Of a stretch of DNA of 64,000 bases, positions 1-64,000 are shown piece after piece. A program made the translations under genes and the position numbers. The notes below the pieces were generated by a model. It was not told the DNA's origin and made no database searches. It saw only the letters and a program-made list of their open reading frames with translations. Each line of letters begins with the position of its first letter. Position 1 is the first letter of the stretch. The stretch lies in contig JAJEKV010000004.1 in NCBI GenBank assembly GCA_021234155.1, forward strand, positions 13,606,716 through 13,670,715, read 5' to 3'. The stretch is from Isoetes taiwanensis. Its lineage: Eukaryota > Streptophyta > Lycopodiopsida > Isoetales > Isoetaceae.

Positions 1-180
1 TGCAAAGGAGTCTATCACCTAGGAGCCACAATGATTTGCAATGTGCATTGGTGATCATAGCTATATCCTAGATAAATATGCAATATTTATGCTCATTTAA
101 GTTTTCAACAAGTTCCTAGCTAGTTATGTTGATTTCATTCTGTACAAACATTCACAAAGGACCTTGTGACATACTCTTAT

Positions 181-650
181 TTTGTTTTAGATTGAAGCGG
201 ATGCTCCTTTAGTTTTGCCAACTTATGTCATAGCTAATCAAGGTCATCATTTTGTTGCTATTCTATTCTTCCTAATGAGTGACAATAATTGCTTTAAGCT
301 TCAGTTAATATTGACCTTAAAATTTTGATTTTTTAAATAGAATACCTCAAGTACAACGTCCCACACATCTAGGAAATTATTCTAAATCTTTAAAGTGCAA
401 ACATGTTTTCTCGTATGGTGAAAATAATTTTGAACCTGAATCCAAATTGAAACCAGTGAGAAAAGCGGGGATTATGGCATGGCTTACTGGCATTAAATGT
501 CCCTAAAATCTGAAATATGATTAGATGAGTGAAGGGATCGCTTAGGGTTTTGATTAAGTGGTTTCAATGCTTTTCGATCCTAAAAATTTCTATCTATACT
601 CCTGCAAATGTATCAATTGGCTGGCTTAGTTTCATATGCATAATCTAGGT
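181..650 (+). repeat. Diverged inverted repeat arm, partner at 8410-8853
   Basis: The reverse complement of this stretch can be followed through 8410-8853 with moderate divergence and small indels. Anchors are the region around TTTTAGATTGAAGCGGATGC and its partner near 8820-8850. No ORF is shared, so both are probably copies of one non-coding repeat in opposite orientation. Bases 1-180 and 651-710 show nothing recognisable. Confidence 0.75.
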
Positions 651-710
651 GTTTCATTGGATCTCAAGTATCCTAAATGCATTTTGAAAGTTCCTTTGCG
701 CAGAAAAAGC

Positions 711-2021
711 AGAGAAGCATTTTGGTGGCCTTGGAATGATTAATTTTCTTTTGCAGAGCAAGGTGATGATTTCTAAGCTCATTTGGAGAATTTTGAATAA
801 TGTGGATGAGTCCCCGGGTTCCCGCCTTGTTTATTAGTCTTTGCAAATGTGCATTTCTTTTGGGTCTCGGTCTCTTAGGCCACTTCCCCTGGGCTCTGTT
901 CTATCCACTGACGGCATACCCTAATGCATCCCCATTTCTTAGAGGATTGCTAGTTGCATGGGAGACTGTACAATCGCTTTTTCATTTTCACCATCTTGCG
1001 CACACTAGCATGACTGCAAGTTGTTGGTGGATTCCATTGGATGGTGGTCCTCTGGTTGCTTCAGTCCACCCATTGACGCGTCGATCGATGGAGAGCGGCA
1101 GTGTGCATATGATATCCGATTCGTATAATAATCAAAGGCAGTTGCTGACATGGGAGGAGTTTAAAGCTAAGTTCCTCCTTTTAAGGTGGGATCGAGCTAT
1201 TTGGCAGAAGGTGTCTTCAGTTCTCCCCCCAGTAGCACAAGTGGATGACCCCCAGCCATGGGTAGTTCATGAGCATGTCAAAGCTGATAAGTTGGTGAAT
1301 TCCATGTACAAGGTCTTGCTTGATGCTGACGTCTTGCCTCCTTCGTCCAAGTGGCCTTTGGTCATTCCGAGGATGGAAAGCAGTATGGAAGTGAGTATGG
1401 GATAAACTACTCCATCCCAAAGTATCTGTTTTATGGTGGCAAGTCACTCATCGTTGTTTGCGCATTAATATTCTGGTGCACAAATTTCGTCCAGAGGTGT
1501 CTGCACTTTGTCCCTTATGTGCACAGAGGGACGAGACAATTGAGCATTGCTTCTTCCTATGTAGACATGTCAGACATGCTTGGTTGTGGCTTCAAGGCCT
1601 CTTTCGTTGCAATTTGAATAGCCAGCAGGTGTTATTAGCAGTTTATCCAAGTAGTTGGGATAATTTGGCAAAAAGGGCCTTTCATTTGGCTTCTGCATGG
1701 ATCATCTGGTCCATTTGGAAAAGAAGGAATCTTCTCATATTCAAAGGTCTTGCTTGTTCAGATGCACAGGTCCTTCTTGATGCCCAACAACGAATTGTTA
1801 AAGCATTCAGGTGCTCATCAATTGCTAATGAGGTGAAGAGCCGTATTTGGGAGCACTATCTTTAGATTCATACTTACTTATGAGTTTTTGCTTGCTCTTC
1901 ATATTGTTTAGATGTTGTATTTGAGTGGGGTGGTTTTGCTCTGGTGGACATTCTCTCCACTGAGTTATTAGTCCCCATTATACTCTGTAACTTTCTCTGG
2001 ATAATAAAGGCTCAAGTCCTT

Positions 2022-2058
<37 letters not shown>

Positions 2059-2061
2059 GCA
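711..2061 (+). mobile_element. 5'-truncated L1-type LINE with poly(A) tail and TSD
   Basis: A LINE 3' portion (720-2052) ends in about 30 A residues and is bounded by the perfect 9-bp direct repeat AGAGAAGCA at 711-719 and 2053-2061. This is the expected footprint of target-primed reverse transcription. Its sequence parallels the 3' part of the full-length LINE at 9192-25440: the same 'LQSKV.ISK.IWR' region, the same C-terminal zinc-knuckle region, and the same final CAAGTCCTTCAAAA-type end. It is 5'-truncated inside ORF2 and therefore dead on arrival. Confidence 0.9.
725..1866 (+). pseudogene. LINE ORF2 C-terminal remnant (zf-RVT region)
   Basis: The remnant covers the C-terminal part of LINE reverse-transcriptase ORF2, downstream of the catalytic RT core. 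It reads in at least two frames: 800-1405, then 1458-1865 after indels. The second part holds the cysteine/histidine knuckle CPLCAQRDETIEHCFFLC, the zf-RVT signature near the end of plant L1 ORF2 proteins, followed by the conserved 'WIIWSIWKRRN' stretch. The same order is seen at 15050-15270 plus 24998-25290. The RT catalytic motif is absent because of the truncation. Confidence 0.85.
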
Positions 2062-3180
2062 AAGCTTGGATGCCCGTTTGAAAGTAATACCTCAACTATA
2101 TTATATTAATATCTTATTTAGTAGTAATATTTTATATGGCATTGTTGAACAAACCGATTGGTTACAAAGCATTGACAACTATTTTATTCAATATGATCTC
2201 CTCCTTGTTCCAGCACAGCATATGTTTTCAAGTTTCTTTATTACTATGGAATTAAAGCCATGAAGTTATTAGCAGTCACATTTTTAGCATACAAGAATTT
2301 TTTAGATTCTGGCCTATCCACTTGGCTTGCCACATCATGTTTCCTTCCTTTTTTTACAATGTGTCCTTATCCTGTCCATTAAATCTATTAAGCTATATTC
2401 TCTCAGTTATAAAACAAAAAGTAAAATTCTTCAAAATTCTTCAATGATGCTAAAATTTGAGCAAGTTTAGTATGCAATGCATTATTTGCCCGATAAGTAT
2501 CGTTGCAGTAGAGGTGCATGCATGTAAGTTCTTTGAATCTGCATATACACTGGAGCTGGGATACCTTGGTACTATACTAGCTTTGGCATATTAATATAAT
2601 GGATAGAAGGAATGAAGATGCTACAACCGGAACTGGAGCAATAACCTTCGTGAATGAGAATATGATATGGGTTACCCTTTTGTTGCCTGTTATGTGCACA
2701 GATCATGCTCTTTGCTTTAGTTGCATAGATTCATAGATTTCAACTGCTGCTCACATTCGCATCGCGCATGTCAAGCAAGGTTTGAACTCTTTCTTTATTT
2801 TAAACATGTGGTCATGGTAAAACATGTATATCAAGAAATACAAGTGCTGTTCTTCTACGTCCCAGATATATTACATGGCATTTTAAAAATGGGATATGTT
2901 GGGCAAATAAGTTATTACTGTCAGTAAGTTGCAGCAATACCAGTTCATGTGCAATCTTGATAGTGCATGCTCTTGGATGATCAATAAGTGCAAAGACAGG
3001 CTTGCATTTTACCAAGATGAAATGCAAAAGCATTTTGCAATGCTAGAAAAAAATGCAGGTGCACTTCATCATCATGTGCACTTCGTCATCAGGTCTATCA
3101 TTTTCAAGATGAAAGGCAAAAGCATTTTGCAATTCTAGAACTTTATTATTAGGTTTATCATTTATGTTCATGCTCTATGC
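2062..3180. other. Unassigned stretch upstream of chromovirus remnant
   Basis: No coding similarity was recognised. A short imperfect direct duplication lies at about 3017-3140: two copies of a segment around GCAAAAGCATTTTGCAAT, followed by CTAGAA, about 90 bp apart. This may be eroded internal sequence of the chromovirus whose 3' end follows, but I cannot show it. Confidence 0.4.
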
Positions 3181-3189
3181 TTATGATTT

Positions 3190-3412
3190 TGAGTTTTGGT
3201 GCCAGATAGTGCCCGAGGCTCTCCTTGATCATGCATATAAGCAAACCCGAAGAACTCAAATCTTGCAATATTTGATTAAGGGGAAACACTTACCAACGAA
3301 GGATGCAACCTGGATTTTTAAAGTGGATTTGGACAAGACTTACCCAGACTTTATGCGAGAATGCCAGGGCCAAACCATTCAAGATGCGATTAACTCCAAC
3401 CCTAATGGTAAG
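3190..3412 (+). pseudogene. Chromodomain remnant of a Ty3/gypsy chromovirus
   Basis: The peptide from about 3205 reads VPEALLDHAYKQTRRTQILQ and continues with 'YLIKGKHLPTKDATW'. This matches the layout of the C-terminal chromodomain of chromoviral integrases: PEA(I/V)LD, then a basic R-rich stretch, then EYLVKWKG, then DATW. Chromodomains of this type steer integration to chromatin. Here the KWKG tryptophan is replaced (KGKH) and no integrase core is visible upstream, so it is a fragment. It lies about 0.55 kb upstream of a chromovirus-type PPT and LTR, in the correct order and orientation for an element 3' end. Confidence 0.75.
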
Positions 3413-3943
3413 CGTTGTGTTATGAGTCCGGCAGGGATCATATGACAGTTAATCCGACCAGGATCATTTCAGGGGTTGGGTTACATGCATCCTAGATGGG
3501 GAAATTGGGCATATAGGCATTCATGATAAGACGCATCCGTCTACGGTTATAATGGGAATATGGTCATTCCTTACACTGACATGACATGCAAGCCTTAGGC
3601 ATGATAGGATTCCTTCATTCATATTTCTTTTTTCTTAAGGGGGTGGTCCCTTCAACCACACTACTTAAATTATTTTGTAAGTACCGATGTATTTTGCAGG
3701 CCAGTAGCGTTGACGTACTGCAGAAGATCCTAGGCCTCAGTTGGGAGCCATCTTTTATTTTTTGACTGTTATGTGTGCCCCTATATAAGTTTGTTGATAT
3801 GGTATTTCTTATCTACTGCTAAAAGACTTCGTCCTACAGCAACTTTATGTAATCCTGTATTATTTCAGCAAATGGAGTTATCTTTTATAACTTAATTGTT
3901 TTCTTCTAGCTAGACTAACCCTAATGGTGAGGACATTATTATT

Positions 3944-3957
3944 CCAAGGGGGGAGAA
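3944..3957 (+). promoter_or_regulatory. Polypurine tract of chromovirus
   Basis: The run CCAAGGGGGGAGAA directly precedes TGTGACG. An A/G run abutting a TGT-starting LTR is the typical chromovirus second-strand priming site. Confidence 0.8.
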
Positions 3958-5275
3958 TGTGACGTTCCTGGTATTTATATGGTATACGTATATATAGTAT
4001 CATATGCCACCAGGATATAATTAGACCCTTAGGGGTCAATAGGGGATAACTTGGACTAACCTAAAAGAGTTTTCTTTAGCTATGCTAAAATATTAGGGAA
4101 TAATTTATCTAATTAGGCTAATTAATTAGTTAAAGGCAACCAATAAGGCAGTGCCACCTAGCCCAAATCGATTGGCCAAGGGGGACTTGCCAAGTTTGGA
4201 GGGCAAATTGGGGCCCTACCTCCAATTCTGCCCCAAATCGATTTGGGGAGAGGGGAGGAAGGAGGAGCCACCAGCTTATGTAACCAGACTTGAAGAATAG
4301 AAGCCTTTCGTGACAATGGCTCTAGCCAAGAGACCGGTTAGTCCCTAGATATATATAGTTTGTGCTTCAGCTAACACTTCCTTAGTTAGATGGAATGGTT
4401 AATTTCTCTCTTATGTGTTACTATGATGATGATGGATACCCTGATTGTGATTGTGTTCTCTCTTTCTGTTCCTCCTGTGTGTCTGGGGTTAAGGGGAGGA
4501 TAGAGACCTGAAGAAGTAGAGATGTCTCTAGCTAGGACCCTTAAAACCCAGTAATTAAGAGCCCACCTGGCTATGAATGCTATATCATGATTCAGCATCA
4601 GACAATAGCTACGATGGTGAAATGGAGATGGGGTCTTGGCTGGCATAGCTACAGGACCAGTGTGCTAGGCTTATAGTCGGTCCTCGCGTTGGGGCCGCGT
4701 ATGGGTCCGACACTTCCTAGGTCCCAGGAAACGTGCCTATATGGACGTACTGGGCTCGATGGGTGCGTCGAGGCGGCCCATGGATTTTGGGAGGTTCAAG
4801 TCGGGTACGAATGCGGGGGTCGCTAAGGAGGCACACATTCTCTAATACACCCAGGGATCCATCGTGGTCGGGACGCAGTCGCCTCTCTGACCTGCCTCAT
4901 CGAACCGGGGAGATGTAACCCGGAGTAGTCTCATAGGGTGAATCCATGGGATTGCGTCTCCGAAATTGAGCCCAGGGTAGAGCCGTACTTATGGTGTACT
5001 GCTTATGTTATCTTGTGCCTGTATTACTATTTAGTTGATGATGATGGATGTGCCACCCTTCGTGGTGGCATCTTATTTTGAGCTACGCTTCCGCTGTATA
5101 GGATTCCCATAGAGGACGTGGGACGAATGACACCTCCGTATTCCTCGCCCGGACACTTGGCCATTTCAAGTGGTCTGAGTTAGACGGCAGGCCCTCTCAT
5201 GGTGGTGTAGTCGCCACGGGAGGGAGATTCCCGTATTTATATGATGGGAGCATCGTATAGATTCTGGGAGCATCA
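3958..5275 (+). mobile_element. Chromovirus 3' LTR
   Basis: The LTR begins TGTGACGTTCC immediately after the PPT. I end it at the CA of GGGAGCATCA (5275), where LINE sequence begins on the other strand. Length is about 1.3 kb. A partial inverted copy occupies 41387-42296, and its last ~250 bp recur again at 42525-42772. No second full LTR or 5 bp TSD was found. The exact 3' end is uncertain because GGGAGCATC occurs twice near it. Confidence 0.65.
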
Positions 5276-6210
5276 AAGGATTTAGAGGCTTTAATATTAG
5301 AGTAGAAATCTTTCATTGAATTCATATTATAAACTCTAGGGAGACTGCCATAAAAAGCTTTAAAATCAGCACAGAATTTCTCATTATTAAGAATAGAACA
5401 ATTCAACTTAAAGGGGGTATTACCCTGCCTTTTAATGCTTAAAGCATGCGTAGTTTCAAGAAACTGCGGCTGATGGTCAGAGATTGAGGTGCTTTCATCA
5501 CTTGATACAAAGCTATTATCCTAGAAAGGAAGGTCAAAGTTGTTGATGTAAAATCTGTCTAAGGCACAAGAAACTCTAGAGTTCCCCTCTTGCTTATTTG
5601 ACCAGGAATATTTGGCAGTTGAGGATGGGATGTGAGCAAACAAATGAGAGTCCAGAAAATTGTCCCAGTTGGCCCTTTCAGTTGTAGACATGTTCAAGTT
5701 GTTGCTAGACTTTAGATCTCTGCTGGGAGTGTTGTTAAAGTCTCCAGCTAGAATCCAAGTTATAGGATTTTGATTATGAAGCCAGCTGCTTATCTGAGGC
5801 CAGAAAGATTCCCTCTCTTTGGAGATAATGGAAGCATAAACATTAATGACTCTAAAACACTCATTCTATCTGTGATGAATATGTAGCACAACTTCAACAG
5901 TTGTGCACTTTCTGCACATTGGTGTTACATTCTACGTAAGACATTTTGTTGCCAAATTGCTTTTATGTTACAGGTAATTTTGTTGTCCTTTAGACACAGA
6001 CATTGTTTCATATTTAAAGCTTCACCATATATGGTGGTTGCAAAATCAATTTGTGTAGTATCTCATCCTTACTTGATGAAGATATAGCTGGTGTGGTTTT
6101 GCAAGATATAGGCACTCCTGTTTTGCAAGGATGTGTTGGGTTCAAGTTCCTATTTGTTCTTTAAACATCAAATTTGAAGCTTCACCATCTATTGTGGTTA
6201 CAATATCAAT
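4540..6210 (+). repeat. Palindrome arm segment C (left)
   Basis: This segment (part of the chromovirus LTR, the LINE endonuclease fragment and about 350 bp of non-coding DNA) is present in reverse complement at 40428-42296. Small indels separate the copies; for example, the right copy keeps about 150 bp of LTR missing here around 4970. It is the outermost recognisable part of the large inverted duplication. The match stops at about 6205 on this side, exactly where the right arm runs into a LINE 5' truncation. Confidence 0.85.
5276..5866 (-). pseudogene. LINE endonuclease (APE/EEP) fragment
   Basis: Read on the minus strand, the peptide contains 'INVYAS', a 'WILAGDFNNTPS' type motif, a 'DRFYI' motif and a terminal 'SDHQPQF' motif. 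These are the ordered signatures of the AP-endonuclease-like domain at the N-terminus of LINE ORF2. Stops interrupt it, and it is cut off at the chromovirus LTR. The same fragment joined to the same LTR end is found inverted at 40777-41386 and partly again at 42297-42524, so the junction predates the duplications. Confidence 0.75.
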
Positions 6211-6340
6211 TCCTACGATATCTCATCCTTATTTGTCAAACATATAGGTAGTATAGTTTTGCAAGATATAGGCACTATGGTTTTGCAAGCATACATTGCG
6301 TTGAAGCCCCATATTCTAAAGTTGCTATTCATTACATGTT
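5985..6340 (+). repeat. Imperfect tandem duplication, about 180 bp x 2
   Basis: Two diverged copies share GAAGCTTCACCAT, a TATCTCATCCTTA block, and TTTTGCAAGATATAGGCACT in the same order (5985-6160 and 6165-6340). The inverted right arm carries the first unit and only part of the second. Confidence 0.75.
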
Positions 6341-6414
6341 TGTTCCATTGAACTTTTCTTATGCTTGTTCCATTGAACTTTTCTTATGTTTAACGTTAGC
6401 AATATTTTTCTCAA

Positions 6415-7412
6415 GAGCCCGAAGGGCCCAAAAAAAATTCTACACAACCATTACTCATACATGTTTAATTAAAATCCCCCTGAAATCCCCTTTGGTTTGG
6501 GTGCATAATCACACGGGGGGGTGACGTAGGGCAAGAAAATTCCCTAAAATCATATAATACGTATGAAATCAACACCATTTAGTACATTGCCTCAAATTTT
6601 ATAGTATTTTTGCAAATCTCGTTATGTAGTATATCAAAACTTGTACAAGCATACCTCACAAACGAGGATCGCTATCTGTAGTCTAGATTGAGGAATAAAG
6701 GGCAAATATGCCTATTCAACAACTCTCGATGCCCCCCTCCCCCCATGTGAATATGCACTTAAATGAAAAGGGGTTTCAGGGGGATTTTAATTATAAATGT
6801 AGGAGTAATGGTGGTGTAGAAAGTAAGCAATGTGCACAATGTTAAGTACTAAAGGGACTCAACATGCAATGCATGCATGGTATGCATGCAGTATGTGCAT
6901 GCATTGTGTGCCTGTAATGCATGCACGCGTGCATGCCAAAACCATAGGTTGGGAGTGCAAATTATCTAGAAATACAACACACACTCTATAAATACTGCTG
7001 GCATACCCTCACGCGATTACAACAGAATTATATGCTTGAAATCTTATAGTATTTTGCGAATCTTGTTATACAGTATAGCAAATTTTGTACTTGCATACCC
7101 CACAAACGAGGAACTTTACGCACGGTGTAGATTAAGGAATAAGGGGTGAATATGCCTATCCAACAGCTCTCGCTGCCCTACGTCACCCCCCGTGTGAATA
7201 TGCACCCAAACCAAAGGGGGTTTAAGGGGGGTTCTAATTTAAATGTGTTGGACCCAATGGTTGTGTTAATTAATGTCAATGGTAGTTATCTGTTAGTTGT
7301 TAATGTCAATGGTTGTTATATGTTGGTTGTTATGTGTTGAGGGATTTATTTTTTATATGTTGGATGTTAATGGTTTGTGTTGCGAAAAAATTTTTGGCCC
7401 CTTCGGGGCCTT
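6415..7412. mobile_element. Candidate ~1-kb long-inverted-repeat element
   Basis: The outer ends are related inverted sequences: AGCCCGAAGGGCCCAAAA at 6415 and, on the other strand, GGCCCCGAAGGGGCCAAAAA at about 7392-7411. A second inverted pair lies inside: 6485-6530 is almost the exact reverse complement of 7175-7222, including a TGACGTAGGGCA / TGCCCTACGTCA pair. The 7085-7245 arm is also directly repeated, diverged, at 6655-6800. No transposase ORF is present and the TSD is unclear, so a foldback or MITE-like element is inferred. Confidence 0.5.
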
Positions 7413-8038
7413 AGGGACGTCACCCCCCCAGTGTGGCACAAATTTTAGAATTCAAACCAGAAAAAAACTAGAATTCATTTGAGGCTTTCATCATCTGTAG
7501 CTTTTGAATTTCATCACAATAAAACAAATAGAACATAAGTAAAAGTTACCATAAAGATAGAGCAGATTGATCCCATTATTTTGTAAGTCATAAAGTTTGC
7601 AACACCTATACACAAACATTTTTCAACTGGAATTTAATAGCAGCCTTTGGCCTCCATGGATTCTTGTGGTGAGAAACCAAAGTGGGAAACTTTTCTGCTT
7701 GTTAGCACAAGGATCTAGAAGCCTCAAAATCTAAAAATGCATGGTAATTTTTTGCAAGCTTCATTCGGAATGAGCCATAAAACAATATCCAATAGCGCAA
7801 TCCTGTATTAATCAGCTGGTAGGATGTGAAAGCCTACCAAACCCGGAAAACTTGCTGTTTTAGCATAGATAACTTAACCAAACATATCCATATCATACAC
7901 TATCAAAAAGATCTCGAAGAGAGCTTTCCAACGCAATAAAAATCATTTCAAACAGAGCTCTGGATCAAAAGTTATGATAAGAAATGTGTTGCCAGCGGGG
8001 AAACTGCACTACATGCGTCCTTCAAGCCCTTCATGTGC

Positions 8039-8152
8039 CCATTATGCACCACACACACAAAAAGAGGGCTTTTGTTGTGAGCCATTGGTTGTTGACCATT
8101 ATGCACCACACGCACAAAAAAAGGGCTTTTGTTGTGAGCCATTGGTTGTTGA
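8039..8152 (+). repeat. 57-bp tandem repeat, two copies
   Basis: Units start at 8039 and 8096, each beginning CCATTATGCACCACAC and ending near GCCATTGGTTGTTGA. They differ at only a few bases. Overlapping short ORFs on both strands are by-products of the repeat. Confidence 0.85.
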
Positions 8153-8409
8153 CCATTGGAAAAAAAAAAGGCTAAAATCAATGGCTCATAAATGATGCAC
8201 TCTAGATGTACGCATTAGTACATCCATTTGAATACATCACGAAATCATAGGAAAACCTTAGTGAAAAGGGTACAAAAACACAAAGAAAACCCCCTGTTAT
8301 TATGCTACTGCTGGCATACCCTCACGCAATTACAACAGAATCATATGCAAACCATAGCAAAATGGCCATATAATTATACGTTTTGCGCGACGAACTATCG
8401 TTTGCGATA

Positions 8410-8853
8410 TTGCATATGTCAAACTGACACCAGCCAAATGATGCAATTTGCAGAAGCCTCAAATAAGATAGAAATTTTTAGGATAGAAAAGCATTGAAAT
8501 TGTTTAATCAAAACCTAAGCGATTCCTTACCTCATCTAATCATATTTCAGATTTTAGGCCCATTTCATGCCATTAAGCCATGCTATAATCCCATGTTTCC
8601 ACACTAGTTTCAATTTGCATTCAGCTTCAAAGTTATTTTCACCAAACAAGAAAACATGTTTGCGCTTTTTAAGCTTTGTCTAGATGTGTCGGATGTTATA
8701 CTTGAGGGATTCCATGTTTAAAATCAAAGTTTTAAGGTTAACTGAAGCTTAAAGAAATTATTGTCACTCATTATAAAGGCAACAAAATGACGATCTTGAT
8801 CAGCGATGACATAGGTTGGCAAAACTGAGCATCTGCTCCAATCTAAAACAAAC
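8410..8853 (-). repeat. Inverted copy of 181-650
   Basis: This is the partner arm of the repeat at 181-650 in opposite orientation, ending near CCAATCTAAAACAAA. Similarity does not continue into 8854-9017. Confidence 0.75.
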
Positions 8854-9017
8854 TAGCGATAAGGCAGGCTTGAAGCAAAGGATAGGAGTTATAGGGAAGA
8901 AAATGGTGGATATAGCTCTTGAACTTCATGGAAGCATGGTCGGAAAGGCAAACATATCAAACCCAAGGGCCTTCTCAGTAGGACAATAGAAGGTGCTGCT
9001 CACGCGGGGTTGCCCTC

Positions 9018-9191
9018 TAGTGGTCCGAAAGTGCGTTTACTTGATTTTTGTTGGTGTATGCAAAAACATAGTACAAATTTAATATTTACAATAGTGGGAA
9101 TAGAATAAACATGATTTTAAATTCTTCGCAACTAAAACCCTTATGACTAACAGTAAAACATTGAAAACCATAACTACAATTCAATTGATTT
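9018..9191 (+). repeat. Palindrome arm segment B (left)
   Basis: 9018-9093 is the reverse complement of 37310-37385, and 9094-9191 is the reverse complement of about 35585-35690. The two right-hand pieces are separated by a LINE (35692-37309) absent here. On this side the segment continues at 25441, interrupted by the LINE/gypsy nest. This copy therefore shows the empty site for the right-hand LINE. Confidence 0.85.
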
Positions 9192-9595
9192 ACATTAATA
9201 GGGCATTGAAAGGAGGCGCTCATGATGGCGCTTAGGGTTTCAGCTCTACTCTTTTGCTCATAACTCGAGAGTCTGGTGTCAAATTCAGGTGTTCCTGGAC
9301 TCGTTGGAAAGCTTATCGAAAGAGCTTTTCGTCGGTGTATGATTTGTATGGTGTTTCCTCTGTTTTGGTCGACGGAATCCGCCTGACAGTTCCGGCCCTC
9401 TTTTGGCGGTGCTAGGAATTGGCTGCAGTCTTCTTTTGGCCATAACTTCTGCATCTGGTGGCAGTTTTGGGCGTGTTTGGGCTTGTTGGAAAGCTCTTTA
9501 AGCACTCCATCCCGTGGTGCTTAATTCCTTTAGAGCTTTGCCTGTTGGAAAAGACGGTTCGGGTCTGAAACTTCGGCTCTCCTCTCCTGGTGGAG

Positions 9596-11737
9596 ATGAC
9601 AAGATCCAGTCGCAGCCCGCCAAAACGTGCTTCTGGTGCTTCTACCATAGTTCATGGTGGAATTGGCAAAGAATATGCTGCAAATTCTCCCAGAATGAGT
9701 GTACATGATGCACACAAGATGGCTCGTGAGGGTGCTCTTTCGGCTCCTGAGAGTTTAGTCTCTTCGGTGCATCTCAATCCTTTAGTGTTGCCCAACATGT
9801 CTTCTAATGGCATGAGTGTGGCCGCCTCAATTGAGACAGGAGCTCCATCTTCTTCCTCGTCTCAGTTACTTGCTCCAGTGTCCATCCCGACTGTAGTTGC
9901 AGCAACTACAGTTCGCGCTGCTGCCCACACGTCTGGTGAGACTGGAAGCCGTGTTGTGCCATTGGAAAACTCTTCCGAGAGTGTCATACCTCCAACGTAC
10001 GTTGGAGGTTCCTCGGACCAGGTGGTGCGCTCTGGCCAGTTAGCACCTCCAACACTCGTTGGAGGCTCTGGGGTTCAGGCAAGACCCTCTTCGTCTGCCG
10101 AAGTTGCTGCTGAGCTACTAGCTCCTCCGACACAGGTTGGAAGTCCCTCATATCAATTCAGACCTCATGTGCCTGTAGAGTGCTCCTCTGGACTGGCTGC
10201 ACCTAATAGTGTTGCACGGGCGGCACCTCCAACACAGGTTGGAAGTTCCTTGGTGCGGACTACTTCTACAGGTAGTGCTCGGGTGGTGGTGCAACCTCCA
10301 CAAACTGGTGTACGTCCAACACACGTTGGAGGTTCCTCAGGGCAGGAGGAGTTTCCCCCTCTTCCCCCACGGCAGCCTGGGGCGACATCCTCTTCCATCC
10401 CCCGAGCTGCATCGACCACACCTTGGAGATCATCTGATACAGTTGCTCGAGTTACAGGTGTCCGGTTCTCTGAGTGGCTTTGCAAGGGCCTGGCGACTCC
10501 CGCCACCTCGGCTCGTGTCTCAGAGGCCATTGCCACCATGGTGGATAATAACAGGAAGGAAGTTGTGTCCTATCTCCAGCAATTGCAAGCTAAGCAAGAC
10601 TCTATGGATGTCCAGCTCCCATCAGACGAAATTTTTTATGAGGTTCAGGAGTGCAGGAACTTTTGAGCGTTTTGGGGCTCCAGTGGTGCAGATTAGCCAT
10701 GAGGATCATCGACGACATGTGGAGCAGTTGGTTGCGTGTTCCGTGGTCTGCCACTTCACTGGCCCTTTCCTGGATTTGAAGCGCGTGGGATCTTGGCTGT
10801 CTGGGCACCTTCACAAGCTAGGGCTTCCTGCTTATCAATCTATCAAGCTTGTGGCAAAAGATCAACGTTGCTTTCTTTTGATGTTTGAATCTCCTGAACC
10901 GGCTGCACAACTCATAGAACGAGAGGTGTTGATCCTCTCTGGAAACACTTCTTGCTCTATCAACAATATGTTCCTGGATCATTTCCAGCTAAGCCAGATG
11001 CCTTACGTGCCCCCTTTTGGTTTGCTATCGAAGATTTTCCTCCAGAGTTACAGGATTCCAAGTTCATTTCTGCCATTGCTAATGAGATTGGACTCCATTT
11101 GCAACACTCCATAACCAACGGCATCACCAAGGTTTGCGTGGCAAGGCCCATTCACCGTGATTTGCCTCAAACAATTGTTGTCCAAAGCGGGTCCATGTTC
11201 TTTCCATTTAAGCTGTCCTTGTTGAATGGTCCTGAGCTAGCTCTCATGTTTCCCGAAGCCCCTCTCTTTGCTCAATATTGCAAGGTTCACCAACAGGATT
11301 CTCCATCTGCTCCTCCGGGTCCATCTGCTCCTCCGGCACTCCATGCTCCTAGATCAGCTCCCACCTCAATGGATATCTCACACGTCCCTGTGCCTGTGAT
11401 TGCCCCCCCTGCTCTTCCAGTTGCAGCTCCTCTACCTCAGTCTCTGGATCACCAAATGTTGAGACTGGCTGAAATCCAGAGATCGCAAGAGCAAATTGAA
11501 GAGGTTCGTGGGCAGTATATGGACATTGATCGGCGTGGCATCCACCCACCACCTAAACATCCACCGGCTCTTCGTCAACCACGAAAGTCAGCTAAGGGAT
11601 CTAATTCCTCTGCATCCCAGCCCTCAGCTCCTGCTTCAGGTAGCACTGCCCCTCCCATTGCATCCCGTGGTGGTCGCTTTGATCCACTTCAGTGGGCTGA
11701 TTTGGTGGATGAGGTTACTGCCATGCCAGGTGCCTAG
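9596..11737 (+). pseudogene. LINE ORF1 (nucleic-acid-binding, DUF4283-like), frameshifted
   Basis: ORF1 proteins of plant L1 elements bind element RNA and form the RNP. Coding moves through three frames: 9596-10666, about 10650-10960, then 10952-11737, so at least two indels are present. The N-terminal third (9980-10340) is low-complexity and carries five copies of a PPTxVGG/S peptide encoded by palindromic DNA. The middle has a DUF4283-like stretch (around 10670-10930) followed by 'PFWFAIEDFPPELQD', which resembles the 'vWVrl.glP.e' step of that family. The C-terminal part (11290-11737) is rich in Pro/Ala/Ser. No CCHC knuckle was seen. Start codon: 9590 (MEM) and 9596 are both possible. Confidence 0.75.
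9989..10332 (+). repeat. Five dispersed palindromic repeats inside LINE ORF1
   Basis: Copies start at 9989, 10046, 10124, 10226 and 10313, spaced 57-102 bp apart. The first, CCTCCAACGTACGTTGGAGG, is a perfect 20-bp palindrome. The others keep CC(T/G)CC.AC and GTTGGA(A/G)G arms around four variable bases. Each encodes PPTxVGG/S. Confidence 0.85.
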
Positions 11738-11802
11738 GAAATATCCTCAAGTTCCCTTGCGACACCAGTGGTCTCATCTGAATTGGCCCCATCATAAGAT
11801 CA

Positions 11803-14800
11803 ATGCGGTTAGTCTCATGGAATGTTCAGGGGGTAGCCTCCTCCCCCCTCAAGCGGAGTCGTATTTCTTTTCACTTATCTAGATTGGATGCTCAGTTTAT
11901 ATGTCTTCAAGAGATAAGTGTCGTAAGGGAGACATATCAAAGCTTGCAGACATGATTGGTCGTAGGTTTAATGTCCTTATCGCAGCAGCTGATTCTGCCA
12001 GTGCAGGGGTCGTGATAGCATGGCTTCCTTCCTTGCCAGTCGTCTTTACTCAGGCTGATCGCTTTGGTCGTTGGGCCCTAATTGTATGGCAGGAGCAAGG
12101 GGTTAAATATGGTCTAATTAATGTTTATGCCCACAATAGACCTCATCAGAGAGCTTCACTGTGGGCCTCTTTGCGAGGGAAGATACTCAGCTTGGGCTGC
12201 CACATTTCATGGCTTCTTGTTGGGGATCTCAATATGGTGGAAGTGGAGTCTGATCGGTTGGGGGCGACCTCTACAGTGGTGTCTGGTTTTGAACGCCAGC
12301 AGTGGCTTCGTCTACTCCATGACTGCAACCTCTCGGAGATTGATGGTGAAGGTGCCTTCACTTGGTGCAATGGTCAAGTTGGTGGGGGTCGCGCAAGCTC
12401 TCGGTTGGATAGAGCTTATTGGAATGCAGATATAGTTGCGGCACTTCCAGGTCTCTTTCGTCTCTGTCTCAGAGATAACTCAGTTTCAGACCACCATCTG
12501 CAATTCATTTCAGACGAGCCACTGCAGCAGCGGCGGCCTGGAAGGACGTGTTTTCGCTTGAACGTGAAGTTCTTAAAGGATGCTGACTTTCAAGAAGGTT
12601 GCAAGAATACTTGGACAACTGCCTTCAACCGACGTCGAGGTATGACTGGCATAGTGGATGCAATTGCGACAGTCAAGGGTTTTGCCAAAGAGTGGGGTCG
12701 AGAGTCTGCAGCAGCAGGTCGTGCTTTACTGAACACTTTGTATCAGGATCTGCTCCATTCTCGACAGGGACATCTTCCAGGTGTTCATGATCGTGATATT
12801 TTGGCACAGATCCAAGCATTGGAGGAGGAGCAAATTCAGCAAGCAAAGATGAAGGCAGGTCTACAGTGGTTTCGTGATGGAGACCGTTGTACGGGTTTCT
12901 TTTTTCGTGCAGCTAAGAGGCGTCGCATGACATCAACCATGTCCTCATTGCTTTTGCCGAATGGTTCGATGCTAACAACGCCGACTGAACTTAGACAGCA
13001 TCTGCATAACCACTTCCAGACGTTTTTTGCTGAGAAACATCATCCCTTTCAATCAGAAATGCAAGATGCTGTTTTATCTAGGATTTCCCCCATCATCTCT
13101 GGTGAGCAATGCGAGTCAATAGAGGCGGCTATGACAGCTGATGATTTAGGTTGTGATCTTTGAGGCGAAAAAGAGGCAAATGCCCAGGTTTGGATGGTTT
13201 GCCAATTGAGTTCTTCCAGGAGTATTGGGAATGGCTGGAGCCAGATGTGTATGATGCTTTCTGTGACTTTCGGCGGTCCACTGCTTTGGATAGAATTCTA
13301 AATACAGGTGCCATCTCACTCATCCCCAAGGTCAAGGATCCTCAGACGATTTCAGATTGGCGGCCCATTACCTTATTGTCGTCCGTATACAAGATCTTTG
13401 CTAAGGCTTTTGCAGAGCGGGTAAAGGACATCTTGGCAGAGTCCATCTCAACAACCAAGTCAGGTTTTCTTCCAAAACGGTGCATTTTGAATAATGTTGC
13501 GGCTGCTTACGAGGGAATTTATTGGGCACGGAGGCAAAACCTTCCAGTTGTATACTTTAAGCTTGATTTTGCAAAAGTTTATGATGATTGTCATTTGGGA
13601 ATTCATCTTACCCATTTGTATGCCGAGGCGGGATTTGGGAATAATTCACATCAGATATTATGAAGCTGCATATCTCTGCTCGGGCGACTGTCCTATTCCA
13701 TGGTGAGCCATCACATGCCTTTTCACTCGGTCGTGGTATTCGCCAGGGATGCCCTTTAGCACCATTGCTTTTCACAATTGTTCTTGAGAGGCTTTGTCAC
13801 GATTATTCACCATTGCAACGACGGAGGGACTTCTCCATGGTCTTGCAATGGAGGGCCCGGCACACAAGAGGTTTGCAATCAATATGCAGACGACACGTTC
13901 CTCTTCCTAGTCACTAATGATGAGAATCTTGCTGCTGCCAAAATGCTTTTAGAATCTTTTTCACTGGCTTTCGGTGTTCTTGTGGGGTGGCGTATGTACG
14001 CTTTTGTGGACATTGGATAATCCGGCTCCGGCATGTGTTCACGATTATCCATGGAAATTACTTGCGCATGGACAGGCCATCAAGTTGTTGGGGATTCCAG
14101 TTGGCATCCATGTTACTATGGGAGCTGCATGGGAGGAGATCATTAGGGGTTTGGAGAAGCACACATTCGGTGGTCCTTTGCTAAGTTGTCTCTTATGGTC
14201 GCATTACAGTGGCCAAGTCAGTCCTTAGTAGTACCCATGTTTATATGGCATCCTTACTGCTAGCACCACAGATCAAAGTCCATGAGCTCATTGCAATAGT
14301 TTGGAACTTTATTTGGGCAGGTACTGAGGAAGGTGCTGTGGTTAAGGTGGCTTGGTCGAAGTGCATCCTTCCAAAATGGGAAGGTGGTCTGGGTATGATG
14401 GACTTCTTACTGCAGAGCAAAGTGCTTATTTCAAAGTTCATTTGGAGACTCCTGAATGGTGGGGATGACTCTCCTGGTTCACGCCTTCTTAGACAAGCTC
14501 TTGGTCACTGTATCCCTCTAGGCAAGAAGGCTGTCAAACCAGTCCTACCTTGAGCTTTATTTCAGACTCTGCAGCCTTTTCCAAGAGCTTCTCCATTTTT
14601 GCGTGGCTTATTGGTAGCATGGGAGGCAGTCAAACATCTTTTCTGGCCATGCCCCTCTATCCACACCCTATTGGAGACTCCATGGTGGTGGGCACCACTG
14701 CCTCCAGACCCCTTAGCACCTCCATTGGCAGCCTCAGTTCATCCCCTTACACAGAGACGATGGGTTCTTGCAGGTGTTGTCACTATTCAAGCATGGTATG

Positions 14801-15274
14801 AGGAGGGTCGCCTACTGTCTTGGCCTGAATTTCAGGCAAAGTTCCTGCTCTCTCGCTGGGATGTATCTCTATGGGAGAAGGTCGCAGAAAATTTGCCTCT
14901 TATAGTGCAAGTTGGTGTTGCTGAAAGGGTGCCATGGGACTGTCATGAAAATATTCACAAAGGCAAGCAATTTGTCAGATCAGTATATCGCCTTCTTTTA
15001 GCACCACAACCCCTCCAGTTGCCAGATGGGTGGCATCTACATGTTCCACAGCCCACTTTGTCTCGTACATGGCGATGGCTTTGGGATAGGTTGCTCCACC
15101 CTAAAGTCTCTGTACTGTGGTGGCAGATTATCCACAGGTGCCTGCGGGTTAATGCCTTTCGACATCGCTATGATCCTCGCATATCTGCAGTATGCCCGCT
15201 CTGTCTTTCGAGCGTTGAGACTCTTGAGCATTGTCTCTTTGATTGTCCTGAGGTTCAACCAGCATGGTCCTGGC
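11803..15274 (+). pseudogene. LINE ORF2: endonuclease, reverse transcriptase, zf-RVT (main part)
   Basis: ORF2 supplies the nicking endonuclease and reverse transcriptase for target-primed insertion. The start ATG at 11803 opens MRLVSWNVQG, the usual first motif of the endonuclease domain. A frameshift near 11950 moves to the frame of 11901-13163, with 'LVGDLNMVE', 'SSRLDRAYWN' and 'SVSDHHLQFI' completing the endonuclease. The RT domain runs about 13160-14200 with 'GKCPGLDGLPIEFFQ', 'DWRPITLLSSVYKI', 'FKLDFAKVYDD', 'GIRQGCPLAPLLF' and the catalytic YADD at about 13882-13893. At least five frame changes or stops disrupt it. The zf-RVT CPLCLSSVETLEHCLFDCPE sits at 15195-15255. The gypsy element interrupts the codon after AWSW. 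Confidence 0.88.
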
Positions 15275-17020
15275 TGTTGCCCCCAAAGGGCAACATACTA
15301 ATTGATTGGTTTGTTTGCTAGAGTTAGGGAGACTTGGTAGTCAACATTGGTGTGAAGGTCAAGGGATCTTTATCTTCAAGGTCAACTCTCATAAGAAATG
15401 CTCCATTTGAGGTCAAAGGATGCTTATAAGGTTTTGGGTAAGAAGTTTGGAAGATACCTTTTTGAAGATTGGAAGCTAGAGTTTGGAAGACCCCATGGTA
15501 AACTAGAATCTTTTGCCCCTAAATTATTCCCCGTTACATTTCTCCATGCCCTCTCTCATTTTTTGCCTTGATTCCTCAACCCCACTCTCATTCTATCACA
15601 AACTCCTTTCTATTTCATATGCCATTCTACTTTTTGCCCTTTCCTTTGGAAAATAAATTCTATGTCAAAACCCTAGGTGAATAACCTAGGTATCATTCTA
15701 GATGCCATAAGGATGCCATATGCCACGTGGCAAGGCCAGATATGCTCCCAACCTTTTGGAGGGCATCCTCAAAGATTCCTAGAAGATCCCAAAAAAACCA
15801 AAGGTTCATTTTCCCACTTACACCATTGAAAATTGAATTTTTAAAAGGCCGGAATCTCCAAATATACTCGAAAGATGCTCGCGAGATTCCCTCCACGAAC
15901 CCTAAAATTAGAAAACTCATTCGAATCGGCCAGGGGCCTCTGTTTCTGCCTTAAATTCCTCCCGAATCTTCTCTTCCCGCCTCTTAGCTATCAAACAAAC
16001 CCATAATCAAAGCCTAAGATTCTGGATCCATAAAAATTTGAAAATATAACTGGGGTGATCGACACAGAGAATTTTTGAAGGCCCAGACGCATCAAACCTC
16101 GACATTGATACATGCTGAGCATGATCTGAAGACGTTCTTGAAGTTTCTGAGTGTTCCACGGTTTAATCTGAGAAGATTGGACTGATACTATTGATTTGAT
16201 ACTATTATTGACCTCCTGAACTACATTATTGATTGATATATGTTCCTAAGATCCTTATTCACCTTGTATTACCTTCATATCAATGAAAATTGATTGCCAA
16301 GTATTCAAAAAGTCTACTGTCATGATCCTTTAGCATTTTTGCATCACAAACATTTTTACAGAAAAGAATTCCCCTATTTTTTCTTGCATAAGACCATTTG
16401 CACTTAGTATCCCTATTTATTTGCACCTGTGTGCATAAAAATTTCAAAAAAAATCCATCTCAGACTCGAGTTACCATTTTTTGCATTCTGTCTGATACAA
16501 ACCCAGACTGATATCTACAAAACAGTGCCAAAAAAAAGTTTTAGAGATTCAAATTATGATTTGACAGCATGCACCTTACCTTTGAAGTCTATAGGGCATC
16601 CTAGTTTTGGAATTTCTTTAAATTTCAACCTACAACTCAAGTTACAAAACCCTGAGCTCTGTTTGCAATGTTGACTGGTATTGACCAAAAATTGACCCAA
16701 CTTTGAGATCGAATATCTCACAAATCAAGACTCAGACTTGGTCAAGATCTTTACCTTTGCTTGCCTACAACTTTTCTGAGTAAGTCACAGTCATCTGACC
16801 TTGGAAATCGATCTGCATACGAGATCTGTGTCGATTTGAGCAAGGAGTCCAAAATCCAGAATTGGGAAAGGTATGAAAACTCTATAACTTAGCTTTTTCT
16901 TTGGAAAATTCTTGTGTAGATTGATCACCTTAAGTGATCTGGAGGTTCTAACCCCAATTTGAGTGAAAACTCAAGTTGGCTTCTTGTGTTTGACTCTCTA
17001 GGCCAGGTTGAGGGTCAACA
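15275..17020 (+). repeat. Gypsy 5' LTR (1,746 bp)
   Basis: The LTR starts TGTTGCCCCC and ends GGGTCAACA, with TGTTG/CAACA terminal inverted bases. It is nearly identical to 23245-24992; by eye I count about 15 substitutions and a couple of single-base indels. It contains a palindromic G-box-like site TGCCACGTGGCA at about 15720. Short ORFs occurring identically in both LTRs are not genes. Confidence 0.96.
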
Positions 17021-17023
17021 TCT

Positions 17024-17041
17024 TGGAGGTTCTACCGAGAT
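17024..17041 (+). promoter_or_regulatory. Primer binding site complementary to tRNA-Gln 3' end
   Basis: TGGAGGTTCTACCGAGAT lies 3 bp after the 5' LTR. Its complement, ATCTCGGTAGAACCTCCA, fits the 3' end of a plant tRNA-Gln (5' acceptor GGTTCTA pairs with TAGAACC, plus discriminator and CCA). The tRNA assignment is from memory of the acceptor stem. Confidence 0.7.
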
Positions 17042-17061
17042 CTTCATGGATCTCAGAACTC

Positions 17062-18192
17062 ATGGCTCCAAAGCAAAAATTTCCAGCAGAATCACAACCA
17101 TTGGAAGATATTGATGTACCAGATCATTGCAGAGAGAGGCCATTGCCTTCAAGCTTCTCAGCTAGCTTACTTCAGAACATGCCATACCAGTTTGAGTTGA
17201 ATGTCCTTGTTCCCTTGCCTACCTTTGATTCCAGTATGAGTGCTAACCACTTTTTGAGAATATTTGAAGACTATTACAGGGATTATGGTTTCAAGAAAGG
17301 ATGCAAGCTTTCAGAATTTGAAAAATGTTTCAAAGATGAGAGTGAAGCTGGTGCTTGGTTAACCTATGAGAAGTTGATGGGTACCACCTCATGGGATGAA
17401 CTTGTCAAGAAGTTTCTGGATAGATTTGATAAGTTAGCTGCTCCACAAGATTTGGTTAATGAATTGCAAGGTTTTTCTATATATGCATGAGAAAGTGTGA
17501 ACCAGTACAAGGAAAGGTTTAGTACATTCATGAGCAGATGTCAAAAAGCACAAATCACCATCCCAACTCTGTTTTTAGTTACTGCTTTTATTAATGGTCT
17601 ACAAAGAAGACCAGATATCCAAAGAAAATTGCTCAAAATCCAAGCTGCTGAAGGGTTTGATTCCATATACAAAGTCTTTGCCAAAACCACTGATCTAACC
17701 CAGATGCTTTCTACTTTGCCTGATAAGCACCATGTTCCTCCTCATAACCATGACCCGTTTTATCCTGATGTTACTGATGCACATTATGATCATCCCCCTT
17801 CTATTCCAGTCTATGCCATACAAAAAGAGAAAAAGAAATCTAAAGAGGAGGAAGCCAATTCTCAAGTTGCAGAGGTCAAGTCAGACCTATCCAAGGTTAC
17901 TGAAGCCTTAGCAGAAATAACCAAACAATTGGTTGAACTCAAGGCTGCAAGAACAGGTAAAACTTACCCTGAATGTATTCATTGCAATAGGAATTCTCAC
18001 CCATCAGAAATATGCTATTGGCAGGTGTGCCCCAAATGTAATAGAAAAGGCCACTTTGGAAAGGAATGTCCTGTTTGTTCTTTTTGTAAAGAAGTTGGCC
18101 ATACTGATGCTAGGTGTGCTGTTAAGGAATATTTTGCTAAACAGGAAAAGGAGAAGAGACCAGAGTCTAAACCCCCGCGTGAGATTCTTTGA
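17062..18192 (+). pseudogene. Gypsy gag with three CCHC knuckles; one in-frame stop
   Basis: Gag is the structural capsid/nucleocapsid polyprotein. The ATG at 17062 opens MAPKQKF. A retrotransposon-gag domain follows (17220-17640, with 'FEDYYRDYGFKKG', 'GAWLTYEKLMGTTSWDELVKKF' type content) and then a Lys/Glu-rich linker. Three consecutive CCHC knuckles end the protein: CIHCNRNSHPSEIC (17975), CPKCNRKGHFGKEC (18029) and CSFCKEVGHTDARC (18077). A single in-frame TGA at 17488-17490 breaks an otherwise open frame. Triple knuckles are more than the one or two usual for plant gypsy gags. Confidence 0.88.
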
Positions 18193-18569
18193 ACCAAGCA
18201 TCTCTATAAGATTTATTCAAGCTACGTGAAGTTCCTAAATCTGAAGAAGTCATGGTGGTGCAAACTAGAAGCATGAATGAAGCTCAAGTACATGCTGAAC
18301 CAAGTAGGCATTCTCTTTGCCGGGCTTGTGCCACCGTGATGGAATCACCTTTCGGATCATAGCTCCACCCCTCAGCAAAAATATGGTAAGAAAGATCAAG
18401 ACCTCGATGAGGTTGATGTTTTGCTTAAAAATTCCAAGGTGAGTGTGGATCTCTTTACTTTATTAAAGATTGCACCTAGTTACAGGAAAAGGGTACTTCA
18501 ACAAACCAATGGTGAGGTATTAAATGCTTGTGTGAATTTTATCGATGCCATCGACCTTATTCTAGCACA

Positions 18570-18840
18570 ATGATGAAGAAGACCCCGGAGCATTTACATG
18601 TTCAATTTGCTCTAGGAGGGTATACCTTTTCTAATGTGTTACTTGATGGGGTTCTCCCTAAATATTATGCCATACCATATTATGAAGAAGTGTGGTTTTG
18701 AGGTGGATAAGAAAGCTTCTATGCTATTAAAATCTTTTTTATAATGCTAAGATTTCTCTGTTGGTGTGGTGACTAAAGTGCACATTATCTACGAAGGCAT
18801 AAGCGTAGCTGCTAACTTTATTGTGGTGGCTTTTGAAGAT
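18570..18840 (+). pseudogene. Retropepsin remnant
   Basis: A stretch reading 'VQFALGGYTFSNVLLDGV' (about 18600-18655) followed by hydrophobic residues resembles the aspartic-protease active-site strand. In Tat/Athila elements this strand has the form L(V/L)DGGSSVNIM rather than DTG. Stops and frameshifts follow at once. It sits between gag and the RNase H, as expected for protease. Confidence 0.55.
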
Positions 18841-19560
18841 ATAGGAGATGAATCGATATCTATGACTTCTGCTAGGAAGGAGATGGTTAGCCTTGTGGAT
18901 GCGGTCGGGTCGGTCTCAAGGGAGATGTACCATCTCCAATGGCTCTCGACCGCTACAATTTATAACCAAGAGGGCTCCTATGATTCCAAGGAAGAGGTAC
19001 ATTTTATTAAAGAAATGTTAATTGAAGAACCCTTGGGATCTTACAGGATAAAAAAGGCAAGATCAGTGAGTTATGAAATGATTCCCCTCATTATGGAATG
19101 TGCACTCCCCAGCAGACAAGGCCCATCAGGACTCTTATGGTTTGATGGAGGTATTTCTAAAAAACTAAATATTGCATCATCTGCAGCTATTCTTAAAGAT
19201 TCCTCTCATAAACTTTTAGCTAAAGTGGGAAGAATCTTCCCCCAAATTACATCTAATGCAGCAGAATATAAGGCTTTGATTGCAGGTCTTCAGGAAGCCA
19301 AAGCTATGGATATTACCAACATCCACATTTTTGGTGACTCACAATTGATTTGCAGGCAAGTCTCAGGAGATTACCAAACAAAAAATGCAGATATGGAGCT
19401 CCTAAAAAAACAAGTAATGGGAGTACTTTCGAGTTTTGTTTCATGGGAGATTACTCACATACCAAGAGAAGAAAATGTGGAAGCTGATGCTCTATGTAGA
19501 GAAACTCTCATGTCACACCTGACTGAGGGAGCTATTCCAGAGGAAGACCTTGATGCTAAT
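18766..19560 (+). pseudogene. Additional archaeal-type RNase H domain (aRNH), upstream of RT
   Basis: Within the 390-codon open frame beginning at 18766, residues ~125-250 form a type-I RNase H fold of the archaeal/plant-Tat kind. The four acidic positions are D127 in WFDGG, E167 in NAAEYKAL, D191 in FGDSQLI and D241 in HIPREENVEADAL. All four are intact and the frame is open. In the Tat-lineage elements I know of, the extra aRNH lies after RT and its ordinary RNase H. Here it precedes RT in the same frame (RT begins near 19620). The function would be RNA removal or primer processing during reverse transcription. Confidence 0.82.
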
Positions 19561-20300
19561 GAGGTGAAGGCTCTTTGTCCTATCCTAACCATCAATGCAT
19601 CAGAGGAAAAAGATACTGAAGAGATTACTATCACAAAAAATGGTAAGACTAGAACCCTATTTGTTGGAGATCTGATTGAATATCAAGATAGAGAGAATAT
19701 ACAAATGTTCTTTGAAGAAAGGAAAGATGTATTTGCTTGGGATTATTCAGAGCTATCAGGTATCAAAACTGAGGTATGTCAATTTGAAATTAAGATTAAA
19801 GAAGGTTGTAAACCTGTTTTTCAAAAATTAAGAAGGATTAATGCCTCACTCATGGGACTAATTAAAGATGAATTGGATAAGATGTTGGATGCAGGTGTTA
19901 TTATTGAGATTATGTGGTGCTCTAAGGATTTGCATTGACTATCGAGACCTCAACAAAGCTACCATCAAAGATTGTTACCCTTTGCCTTTTTTAGAAGAGA
20001 TCTTATATACTGTAGCAGGTAAAGAGGTGTACTCATTTTTAGATGGGTTCTCAGGATTCAATCAGATTAGTATTACAGAAAAAGACCAACCCAAGACCTC
20101 TTTTATTACCCCTTGGGGAACTTATGCAATGAAAAGAATGCCTTTTGGACTAATGAATGCACCTGCTACTTTCCAGAGAGCCATGGATGTTATTTTTAGG
20201 CCTATGTCTCCTCAAGAATTCAGAGTTTATTTGGATGACCTTTGTTTAGGATCTCACCCTACTAATCATTTGGAATTGTTGGCAAAGATATGCTCTTTTG
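19560..20300 (+). pseudogene. Gypsy reverse transcriptase
   Basis: The N-terminal RT region (19680-19910: 'RKDVFAWDYSELSGI', 'DELDKMLDAGVI') is in frame with the aRNH. A frameshift at about 19912 leads to 'CIDYRDLNKATIKDCYPLP', 'FLDGFSGFNQI', 'MPFGLMNAPATFQRAMD' and the catalytic YLDD at about 20228-20239. The motifs are those of Ty3/gypsy RT, primed from the tRNA-Gln-type PBS. The frame is lost after LELLAK (20284). Confidence 0.9.
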
Positions 20301-21290
20301 TGTAGGGAATCGAGTCAACCTTAATCCAAAGAAATGTATTTTTTGCATCCAAAGGACAACTTTTTGGGACACGAGGTATCCAACAATGGTATACGGGTGG
20401 CACAAGAAAAGGTTGAAGCTCTCAAAAACTGGTGCCCCCAAAAACTTGAAGCAGGTCAAAAGTTTTATTGGCATGACTAGTTTTCTTAGGATGTATATTC
20501 CTAATTTTGCTCACATTATAAGTCCTATTTCTAAGCCGACAAGAATAGGCAGGATTTCCAAATCGAGAGCAAGTATGTTCTGTCACATGGTCATCGATTG
20601 CCAAGAGTCTTTTGAGTTGGTTATAAAGTCCATTTGTGAAGCAACTCTCCTAAAAAAAAACCAGATTTGGCCAAGCCATTTGAGGTCTACATTACTATTA
20701 CTAAAAGGCCATAGGCTTAGCTATTCAGGGACAAGCACACCATAGCTTTTGCCGGCCAAATAGTGGAGTTCAACTAAAGAAAAATACACCGAATGGAGAA
20801 AAGTCTGTCTTTGCTCTCATGTTTCTCATTGACGACAAGGTCATTTATTATTGAAGAGTTCAGTTCAAGTTTATATGAAGCAAAATCCAACAGGTTTGTT
20901 ATTTGGTAAGGCTACCTCTAAACCAAAAATTCAAAGGTGGGCTTGCAAGTTACAAACCTTTGATATTTCTATAAAAGAGTTACATCAAGTGAAGAGTCCC
21001 GATCTTTATTTACCTTATATTTTCTTTGACCATGAGGATGTAGTAGAAGTTGTTGATTTTGTGGATGCCTTAGCTTATTTACAGGCGAGATGATGATGAG
21101 CAGGCCAACAGATTGGCGACTACCTATAAAGAATTTTCTACAATTCAAGGAGATGCCCTCGGGATTGACCTCGAGCCAAAGCAAAAGGAGATTTAAAGAA
21201 AAGTGCAGGCAGTTCAAAATGATTAATGATGTTTTATGTAAAGTCAACAGGGATGGACTATTATTAAGGTGTGTCAATGAAGAAGAATCG
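20300..21290 (+). pseudogene. Decayed RT thumb and ordinary gypsy RNase H region
   Basis: Fragments in several frames keep the order of the RT-RNase H linker: 'LKQVKSFIGMTSFLRMYIPN' (20443-20500) is the typical connection segment, and 'KPKIQRWACKLQTFDI' (20918-20965) with 'VKSPDLYLPY' resembles the end of the gypsy RNase H domain. Internal acidic residues cannot be followed because of many frame changes. Its heavy decay contrasts with the open aRNH upstream. Confidence 0.65.
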
Positions 21291-21295
21291 CCTTG

Positions 21296-22380
21296 ATCAT
21301 TAGAGAAATGCATGAAGGATTATGTGGAGGCCATTTTTTTGGAGATACTATCGCCAAGAAAATTCTCGGTCAGTTACTATTGGCCTACAATATTTAAAGA
21401 TTGTTATACTGCTATAAAATCTTGCCACAAGTGCCAAATATTTGGCAAAAGGATCCTTCTCCCAGCTGCACTAAACCCCATAATTTCTCCAGGACCTTTT
21501 CAAATTTGGGGATTAGATTATATTGGTCCTATTAACCCCTCTTCTGCAGGGCAACATCAGCACATTATTGTAGCTACAGATTATTTTACCAAATGGGCAG
21601 AGGCAATTCCTTTGAGACAGGCTAATGCCCTTACAACAGCAAAGTTCTTACATGAGTATATTTGTGCACGGTTTGGTATTCCTCTACAATTACATTCTGA
21701 TAGAGGTACTCCTTTTGTGAATGAAGTTATTGCTAATTTATTGACCATTCTTAAAGTCAAACATACCAAGAGTTCCTCCTACTATCCCCAAGGTAATGGT
21801 CAAGCAGAAGCTACTAATAAAGTTTTGAAGGGCATTTTGCAGAAAACAGTGGATGATAATCAAAAGGATTGGCATGTTAAACTGGTGGATGCCCTATGGG
21901 CTTATAGAGTTACCATTAAAGCAGCAACCACTCATACCCCTTTTAACTTAGTTTATGGAATTGAAGCTGTGCTTCCAGTAGAGCTTGAGCTTCCATCTCT
22001 GAGGTTAGCTCATAAGCTGTGTTTGCCTTTTGAGCATGCTTTGCAGGAAAGATTGGATACCTTACTGCATTTAGAAGAATATAGAATGGAAGCTGATAAT
22101 GCTAACTTACTTAAAAAAGCCAAGGATTTGGCAGCTTTCAAAGCTGCTCATAAAATACAAGGGATCTTCAAGACTGGGGAATTAGTTCTGAAATGGAATA
22201 AATCAAGGGAGGACTCGGCCAGTAAGGAATCTTTGGGAGGGACCCTATGAAGTGTTGGAACCTGCAGGCACCAATTCATATTGGCGAAAGGAATTAACTT
22301 CAGGTTTGTCACTCCCAAATCCTATCAACACTGTTCACTTGAAGAGGTACTGGGATCAGCACATTTGCTTGTCCCTTTTT
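21296..22380 (+). pseudogene. Gypsy integrase with DDE core and GPY-like tail
   Basis: The N-terminal HHCC zinc domain is visible as 'REMHEGLCGGHF' (one frame) and 'CHKCQIFGK' (21424) in the next. The long open frame to 22250 holds the core: D in WGLDYIGP, D in LHSDRGTPFVNE and E in PQGNGQAEATNK, all present. A 'GPYEV' block near 22240 and 'NTVHLKRYW' at 22329-22355 lie in a shifted frame and resemble the GPY/F module and polyprotein end. No chromodomain follows. Confidence 0.9.
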
Positions 22381-22399
22381 ATGCTCTAGAATTTAAACA

Positions 22400-23244
22400 A
22401 GTTAGAATTAAAGTTAGATACTAGATAGGTTGGATCCCACTTTGTCTTAAATTTAGAACTAATGTCTTCATTAAGTTTATGGTTGCAGATTAGCCAGTAT
22501 GAAGGATGAGCCATCAAATAGCTTCAAAACAGGGATTTTTATTAATTGCCAAGTGTCATTTGCAGGGGCACCCTTTGTCCATTTTCATTCACCTGTCTCA
22601 TTGTGGTCCTGCCCTCCATTCAGTCATGCTCTTTCATTTTATCTCCCTAAATGTGCACTCTGCAAATTCAGCTTCACCATCATAGCAGAGCTGCAAGAAT
22701 CAAGTTTAATTTGTTTGTATGTTTCCATGACAGGTGCACCCTTTCTCCATCTTTATTCATCTGCCATAAGTGGTCCTGCCATCCATTCAGACTCTTTACT
22801 CTTGTTCTCATTCCCAAAAAGAAGCACTCTGCAGTTCAGCTTCACCACCATAGCAGAGTTGCATTTTTCAAGGGTCAGGAATGTATACATTTTTTTGTTT
22901 TGGCGAGATCTCACTTCCACCTCACTTTGTACACTCTACCTCCATCACTATCCTACCATATCCATACTCATTCTTCACACATTTTCTTGTTTTGGCGAAA
23001 TTCAAACATTTACACATTCATCCCACCTCATACACTCTACTTCCACCACCACTTCACCATGTTTACACTCATTCTTACCTCTCTTTCTTTCACTCACTTC
23101 TCCACACCACCATATTCACCTCCATTCCATCAACACTTGCACCTTACATTCTCTTTCTACCATAATCCTCATTCATACACTTTTGAGCAGATATGAAGAC
23201 CCTTTATGGCTGAGGGGACCAGCCATTTTCTTGTTTTGGCGAGA
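22400..23244 (+). other. Spacer with diverged tandem repeats before the 3' LTR
   Basis: Two ~165-bp diverged copies (about 22565-22725 and 22730-22880) share GCACCCTTT, TGGTCCTGCC, GCAGAGCTGC-like and TTCAGCTTCACCA blocks. The motif TTGTTTTGGCGA occurs three times (about 22894, 22987, 23231), the last abutting the 3' LTR. No clean polypurine tract touches the LTR; the nearest purine run is at about 23210-23219. The open frames here are C/T-rich low-complexity by-products. Confidence 0.65.
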
Positions 23245-24992
23245 TGTTGCCCCCAAAGGGCAACATACTAATTGATTGGTTTGTTTGCTAGAGTTAGGGA
23301 GACTTGGTAGTCAACATTGGTGTGAAGGTCAAGGGATCTTTATCTTCAAGGTCAACTCTCATAAGAAATGCTCCATTTGAGGTCAAAGGATGCTTATAAG
23401 GTTTTGGGTAAGAAGTTTGGAAGATACCTTTTTGAAGATTGGAAGCTAGAGTTTGGAAGACCCCATGGTAAACTAGAATCTTTTGCCCCTAAATTATTCC
23501 CCTTTACATTTCTCCATGCCCTCTCTCATTTTTTGCCTTGATTCCTCAACCCCACTCTCATTCTATCACAAACTCCTTTCTATTTCATATGCCATTCTAC
23601 TTTTTGCCCTTTCCTTTGGAAAATAAATTCTATGTCAAAACCCTAGGTGAATAACCTAGGTATCATTCTAGATGCCATAAGGATGCCATATGCCACGTGG
23701 CAAGGCCAGATATGCTCCCAACCTTTTGGAGGGCATCCTCAAAGATTCCTAGGAGATCCCAAAAAAACCAAAGGTTCATTTTCCCACTTACACCATTGAA
23801 AATTGAATTTTTAAAAGGCCGAAATCTCCAAATATACTCGAAAGATGCTCGCGAGATTCCCTCCACGAACCCTAAAATTAGAAAACTCCTTCGAATCGGC
23901 CAGGGGCCTCTGTTTCTGCCTTAAATTCCTCCCGAATCTTCTCTTCCCGCCTCTTAGCTATCAAACAAACCCATAATCAAAGCCTAAGATTCTGGATCCA
24001 TAAAAATTTGAAAATATAACTGGGGTGATCGACACAGAGAATTTTTGAAGGCCCAGACGCATCAAACCTCGACATTGATACATGCTGAGCATGATCTGAA
24101 GACGTTCTTGAAGTTTCTGGGTGTTCCACGGTTTAATCTGAGAAGATTGGACTGATACTATTGATTTGATACTATTATTGACATCCTGAACTACATTATT
24201 GATTGATATATGTTCCTAAGATCCTTATTCACCTTGTATTACCTTCATATCAATGAAAATTGATTGCCAAGTATTCAAAAAGTCTACTGTCATGATCCTT
24301 TCGCATTTTTGCATCACAAACATTTTTACAGAAAAGAATTCCCCTATTTTTTCTTGCATAAGACCATTTGCACTTAGTATCCCTATTTATTTGCACCTGT
24401 GTGGACAAAAATTTCAAAAAAAAATCCATCTCAGACTCGAGTTACCATTTTTTCAATTCTGTCTGATACAAATCCAGACTGATATCTACAAAACAGTGCC
24501 AAAAAAATAGTTTTAGAGATTCAAATTATGATTTGACAGCATGCACCTTACCTTTGAAGTCTATAGGGCATCCTAGTTTTGGAATTTCTTTAAATTTCAA
24601 CCTACAACTCAAGTTACAAAACCCTGAGCTCTGTTTGCAATGTTGACTGGTATTGACCAAAAATTGACCCAACTTTGAGATCGAATATCTCACAAATCAA
24701 GACTCAGACTTGGTCAAGATCTTTACCTTTGCTTGCCTACAACTTTTCTGAGTAAGTCACAGTCATCTGACCTTGGAAATCGATCTGCATACGAGATCTG
24801 TGTCGATTTGAGCAAGGAGTCCAAAATCCAGAATTGGGAAAGGTATGAAAACTCTATAACTTAGCTTTTTCTTTGGAAAATTCTTGTGTAGATTGATTAC
24901 CTTAAGTGATCTGGAGGTTCTAACCTCAATTTGAGTGAAAACTCAAGTTGGCTTCTTGTGTTTGACTCTCTAGGCCAGGTTGAGGGTCAACA
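23245..24992 (+). repeat. Gypsy 3' LTR (1,748 bp)
   Basis: Near-identical partner of 15275-17020, running from TGTTGCCCCC to GGGTCAACA and followed directly by the TSD CTGGC. Confidence 0.96.
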
Positions 24993-24997
24993 CTGGC

Positions 24998-25290
24998 TAC
25001 AAGGTTTGTTTAACAGTACATTGGACTGCCGATGCATCCTCTTGGCGTCCTATCCCAACGCATGGCCTTCAGCTAAACAAAGGACATTTCATCTTGGCTC
25101 CGGTTGGCTCCTATGGTCGATATGGGAGCGTCGTAGACACCACATCTTTCAGGGCATTTATTCATCTGCATACAGTGTTATTACAGTGGCCCAGAAAAAG
25201 ATATTGACAGCCTACGAGTGTTCCCCCCTTGACTCAGAACTGGTGGAACGCATCTGGATTCAGTATCTTCGAATTGATTCTTATCCTTAG
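24998..25290 (+). pseudogene. LINE ORF2 C-terminus, continued after the gypsy insertion
   Basis: If the gypsy element and one CTGGC are removed, the reading frame runs from AWSW at 15260-15274 straight into LQGLFNST here, giving the expected zf-RVT to C-terminal 'LLWSIWERRRH' order seen also in the fragment at 1600-1866. The frame stops at 25288-25290. About 135 bp of 3' UTR follow, with an AATAAA at 25400 just before the poly(A) run. Confidence 0.88.
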
Positions 25291-25440
25291 TCTCCTATTC
25301 TGGAGTAAGTACATTGTGCTCCAGGCTCGTGCTCCTGTGGCATCTTTGTGTGCTTACACAGTTAGATGAGACATGTAAATTTTGTACTTTTTCTCTGATT
25401 AATAAACTTTTTGGCTTTCGTCCTTCAAAAAAAAAAAAAA

Positions 25441-26366
25441 ACAATTCAATTGATTTTTAACGCCATTATAGGTTGAGGATAGTTTCACTCTATTCCTCTC
25501 TCTCTTTGTACTTGGGTCCCATAGGCCAGTTGGTCTCCGTGGACGATAAAATCATATTCTATTCTATTCTATTCCTAAGGCACTTATTATTTTCTAACAT
25601 GGGTTCATTCATTTTTTATGTTTAATAAGGGGAATGTGATGGTCATTTACTTTATGGTGCTAATGTGTATTTTGTATTGGAATCATGCATGCATGCACGG
25701 AAGATACACAACCATTCCTCAAGCCTAGTTGTCTTTTACCTTATTGACTCATTTCACACCTTCATTCCTTTGATAAAAATATCTAGTTTTATGCTTTCAT
25801 TTCTTTGAAAGAAATATCCTATCCTATTTTAATTATTCCTCCTTTCAAGGGGGCATATAATGTAGGGTAAGACCTAATTAATATATTTGTTGCTATATAG
25901 AAGGTATGTAAAGTGGATTTTGAATCTACGACAAAGGATATAACTTGAAACCTATCTGCCAAAGAAGATTTCTAGGTTCATTTTACTAATCTATTTGCCA
26001 AGAAGATTTCTTGGTTTATTTTACTAATCTCTGCACATGATAGAAGTTCATTATAAGATAGATAAACTTCTAAGAGATGTTCCTTCTTAGTTCTTGGTCA
26101 ACTAGACTATAAGAACTAAGATAATTTGTCCAGAATGCAGAAGAGGGCTGAAGGGGCATATTGAAAATGACCTTGGCGATGTCCAGGAGCCCTGCCCTAC
26201 AACAAACGCCATTCATACAAATATAATGTTTCTTAGAATGCAATATCTTACCATGTCCATTTCTATATATTAACCAGGTATGTACATGATTACAATGTCG
26301 AACTAGTGCTTTGATTATTTAAGCTAACTTTATTAATTCAAGTCTCAGAAACATGTCACCTGAAAG
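25441..26366 (+). repeat. Palindrome arm segment A (left)
   Basis: The reverse complement of this segment is found at 34036-35600 once a hAT-like MITE (34214-34646) and a Tourist-like MITE (34760-35030) are removed. Identity is high, with only scattered differences by eye. No coding sequence was seen. It ends at the 8-bp TSD of the DNA transposon (26359-26366). Confidence 0.92.
25491..25575 (+). mobile_element. Short LINE 3'-end insertion with (ATTCT)n tail
   Basis: About 78 bp here are missing from the inverted right arm. The segment contains TTGGTCTCCGTGGACGATAA followed by repeated ATTCT, flanked by TATTCC on both sides. The same 3'-end sequence closes the minus-strand LINE at 37386-37445. 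This is therefore a severely 5'-truncated copy of that LINE family. Confidence 0.75.
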
Positions 26367-26928
26367 CCCGGGGGGTTCACGTATGTATTCCGTAGAATAC
26401 ATGTGCGTGGACGGAAGAGGGGTTTTTTCGAAAAAAAATAGTACGTATACATGCGGGCGCTCATACGTTTTGGCGCCCAGATGTATGCATTTTCCACGGT
26501 CCGGGGATGGATTTCTTGGAGCTGCTAAGGCGTAAGAGTATGTTTTAGGGGTTTGAATCCGAAGCGCACATGCCAGAAAAACGTTTTAGGATTTGGTGTT
26601 TCGGAGGTAATGTTTTGAAGTTTTTTCGTCCCTGCCACATAAAAATCTAGCACAGAGTTTAGTCATGAACGGATTAGGAAGTAGTTAGACGAGCAGCATA
26701 AACCATTGTTGATGCATTTGATTTTAAAGTCCATTTGCATTGTTGATGCTCTTTTTTTTTTGCAGGCCAAGCTTCCCCTTTTTCCATTTCGGCCTCCATT
26801 CTGTGAGATCCGTCTAAGTAAGGTCTGTTAAGATCAGTTTTGTGCATGCATGTTGGTAACGCTATACATTCACAAGCAGCTCTCTAATATTACTTTGCTG
26901 TTTCTTTGCTTGTGTCAGGCTGAAGAAA

Positions 26929-29900
26929 ATGGAAAGGACGATAGTTGTTAAGGTGAATGAAGGTTGTGGAATCGTGGCTGACCTTGGCCTCGTGATGGTG
27001 TCCCAAGAATGCACTTACGTGGATGTCCGCAATGAAATAAGACAGATCTGACTCTTGGAGGATGAGAAAGAATTTGTATTTCTTGGAGATAGGGAAGTGG
27101 CCTTCACGTCAAGGCAGGAGGTAAGGTTTAAGGTTTGTGGTGACGAGGTTACTATCAAGGTGGTTGGAGCCTGCACAAAAAAGGCAGAGGACTGTTGTTG
27201 AGAGCATTTCATCTCAAAATCTCCAATTTGAGATGGTAAACCAGACTGTCATAGCCGAGGAGCAGACCAATGAAGAGGTAAATCATGATGATGAACTTGT
27301 TCTCGTTGAAGATATCGCCTTTTTAGATGATGTATCAGATTTGCATTTTTCAAAGAATAGGTTGCTATCCAAGTTAGCAACAAAGTTTGATGTTGCCAAA
27401 TGGCAAGTTGCTTTGAGGAAGTTAAGTTCAAAGCTACAGCAAAAGAATCGAAAAGACAGGTTTGAATTGTGTTCTTATGATGCCCATGGTAAACCAGTAT
27501 TTGCTATTTGGTGTCTTGAATGTGAGAAACGTTATGGTAAAGGTGGAGATGATACCTTGTGTAACTTTGAACGGAGCCACTTGAAGTCCAAGGGTCATGC
27601 CGATAATTACGAGCGTAACCTCAAGTGTGACGAGAAAGCAGGTTGTGGAGAAGGAGGATCAGCCTTGCAATGTTGAGGAGGAGCTGGACATTTGCAAGGA
27701 GAATCAAACTCTAGTAGAAAGTACATTAGCCTCTGCCATTGCAAAGTTTCAAGAAGAAACTAGAATTTTTGATGTTGTGTTCAAGCTTTATGAGAGCAGC
27801 GTTGGTGGATATGCTAAACTTGATGACATTCGTGTTGTTTGTGCCATGTGTGAAAGTCTTCTCGAACTGTTTCCAAGAACTGGAAGTCTTCATGGCCACA
27901 TGAAAGATCATATTCTATCTAAGAGACACGTGCATGCTGTCATGAATACAGGTAAGGAGTCAAGTGACCAAGCAGCAAGAGGTGGCAGGCCGAAGAAATG
28001 GGCTGAAGCAGACCCGCAACAAGGAAAATTGCATTCTTTTTTTGCAAGAGGTAACCTCTATTTTATTTGTTAGAAGTAGTGTTCACGTTTTAGCTGCTAT
28101 AATGTCGAATAATCTCAGCTGATTCGGACTGATTTTGACATGAGCAGCAAACACTCCGTGCCCTCCAAGCTCGAGCAGCCAAGCTTCATCAAGTAACAGT
28201 TCACGTGAGTACTCTTAGTGGCTTCATAAGTGGTTTGTATTTTAAGTTTGTAGGGTATCTAGGGCTTCATTGTCGTATTTCGGTAACAGAAACGTCTTTG
28301 GCTCTACTATGCTGGGGCTTTTGGCAGAACAAATATAGGTATGGAGATAAAGTTAAGGATTTAAGACCCTTTCTGCATGAGCTGAAAGAAGGGACACATT
28401 GGTATTGTGAACCTGCATTGCAGCATACATTTGTAGTCGGGCAGGGTTTAATAGAGATTAGTGGCTCGTTTAGGCATAAGAAATGCAAGAGGGTCAGTCT
28501 TAAAGGTGAACCCTTTGAAAATTATCAATGTTCTTTATGTGCTGCTATTCCGAAAGAGAGGGATTTTTACATGAGAGTGCATAGACAGACCGATGACAAG
28601 GTGACAAGGGGATTTAGAACCACAAAATTATGTATTAGATCAGATTACTTGAATGCAATTGAGATGAAGAAAATGGCCAGGTCTGCAGTTCATGAGATAA
28701 GGAAGTTACATAAGAAATTAATGTTTTCCAAAATGAGAGTTACTGCATTGTCCATGAAAGAAAGGTCGCTAAGAGGGAGTCTGGAGGAGTCAATGAACAG
28801 GAAAGATGTCAGCAGATTCTGCCAGGACATAGTGGAGGCACATTGGCAAGGTAAATTTAGTGGAAAACCAGCTCTTTGGGATTTTCTAAGGGACATAGCT
28901 CAAAACATAATCAGACCAGGCCATAAAAGAAGATATAGGGAAACCACAAAGGCGTTGTTTGAAACAATTAAGATATGGCGAGGGAGAAGAATGCACAATT
29001 TTTCTCTCAATTTTTGTGTCCGAAAGTATGTCCACCACTATGCGCTCCATGAAAGCTTCTTTTTACAAGGTCGGTCTTAGGGAAGAAACATTCAAACATC
29101 TTGCTCAGGTCTACACTCTAACACATGCAACACCAAAGACTTGGATTTGGGGGTTCCAAACAATTGTGGCTGAGGATCTAGACCGTGATAAAAGCGGGCT
29201 GTACGTTGGATTCCCAGAGATGACTGCTTGCTCGGATTTTGTGGAAAGAAAGAAGGGCATGCTTGCAATGGCACATTTGAGGTGTTAGTTGGCTCCGATG
29301 AAGAGGGCTACAACATAATTATCAATGCCTTCGAGGAGAATGTCATTTCGCACTATGCAAGAGTTCTTATCGTGAATCCCTTGCATAGGAAGCTGCCCAG
29401 ACTCGTCCTTGCCATTATTCTGACATGTAACAGATTTGATCACCTTGAGGTTAGACGTCAGTGGCAGCAAATCCAAGACTTGTGGAATGTGCACTTGAGA
29501 ATGGTTGTGGGCCCTCTAATCGGCCACAGCTCGGATGGAGACTCGAGGAGAAGGGCGTGCATGTTTGCAGATTATACATCCAGGTCTGCACCAGACAGCA
29601 CATTCAAGGTTTCATGGGATGGTTGGCCACTAAGTGCCTCGAGAAATAAGGATGTTTATGGGCTTCATGACCAAGATTTCGTGCACAACGGTAAGAAGCT
29701 TGTTAATCCCATGGATAGTGCCTCTAGAAGGTTGTACTTAGGGAACGAGTTCGTGACTCTCAATGACATACACCATGTCTTTGAGTTATGCCAAGGGAAG
29801 CATGGGCTGCAACTTGGAGAGGTGAAGCGCCAGGATCGGCAAAACTGGAGGGTTGTGCAACGCCTTGCTTCTAGAAAGGTTCAGCAATGCTTGGACGAAC

Positions 29901-31550
29901 TAAGCAATGGTTCTGCAGGCCCACCAATGCGGAATTTGGGCACCAAAGTTTATCTGGAAGTCGTGGCATCATATATTGACATCTTCCTCTCACCTACTTT
30001 GGACTTGAGGGCTCGGATTAAAGCTGCTGCAACGGTATCCTTCTTCTTTAGGTGAGCTGGAATCCTGTTTGCTACTTTCAATTTGGTATGATCTTTAAAA
30101 CTTTAGGTGCATAACAGGCTTTGGAGGCTGTGGTTGACGAACTACAGCACGCATTCGTTGAGTAAGAACTTCATTAGTCGGGAAACCTTTATAGACATGC
30201 AATTGTCATGCCATTTTGCTATGCTGCTAATAAAGTATTTTAGTTCAGAATTTCGGCATTTAGAGTTGCCCTTACAGTGCACGGGATCAGACGTATGTGC
30301 GAACTTCTTCTCTAAAGTCGGTGGCATGGCGCGTAACGAAAGAGCCTATGACGGGGCAGACTTATTGGAGAGTGCCTCTGCTCTCAATCATATTTCCGAG
30401 TTTCAAGCAGCCACTACCCTCCTGTTTCCTGCAGCACATGCTAAGCAAGAACACATTTGGGAAGAGTTAGAAAAGAAGGTAGATACCAATGGGGATGTGC
30501 TCACCTGTAACCTTGCAGATTACAGTAGCGTGGATACGGATGACAAGATTATTGAGGCCTTAAAGGAAGGGCTTGCTGCTGCACAAGCATTGTGTACAAG
30601 CGTTGGCATTACAATTGAGGAGAGTGATGGCTGGTTTAGTGAGCCATGGAAGGTCGAAGATTGGTTTCATAGTAGTCGTGTGGTAGACCTGAGCTCTACC
30701 ACATTGGGAGATGAGACCGATGCCACGGAAGAGAATATGGAGATTGAAGGTGAAGATCCAAGGAACGAGGTAGTTAGTGAGGATGATGTGGCCAGGTCTG
30801 AATTACGACATGTGTTTGACGAAATGTTAGATGAATGTGAGAGGAGGAAGCCATCTCATGTTTCTTGGCATGTTGTTATGGAAGGTAAGAAAATCTTCAA
30901 GACAACTATAGTGAGTCATTTGAATGGGAATCCGTGGCTATCAAAGGACAGGTTGACGAGGGTAAAGACTATGGTATATTCTATTGAAGAAAGTAATGTT
31001 GATGCACAAACTCTGCTCGGCATTGGGACAGATTGTGCAGTGTACTTCGAAGAACCAGTAGAATCAGCGGTGGCACCACAAACCAGACAAGCTTCAGCGA
31101 GAAAAAGGAACAAATCTGCTGCAATTCATAAGGTTTGGTATCTTGGTAGGGTACTTAGCATGAGGAGGAAATCTGGCAGTGCATGGAGAGAGAGTAGGGA
31201 GCACGTGGACTTAGTTAAACGCCCGTCTTTTGAAGTTCAATTAAATCTGGCATATTACAGTAAACATTGCAGCAAGGACGGCAAGTCCACTTGGTTTACT
31301 TATGATCTGGCCGATAATCGACTTATAGACCTCGAGTCTATCATATCTCTTGCATCTTTAACATATGAACCTGCCAAAAACATTTACCATCTGCATGATA
31401 ATGACAGAGTACAGCTGAATAAGTTTGTCCGTGAACAGAATATTGGTAGGGTAATATTAAATTAGACAATTTTGCAGGTTGAATTCTGCTACTAACTGTC
31501 TCTTCTTTTTCATTTTTTTTGTAGGTGACAAGGGAAAGCAGAAGGTCTAG
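26929..31550 (+). pseudogene. Two-zinc-finger DDE transposase-like gene, five exons, decayed
   Basis: The ATG at 26929 opens MERTIVVKVNEG. A TGA at 27049-27051 and indels near 27170, 27630, 28995 and 29240 break the frame. Four GT-AG introns keep phase: 28051-28147, 28205-28289, 30035-30106, 31446-31524; the stop is at 31548-31550. Domains in order: short N-terminal module; zinc finger CLEC...H-x5-H (27512-27598); zinc finger CAMC...H-x5-H (27840-27929); AT-hook-like RGGRPKKW (27976-27999); 'RHKKCKR'/'CSLCAAIP' cysteine region (28470-28560); then a DDE-like core with 'VAEDLDRD' (29166), 'GHSSDGDSRRR' (29525), 'DRQNWRVVQRL' (29839) and 'TGSDVCANFFS' (30281). Motif order and spacing resemble P/THAP9 transposases, where the last motif is normally xDxxENxFS; here the Glu position is Ala. 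Family placement is from memory. Confidence 0.62.
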
Positions 31551-32331
31551 GGAGTGTATAAGGTTCAGGCAGATATTTGTCAAGTACTTTATCAATGATC
31601 ATTTATGATTAAAGCTACCATTTCAACAGTTTAAGTTTAAGAGCAGTTTTCTGCTTTGTATAAATCTCGTGCATGTTCTATTTGCTTTGCTTTACTTAAT
31701 GCATTCCATGTAGAAACTGTGGTCTTGTTTAAACTTTACTTTGAATGCAATAAACAGTGGCTACTGGTTGCTTGTGGAACTAGTTAGTTAGGTGTGCTTT
31801 AAGCCTTTCTGATTCCATTACTCGATGATTTATTTCTGCAGCATTTACAGAAGCATAATAAAATGCTTCCAAAACAGCATATGTTGTTACCCTACACTCT
31901 ACTTTTAAGGGCAGAATAGGTTACATTACATAAACATTACATAAAAGAACATTACATAAGAGAAGCATTACCGGTTAAGAACATTACATAAAAGAAACAT
32001 ATTAAGAGACAAACTAAAACACAAGAACCGCTTCATATTCATATTATAATAACATACTTTACAAAAAGGAAGGTTCACACCTTCGCATGGCAGTTTTCAT
32101 CCCTGTTTTCATGGCCATTTACAAAACAAAGCAGTCCTAAACAGATCAGATCAGGAGCTTTACAAAAAAAAAAACAGATCAGGAGCTTTACAAAACAAGT
32201 TAGGGACATTTCGTATGGCAAATAAAAAAACCTAAGCTATTATGGACGTCCTGGAGGCATAACCCGGGGCATAACTTAACGGATATCAGAATAACGAAGG
32301 CGGGAACGGAGGTCAGACTAACGGAGGCGCT
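31551..32331. other. Intergenic stretch between the two convergent transposon genes
   Basis: No ORF of interest. Short direct repeats occur: ACATTACATAA appears about five times in 31920-32000, and CAGATCAGGAGCTTTACAAAA is repeated at about 32149 and 32173. AATAAA-type signals on the plus strand (around 31748 and 31857) could serve the transposase gene. Confidence 0.5.
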
Positions 32332-32630
32332 TCACCAACTGCCCGGAGGTGGCATCCTAAGCAGCACATACAGATTGTTCCCTCTTGCACGGATTTTCAT
32401 TTCCAAAAGCCGCTCATCTGCAGGAGTCACCCGATCAACCCACTGCTGAACTTTTTCAGTGATATAGCTCCATGATCTTGCATGTGCACCACTTCCATGC
32501 ACGAAAATTTCGCGACAACCTTCAGCTTAGTGCCCTTGGGCTCTTCCTCAGGCGCGGCCTCTTCCTTCGGTGGAGCAGAGCCCACGGATTCTTCAGTGGG
32601 CAGCCTGGCGGTGGTCTTAATCCGCGCCAT
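32332..32630 (-). pseudogene. Small transposon gene with histone-H3-like N-terminus
   Basis: On the minus strand an ATG at 32630, in plant-like context ACAATGGCG, opens MARIKTTARLPTEESVGSAP. The first nine residues resemble the H3 tail (MAR.K.TAR). An acidic Pro/Glu stretch follows. A frame change near 32510 then gives a second block ending 'QQWVDRVTPADERLLEMKIR' and 'NNLYVLLRMPPPGSW' before a stop at 32332-32334. No histone-fold residues were seen. The sequence upstream on this strand (32631-32735) is C/T-rich like a plant 5' leader. The role is unknown; an accessory transposon gene or a captured host fragment are both possible. Confidence 0.45.
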
Positions 32631-32959
32631 TGTCGGATGTGGGAGAGGAATAGGCGGATCGGGAGAAGGAGTATCGGATCGGGAGAAGGAGAGGAATAGG
32701 CGCTGGAGGGAATGAGAAGAGGTGAAGAGCTTCGATCGGGTTATGCCATTGGCGGCAGCTGCATGGCGAAGTTCACCATAATGACGTCCTTAAAAGACGT
32801 GCCCGAAAATAAAATCATGAACAATAATTAATTTAAAGTCATTATTCAATAATCAATAATGAATTTCGTTATGATGTCATCCTAAAATTGATTTAATTAC
32901 AATATATAAAATTCCAGGCGTATTTCTTTTTCTTATTTTTTGGAGTGACCATTGAACTC

Positions 32960-33242
32960 AAATGGCGCCAGGAAGAACCCTAAATACTGACTGGATGCAA
33001 CATTTGCGGACTGGATGTAAAAATATGGTAGAGGGTAGGATACATGAATGAAAAATGGACGTAAAAATAAGGTTGAGGGTAGGGCAAGAAGTGCTTAGAC
33101 TGGGTGTAAAAGTATGGAATCGGGTATGATTCTTCGACAGTATGGGACCGTATACATAGGGGTTTCTATGGAGGGTCAGCTGTATACAGAGGGGTTTCTC
33201 CTGACTTGATGCACGCACATGCCATATGCCCCTTATATAGAG
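32960..33242. repeat. Subterminal irregular repeats of the DNA transposon
   Basis: Variants of GACTGGATGTAAAAATATGG and GAGGGTAGG recur three to four times between 32985 and 33110, and AGGGGTTTCT twice between 33155 and 33200. Subterminal repeats are common transposase-binding regions; their role here is inferred. Confidence 0.5.
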
Positions 33243-33256
33243 GTGAACCCCCCGGG

Positions 33257-33363
33257 CCTGAAAGAATGTCATTAACTTTGATCCTCAAATTTTTTTGGTT
33301 TACCAACTACGTTGCCTTCGATCGATAAATGTTAATAGAATTTGCTCCTAGCATTCGCACAAT
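33257..33363 (+). repeat. Innermost palindrome arm (left)
   Basis: CCTGAAAGAATGTCATTAAC onward to TAGCATTCGCACAAT is the reverse complement of 33947-34043, apart from an 11-bp extra piece (around 33320-33331) on this side. Confidence 0.92.
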
Positions 33364-33946
33364 GCATGCCTCTAGATTTTGTATTACCAAAGGAATACAA
33401 AATTGTATTGCCTTTTTTTTTTTAATGCCCTCATATTTCTATTACGTTCAACACCATTATTTACCATGCTATTCATATTTTCCTGAGGCACACTCCTTAT
33501 CGCACACTCCTTATGGCACACTCTGAATAATTGGATCTAGAGAGATTCTTGTGAATATCCCAATCAATGCACCACGAATTTACACATCAGACCTTTTAAA
33601 GAGAGGCGCTCCCTTACATATGTATGTATGTACATTATACGGAGATAATTGTGGAATATAATGCACATAATCATTGACAACTATAAGCATGAATTCAAAT
33701 AGCAAAAATGAGTTAATCAATACATTGCCTATTACATGAGACTACGTACATGAGAATACATTCGCCATCACATGAGATTACATCGGAAATTGCACAGAAT
33801 GAGAATACATTTCACAATGAAAATAGGTCAAGAGCATTGATGGACACAAAGAACAGGCGATAATAACAACCAATTTCTCATAGCCAGACGTCACTAGAGA
33901 CAAAACCCCTACATGCAAGGGAAACAGACTTCTTGAAAAAGCCATT
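33364..33946. other. Palindrome loop, about 0.58 kb
   Basis: Unpaired centre of the large inverted duplication. It is A/T-rich non-coding DNA with small repeats (ACATGAGA/TTACATGAGA variants at 33730-33780 and CACACTCCTTAT twice at 33488-33513). No gene was recognised. Confidence 0.65.
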
Positions 33947-34043
33947 ATTGTGCGAATGCTAGGAGCAAATTCTATTAACCGAAGGCAACGTAGTTGGTAA
34001 ACCAAAAAAATTTGAGGATCAAAGTTAATGACATTCTTTCAGG
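33947..34043 (-). repeat. Innermost palindrome arm (right)
   Basis: Mirror partner of 33257-33363. It ends in CTTTCAGG (34036-34043), the unoccupied version of the DNA-transposon target. Confidence 0.92.
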
Positions 34044-34205
34044 TGACATGTTTCTGAGACTTGAATTAATAAAGTTAGCTTAAATAATCAAAGCACTAGT
34101 TGGACATTGTAATCATGTACATACCTGGTTAATATATAGAAATGGACATGGTAAGATATTGCATTCTAAGAAACATTATATTTGTATGAATGGCGTTTGT
34201 TGTAG

Positions 34206-34654
34206 GGGGCAGGCAGTGTGGGAAATTCAACTTATTTATTGTATTTCTTATGACACGCCTTTTAAAATTGAATGTGTCAATTGACACACTTCCAATTTTT
34301 TTGTGTCTCATTTGACGTGTTGTGAACACCATTGACACAGATAAGTTATATAAATATATGGAAAATGAAAAATTCTATTGAATATTAATTCTTCTTGCAT
34401 TATTAAGTATACATATACATTAAGCCTTGTACAGACAACACACTTAATATTTGGGGCTCTAATTTTTTTTGACACACTTAATATTCTTAAGTGTGTCAAA
34501 TGACACATTTAAAAATTTTTAAAGTCTCTTTTGACGCATTTTATCAAACTATAAATTCTCTTTTGACACATTTTCTCTACGGAAGATGTCTCTTTGACAC
34601 ATTTTTTTGCTTTTGACACCCTCTGGGGTGTCAAATTCCCACACTGGGGGCAGG
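34206..34654. mobile_element. hAT-like MITE (34214-34646) with 8-bp TSD
   Basis: A 433-bp unit starts CAGTGTGGGAAATTC and ends with the inverse of CAGTGTGGGAATTTGACAC. It is flanked by GGGGCAGG at 34206-34213 and 34647-34654. The inverted left palindrome arm lacks it. A CAGTG start with an 8-bp TSD suits hAT. The interior holds about a dozen TGACAC/GTGTCA motifs in both orientations. There is no coding capacity. Confidence 0.85.
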
Positions 34655-34755
34655 GCTCCTGGACATCGCCAAGGTCATTTTCAATATGCCCCTTCAGCCC
34701 TCTTCTGCATTCTGGACAAATTATCTTAGTTCTTATAGTCTAGTTGACCAAGAAC

Positions 34756-35034
34756 TAAGGGGTGTAAATATGGTAATGCTACCCAAAAAGCACCATCCGG
34801 ACAAGTGCTTTAGGTGCTTTGCTTGAAGACATTTCTCTTCAACGACCTTAGAGTTGTTACTTAAAAAACAATATATATGATGTAGGAAGGCAAGGAGCGA
34901 TGATATAGATCTTGTGGAGGAGCGTACAAATTGTGGAGGTCAAGTTATGACACATTTTTTCTTAGTCATAGGTGCTTTAGGTGCTATGTGCTTTCGCGCT
35001 TTTTTGGGTAGCATTACCATATTTACACCCTAAG
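34756..35034. mobile_element. Tourist-like MITE (34760-35030)
   Basis: A 271-bp unit has terminal inverted repeats of about 30 bp that are perfect by eye, starting GGGTGTAAATATGGTAATGC. It is flanked by TAAG (or TAA) on both sides, and the inverted left arm lacks it. A TAA target and GGG-starting TIR fit PIF/Harbinger-derived Tourist MITEs. There is no ORF. Confidence 0.88.
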
Positions 35035-35691
35035 AAGAAACATCTCTTAGAAGTTTACCTATCTTATAATGAACTTCTATCATGTGCAGAGATTAGTAAA
35101 ATGAACCAAGAAATCTTCTTGGCAAATAGATTAGTAAAATGAACCTAGAAATCTCCTTTGGCAGATAGGTTTCAAGTTATATCCTTTGTCGTAGATTCAA
35201 AATCCACTTTACATATCTTCTATATAGCAGCAAATATATTAATTAGGTCCTACCCTACATTATATGCCCCCTTGAAAGGAGGAATAATTAAAATAGGATA
35301 GGATATTTCTTTCAAAGAAATGAAAGCATAAAACTAGATATTTTTATCAAAGGAATGAAGGTGTGAAATGAGTCAATCAGATAAAAGACAACTAGGCTTG
35401 AGGAATGGTTGTGTATCTTCCGTGCATGCATGCATGATCCCAATACAAAATACACACCAACACCATAAAGTAAATGACCATCACATTCCCCTTATTAAAC
35501 ATAAAAAATGAATGAATCCATGTTAGAAAATAATAAGTGCCTTAGGAATAGAGTGAAACTATCCTCAACCTATAATGGCGTTAAAAATCAATTGAATTGT
35601 AGTTATGGTTTTCAATGCTTTACTGTTAGTCATAAGGATTTTAGTTGCGAAGAATTTAAAATCATGTTTATGCTATTCCCACACGTGTCAT

Positions 35692-37309
35692 AGCTGAAGG
35701 TGCAAAGGGCTTTGGCAACCGGAGGTTCATGGCTTTTATTGATCTTGCTAAAGCATTTGACAGAGTAGACAGAGGCGATTTAGAAGCCAGACTCGAAATT
35801 ATAGAAGTTCCCTTAGAACTCAGACAAGCAGTAGCATGTCTATATAGGCAAGTCCTGATAGAACTTTCCTTTCCCTTTGAGGGAGAAGAGAAGATCTTAA
35901 GCACAATTGGAGTGAAGCAGGGCTGTCCCTGCTCGCCAACATTATTTGGATTATACATTGATGAGGTAGAGAACTGGCTTGCTAGATTGGGGGGAGTTGG
36001 CGCTCAGTTGGGATGCTACCTGATCCAAGTCCTCCTATTTGCAGATGATATAGTGCTGATTTCCAAGACAGCTGAGGGACTCCAAAGACACCTAGATGTT
36101 TTACATGAGTTTTGTACTCATAAAAGAATGACTATCAACGCTTCAAAATCCAAAATAATGGTCTTGGGCACACGAGAAAAATTCAGCTTTTTGGTAGGAG
36201 GGACAGCTATTGAACAAGTATCTGATTATAAATATCTAGGTATTGAGGTCTCAGACAATTACAATTGGAAGAAGGCTGCCTCAAAGCGTGCTTCTGGGGG
36301 GCTTAGAGCATTATATAGCATGTTTCATTCATGTCGTACTAATAATTTGTGGCATTGGGAAACTAGGAGACTTCTTTATGCTGTAATGGTGAAACCCGTA
36401 GTCCTATACGGGTGCCCAGTATAGGGACCTGGGCTATCCAAGCAAAGCTGGGCATCCATTGAAAAAAAGTGCGTAAGAGATATTTGATGGAAGAACTTGG
36501 AGTAAAGTCTCAAACGCTTCATCAGATTATGCTAGCGTAAGCGGGATTGCTTCCTTTAGAGATTGAAGCCCTTTGTTATACAATCACATATATCAATCGT
36601 GGTGAAAAGCTTCTCAAAAGACCGCCTCCCCTCAGGTGCAAGCTATCTTATGCTCGAGAGCAAAGGGTGGTACTACCAAGTATGCAAGTGGGCTGAAAGT
36701 TGGCATCTTAGCGGCCCGTCATGGCCTTCTTCAAGAAAATTGAAAGAGATAAGGGAACAAGTCACAGGGGGTGTATTGAACTTGCTGTGGGCGGATACTA
36801 GTGTGAAACAACAATTTTATAGGGCTGAAATATGTGACCTGTCTACTTATGTGGAGCAGCCATATTTGACATCTAACATTAGTAGACGCAGTCGAGTTAT
36901 GATCTCTCAGCTACGCACTTCTTCTCATCATTTGCATGTGGAAACGGGTCGTTGGTATGGCACACCACGACATCAAAGGTACTGTCCCAGTTGCCTGGAT
37001 CCTAAGATAGAAACTGAACCGCACACTTTCTTAGAATGCCCAGCATATGAGAGCATTAGAACCAATTTTGATATAGACTGCACAAGCTTGAAAGATCTCT
37101 GGAATGTCCCATACAATAAACTCAGCTCATACATCAAGATGGTGTGGAAAGAAAGAGCAGAAATTATGGAATTATATGACAACATGAGCACCCTTGAGGC
37201 AAGTGGTGCCTTTGAATAGTTCATAAATAAAACTCTCGATGTACTTTGTCGCCAGTTGGACCTGAGGGTCTTTAATGGCGTGATTAATATATTATTATTA
37301 TTATTATTG
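35692..37309 (+). mobile_element. 5'-truncated LINE with (ATT)n tail
   Basis: The insertion interrupts palindrome segment B; the left copy at 9086-9100 is contiguous. It starts inside RT and ends in repeated TTA/ATT (about 37288-37309) rather than poly(A), unlike the L1-type LINEs here. The flanks show no clear TSD, so a small target deletion is possible. Confidence 0.82.
35729..37219 (+). pseudogene. LINE reverse transcriptase and C-terminal CCHC region
   Basis: The first frame (35729-36424) reads 'MAFIDLAKAFDRVDR', 'GVKQGCPCSPTLFGLYIDEV', the catalytic FADD in LLFADDIVLIS (about 36036-36068) and 'DYKYLGIEV', in the standard non-LTR RT order. After indels near 36424-36560 a second frame ends with the knuckle CPSCLDPKIETEPHTFLECP (36985-37044). 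The family is the same general type as the minus-strand LINE next to it (similar 'YKYLG' and CCHC tail) and distinct from the poly(A) L1 family. Confidence 0.85.
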
Positions 37310-37385
37310 TAAATATTAAATTTGTACTATGTTTTTGCATACACCAACAAAAATCAAGTAAACGCACTTTCGGACCACTAGAGGA

Positions 37386-40300
37386 AGGAAGGAAGGAAGG
37401 TATTTTTATCGTCCACGGAGACCAATCGGTCTGTGGGACCCAATACAAAAGCGCAGCAAGCGGATTACTACCCGGATTAAAAAACCCCCGCCCCGAAGGG
37501 TTTTCGAGGGAAAAACTGTGGCAGCAATCAGCCTGCTGACAAACTGTTCCAATATACGAAATGCAAAAACACACAAATATATACACTCATGCACCGCACC
37601 CGTAGTGCCTGATCAGCGGGCAGCCAAGCGGGGGCAAAGGTGAGCTCGCAAATCCAGTACCTCCTGAATGTACGACCTCAGAGCACGTACTGACGGCGTG
37701 TTCATCAGCAAATGGAGGGGCAAGTCCGGCCGTACTAAGGGATCTGGCCCAGATCTGACTGAATGCTGGGCAACTCTGGAAAGTGCGAGACTCATCCTCA
37801 ATGGCACCCGTTTGACAGCACTGACAGAGCTTGTCCTGGCGGGGCTCCCCACTCCACCTGCCCGTCTCGATGCGAAGATGGTGGGCACCTGTGCGAATGG
37901 AGGCAATGAGTCTGCGCTTTTTCAGGGGCAGCTGGGAACGCAGATAGAGCTGCGGGCCCCGGACTAACACGGGGTTGATATGCTCCTTGTAATGGGCCGT
38001 TTTGTACAAGGAGCCGTTTTGACCTGCTCTAGAGCGCCGGGGTCCCAGAGCTTGCTAAGGAACCTCTGTGTCCACCTGTACGCACATGTGCTCCTGCACG
38101 TTCCATCTGGTGAACCACTGATCTCTCTTACCCCTCCAACAGGCCCTGAGCCGCTGCGGGCCCATTGCCACAGCGTAAGCCAGGCGCGGGAGCCGAGCAT
38201 CACCCACATTAACCACTTTCTGAAAATAGACGATGTGTCTATCAAGGACCGCCATTTGAAGTGGCAAGAATCCGCTTCCTACAAAGAATCGATAGGGGAT
38301 CAAGGTTTCACCCAAGTGCCGTGCCAAAAATGTCTTACGCGACATGCTCCAAGTCATTCCAGGTAGCCAAAGAGACGATCGGGCCCCAAACCTCGACCAG
38401 ATAGAAGGACGGGCTCGACCGGTGCAAAAAGTGATGTGACCGATGGCCCCAATGATAGAGCTCACGGGTGAGGATGTTGTTCTCGCATGGCATAAAGCGC
38501 TTTCCGGCCTGGCTGTCACAAGAAGCGGATGGATGCCTCCCCAGGCGAGGAGGGGAACTCCACCCCTAGGTACTTGTAGGTGGGCGTGACCTCCACAGGC
38601 TGTCCCCGATATGTGAGTGCAAGAGGCGTGGGGTGGCATGAAGAGGATATGAGAACCACCCTGGTCTTGGCCAGATTCACCCGCATGTGCCCAGAAGCCC
38701 CATTGTAATCGTGTCTAGGGCATCCAGATGAGACTGCATAGCTTCTGGGGTGTGGGCCAGAAGGTCAATATCATCCGCATAGATGAGCTAGCGGATGACC
38801 TGGTGCAAACGTTATATGCCATCCCCCCCATGCTCAGTAAGCCGGCTCTAACCGATCAATGTAGAGGCCAAAAGTGTTGGTGAGAGGGGCAGCCCTGCCG
38901 GACTCGATACTATCGGTGAATGCTTGGCCCGTCGGGCTACATCCCCGCCAAAACAACTCTCATACGACACCAGATATGGCATTCCCGACGCAGCGGCAGC
39001 CCCGGGGCTGACGCATCTAGCCCATAGCTTTTCCAGGGGACCGTATCAAAAAAGCCTTCGCGAAAGTCCACAAAGCAAAGCAATACAAGTCCTCGCCGAT
39101 GGTTCCGGCTGTCTTCAATCGCCCCGCAGTAAAGATATGGTCAATCGTTGAGTGGAGGGGTCTAAAGCCTCGCCAGTGTGAGGGCACATCTCACGCCTCC
39201 GCCACCGGTCAATCGCCGCCGAGAATGCCGCCCAACGGTTTGGCAAACACCGAACTAACCATGCTCGCCCCAGAATTGGCGGGGACAAAGGTGGGTCACC
39301 CGCCTTTGTGAATGGGGACAACCCCGCTTGTGGTCCATTGTCGGGGAAACCTTCCCGCAATGCTCGCTGAACAGGGTAGTGATGATCGGCACCCGCTGCC
39401 ACGCCCATTTGAGTAACTTCCTACAAGATACCATCGAGGTCACCGCCTTCCCAATAGCCAGCCGGCCAAGCAAGTGTGCCCTCCACAATATCCTCCTCCT
39501 GGCGAGAACCAATGGGGCCATCCCGGTGGGGGGGTATGGGCGACGCCCCCGGTGGTTCATAGAGTCTGCCGCAGAAATGCTCCTTCCCCTGTGATGTCCC
39601 CTCAGAGGTCGGGCTGGCCTTCAGCACTCGCAGGCCAAAAAGGTTCGAGAGGATGAGTGTCCAAGCAGGCGAACATCTCCCCACGATGCACGGCAAGGTA
39701 CCGCGCCTTTGTCTCCTTCTAGATGGGCGCGGTGATCGTGTGGTGGCCTCGCAAGCGGGTACTGATCCAGAATGTGACGGGCTGGCGCTTTGCGTTCTTT
39801 ACACTCCGCATCAAACCACCGGGTTATGCGGAAATGTTGTTGTCCCCGCGGCGGCGAAGGGGGTCTGCCAGCACCTGCCCACGTAGATCCCGAATAGCGG
39901 TCAACCGGTCCGCTCGCTGCTCTAGTGTGGGGGTCCTTGTAATTGCCGGGTACGCCCATAAGCACATCTGGCAGTAGTCCTTCGCACTCGCTCATAATCT
40001 AGTCGCGAATCGAGGATGGCGAGGGGCCGACATAGTGGGGGTTTCGGGCGCTTGCCAAACCATGTCCAAATAAAGTGGGGGGTGATCTGAGTCGACCTCC
40101 TCATCCCGACTGTCGTTGCCCACCCGGAAACGACTGATGAGATGCATATCTTGCGCAACTACAAGCACATAGTCCACCACTGATTGTCCTGTCTGCAGGT
40201 GCACTTGCAAGAAACGGGCCACTGTGACAGGCCATTGCAAATTATCAAGTCAAAAATACCACATAGCAGAGCAATCGTCACAAAGCGAAAGTGACGGGCT

Positions 40301-40427
40301 GTCATCCGATCCTCGTGGCGGGTTGCCTCAAGGGACGCAGCACTGTGAGGGACATCGTCGGCCAGGGGTCAAGTCTCATGGGCTGCTCTACTCCTGTCCG
40401 TGCATTGAAATCTCCAAGAAGGACGAC
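37386..40427 (-). mobile_element. LINE in minus orientation, 5'-truncated, heavily decayed
   Basis: The 3' end is at 37386, with a CCTT-type tail and the conserved TCCGTGGACGATAA end. The 5' truncation is at about 40427 inside the endonuclease. G+C content is visibly higher than its surroundings. It sits exactly where palindrome segments B and C would meet on this arm, but no TSD pairs the two ends, so insertion was accompanied or followed by loss of target sequence. Confidence 0.8.
37600..40427 (-). pseudogene. LINE ORF2 remnant: endonuclease, RT, CCHC tail
   Basis: Read right to left on the minus strand: a 'LLGDFNARTG' endonuclease motif (40400-40430), 'SVVDYVLV' and 'SDHPPLYLD' (40070-40180), an RT region with 'FDTVPWKS' (about 39025-39050), catalytic YADD (about 38780-38791) and 'PTYKYLGVEF' (about 38556-38585), then a C-terminal knuckle CQCCQTGAIEDESRTFQSCP (about 37790-37850). 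Many stops and frame changes are present. Overlapping plus-strand open frames in this G+C-rich stretch are shadows. Confidence 0.8.
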
Positions 40428-40776
40428 GGAATTGATATTGTAACCACAATAGATGGCGAAGCTTCAAATTTGATGTTTAAAGAACAAATAGGAACTTGAA
40501 CCCAACATATCCTTGCAAAACAGGAGTGCCTATATCTTGCAAAACCACACCAGCTATATCTAGGATGAGGTACTACACAAATCGATTTTGCAACCACCAT
40601 ATATGGTGAAGCTTTAAATATGAAACAATGTTTGTGCCTAAAGGACAACAAAATTACCTGTAACATAAAAGTAGTTTGGCAATAAAATGTCTTATGTAGA
40701 ATGTCTTGTAAGCTCTAACACCAATGTGCAGAGAGTGCACAACTGTTGAAGTTGTGCTACATATTCATCACAGATA

Positions 40777-41386
40777 GAATGAGTGTTTTAGGGTCATTAA
40801 TGTTTATGCTTCCATTATCTCCAAAGAGAGGGAATCTTTCTGGCCTCAGATAAGCAGCTGGCTTCATAATCAAAATCCTATAACTTGGATTCTAGCTAAA
40901 GACTTTAACAACACTCCCAGCAGAGATCTAAAGTCTAGCAACAACTTGAACATGTCTACAACTGAAAGGGCCAACTGGGACAATTTTCTGGACTCTCATT
41001 TGTTTGCTCACATCCCATCCTCAACTGCCAAATATTCCTGGTCAAATAAGCAAGAGGGAAACTCTAGAGTTTTTTGTGCCTTAGACAGATTTTACATCAA
41101 CAACTTTGACCTTCCTTTCTAGGATAATAGCTTTGTATCAAGTGATGAAAGCACATCAATCTCTGACCATCAGCCACAGTTTCTTGAAACTACGCATGCT
41201 TTAAGCATTAAAAGGCAGGGTAATACCCCCTTTAAGTTGCATTGTTCTATTCTTAATAATGAGAAATTCTGTGCTGATTTTAAAGCTTTTTATGGCAGTC
41301 TCCCTAGAGTTTATAATATGAATTCAATAAAAGATTTCTACTCTAATATTAAAGCCTCTAAATCCTTTGATGCTCCCAGAATCTAT
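40777..41386 (+). pseudogene. LINE endonuclease fragment (second copy)
   Basis: Plus-strand copy of the fragment at 5276-5866. It keeps 'VINVYASIISKERESFWPQ', 'DRFYINNFDLPF', 'SISDHQPQFLETTH' and 'NSNIKASKSFDA'-type order, with stops. One apparent difference from the left copy is a Lys codon replacing Gly in the 'GDFN' position (ctaaagac). It ends where the LTR begins on the opposite strand. Confidence 0.72.
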
Positions 41387-42296
41387 ACGATGCTCCCATC
41401 ATATAAATACGGGAATCTCCCTCCCGTGGCGACTACACCACCATGAGAGGGCCCTCCGTCTAACTCGGACCACTTGGGATGGTCAAGTGTCCGGGAGAGG
41501 AACACGGAGGTGTCATTCGTCCCACGTCCTCTATGGGAATCCTATACAGCAGAAGCGTAGCTCAAAATAAGATGCCACCACGAAGGGTGGCCCATCCATC
41601 ATCATCAACTAAATAGTAATACAGGCACAAGATAACATAAGCAGTACACCATAAGTACGGCTCTACCCTGGGCTCAAACTCCATGGAGGCGACTGACGGT
41701 CAGGGCATCAAGATATCAATAGATAGAAGTATAAAATGGTGTTGGCTGGCATAGAACAATGACTAGGGTAGTCCACTCCATCCGCCCCTCGTGTGCACAC
41801 TTTGCAGATAGGCTGAAACATGCTATGGCGTGATTGTAGCCTTTCGGAGATGCAATCCCATGGATTCACCCTATGAGACTACTCCGGGTTACATCTCCCC
41901 GGTTCGATGAGGCAGGTCAGAGAGGCGTCCGCGTCCCCACCACAATGGATCCCTGGGTGTATTAGAGAATGTGTGCCTCCTTAGCGATCCCCGCATTCGT
42001 ACACGACTTGAACCCCCCAAAATCCATGGGCCGCCTCGGTGCACCCATCGAGCCCAGTATGTCCATATAGGCACGTTTCCTGCGACCTAGAAGGTGTCGG
42101 ACCCATACGCGGTCCCAATGCGAGGACCGCCTATAAGCCTAGCACACTGTAGGGGTCCTATAGCTATGCCAGGCAAGAACCCACCTCCGTTTCACCATCG
42201 TAGCTATTGTCTGATGTTGAATCACGATATAGCATTCATAGCCAGGTGGGCTCTTGTGCACAGGTCGCAATTACTGGGGTTTAAGGGTCCTAGCAC
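41387..42296 (-). mobile_element. Chromovirus LTR fragment, minus orientation
   Basis: Reverse complement of about 4540-5275, preserving the GATGGGAGCATC end and the AGTTGATGATGATGGATG block. It includes about 150 bp around 41685-41850 that the left LTR lacks, so this copy preserves an older LTR sequence. Confidence 0.75.
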
Positions 42297-42772
42297 CTCA
42301 ATCTCGAACCATCAGCCGCAGTTTCTCGAAACTACGCATGCTTTAAGCATTAAAAGGCAGGGTAATACCCCCTTTAAGTTGAATTGTTCTATTCTTAATA
42401 ATGAGAAATTCTGTGCTGATTTTAAAGCTTTTTATGGCAGTCTCCCTAGAGTTTATAATATGAATTCAATGAAAGATTTCTACTCTAATATTAAAGCCTC
42501 TAAATCCTTTGATGCTCCCAGAATCTATACGATGCTCCCATCATATAAATATATGAATCTCCCTCCCGTGGCGACTACACCACCATGAGAGGGCCCTCCG
42601 TCTAACTCGGACCACTTAGGATGGCCAAGTGTCCGGGCGAGGAACACGGAGGTGTCATTCGTCCCACGTCCTCTATGGGAATCCTATATAGCGGAAGCGT
42701 AGCTCAAAATAAGATGCCACCACAAAGGGTGGCCCATCCATCATCATCAACTAAATAGTAATACAGGCACAA
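42297..42772 (+). repeat. Third copy of the LINE-fragment/LTR junction
   Basis: This repeats 41155-41630: about 230 bp of the LINE fragment from 'DHQPQF' to 'KSFDA', then about 245 bp of the LTR end, stopping at ACAGGCACAA. It differs from its neighbour by scattered transitions (for example TCTCGAAAC versus TCTTGAAAC), so it is not a very recent duplicate. Confidence 0.85.
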
Positions 42773-42804
42773 TACGTTTCGAATGGCACAAGCGATAGCA
42801 TTGA

Positions 42805-43090
42805 ATGTCCAAAAAGAGGGACTAAGCTCAAAATGTATGAGAGAGTCTTTAGAAGGAGCGCAATTAGGCTCCATTTCCTACGGTTTATCTAGAATCAGAT
42901 ACATATTCCTAGCAACTGAGAGAAGGAAGTTTGCATCTATCGACTATCTCGAATCGTTCTAGATAATTTTGTAGTTTGAAAAATTGCTCTTGATTTCTAA
43001 TGGCTAAATCGAAAGGAAGATAAATCCAAACTACACTCTATCAGTCACTTTTCCTTACTATCTATATATAATACCAATGGAGAAATGTGA
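42805..43090 (+). repeat. Direct repeat D1 (partner 45785-46093), ending in a Helitron-type 5' end
   Basis: AAAAAGAGGGACTAAGCTC through to GGAGAAATGTGA is shared with 45785-46093. A 29-bp segment around 45842-45870 is absent here. The last 30 bp begin TCTATATATAATACCAATGG at 43061, preceded by A, which looks like a Helitron 5' terminus. Confidence 0.88.
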
Positions 43091-45784
43091 AGCAGCTTGG
43101 AGCTTTTTTAGTTGGAAGTTAGAGTTTAAGTATTTCGAATTTGTCGGGGGTGATATTACTATGGTTCGAACTAAAAGAGAGCACTTATCTTTTAACTTTC
43201 CATTTAAAAACTTCAGAATAGCCCCTACATCTCCACTGCATCTGCATCTTGCATCTGATTAAACAAGCTTCATATGGAAGAGAGAAATGATATTTAAGCG
43301 CATCCTCTTAACATTGTCTTGACTTACATCTTTGTACATTTTGAGTCAATTTAAAAGGCGTTTTTTTCATATGCTAATGTTGGACTATAAATTTGAAATT
43401 AGTACCATATTTGTAACTATATACTTGAATTGTAGTTGATGTAGCTCTAGTATTTTTGCGGTTCCTAATATATTGGGCTTCTAAGTTAAATCAAAGATAA
43501 GAACATAGAATCAGCTTCTTAAATGCTTTAGAAACCTACTACCTTTGCCATAAAATTTCTAACTTCGTGGGCGAATCAATTATGTGTTTTCAGGGGTATA
43601 ATGAAAATGCGTGCAAAAGCATAATATACAAATAACTGAAGCGGAGATTTGAAGTGTTTTACACACAAGTCTACTTACGGAGCCATCTACCTATCTATCT
43701 ATCTTACACACCATTCATCAACAAACCATGGCTTAGTACCATAATTGTACAATTCTGCAAAAGTTCGAAATACCTTCTAGACATAGGCTTCCCAATTTGC
43801 CAACTTGCTTACGGATATGTTTAGGTGATATGTTGAGAATATCTGACACCTTCTTGGAATGCTCATGACGCAGATACGAAAGCACAACAAATCAACTCTG
43901 ATGTATAAGCACTAGTAGCTGGAAAATTAGGTAGGTTTTATATCTCTAGTTTTGTTGAAATACAAGTTCATAGAAACAAATGTCTTGAGCTCTATATGCA
44001 TTTTGAAAGCTTGTAGTTGTTTCACCCTTCTTGTTACACATCAGATACATAATTACGTCATCTCCTATAATGCTAATCATGCATGTCCAATGTAGTAAAT
44101 TAAATAAGTCTGCAATGTACTGAAAAAAAACAATGTCTTGGGGGAAATAAGGTACCAATGCACTAGGATTGCCTTACTTTCATATATGGTTCTTTACAAT
44201 CATGTTTGATCAGTCAGTTGTGTTTGAGATTTCTGGCTTGGGATGCGTAGAAAAGGGTGATGAAGAAGCAATGCACTAAGCTTTCTAGCATACAACCTAG
44301 TTTTATATAGACTCTAGGAACATGCATCCTCTTGTTCAATGGCCTACACCATGCGCCACAACGATTGCACATGTGGATGTGTTTGCCTAGATATTCCCCC
44401 TCCATGACTTTCCTTGTCCCAAAATGTTGGAAAATTTTGAAGGCGCTAATTTCAAAACAAGGTATATTTCAATGGTATTTGTTTCATTGTCTAGAGCAGC
44501 AGCAGCAACAACAACAACATCAACACCATATACTCTCTTATGCATTCTATAATAATTCTAGCAATGAGCTTAATTGGTTGCCTTGCGAGCACACCCAAGA
44601 AACTATGCATTAGAATCTTAATCAACTAAATGCCAATCATAAATTAATACAAGGCAAGGACGACACTGCCCAAAAGTTTTGGGTGTAAAGGTTTGGAGTG
44701 GAATATGATATACTATAGTCGGATCGATTTGCATTAGAAACTATGAGTTTTTATTTTTTAAAAAGAGGCAACTCCCAGGCCTTACAAAAGAGAAAGCTTC
44801 AGCCTTCACGACCCCCCAGTTGATCTTTAGGCAATAAGTTTAAAGAGATTGCAAGATAAATGGGCAAGAACTGGGGAGGGTAAGTAGTCAGGAAAAGCAA
44901 AAATTCATGAAGCTCAAGGGATTCTTGCTCATAAAAATGCCATCGTAAAATCAAATCTTCCCGAAATTGCGTCACAAGGGGAATATCGATCTAGCAGTAT
45001 TGCATCGATTGAGACAGTCTGCATCATCACTATTATGTGCTGATGTGACAACAAAAAAGCATTAGAAACTGATGGGTGAAGCAATCCAGATGTTGCACAT
45101 AGACATGATGAGTGGTCATGGGAACCTTGGTAGGTTCCTATGGAGGAGGTGGGATAACTTGTTCATAGACAAGGCAAGGAATGGACGTGATGGAGACCAA
45201 GAGAATAGAATAGAATAGAATAGAATAGACAAAGGAAACCAAAAAAAAAAGAGTCAAATATGAAGAAGAGTAACAAAGCACAAAGGCTTAACTGCATGAT
45301 AAATGGAGGGCTCCAAATCAAGAGCTAAAAAACAAAGGCCCAAAGGGGGCAAGCCAAGAACCAACATAGGAATCAACAATAAACATGTTGTATCTTACTC
45401 TAAAAATATGGATCATATCTTCTTTTGCACTAAACTTGCAGGTTTTTGGTTATGATTTAGTAGCAAACTATGAGTCTCTCATAACCAAGACTTATTGTCT
45501 TTCATGCAAAGCAATGACAAATTTCTATACACTATTAAGGAGTCATGTGCATCAGGGCAAAAAAAAATTCTCTCTTCTCTGGATTAAGTTGCATTTTCAG
45601 TTTGATCTTGAGACTATTGTCACTGTCTCACAAAAAAAAAAAGGTTTACTAACAGATGTGACAGGAAATGGAACAACTATGGTGAATTTAAGGGTCCTTT
45701 TGATCTACTTGTCTCCAATCTTGATGTTGTTGATTCTAGTATTTTCTACTCTGATAATCCTATATTATCTTGATTTTCTTAGAG
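43091..45784. other. Non-coding stretch between D1 and D2
   Basis: No recognisable gene. It holds a CAG/CAA microsatellite at about 44500-44530, a (GAATA)n tract at 45213-45234 beside GGAGACCAAGAG that may be a minus-strand LINE tail, and open frames without recognisable similarity (for example 45385-45870, with a hydrophobic stretch near its end). No Helitron-type hairpin plus CTAG was found to close the 5' end at 43061. Confidence 0.5.
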
Positions 45785-46093
45785 AAAAAGAGGGACTAAG
45801 CTCAAAATGTATGAGAGAGTCTTTAGAAGGAGCGCAATTGGGAAAGGCTACCTCAAGGGATCTTTTTTAGGCTCCATTTCCTACGGTTTATCTAGAATCA
45901 GACACATATTCCTAGCAACTGATAGAAGGAAGTTTGGATCTATCGACTATCTCAAATCGTTCTAGATAATTTTGTAGTTGGAAAAATTGCTCTTGATTTC
46001 TAATGGCTAAATCGAAAGGAAGATAAATCCAAACTACACTCTATCAGTCACTTCTCCTTACTATCTATATATAATACTAATGGAGAAATGTGA
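45785..46093 (+). repeat. Direct repeat D2 (partner of D1)
   Basis: Copy of 42805-43090 with one 29-bp extra segment. Its last 30 bp are the 5' end of the Helitron candidate at 46064. Confidence 0.88.
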
Positions 46094-47211
46094 GGATAGT
46101 CTAAGCACAATCATGTACATTGATTTTCCAACTCTTATTCTATACTGTGAGATTGGAAAAAATCCTAGAAAAGTGCCCTGGTTCACGGTTCAGACATGTA
46201 GCCGATAACTGACTTCGCCTGGATTGCTTTTGATTCATGTGGCAACTACTAATGTCGCCTTTTTTTTTATTCGAGTGACAGCTTTTTGGAAGCATCGGGT
46301 AATAACCTATCTATTTTCTTCGGATTTAAACTCTCAAGACCTGTTGTAGTTTCCAACTTCAACATATGTCAAAATTGGTGAAGTGATGGCGATTCCAAGA
46401 TCCATTCCTACTTGCCAAGAAAGAAAAGCTTTGTGTACGAACATCCTCCTTTCAAAGGCATCGGCTGAATGATTTCGAAGGGGTTGCCTAAGAAATCTTA
46501 AACATGGTCTTCAATGGCTGTAGATGCGGCATCTCCAAATATATGTCAGATATCTTTGCCATCATTATATGACTAGGTATTGTTTTCCATTTTGTTCATC
46601 CTGAGACTAACCAGCTACTGATGTGGACCTTGAAGGGGATGAAGTAGGGATTGGAAGGGATTGAGTTCAGGGAAAACTCATTTGCTTATTCTAATAATAT
46701 GGTAGTAAGCGAATTCCTTATGTGAACGTCTTTTAACTCATCTATTTGGCAAAAACCTTTAGTGGCAAGTTTTGTTTAAATTCTGATCAGAATTTTGACA
46801 ATGAAATGGTAGTAGAAAAAGAGTCTAGGAACCTATTATGGCTTAGGACCCATTTGATAATTTTACATTGTGCAAGGGATGCCATGTTTTGCAGCATTTG
46901 AACCCATATTTTATACTTCAAGTCTTGCAATGTCATCCTTATAGATTTGCCTTCTCATAGGTGGGAGAGCCAGTATGTAATCAGTTTATGGAGTGTGTCA
47001 AAGCATATTCTCACTTGAGAATAAGAAGACAGTATAATTTTGTCTTCAAATTGAGCACTTAATAATTATTTGGCAGCTTCATGAAAACCAGAGTAAGGCA
47101 TGCTTAATGGCTTTTTTGCCATTGTATTCGTCTTCCATATATTCTACAACTTAAAGCTATATGTTCTGCTTAACGTGCATGCTGCCTGATATAGCATCAT
47201 GGAATGCCAGG

Positions 47212-47505
47212 TTGCTGCATATGATAAACAAAGCCAAGTCACTTAAAATTCTTTAGCAGATGCATCAAGATGTTATCTTGCTAGACAGTCTTGTGCGATC
47301 TATGCTTTTAAACTCGAGGATATCTCACTACATCTTAGGTGGGTTGCTGCATACGATCAACAAAACCAAGCACTTGAAATTCTTTGGCAGATGCATTAGG
47401 ATGTTATCTTGCTAGGTAGCCTTGATGCATCAAGATGTTAACTTGCTAGACAGTCTTGTGCGATTTATGCTTCTAAAATCGAGGATCTCACTGCATTCTA
47501 GATGG
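47212..47505 (+). repeat. Imperfect tandem duplication, about 130-160 bp x 2
   Basis: Two copies begin GGTTGCTGCATA(T/C)GAT at 47212 and 47343. They share AAATTCTTT.GCAGATGCAT, ATGTTATCTTGCTAG and CAGTCTTGTGCGAT in order; the second has an additional internal repeat of the AAGATGTTA block. Confidence 0.8.
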
Positions 47506-48319
47506 GTTCTTCTGTGGCTTTAGGATTTGAATATAAAAATCAAGTTTCTTTGCATGTTACCTTATTTGAAAAAGCATTTTTGCTCCATTCTCTTTTAAAA
47601 GATGTTTCAATTTGCAAGTCCCTCGGATACCATGTGCCTTCATTATTCAGTGCAATTGCATTAGGCTTCTACTTAGACATCAATGGCCTTGGTATGCTTC
47701 AGAGCCAGTTCAATTTCGTTGCTGCGAAGTCTCTTTGAGAAGCAGTTGCTTATCTGCCTATAATGGGTGCTCATAGTCGAAAGAGATACGACAATGACTA
47801 AACAAGAGGTCTATTTCTAGGAAAAAAGATGATCTTCTGATTTTCCAGTAATTGGAGGAGACTTAATCTGGTTAACTGCATTAAGGACAAGGTCCGTTTC
47901 CACTGTTTTCCTGTCTGCTTCTTCCAGTGGATATTAAATCTTATCGTCACACTTATTTTCTTTAGGCAATGAATTTGACTGTAAGTTTACTTTTTTGTAT
48001 AGGTTTATTTCGAGAGGACCCATTTGTGATTCTTTGATTTAATAGACCTATCATTTATGAGGTAACCCATCTGGTGGAGTGTACTCTGGAAGCAGTAATA
48101 ACTTCAAACATGGCTTTTAGGTTACCAATAACTCTTTTGCAAAAAAAAAAAAGATGCTTTAAGTATGTTTGAAGCCTGGATTTGAATGCCAGAGTATTTA
48201 TAGGAAAGTTTATTAAGTTGTGGAGATGGAAAATTATCTTAATTCTTTGGCAGGAATATGATCTTATAACATGAGAAATTGGTTCTAATGGTTCTTCTTT
48301 CTTACTTGCATTTATGCAG

Positions 48320-49063
48320 GTATACATACCACCTCATTCTCTAATAAAACATTGGGTTGCAATTCTTAGGAACGAAGCCACCCCATCTCCAATGTTCAGT
48401 ACGTATCTTTTTTGTACGTATGTTAATCCCGCCTACATTATGTCAAGTTCATTTGTAACTGATTCCAAATGCTTGTTGCAGAGAGTAACATGGCAGAACT
48501 TGGAAGATTACTTCCCTATGAAGCTTCACGTGATTGGTTGGTGGGTTTGATCCATTGGTTGCTGATAAGACAACATTGTGACAATGCTACTTTTTCTTTA
48601 TATGGATCTCATAGCATTCTCATGGAAATGCATGTCTTTGTTTCAGACTACAATTATTGGGGAAATGCAGACACTATGCGGATTAGCAAATGTGGAATTT
48701 ATTGATCCAAGAGAATATGTCAACATGAATTGGATTTTAGGGTCAATTATGTTATTCTCTCTGTGTCCTTTTGCTGGTTTAAAGCTGAAAGGGTATTGAG
48801 CCCAGTCATGTTATATTAATATTGGTTTGCACTAAAAGAATCTATTTGATGTTCTTGTGGCAGGTAGTTCCAATTTTAAGAGCTGGGCTTGTGTTGTTCC
48901 GTAAATATTACTGTCAACACAAAAATACCGTATAGGTTGATTGTGCAGTTGCTACTCTACAGTATCAGCAGCAATCTCTTAGCACTCTTTATTCTCTATT
49001 TTCAGGATATGTTCAAGATGAAGACATATTGCAACCAACACTTTACCTTAACAAGTATGTGCT
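48320..49063 (+). pseudogene. Uracil phosphoribosyltransferase (UPRT) exon-intron fragment
   Basis: UPRT converts uracil and PRPP to UMP in pyrimidine salvage. Exons join in phase through GT-AG introns: 48320-48398 (VYIPPHSLIKHWVAILRNEA), 48482-48540 (SNMAELGRLLPYEASRDWL), 48647-48718 (IIGEMQTLCGLANVEFIDPR), 48864-48900 (VVPILRAGLVLF) and 49006-49063 (GYVQDEDILQPTLYLNK). The order and the PPH.LIKHW, MAELGRLL.YEASRDWL and VPILRAGL motifs match the plant UPRT N-terminal half. The exon between 48900 and 49006 is not clear. The PRPP-binding VDPMLATGGT region and the C-terminus are not found downstream, and no transit-peptide exon upstream. This is a truncated copy, best explained as Helitron-captured. 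Confidence 0.85.
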
Positions 49064-50948
49064 GGTAGGGAAAAGAAGTCATCTAAACGTAAACGCGTAG
49101 CTGTATGTCTTAGACTTTTTCGTGGGTTTGTTTTGCCTATTATTTAGTTGGGGTTTAGGACTAACATCCCTCTTCCAGATTTGATATTTTCCACTTGCAC
49201 GACAATTTTCGCTTCAGAAACTTCTAAATAAGAAGAGCTGGATATTATTGCAATGTAAATTTCAATTAAAAGCTTATTTCTAGAACCATCTGTATATAAA
49301 ATGCTTTTGATTTGGCCCAGTATATTTCGATCTTTAAGATTCCATATGCTTTTTTACTCACGTCCAAAAGATTGATATGCTCAAATTTGATGTGTCTATG
49401 CATGATGTGCTTAGGGTTTGAGGCCAAAGAATGCCCCACTAGATCCGAAAAAAATTCTTGATCAAAGGCTATATTGGTATGTTAGAGGAGGATTTCAAGG
49501 GATTCTCAAAGCTGATCCGCAACATTTCTGTCATATGTATGTTGAAATGTGCTTCATAGGCTTCCTGACAAAGCTACTGAATCCAAGTTCCTAACACTCC
49601 CCCAAAATGGCCAGTGAGCCTTTCCTTTTCAATAATTGAATTGTTTTTTCTTGCAGATCATTGGGTGTCTTCATATACTACTTGCTTAATCGCTGTTATA
49701 GATAATAACTCATGCTTAACCTTTGCGCTTTCAAATTTTCTTTTGATGGATATGGAAGTGCTTGAAGACATCTTTTCTGTCATGTTAGGGACGGACACCT
49801 TCAGGAGCATTTTATCTCTTTGAACAAATGTCCGAGATCCTTCTTAGATATTTTTTATCTTTGAATCTGAAAGCCTATCAATGGATTACATTTTGTCATT
49901 AGCAGTTAAATAATTGCTTGCATAACCCTTGTATGTTTGTAGGAGAAAAAGGATTCACAACTTAATTTCTAGCATGGTTTGAAATTATGATCAAGGTATT
50001 GCATATATCTATCTTATGCTTTTTTTTATATATATAAATAATTAGTAGTAGGACGTTGATTCTGTAGAGAATGTACAACAATTATATTTTCTCAACTGCA
50101 GGACATACTATGCACTAATTTTGTTGTAAGGTGGTTAAATTTTAAGGTATAGATTGTATCTTACAATAATGATCCTTTGGGAGAAGTAGTTTACATGCAT
50201 ATGTAGTGCATAGTTTCAATTGCTAATTCTTCTATGCTTGTCACAAATTTAGAGTACATTCAGTCTTTGCAAAGTAAGGAGAACACCACGTCTAGGCCAG
50301 AAAGGGAAGGCAGTCCTTGTTCAGATTAAAAAGTTGCACTTCGATATATAGCCATTCTTGGAAGATTTGGCATAAAATAGGCAAGTAAAAAGCTAAAAGC
50401 ACAAGGTGCTTATACAAAATTAAAGACATGAAAAGGCTGAATGCTTTTTGATGGCTCTGCAAACTAGGTGCATAAACTTGTTTTTTGAGATCTGGCCCTT
50501 CCCCTTTTCTTATGAAGATTTTTTGTAAGAAATAGCAACTTTAAATTCTGAGATAAGTAAATGGATTATTCCTACAGAAGACACAACACCATAATGTTTT
50601 ACTTTTCTGCTAGTATTTGGTTCTCAAGACAAACATCTACTTATGGGCTTGTTAATCGAATTGAGATTATTAATTGCTTCAAAGTTATGCTTTTAGTTAT
50701 CAAATAAAGACAATGCTTACCAAGTTCGAATTTTCTTTCATTGAAACATCACAGAATAGGAACATAAATTCCCAAGCTCAGAGTCTTGGTGGGCACAGGA
50801 TTGAAAATAATCAGATGAAGGTACACATTCAAGTAATTTGCATCAAATATTCGGGTATTTCATGCAAGGCAGGTCATTCTCCACTCATATTCCGCAAATC
50901 CGCTCCACATACAGTCACAGAGGTCGAATCTTTCGCACTGTTGCTCGA

Positions 50949-51244
50949 ATGCTTGAGTAGTTGCCTCTATATCAGATATGTACAACTATTTATATTCCTG
51001 TGCAATGCAAATGCAAAGGGCAAAGAACTGTGGAACAACTTATTCAAAGAAACATACAAAGACTTTACCCTATCCATTATGGGGATTCAAAATCAAATGC
51101 TTGAGTAGTTGCCTCTATATCAGATATGTACAACTATTTATATTTCTGTGCAATGCAAATGCAAAGGGCAAAAAACTGTGGAACAACTTATTCAAAGAAA
51201 CATACAAAGACTTTACCCTATCCATTATGTGGATTTAAAATCAG
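50949..51244 (+). repeat. 148-bp tandem duplication
   Basis: Units start at 50949 and 51097 (ATGCTTGAGTAGTTGCCTCT) and are almost identical, differing at about five positions. The open frames through it simply repeat one peptide and show no recognisable family. Confidence 0.9.
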
Positions 51245-51672
51245 GAAATGCTGCTTTGACGAACTTGTTTATTTGATACTTCATCATCACGTGGAGTTGG
51301 GTAGTACTCAGGTAGATCTAAACATTTTATTTGGTAGAGGCTTATCAAACATTTATGAACAAAATTAGTAGTCTTATCTTTTATCTCCACTATTGTTAAG
51401 TTGGATGTTCCTCTTTAAGGTATATGTTCATTTCGTTGTTGGCTAAAGTTTTAATGCATATAATTAAGCAACCAACTCACCTGTCAAATGGTGCAAACAT
51501 TAAGTGGTCCAAACATTTAGGATTTGGATTCATGTGTAGGAGTGTTTGCTTTGCGTGATCCAAAAAATATATGTTTGTAAGGTCATCAAAAAATTACAAT
51601 GTGTTATTAAAAAAAAACAGCCATTTTAATATATTTTTATGAAAGCCCAGCAACGCTGGGCATTTTTTCTAG

Positions 51673-52213
51673 TATATATATATTTAACAAAAGTGGCGTC
51701 AAGACTTCCTCGAACCATTGATTGATGTCTGAGTGGTCAACATTGAATATCGACGTCGATGCCATGTTGATTGTCTTGATTATCAATGTCAGTCACTTGT
51801 AGTAGATAACAAGAACAAATGAAATGAAAGTGGGTTTAATCCCAATCCAACTGCCAAATTTCTCTTACAGTTATGTCCTAGCATACAACAGGAAGCCGAG
51901 AATAAGTTGACCCAAATACCATCATTTCCTTTGACAAGAATGGGGCACTAAAGATCTCATATTGTTATAAGGAAGCTAGTTGGGACGCGATTCTCAATTT
52001 AGCAGCAACTGGCATTAGCGGGGAGCTACTAGCTGGCCCATTTAGCTTACCTAACACGATTGTATTCAACTTATAATCCGGAATTGTTCCATTCCCTATT
52101 TTTCCCTAAGTTGTTATGGTATTAAAGTGCATTTTTCCCTAACTTTACCCTATTTTTCCATTAAACTGCATTTTTTGCTGGTCGCATTTTTTTCCTTCTC
52201 GAAGACATAGTCT
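51673..52213. other. Unassigned stretch after the Helitron 3' end
   Basis: No gene or repeat recognised. A TTTTTCCCTAA-type motif repeats at 52100-52150. Confidence 0.4.
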
Positions 52214-52631
52214 ATGGCTGGTAGAGTTTCCTACATGACCCGGTCTTTCTGGAACAGAGGTCATGCTGAAGATTCAAGTTCGGTTGCTTCTGCTGCAACG
52301 AACGTAGATGTTTGCAAGAAACAGAAAAGGGTTCGTTTTGCTGATGATGTGGTTTCCCCTCGCGGAAATAATAAAGAATGGAGAGCAAGAATGTTGAGAA
52401 TGTCAAAGTTGCGCAGAAATCTGAGTAAGAAGATAAGTTCAGAAGATGAAGCTAAAAAGACAAGCTCAGAAGGCCAGTCAGCAGAATCAAATAAAAGGAA
52501 CATAAAGAATAGAAGTTGTGGTTGGATCAAAACTTCCTGCAAATAGGATTGCTACATGTATCATTCTCGAAGAGGCGCGCATAACTATTCCTACTAGTAT
52601 TGATTCTTGGAGAGGAGAAACAGATTTGAGG
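52214..52631 (+). pseudogene. Gene fragment with KRVRFADD motif, frameshifted
   Basis: The ATG at 52214 opens MAGRVSYMTRSFWNRG. At residue ~36 comes KKQKRVRFADDVVSPRGNNK, followed by a Lys/Ser-rich stretch, and the frame stops at 52546. The other frame from about 52505 continues sensibly as 'VVVGSKLPANRIATCIILEE' and 'ITIPTSIDSWRGETDLR', up to a splice-donor-like GAG|GTAGGT at 52632, suggesting a 1-base indel near 52500. The (K/R)VxF pattern resembles a protein-phosphatase-1 docking site and the 'VRFADDVV' context recalls uncharacterised plant proteins. Function unknown. It could be a captured fragment, since Helitron ends lie on both sides. Confidence 0.5.
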
Positions 52632-53243
52632 TAGGTGCTTTGTGTGGCTGTTGTTTGAATTGAAGTAGGTGCTTTCTTAGTCCACATCTGTCCTTTGTAA
52701 GCTTCAAATGTGCTAGTACGTAGTTGTTTGCATGTGTTGGAGTTATGTTTTGGAGCTACACTTCGATGGTTTGATGGAGAAAGGAGGTTATTGAGCCTGC
52801 TAGATTGCACAATATTCAAGCATGAATTTTGCTACCAAAGAAAAAAAACCCAGGAAATATGAAAAATATGAAAAATGGGTATGTATACAATGTCCGGGGC
52901 ACTTTCACCAAGTAGCAATGTGAGGGGCCCTTTAGGCATGTACATGTGATAGAAAGTGGGAAAAGAAAAATGCATAAGTAGTGGTGGTGCACAAGAGTTA
53001 AAGCCTCGAGAATCCTCCTCATTTATCAAGCCTCGGGGTCAATGCAACATTGGTGCTCTAGCACTTTGCATGTCAGCTTGTAGTTGCTAGTCCTCTTGCT
53101 TGTTTGCACAAGGCTCTTATGGATTTTAGAAGCACCTCTAGATTCAGAAGCATGCCACATGACATTTACCTTGAAAATGTGTCGAATCTTGTACCTTGAC
53201 ATTGATACAAACTGAAGAATCCTATTGGAGGCCATTGTTATTC

Positions 53244-53452
53244 GTTGCTTGAAGACCTTGAGACTTGTGTAATCTCCTTTGTGGGATACGACAAGCTGGA
53301 AGACAATTTTGTTGCTTGAAGACCTTGAGACTTGTGTAATCTCCTTTGTGGGATACGACAAGCTGGAGGACAATTTTGTTGCTTGAAGACCTTGAGACTT
53401 GTGTAATCTCCTTTGTGGGATACGACAAGCTGGAGGACAATTTTGTTGCTTG
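53244..53452 (+). repeat. 67-bp tandem repeat, three copies plus a partial
   Basis: Units begin GTTGCTTGAAGACC at 53244, 53311 and 53378, with an 8-bp partial at 53445. They differ by about one base. Because 67 is not a multiple of three, overlapping minus-strand frames each show the same peptide in turn; this is not evidence for a protein. Confidence 0.95.
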
Positions 53453-54658
53453 CATCGTTGCATGCATCGTGGGTATCTCTGACAGAATGAAGCAAAAGTC
53501 AAGTATGCCATGTGATTTAACAAAATGACGGCAAGGAGAAGAAGAATGCAAAACATTTATTAAGATTAAATACTTATAGATTGGTTAAAGACATGACGCT
53601 GTGGCCTTTTGTTTACTGATCGGATCTGCATGTTATCCTGCTTCAAATAAAAAAGGTAAACAACCGTTCTATACATGTTCTTGCCTGAAATCCGTGAAAT
53701 CTATTCCCTGAAATCCGTGAAATCACGACAAGCCATTTGACTGGCGCATCTACTGCCAAGGACAACAAATTTCCTGCCCATGAAGGTTTCTCACATTTTC
53801 TCCACTCATTCTCTCATTCTTTTTTCTTGAAACAATTTCTTTATTCCATCTTCAATCCCTTTCAATCTTTTCATAGTTTGTTTTTCTTAGTGTTCATTTG
53901 CAGAGTATTATTATACATGTGATTAAGGCAAAGTGACATAATTTTGTTCATAATAATACATGTGCTTAAGGCAAAGTGACATAATTTTGTTCATAAAAAT
54001 TATGCATCTATTGGATCTTGGACTAGCTTTATACAGGATGGTCATGTTATGCTTTGGGAGCAAGGACTTCAAAGTAAAAGTTTGTCCTTCTCATGTTTAA
54101 CCTATAAAATTCAGATCCTATTGTTAGAAATGCAATACATGTCCATGAACAATGATTATAGGGATTTTTGTCTGAGAGGTATTTTTAAGGCATTTGCAGA
54201 TCATGTTGATTAAAAGGGTTATTTCCACCGTATTGAAGATCGTAGTGGCAAATACAGTTGGTGCATGCATTCTATTTATGCTCAGCGCAGGATGTTTAAT
54301 GAGTTGGATGTTTAGATCAACTGTATTAACTCATCTAATCATCTATGTTGCATCTTTATTGGGTTTTATTCTTGGTTTCTTTTAGAACCATTGATTTGTC
54401 GGATATTCCTGGTATTGTGCCAGATTGAGGGCCACAAATATTTTCAATAAAAAGCAAAATGCAAGAGTGAACAGGGCATGAAGCTCTCCCAAATCTAGCA
54501 ATCCAGCATCAGTAGTAGGATACGTTGTAGAACCAAGAGAAGCTTTGCAATGAATCCATAAGGATGCACCCAAGAAATAATACACCACAAATAACCACAC
54601 AGAATATATAATTCTGCGACATGGCTTCTTCAATAAGGCAACTTCGAAATTTTTCCAG

Positions 54659-54718
54659 GCATGAATCGGATTGAGCACGAATCTGAGGCATGAATCAGAT
54701 TGAGCACGAATCCGAGGG
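54659..54718 (+). repeat. 29-30-bp tandem pair
   Basis: GCATGAATC(G/A)GATTGAGCACGAAT with CTGAG/CCGAG is repeated at 54659 and 54689. The surrounding 52632-55400 holds no other recognisable gene; a minus-strand open frame at 54382-54861 has hydrophobic stretches but no similarity I can name. Confidence 0.75.
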
Positions 54719-55409
54719 CTGCGATGTGGCCTCTGCCCACATCCAATTCCTTCAAGTTGTCTGCCGCACGAAACTTGCCTACAAAAAGGGTGGTGGGCTT
54801 CCAAATCTGGACCTTTGGGAAACTTGCCTTGCACATGCCATACAAAAACCACAAACATCACCTATAATAGCAACAATCAATTAAGCTCCTCTCACATGGC
54901 AAAAACTACTATTTTAATACATTACGATGCGGCAATCATAGCGTTAACCACTGCCAAAACACCCTTCCACTATAGGAAACGAATTGGGCAAAGTATATAA
55001 CTCACAATGTTTATAAATTATCCTATTTATATATTAAAATGCTTTTGAAGAAAAAAAAGAATTCACGTATTAAGAATCCAATCACTAAGAGCAATGTTAA
55101 TGATCAAATGTCAGTTATTGGCACACAACATTACTACGTTGGGGAATTAATATCATGACATTGATCATAATGTAACTACTTGCATACAAATTAAAGGATT
55201 AGATCAAAAAAAAGAAAGGGTAATTCTCTTTATATCCCTAGGCGGTACCAAACCTCAGAGCGTGTGCCTTACCCTAAGATAATTCCTCTATGATCTATAG
55301 GGTACCAACTCTATAGGTCACTCTTACACCAAAGGCCACGTATAAGGACATGGCATTTTTACATAGCACGTGGTCTTCTGAAACGATAAAAATCAATTCA
55401 ATTTATGCG

Positions 55410-55436
55410 CGGCAATGCCGGACACATGTTTACTAG
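55410..55436 (+). mobile_element. Helitron-type 3' end (weak)
   Basis: The short hairpin CGGC-AAT-GCCG is followed by GACACATGTTTA and CTAG (55433-55436). The next base is C rather than T, so it is a mutated or weaker end of the same group as 56383-56412. Confidence 0.5.
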
Positions 55437-56048
55437 CATTTGAATGTGTATTAGTACAGTAAAGAGAAATCCACACATTGTTGGGTGAATCCATCACTTG
55501 AATCCATCGCATGTACAATGGAGAAATATTTTATATCCTTAATTATACACATCCTCTGCTTCACAAAAATACTTGAAGATTGATACATGCTAACCATCTG
55601 ATGGGAACTTTCATATTGAGCGTATAAAATATGTTTGAAATACTTAATTTAGATATTGGATATGTAATGGTCTCTTTTCCCTCACCATAAACCTACAAAT
55701 AAATTGCTTCTTGGGATTTGAGCCTGAGCATTTTCATTGAGTATGAAGAAGCAAAAATCATATAGCAAGACATGTGCAAGCTCAGAATTTTGAATAATCT
55801 CTCTGTTTCATTCGCATAAAATCATTTTGAAGCAGAAGAACTCAAAATTTTGAATAACCTCTCTGCTTGATTCACATAAAACCATTCTAGCAAGTTCTAA
55901 TCCAATAAATAATCCTAAGATAACCCTATACATAACCCTTGGATGATCCTGTAAATAACATACAGGTTATGACAATTGCTAAGTTGGATCGGCCAGAAGC
56001 AACTCCAACTTTGTCCGGCACTGCCACTGCCTCTGTCGCCCTTGAAGT

Positions 56049-56267
56049 ACAAAGTATGTATACAAAGGGCTGGATATGATCAATGTGAACTTTGACGCTG
56101 TCAATGATGGTGCATCAACTAACAGGGCATCCACTGTAAACCATGATGGGGTTGAACAATTCTTGAATGCACGCTACTTCTTAGCTTCTAAGGCATCATG
56201 GAGAATTCTCTCATATGAAATACAACAACAGTTTTCCGGCGTGGCGAGTGATGACAAATTTGAGTAA
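56049..56267 (+). pseudogene. Helitron Rep/helicase remnant
   Basis: The frame reads KYVYKGLDMINVNFDAV from about 56054 and then 'VEQFLNARYFLASKASWRIL' and 'SYEIQQQFSGV'. This matches the linker between the replication-initiator and helicase domains of plant Helitron proteins (K..YKG.D, then (F/Y)LNAR(Y/F)(V/L)SA.EA.WRIF). It ends at 56267. It lies about 150 bp upstream of a Helitron 3' terminus on the same strand. Only a small part of the protein remains, so the copy is non-functional. Confidence 0.7.
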
Positions 56268-56382
56268 CAAAAATAATCACAAAAGCAAATAATGTCTATT
56301 TTTGCCAATATCAACATGCGCTATTGCCGAAGTTGCATCTTGGATGTTAAAGGGTGAGTAAAAAACACATGCCAAGACATTA

Positions 56383-56412
56383 GCCCGGCAACGCCGGGCA
56401 CACGTTAACTAG
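56383..56412 (+). mobile_element. Helitron 3' terminus
   Basis: The perfect hairpin GCCCGGC-AAC-GCCGGGC (56383-56399) is followed by ACACGTTAA and CTAG (56409-56412), then T. This is the canonical plant Helitron 3' end and belongs with the Rep/helicase remnant upstream. A matching 5' end was not identified. Confidence 0.8.
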
Positions 56413-56714
56413 TTAGATTAAATACTTATAGATTGGTTCGTAAACGAGTTCAATATTCAATTTACAAAATTTTTAGGCACCATTTTTAATCTCTGTACAA
56501 ATACAATACATATATTAAGATTAAAGATCTAAAGAATGACATGTGAAGTGTTTGTACTTTGTCAAACTTGATAAATTTAATCAATATTGTGGGACATCTT
56601 AGCTCGATTCACAAGACGTATATTGAATTCGTGAGCATCGCGGCTCATCAAGAGCACAAAACTTTAAAGAATAAACAATACGGGGTGGTTTACAAATACA
56701 AATATCTTAATCTA

Positions 56715-56742
56715 CTAGTTATGGTGCCCAGCGTTGTTGGGT
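56715..56742 (-). mobile_element. Helitron 3' terminus, minus strand
   Basis: CTAG at 56715-56718 is preceded by A and followed, 8 bp in, by the imperfect hairpin CCCAGC-GTT-GTTGGG. On the minus strand this reads hairpin, then ACCATAA, then CTAG|T. The element body would extend to the right. Confidence 0.65.
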
Positions 56743-57189
56743 ATAAGCTATGAACCTGTAAATAATGAACCGGCAATGAAATTAATGATCCAAAAATTAT
56801 AGAAAAAAAAAGGTATTTGAATCATGTCCCTTTCAATCTGGCTGTCGGGAATAAATATTTGGAAGTGTATTGGTATATTTGCACAATCACAATTACATTG
56901 ACAATTTTTTTTTAAACGCAGTACAAACATATCACATTTCATTGGTCATGCACACCATGAACGTAATTTTTTCATGTCTAGTTTCACATTGTTTTCCAAT
57001 GTAGAACAAATGAGCTCCATAGTCTATAGAAGGGAAATAAAATTACAAATATCAAAACCATGGCATTAATTTAACCTCTTATTAAGACCATGAATGAGAG
57101 GCTTATTTGCACGTCAAACTTCTGCGTGTAATACAAAGTTGCTTGTTGTGCAACCACATCAATAAAATAGGGCACTGTTACCCTAAAAT

Positions 57190-57330
57190 GTGCAAAAATA
57201 GTGATTTTATAGTCTTTCAATCTTCTAGAGACCGATCCCTTGTGAAATTGTATCTGTGCAAAAGCAATGATATTATACTCTTTCGATCTTCTAGAGACTA
57301 ATCCCTTATGAAATTGTATCTGATGGATAT
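57190..57330 (+). repeat. About 66-bp tandem pair
   Basis: Two copies share GTGCAAAA, AT.AT.TT.TA.TCTTTC and TCTTCTAGAGAC..ATCCCTT, then GAAATTGTATCTG. The stretch 56760-57190 shows nothing recognisable. Confidence 0.8.
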
Positions 57331-57393
57331 GTTAATTTACTGATGTGGTTTTTTGTTGGTTTTCACCACTTTATTGTTTTTGTATTTGGTGAT

Positions 57394-57612
57394 GTGAAAC
57401 ATATCGAAATGTGTGTGAAGTATTTCAATATGAGATTTGTTGTATAATAGACACTAATACGTTGTATCATGTCTGTTTAATGAGGCCATAAAAAATGTAC
57501 AAAATATTCTGAGACATTAAAATGCGTGTGATGCATTTCAATATGAGAATTGTTGCATAATGAAGACTAATATGTTATATCATGTTTGTTTAATGATGCC
57601 ATAAAAAATGTA
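57394..57612 (+). repeat. About 125-bp diverged tandem duplication
   Basis: Two copies run through ATTTCAATATGAGA, TTGTTG.ATAATG/AGAC, TGTATCATGT.TGTTTAATGA and GCCATAAAAAATGTA (about 57394-57500 and 57515-57612). Confidence 0.8.
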
Positions 57613-57616
57613 AACA

Positions 57617-57990
57617 AGGTGCTGCGCACGAGGGGTTGCCCTTCGATGGCCGAGAATTATATTTTCATGGTTTCTGTTTTGCTGTTTCGTGCTAGGTGTT
57701 TTTTGTTTTGTGTGAAGCCCTGTAAATATTATGAACATAGGGGCCGTTTTCTTAATGCTAGATGTGATATGTGGCCGAATTTGAACAGATTCATCGTATC
57801 GAAGCCCTCGCCTATGCCAAATGTATCTCTGCATGATGCAAAAGAATGGAACTGGTTATGGACATATACCTATCTCACAGTGTCACACACGCCCCACACC
57901 ATAGAGCAAAATGTTGGGCTCTTATATATTTTATACAATTGTGAACAGTTGGTCGTTTATGCATTAAAAAAAGAGGCCACCTGTTAAATG
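57617..57990 (+). other. Short repeat joined to an unassigned open frame
   Basis: The first ~32 bp (AAGGTGCTGCGCACGAGGGG and on) resemble 8989-9016. The open frame 57586-57987 (133 codons) has no similarity I recognise. The stretch to 58400 holds nothing recognisable. Confidence 0.35.
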
Positions 57991-58403
57991 TCTCAAGAGA
58001 GACTTGAACACAGTACCCTTCTATGTACGCACTTTAAAAATAATTAAGCAACTCATTCATCAGTCTATATTGCCTCCTTGCCTCTAATATAATGGCATCT
58101 CTGTTGACAATCTTTGCCATACGTTTTGAACTCCTTGCAGTTTCGCATCCACCTCTTCTTCAGTCATATCTTGAAAGATCAAGAGTTTAGGGTTCAAGTG
58201 CTATACCTAAAACAGGCCTAGATCAAGTTTCACAAGCTTGCCCAAAGTATGTTGATCATATTGGGTATGTCATCTTCAGGGATTCGGACTGCAAAGGTAT
58301 CATAATCGAAAACGTTTTCATAAGGCAAATGGATCCCATCCTGTATTTGAGCGAACTTTATTGGGTTAAAAATTTTATGTTGTGTCAGAAAGTTCTTGAA
58401 ATA

Positions 58404-58430
58404 CTAGTAATGGTGCCCAGCGTTGCTGGC
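58404..58430 (-). mobile_element. Helitron 3' terminus, minus strand
   Basis: A|CTAG at 58404-58407 is followed by TAATGGT and the hairpin GCCCAGC-GTT-GCTGGCC, the same hairpin family as 51645-51661 but on the opposite strand. The body would extend rightward; its 5' end was not located. Confidence 0.7.
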
Positions 58431-58639
58431 CATAAGTTGAGAGCATGTAAATGTTTTGGGCTGCAGTAAGAAAAGTGTGCAGTAATAATTCAATCTTTGT
58501 AACTTTTTATTCCCAAAGGTTTAACAATGTTTAAAAGAAACCTAGCTCCTTCATGTTAGATACTATTACATGGACTCTGAGAGCTTTGAGTAGAATAACA
58601 TTGTCTCCACAACCTCTGAAGGACCACGTTGTTGATCTT

Positions 58640-58990
58640 TATCATGTCTTCACTCTTTCGTGTCAAGATGGTCTTGACGTACAGCAAGTGCACATCTGTC
58701 TCCATTATTTCGTTGCTGAAAATTGTCAATCAAGTCATCTTCCACGATGCATTCTTCGGGTATTTCAACCATCCCGATTGAAACCCAGATGCTGGCCCTG
58801 CATATGTTGGTTCTCGCGTCACTTGTTTTGTGTTCGTCACTCTTCAGTCTCCAGTTGCTCGTCTTCTTCAAGCTTGCTCAACCTATCAGCCTCAAGCTTC
58901 TTTAGGGCAAAAGTTAGAACCTGTCAATACTCCACAATATTGTCAACAGTGGGCTGCAAGGGATTTGTTTATATGTTGACAAAAGCTTAG
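58640..58990 (-). other. Unidentified charged coding-like stretch
   Basis: The minus strand holds fragments in two frames, for example 'ALKKLEADRLSKLEEDEQLE' (58850-58910, coiled-coil-like) and 'IPEECIVEDDLIDNFQQRNN' (58705-58765). No family is recognised. It could be a gene fragment carried by the minus-strand Helitron that ends at 58404. Confidence 0.35.
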
Positions 58991-59285
58991 ATTGAAAAGA
59001 TAGTGAATATTGTATATTATATGTTACATTGCAGGGCTTGCATTATGAGCTTGTAAATATGCTCGCTCAGTAATCCTTATTTTTGTGATTGTTTTGTGTA
59101 TGGTTTGTTTTGCAAAGTAGGCTTCTCTACCATACACATATGTATGTTTGCATATGACAATTGTAGCAAATATGATGATGCCACACAAAAACTTAGGTTG
59201 AAAACGTAGTGAATATTGTATTATATGTTACATTGCAGGCCTTACATTGGGAGCTTGTAAATATGCTCTAAGAAAATAGCCCACG
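58980..59285 (+). repeat. Dispersed direct duplication, about 95 bp, 205 bp apart
   Basis: GTGAATATTGTAT, ATTATATGTTACATTGCAGG and GAGCTTGTAAATATGCTC occur in order at about 58985-59075 and 59190-59265. The rest of 59285-59740 shows nothing recognisable. Confidence 0.8.
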
Positions 59286-60025
59286 GAATTGATATATATT
59301 ATGACATATCAAATATTGAGAATGTGCCTTATACTAAAACCTTGCATATATTATGACATGTTATACCAAAGAAACTTGTCTCATACCACCAATGAAATTT
59401 GTTTGGCCAATGTTATCGGTCAATTTTTCATGGTTTGTTGATATAGATATACAAAATATCATTTTTTCTTACTTTGAACTTTTAGAAATGTTGCCTGCTC
59501 AATTAGGTGATTTATTTCCATGAATGAAGAAAATACAAATTAGACACATCGGATGTGAGCGTACTTTTGAATGATATGAAGGCCTTATGTGACTCATTTA
59601 ATGTATTTTTGTCATATGGACCCGAGGGTCTACCATTTGACAATTTCATGTATGTATTATATGTTGCTGCTTAAGACTCCATAAATTCCAAATGATATGC
59701 ATTAGTTAAACAACTTGCAAAAAAAAAGAACAATTAGGTAATTAGTTTGAACCTAGATAACCTACTTAGTTTGAATGTAGGGCAATAGTCCACCATTCAC
59801 AACACAGATTGGTGTCTTCTCAATAGTCGGAGTTTGGCACAAAATTTCATTATCACAAAGCTTGGCAAAATATAAGCCCCTTTCCTTTTCCAGGCCGTCC
59901 AACAACAACTTTAGCTTAGTAATCTGTGAATTAGGTATGCATTAGATTCTGTCAATAACTGCAGCGTCTTTTGAAAAGAACGAATGATCCGCATAAGAAT
60001 ATACTTGCCCATTAAAGGATGCGCA

Positions 60026-60226
60026 TTAAAGGTTGCAGCTTACATGGCATAATCTTTCATGCCATGTTTTCAAGGATGGGCATGTAACAAGGTTTACACT
60101 TGGCAAATAGTGATCTGTCTTTAAACCAAAAAAGTTTCTAACACGTTTTCCAGTGAACACAATTTTACTATGCATGAACACTTTACATTGCAATCTTTCA
60201 AAAACAACCTTGTATCCAAGGTCCAC
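60026..60226 (-). pseudogene. Copia gag-pre-integrase remnant
   Basis: The minus-strand frame reads 'LGYKVVFERLQCKVF', 'TGKRVRNFFGLKTDH' and 'WHERLCHVS'. This is the GAG_pre-integrs module of copia polyproteins, ending in WH.RLGH(V/L)S, here with Gly changed to Cys. It stops shortly after. Confidence 0.85.
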
Positions 60227-60499
60227 TAGTTGAGATACAGAGATCAGATCCTGGCATACAAAAGCACATCCCTTAGCTTAACTACTCTTTCTTGCAGGTC
60301 AAACACCTCAAGCATTCTAATATCTTGAATTCCAAGCTGAACATGTCCATCTGCTCTTCCTTTACATTCCTTAAGCCTTTTTTATACTGTCCTCTCAGCT
60401 CTTGAATCTATAACCATGAGCTTGGAACCATTTTTCCTGTATGTTAGAAAAAATAACTCAGATTTACATACCTCATCATCTTCCTTTTGCTCTTCTTCT

Positions 60500-61420
60500 T
60501 CATCCTTGGCTTCTTGAGTAAGGTTTACTATGAAATTCCTCCGACAGCATCCCTATCCCTGGTAGCATACCTCTGCCCTTGCCTTTAGCAGGGCCCCAAC
60601 AATTTGCAGACATATCCCCTCGCCTTCATAGTTGTAGCATACAACTTCCCTTCCAAGTTTTTGACAATCATTTTTAAGATGTCGAAACATATTACAATTA
60701 TAATAGGGACCACTTTGCTTCTATTATGTGGGTTATTTCTTTCTTTACCTTTCTACTTCCCTGTATAAATCACCTTAGTTGACTGATCATCATCATCAAT
60801 ACCCTGCTTCAGTTCAGTCTTCACCATTTGGATAGCATGTTTATTGGACCTTGCTACATTCCTCAGTAATGTAGCTAACTGAACCTTGCAATGGCCAAAA
60901 TTTGATACTGCTCATTAAGAACAACTCCTACACCTTCAAGTTCTACAACAATATCAAACTTCTCAAAAAATTCTGTTAGATTGACTTTGTCATGCAACTT
61001 GAGTCTCTTCAATTATTTCTCTAGAACATCTATCTGGGAGGATGATTTTGCCTCATAATGTTTTATCATTTAAACCCACACATTCTTTGATGATATATCT
61101 TTAAGTTTCAATTTGATAAACCAACCTTGCAGGTAATTATGGCTTGAGCTTCCATAATACTAAGGCCTTATTCACTTTCCAAACTTACTGTACAAGTTGT
61201 TGACCTCCCTCCAACAAGCAAAGTCTTAGAGGTATAACTTGAGCTTATTTCCCCTAAGTTAGATGTTCCTACAACTACAGTAATAGGGCGTTTCATAGCA
61301 TTTTCATCAATTAAAAACCATAAGTTCTCAAATTGTAGAACTTGTCTAATGCCTTGCTTCAAAATTTGAAAGCCTCCTTCACCTTTAAATACATGTATAT
61401 GGCATTTAAAAAATTTGCAC
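60500..61420 (-). pseudogene. Copia gag remnant with defective zinc knuckle
   Basis: Fragments in several frames include a 'KLHDKVNL' / 'FDIVVELEGVGVVLNEQYQI' stretch (about 60905-61005), which resembles the mid part of copia gag. A knuckle reading YYNCNMFRHLKNDC lies at about 60660-60705, where the first Cys of the CCHC box has become Tyr. The frame to the right (61168-61362) covers an N-terminal region. Confidence 0.65.
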
Positions 61421-61446
61421 TGAATTTGGAAAACATGATCACCTAA

Positions 61447-61458
61447 GCTCTGATACCA
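61447..61458 (-). promoter_or_regulatory. Copia PBS (initiator tRNA-Met)
   Basis: The minus strand reads TGGTATCAGAGC, the standard copia primer-binding sequence, one base away from the LTR end. Confidence 0.95.
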
Positions 61459-61459
61459 T

Positions 61460-61865
61460 TGTAGAATTTAACTAGGTAATTTTGAAAACAAATTTAATCA
61501 AGCACAATTACACTAGAGAGTTATGCAAAGACAAATAGTTAGGCAATGTTTCTCCAGTCAATATATAATATGAACGATATATCTGCTACAATAAAAATTT
61601 TGTTTCTGAGGGATTGACCCAGTACTATAGCAATGCAGACCAAATTTTCCCGAGAGCCCAAACTTCGTCTTGATCTCCTGCAGATCAACTACACACACTG
61701 GATATACAATAATTTCATTCATCTTAAAATTATTTGCACAATCCGGCAACAATGCCGAATCGATCTCTGCATACCTTGCCGATCTCCTGAACCTTTATTT
61801 CAAATGAGTCTTGGTCCAAAGTATTGGACCGCATGTTTTCATTCTATCTTTAATCTTTCTTAACA
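61460..61865 (-). repeat. Copia 5' LTR (406 bp)
   Basis: On the minus strand it starts TGTTAAGAAAGATTAAAG and ends TTCTACA next to the PBS. TG/CA termini and length are normal for copia. The following 5 bp on the right are TATAT; no partner LTR is available to test a TSD. Confidence 0.82.
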
Positions 61866-64000
61866 TATATAATGCCTATAGTTTCGACGTCGAGGCATTC
61901 ATCTCGACCGTCGATAAACAAGGTGCAGGCTTCACCGTCGGATATTTTGGGCACTGCCACTACCGGAGATCTGCTCCGGCCAGATGTTTGAATCAGCCAT
62001 CTGCTCCTCGTTGTTTGACAGATGGGCATTTTAGACCCATTGATCAGTGTTGCGCCGCCTATATAAGGCGAGATAATCTAGTGTAGGGTTTTGTATAATT
62101 TTGGCGCTGTCCTGGCTTCACTTTCAGGTATCAGGTATGGCTTTCTGAACTCATGGCTTCGGTTTTCTGCAATCTCTGATAAAAATATTATAAGATTGTT
62201 TTAGATTGAGCTACGCCCTCATTCCGTCTTCGGTTTGGATGGAATCGAGAATCCCTGCTTGAGGAATCGGCGCCTCTATTCTAGCTTTCTCATCTACCGT
62301 TTCCCATAGACTTGGGGAAATCCGGATCTGCAAAGGCGCGGCCGTTATAGAAGCTAGAATTGCGGATTTAGGGGGCCATTTCTTGTGTCGAGATTTATGC
62401 ATAATTTCTGAAAAATGCTTGCCACAAAATCGCGGGGGATTTGTTGGGCGTTTTTATTTGGGTCTGTAAAGCTGCTTGAAGAGAGATTCCATAAAGAATG
62501 CGGCACTCGGCGGCCTGAATCAAACAAATCTTGAGCTTAAGAGCATAAATTTGGAAACTCTTTTTTCCGCGCATAGCTTGCGGACCTATACCAAGAACAA
62601 AAGCGAATCAGCTTGATGGGTACTTTGTTTCTATGCAAAGAAAACCCACATCCTAGACAAAACTCCTATTCTTTTAAAACAAAAGATCGAGTTTCTGAGA
62701 GATGTAAAGCTTATTTTGCTAGAAAGGGTTTTCCGGCTCTACGCCATAGCTAAGCTTCGGATTTTGCCATTTTGCTACATCAAATTGGGGAAGAAATTGG
62801 AGAAAGCGAACAAGCGGTTTGTTTGGAACCTAATGCATTAAAGGCTGCTTGAATGGATGGGTCCATAGGAACTAGGTTCAAGCCACTTTTTCTAATCTTA
62901 CGCCACGATTTATGAAATAACAGTTGGCTATAGCACGCTTATGAGTCTTCTTCTTCCTTCTTAGTTCATGTTTTACTAAACTATTATTTGAATGAATTAA
63001 TACACATGCGCATTTTCGACTTTACCTTTTCTTACCATGTGTATGTTCTTACATGCGTACATGTCTTATGAAATAGTTCTTGCATGCATACATGTCTTAT
63101 GAAATAATTCAATAGTTTAATTCCTTATAGTAGAAGTAATACTTCTTGAATATGCACGGGGGGTACAAATAACCATCATTATGATAAACTAGCGTGATTT
63201 TGGCATTATTGAATATCTTTGTTTACTCATACATCAATCTCTAGAGGTGTGCTCGAACTACATAGGTCCTAGTTACAAAAAGTTGAATAATAAGTCTTTT
63301 GCCGAGTTTCTTTCACGGGATGCAAGAATTATCGGCATTTTTCCATCGTGTGTTATGATATCTTGTGTGTTTAGAATCACCAAGTTAGGCACTCGTAGGT
63401 GGCATCCCAGTATCGGGGTGCTCATCTTTTTAATTTAATAATACTTCATTTGCTGCCTATATAATCTTTGTTATGGCAATAGAAACCGAGGGGTAAGGCT
63501 AGGTCGTAACATATTGGCTGCTCTCACAATCTTCAAGCTACATCACTAGCTCAAGTAGAGCTAAATGAGTTTATTTGGCCATAGCAGCAGGCCTCTTAAA
63601 TTAGTTCACCCTTCTTCCATGGCTATGTTTTGTTTAATATCACGACATCGAAAGCTTAAGAGCGGGGCCGAGTTCCATAACAAGCGTTATTGGATATTTG
63701 TTTGCCATCGTCAACCTTAATAGCATTACAAATAACTATATAAAGCATGCAATAGCCTAGGGCTCGGCATCTTTAAATTCGTGCGTGCGAAAATATGTCA
63801 AAGCTTATAAAGGATGCAATCTAAAACATAGAATTATAGGATTAAAAATTCAAGTAGTATTTAGTTGAGTATTCATAAGATGATTTCAATTTTTCAAATT
63901 TAAATATCCAAATAAAAAACTTGCTTATTGCATATTTTGCCAAAATTTCAATATAAAGTTCAAACTAGAGACAAACTTATTTATTTGCACAATTTGCCAT
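61866..64000. other. Right-end stretch without recognised genes
   Basis: No coding similarity. A TATA-like CTATATAAGG lies at 62060-62069 in a G+C-richer patch (61880-62130), followed by T-rich sequence, so a promoter of an unseen gene is possible. Bases 62400-64000 are A/T-rich with only short open frames. A CATACATGTCTTATGAAATA repeat occurs twice at about 63057-63107. Confidence 0.4.

Follow-up and report, generated by a model that had tools for sequence, protein, structure and literature searches.

P elements are described as having 8-bp target site duplications (TSDs) and internal inverted repeats (available text of PMC7776569), and the signature string D-D-[C/D](2)H-E used below is defined in section 3.4 of PMC8230255. 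hAT transposases have a C/DxxH motif between the second D and the E, and Repbase distinguishes 20 superfamilies whose transposase is of the DDD/E type, one of them being Novosib (both from excerpts of PMC9587614). Other DNA transposons carry a companion gene. According to the excerpted text of PMC5735166, the VANDAL transposons of Arabidopsis encode the anti-silencing protein VANC, with a variable part that often holds tandem peptide motifs, and fungal DNA transposons (Kyakuja-Dileera-Zisupton and others) carry a TET/JBP dioxygenase gene (excerpts of PMC12730594).

We analysed a 64,000-nucleotide stretch of the quillwort Isoetes taiwanensis genome (the window) and read the element in it, with a probability of about 0.85, as an autonomous cut-and-paste DNA transposon in a decayed copy, with two convergent genes and of a family so far unplaced among described superfamilies (Table 1). 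This reading is supported by the exact ends, the 8-bp duplications, the empty site, the many copies, the short copies with the same ends, the D/D/D(2)H/E residues retained in relatives and the mostly purifying selection on their transposase core. A preliminary description had already proposed such a transposon with an 8-bp TSD and a DDE-type transposase, and the many copies, including the divergent L048, agree with it.

Table 1. Positions of the element's features in the window
Feature	Position	Strand	Remarks
Transposon	26367..33256	+	6890 bp; same start and end bases in other copies
Left TSD CCTGAAAG	26359..26366
Right TSD CCTGAAAG	33257..33264		identical to left, perfect 8 bp
Left terminal inverted repeat CCCGGGGGGTTCAC	26367..26380	+	perfect 14 bp
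Right terminal inverted repeat, CCCGGGGGGTTCAC inverted	33243..33256	-
Subterminal motif CATGTGCGTG	26400..26409	+	position 34 in 17/17 further left ends
Subterminal motif CATGTGCGTG, inverted	33212..33221	-	position 36 in 15/17 further right ends
Transposase exon 1	26929..28050	+	stop and frame changes in window copy; one open 421-aa frame in L020
Transposase exon 2	28148..28204	+	phase-consistent GT-AG introns on both sides
Transposase exon 3	28290..30051	+	contains D1, D2 and D(2)H
D1	29175-29177	+	shifted frame in window copy
D2	29534-29536	+	GHSSDGD
D(2)H	29675-29686	+
Transposase exon 4	30118..31465	+	third catalytic motif SDxCENFFS
ORF2 (second gene)	32335..32630	-	~100 aa with a start like the histone H3 tail; broken frame in window copy
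Uninterrupted (empty) site	34036..34043	-	mirror arm of host inverted repeat

Ends and copies of the element

The 14-bp inverted ends, the 10-bp inverted pair, the perfect TSD and the empty mirror site of the preliminary description were all recovered at the same positions, and no further CCCGGGGGGTTCAC site with two or fewer mismatches occurs in the window. Its own 1.66-Gb genome contains many copies of the element. A search of this genome with the left end gave 465 candidates, 40 of which were scored; rows 2-21 of these 40 copies were fetched (n = 20), and 17 of the 20 had both ends. At the end points set by script, an exact 8-bp duplication was present in 13 of the 17 further copies; L030, L033 and L034 gave an 8-bp match by eye once the end was moved by one to three bases, and L028, with a damaged left end, gave none even with end shifts. 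Among the copies examined, none with other ends or another TSD length was seen; such copies are what the preliminary description had named as contradicting its proposal.

The search with the transposase exon gave 867 candidates in the same genome, 136 of which were scored, and yielded 138 matches of 58-100% identity. The divergent relative L048 (8824 bp) is 62% identical to the window exon and 58% identical to L050 over the core; it is flanked on both sides by GAGCTAAG, an 8-bp duplication, and has CCCGGGGGGTGCA ends, given also as CCCGGGGGG ends. Short copies (L021, L026, L033 and L035) have in common their ends and an interior without long frames, and L018 is an internally deleted copy. Captured genes were considered for the short copies, in which the longest frames measure 112-113 aa. 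Searches of viral contigs and of phage and plasmid sequences found no relatives; one pattern search returned 7 contigs.

The transposase gene and its placement

Exon 1 encodes an N-terminal part of ~80 aa, two zinc-finger-like CxxC...H...H motifs and an AT-hook-like RGGRPKK (motifs recognised by eye), and nothing above cut-off was found when this exon and the N-terminus were compared with Pfam. Three introns with GT-AG borders are phase-consistent (28051-28147, 28205-28289 and 30052-30117), whereas the fourth one proposed earlier, near 31446, is unneeded because the frame continues past ~31446 to a stop at 31463-31465. An intron pattern search in 13 sequences recovered the second intron in four and the third in eight; the first-intron pattern matched none, the window included, and so says nothing about that intron.

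An intact gene was not confirmed in the window copy: it has a stop at 27049-27051, frame changes near 27175, 27645, 29018 and 29195, and at 30299-30301 a codon for A at the third catalytic position, which is E in all 21 aligned relatives with letters there. Introns were considered and rejected as a source of the frame changes. Visual inspection around 27645, 29018 and 29195 revealed no GT-AG intron of the usual length, codon scores prefer the shifted frame over 29020-29195 (the best switch points being wider, 28973 and 29279), and relatives keep a single frame across this region; we therefore take the frame changes as defects or, in part, assembly errors. Both the stop and the loss of E arose by substitution, and some of the frame breaks could stem from assembly error, the Isoetes assembly being Nanopore-based (available text of PMC8566536). 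Judged from its sequence, the window copy looks decayed. Neither this decay nor the second gene had figured in the preliminary description.

In relatives the catalytic residues are kept. Over 36 aligned rows, D1 is present in 33/33, D2 in 36/36, D(2)H in 36/36 and E in 21/21 of the rows with letters there. Among the closest 25 of 253 pairs, core dN/dS was 0.08-0.28 in the 15 with dS > 0.1 and 0.17-0.86 in the 10 closer pairs; by these ratios, the relatives' transposase core is mostly under purifying selection. AlphaFold models, with a mean pLDDT of 32 from one sequence and 42 from 56 rows, were too poor to show the RNase H fold, which in P/THAP9 has its insertion domain between the fifth strand and the helix that follows, and a Foldseek search with the 56-row model (mean pLDDT 42) returned no match at E < 0.001. 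Searches of the transposase against Pfam, NCBIfam and PDB sequences returned nothing above cut-off.

Our best reading places the transposase in the hAT/P/MuDR signature group, most like P and unplaced in described superfamilies. Somewhat short of even odds stands the alternative that it is a true but diverged member of P/THAP9 whose THAP domain was replaced by other zinc fingers. The 8-bp TSD and internal inverted repeats are common to P elements (PMC7776569, available text), and the D-D-[C/D](2)H-E string is present in the family. Its spacings (D1-D2, D2-D(2)H and D(2)H-E) are 119/47/186 against 73/36/192 in P, so that the last is close and the first is unlike. The third motif, SDxCENFFS, was set against QDIVEHFFG of P in a register picked by hhalign itself, and DFVHNGKKLVN resembles DTPHLIKLVRN by eye. 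The P-type GTP-binding domain, TNP-like_GBD, gave an in-place match in L048 at E 0.047 (0.13 with a longer piece), which at 14.5 bits lies below the cut-off of 24.8; the other 35 of the 36 exon-3 rows had no match, and two unrelated families reached better E values by chance (0.0032 and 0.0039). The Smith-Waterman score of the window copy, read through, against the P core was equalled, under three different matrices, by 326, 317 and 197 of 1000 shuffles, and the hhalign score of the family profile by 35 of 150. The N-terminal frames of L020, L048 and the window copy yielded no match to THAP or another P family. A search for the P-type domain PF21788 in the own genome gave no match among 4 candidates, a result without weight since the control gave no match either. 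The terminal bases of the family (CCCGGGGGG) differ from P ends. The earlier suggestion of a P-like or sister superfamily is thus favoured by the D-D-D(2)H-E order, the D(2)H-E spacing and the third motif, and disfavoured by the lack of a THAP match, of significant similarity and of a P-like D1-D2 spacing; kinship with P rests on the signature, and sister status is possible.

hAT elements also have 8-bp TSDs, and the C/DxxH motif introduced above is common to them, yet we consider an aberrant hAT element very improbable. The hAT signature is C(2)H and the family has D(2)H; its D2-E spacing is 233, against about 324 in Hermes; and hAT TSDs show a strong T2/A7 preference, which the TSDs here do not (T2 in 6/15, A7 in 7/15). 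Pfam-A includes the hAT dimerization domain and other hAT families, and profile searches matched none of them, though HMMER filters discard most weak matches.

The family might instead belong to a superfamily already catalogued outside Pfam, such as Novosib of Repbase or an uncharacterised invertebrate family, a serious possibility if not the expected outcome. Motifs resembling GFCG, NPLH and SDGDSRRR of the family occur in uncharacterised proteins of invertebrates. The 20 DDD/E superfamilies of Repbase also speak for such a placement (PMC9587614, excerpts). Against it, none of the titles and abstract openings in the literature listings describes a plant element of this kind.

ORF2, an antisense gene beside the transposase

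The presence of ORF2 beside the transposase, antisense and downstream, is new here. Its predicted product has three parts: a tail resembling that of histone H3, a linker that varies, and a conserved C-terminal region of ~65 aa. Of 12 full-length copies examined, 9 have the frame open and 3, the window copy among them, have it broken. At 42 or more of 134 transposase places ORF2 lies antisense to the transposase, no more than 10 kb downstream; one of these places has an additional ORF2 on the same strand, and none has it upstream within 6 kb. Since the best 150 ORF2 candidates were scored, its absence from the other 92 places says little. ORF2 accompanies transposases of as little as 60% identity. 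In L048 no ORF2 could be recognised (best E 0.18), and the gene is therefore not universal.

We regard it as most implausible that ORF2 stays open on the non-coding strand by chance and has no function. It is short (~100 aa), it has no relative in Pfam or PDB, it was not found in L048, and the selection test took only open copies, all of which would suit a chance frame. In that test, however, 20 synonymous and 18 nonsynonymous variants fell over 79:254 sites (p 1.2e-4), an excess of synonymous change by which ORF2 is judged to be under purifying selection. The search gave 151 matches (47-99% identical among those listed), about 128 of the 150 listed had no stop, and the antisense place is conserved. 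Many of these matches align from about residue 26-40 onward. The four divergent copies fetched, picked because their match begins at residue 1, were all open from M.

In the copies read, ORF2 starts with ARIKTTAR or ARTKTTAK, compared with ARTKQTAR in histone H3. This likeness was noticed first and submitted to shuffle tests afterwards, in which the 6/8 agreement of ARIKTTAR was equalled by 0 of 200,000 shuffles. Over ten residues, ARIKTTARLP agreed at 6 positions (equalled by 14 of 200,000), ARTKTTAKKP at 7 (1 of 200,000) and ARTKTTAKRR at 6 (4 of 200,000). The N-terminal resemblance thus exceeds the expectation from composition. Capture of an H3 gene was rejected as the origin of ORF2: the full H3 alignment was equalled by 169 of 5000 shuffles, and the tail alone stands out. 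A bolder and rather unlikely proposal is that the element represents an undescribed superfamily in which the H3-like tail (A-R-T/I-K-T-T-A) would compete for H3 readers and writers of the plant chromatin and shield the element from silencing, as a histone-tail decoy encoded by a plant transposon.

Proposed mechanism and comparison with known systems

In the mechanism we propose, the transposase would bind the ends, either with its zinc fingers or with some other part that contacts DNA, the subterminal CATGTGCGTG motif being the likely binding site; a putative RNase-H-type active site would excise the element, and insertion would take place with an 8-bp stagger. The ORF2 protein would assist the element, most likely at the level of chromatin or silencing, and its function is perhaps anti-silencing. 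Should this placement be right, hundreds of copies of transposons with the P-like signature are present in lycophytes, which bears on the age and spread of P-type transposons. The conserved ORF2 raises the testable question of whether transposons use histone-tail mimics against silencing, and direct tests could draw on intact relatives and on the conserved tail.

The quillwort family resembles hAT in its 8-bp TSD, its [C/D](2)H signature and its zinc fingers, which hAT elements share, and differs from it by its D(2)H and its spacing, by the lack of a match to hAT domains and by TSDs without a preference of the hAT kind. VANDAL transposases are of the MULE type. Like VANDAL, the quillwort element is a plant DNA transposon coding for an extra protein beside the transposase; anti-silencing is demonstrated for VANC (PMC5735166, excerpts) and is a putative role of ORF2. 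In the fungal TET/JBP transposons, too, the companion gene may target silencing marks, but their transposases are of other families (the quillwort one has no Pfam match) and their companion is an enzyme, not a small tailed protein (PMC12730594, excerpts). With the P element and THAP9 (Drosophila P, the zebrafish THAP9 element), the family shares the 8-bp TSD, terminal and internal inverted repeats, an N-terminus of zinc-binding type, the D-D-D(2)H-E order, a large insert between D2 and E and a nearly equal D(2)H-E spacing. It differs from them in that no THAP was found, the D1-D2 spacing is longer by 46 residues, sequence similarity is not significant, an antisense gene is present in addition and the host is a plant.

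Boundaries and relatives of the element

The element in the window belongs to a transposon family that is real and large, carries two genes and makes an 8-bp target site duplication (TSD). The preliminary description had reported exact inverted ends, an 8-bp TSD and an empty site in the mirror arm, and we found all three: the perfect duplication CCTGAAAG flanks the element, and the insertion-free target site is present in the mirror arm of the inverted repeat that surrounds it. At up to two mismatches, the end sequence had no other occurrence in the window. The window transposase copy contains one stop, frame changes and an A in place of the catalytic E, and looks dead.

Features of the window and their coordinates
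Feature	Position	Strand	Observation
Transposon	26367-33256		6890 bp; perfect 14-bp inverted ends
Element position 447	26813		about 33 nt extra, relative to the window, in most copies containing this stretch
Region preceding the transposase zinc fingers	26929-27183	+	about 80 residues, also in L020 and the L048 element (family copies); no Pfam match; outline similar in L048 (by eye)
Transposase exon 3	28290-30051	+	
Exon query	29192-30052	+	
ORF2	32335-32630	-	broken
Older inverted repeat	25429-26366 and 33257-33363 vs 33947-35612		arms 93-100% alike in several blocks; element inside one arm
Long inverted repeat	4557-6306 vs 40428-42255		several blocks, 82-99% alike; arms 34-37 kb apart
Direct repeats	15275-24801		about 7.97 kb apart; two 300-bp stretches identical, a third of 100 bp 94% alike; frames resembling gag and pol between them (by eye); possibly a young LTR retrotransposon

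A search with the left 342 bp (8 bp of TSD, the remainder element) scored at least 40 copies of 465 candidates; the match began at the first element base in 27 of these 40 and within query bases 1-12 in 39. We retrieved rows 2-21 of this list for end analysis. Both ends were present in 17 of the 20 copies, and the left part alone in L017, L019 and L023. Thirteen of the 17 two-ended copies had an exact 8-bp TSD, all 13 differing from one another; L030, L033 and L034 gave an 8-bp match by eye once the end was moved by 1-3 bases, and L028 gave none by eye, even with a shifted end. The motif CATGTGCGTG was located at position 34 in all 17 left ends and at position 36 in 15 of the 17 right ends. 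The short copies L021, L026, L033 and L035 (3.0-3.4 kb), which have the family ends and a shared interior without long frames, are a non-autonomous subfamily, and L018 is an internally deleted copy.

The preliminary description had named copies with other ends or another TSD length as evidence that would count against it. The divergent relative L048 (62% identity to the window exon; 58% to the locus L050 over the core) is an element of 8824 bp with the ends CCCGGGGGGTGCA and with GAGCTAAG on either side. In this one divergent relative, end sequence and TSD length are thus kept across a large divergence.

Conservation and placement of the transposase

The exon query gave at least 138 matches at 58-100% identity (867 candidates, 136 scored), from which we selected 34 places for open frames and identity spread, hence a non-random sample. 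The exon-3 core was open over at least 410 residues in 22 of the 34, and the others were broken or had a shorter core. These 34 loci, together with the copies L016 and L025 and with the window copy excluded, formed a merged alignment of 36 rows. Among the rows with letters at the respective columns, the catalytic positions were occupied by D1 (AEDET) in 33/33, D2 (SDGD) in 36/36, D(2)H in 36/36 and E (CENFF or CEIFF) in 21/21. We further calculated dN/dS for 23 open loci and considered the 25 closest of the 253 pairs: the 15 pairs whose dS exceeded 0.1 gave 0.08-0.28, and the 10 pairs closer than that gave 0.17-0.86, including two close to 0.86, a value to be expected of dead copies.

Judged by its catalytic signature, the transposase appears nearest to P, for which the signature is described in section 3.4 of PMC8230255; the spacing is 119/47/186 in this transposon family versus 73/36/192 in P transposase. 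Smith-Waterman alignment of the window core, read through, with the P core gave scores that, under three matrices, 326, 317 and 197 of 1000 shuffles also attained, and 35 of 150 shuffles reached the score obtained with hhalign for the family profile against P transposase. A P-type GTP-binding domain matched weakly in one of the 36 exon-3 rows (E 0.047, below the domain cut-off), and two unrelated families matched other pieces with better E-values (0.0032 and 0.0039). No THAP domain was matched in the N-terminus, a profile search against PDB sequences returned no match at E up to 10, and two structure predictions were of too poor quality for use. Because of these results we left the transposase unplaced. 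Of the earlier assignment to a 'P-like or sister superfamily', the signature nearest to P stands, whereas core similarity stayed within that of shuffles and no THAP match was found; P-likeness of the family is plausible and unproven. Distant P homologues are reported from amoebozoans and chromalveolates (PMC3985635), and P-type enzymes thus extend beyond animals.

A second gene in antisense orientation

ORF2 lies on the minus strand of the element's 3' part, encodes 99-111 residues and has an open frame in 9 of the 12 full-length copies examined; the exceptions, with a broken frame, are the window copy, L016 and L020. Variants in eight open copies comprised 20 synonymous and 18 nonsynonymous changes against 79:254 sites (p 1.2e-4), with a mean pN/pS of 0.27 over their 28 dependent pairs. 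From 857 candidates, the ORF2 protein query gave at least 151 matches, of which 150 were scored; identity is 47-99% among the 150 listed, about 128 of which have no stop by our count.

Leaving aside four half-exon rows, we matched the remaining 134 of 138 transposase places by position against the 150 ORF2 places listed. Among the matches listed, 44 transposase-ORF2 pairs lay within 10 kb, one on the same strand and 43 with ORF2 antisense and downstream, the latter representing 42 distinct transposase places because the split ORF2 of the window counts twice. Separation was 0.5-5 kb in 42 of the 43 listed antisense pairs, and transposase identity was as low as 60-68% in five of them. No ORF2 was found upstream of a transposase within 6 kb among the matches listed, and none was recognisable in the L048 element (best E 0.18).

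The H3-like start of the ORF2 protein

The ORF2 product starts with M-ARIKTTAR and histone H3 with ARTKQTAR, 6 of 8 residues being identical. In a shuffle test made after the likeness had been spotted, shuffling the first 40 residues 200,000 times never gave this agreement, and 14 of 200,000 shuffles attained the ten-residue version. Four divergent ORF2 loci, picked since their match starts at residue 1, are all open and begin with MARTKTTAKK (one) or MARTKTTAKR (three), scores reached by 1 and 4 of 200,000 shuffles, respectively. Their H3-like start and C-terminal part are conserved, and the AAPEEE units of the linker are replaced by glycine- and serine-rich sequence. Many distant ORF2 matches align from about residue 26-40 onward, so that the tail region is not in the alignment. 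Among the nine open near copies, S replaces A7 in three and A1 in one, and six residues after the tail are missing in one. Past the tail, similarity to H3 is negligible, the full alignment score being reached by 169 of 5000 shuffles.

The conserved antisense protein with its H3-like tail is the aspect most worth testing. Among the titles and abstract openings listed in literature searches, none concerned a transposon-coded H3-tail mimic; the nearest known transposon-coded anti-silencing protein that we found is VANC of the Arabidopsis VANDAL elements (PMC5735166).
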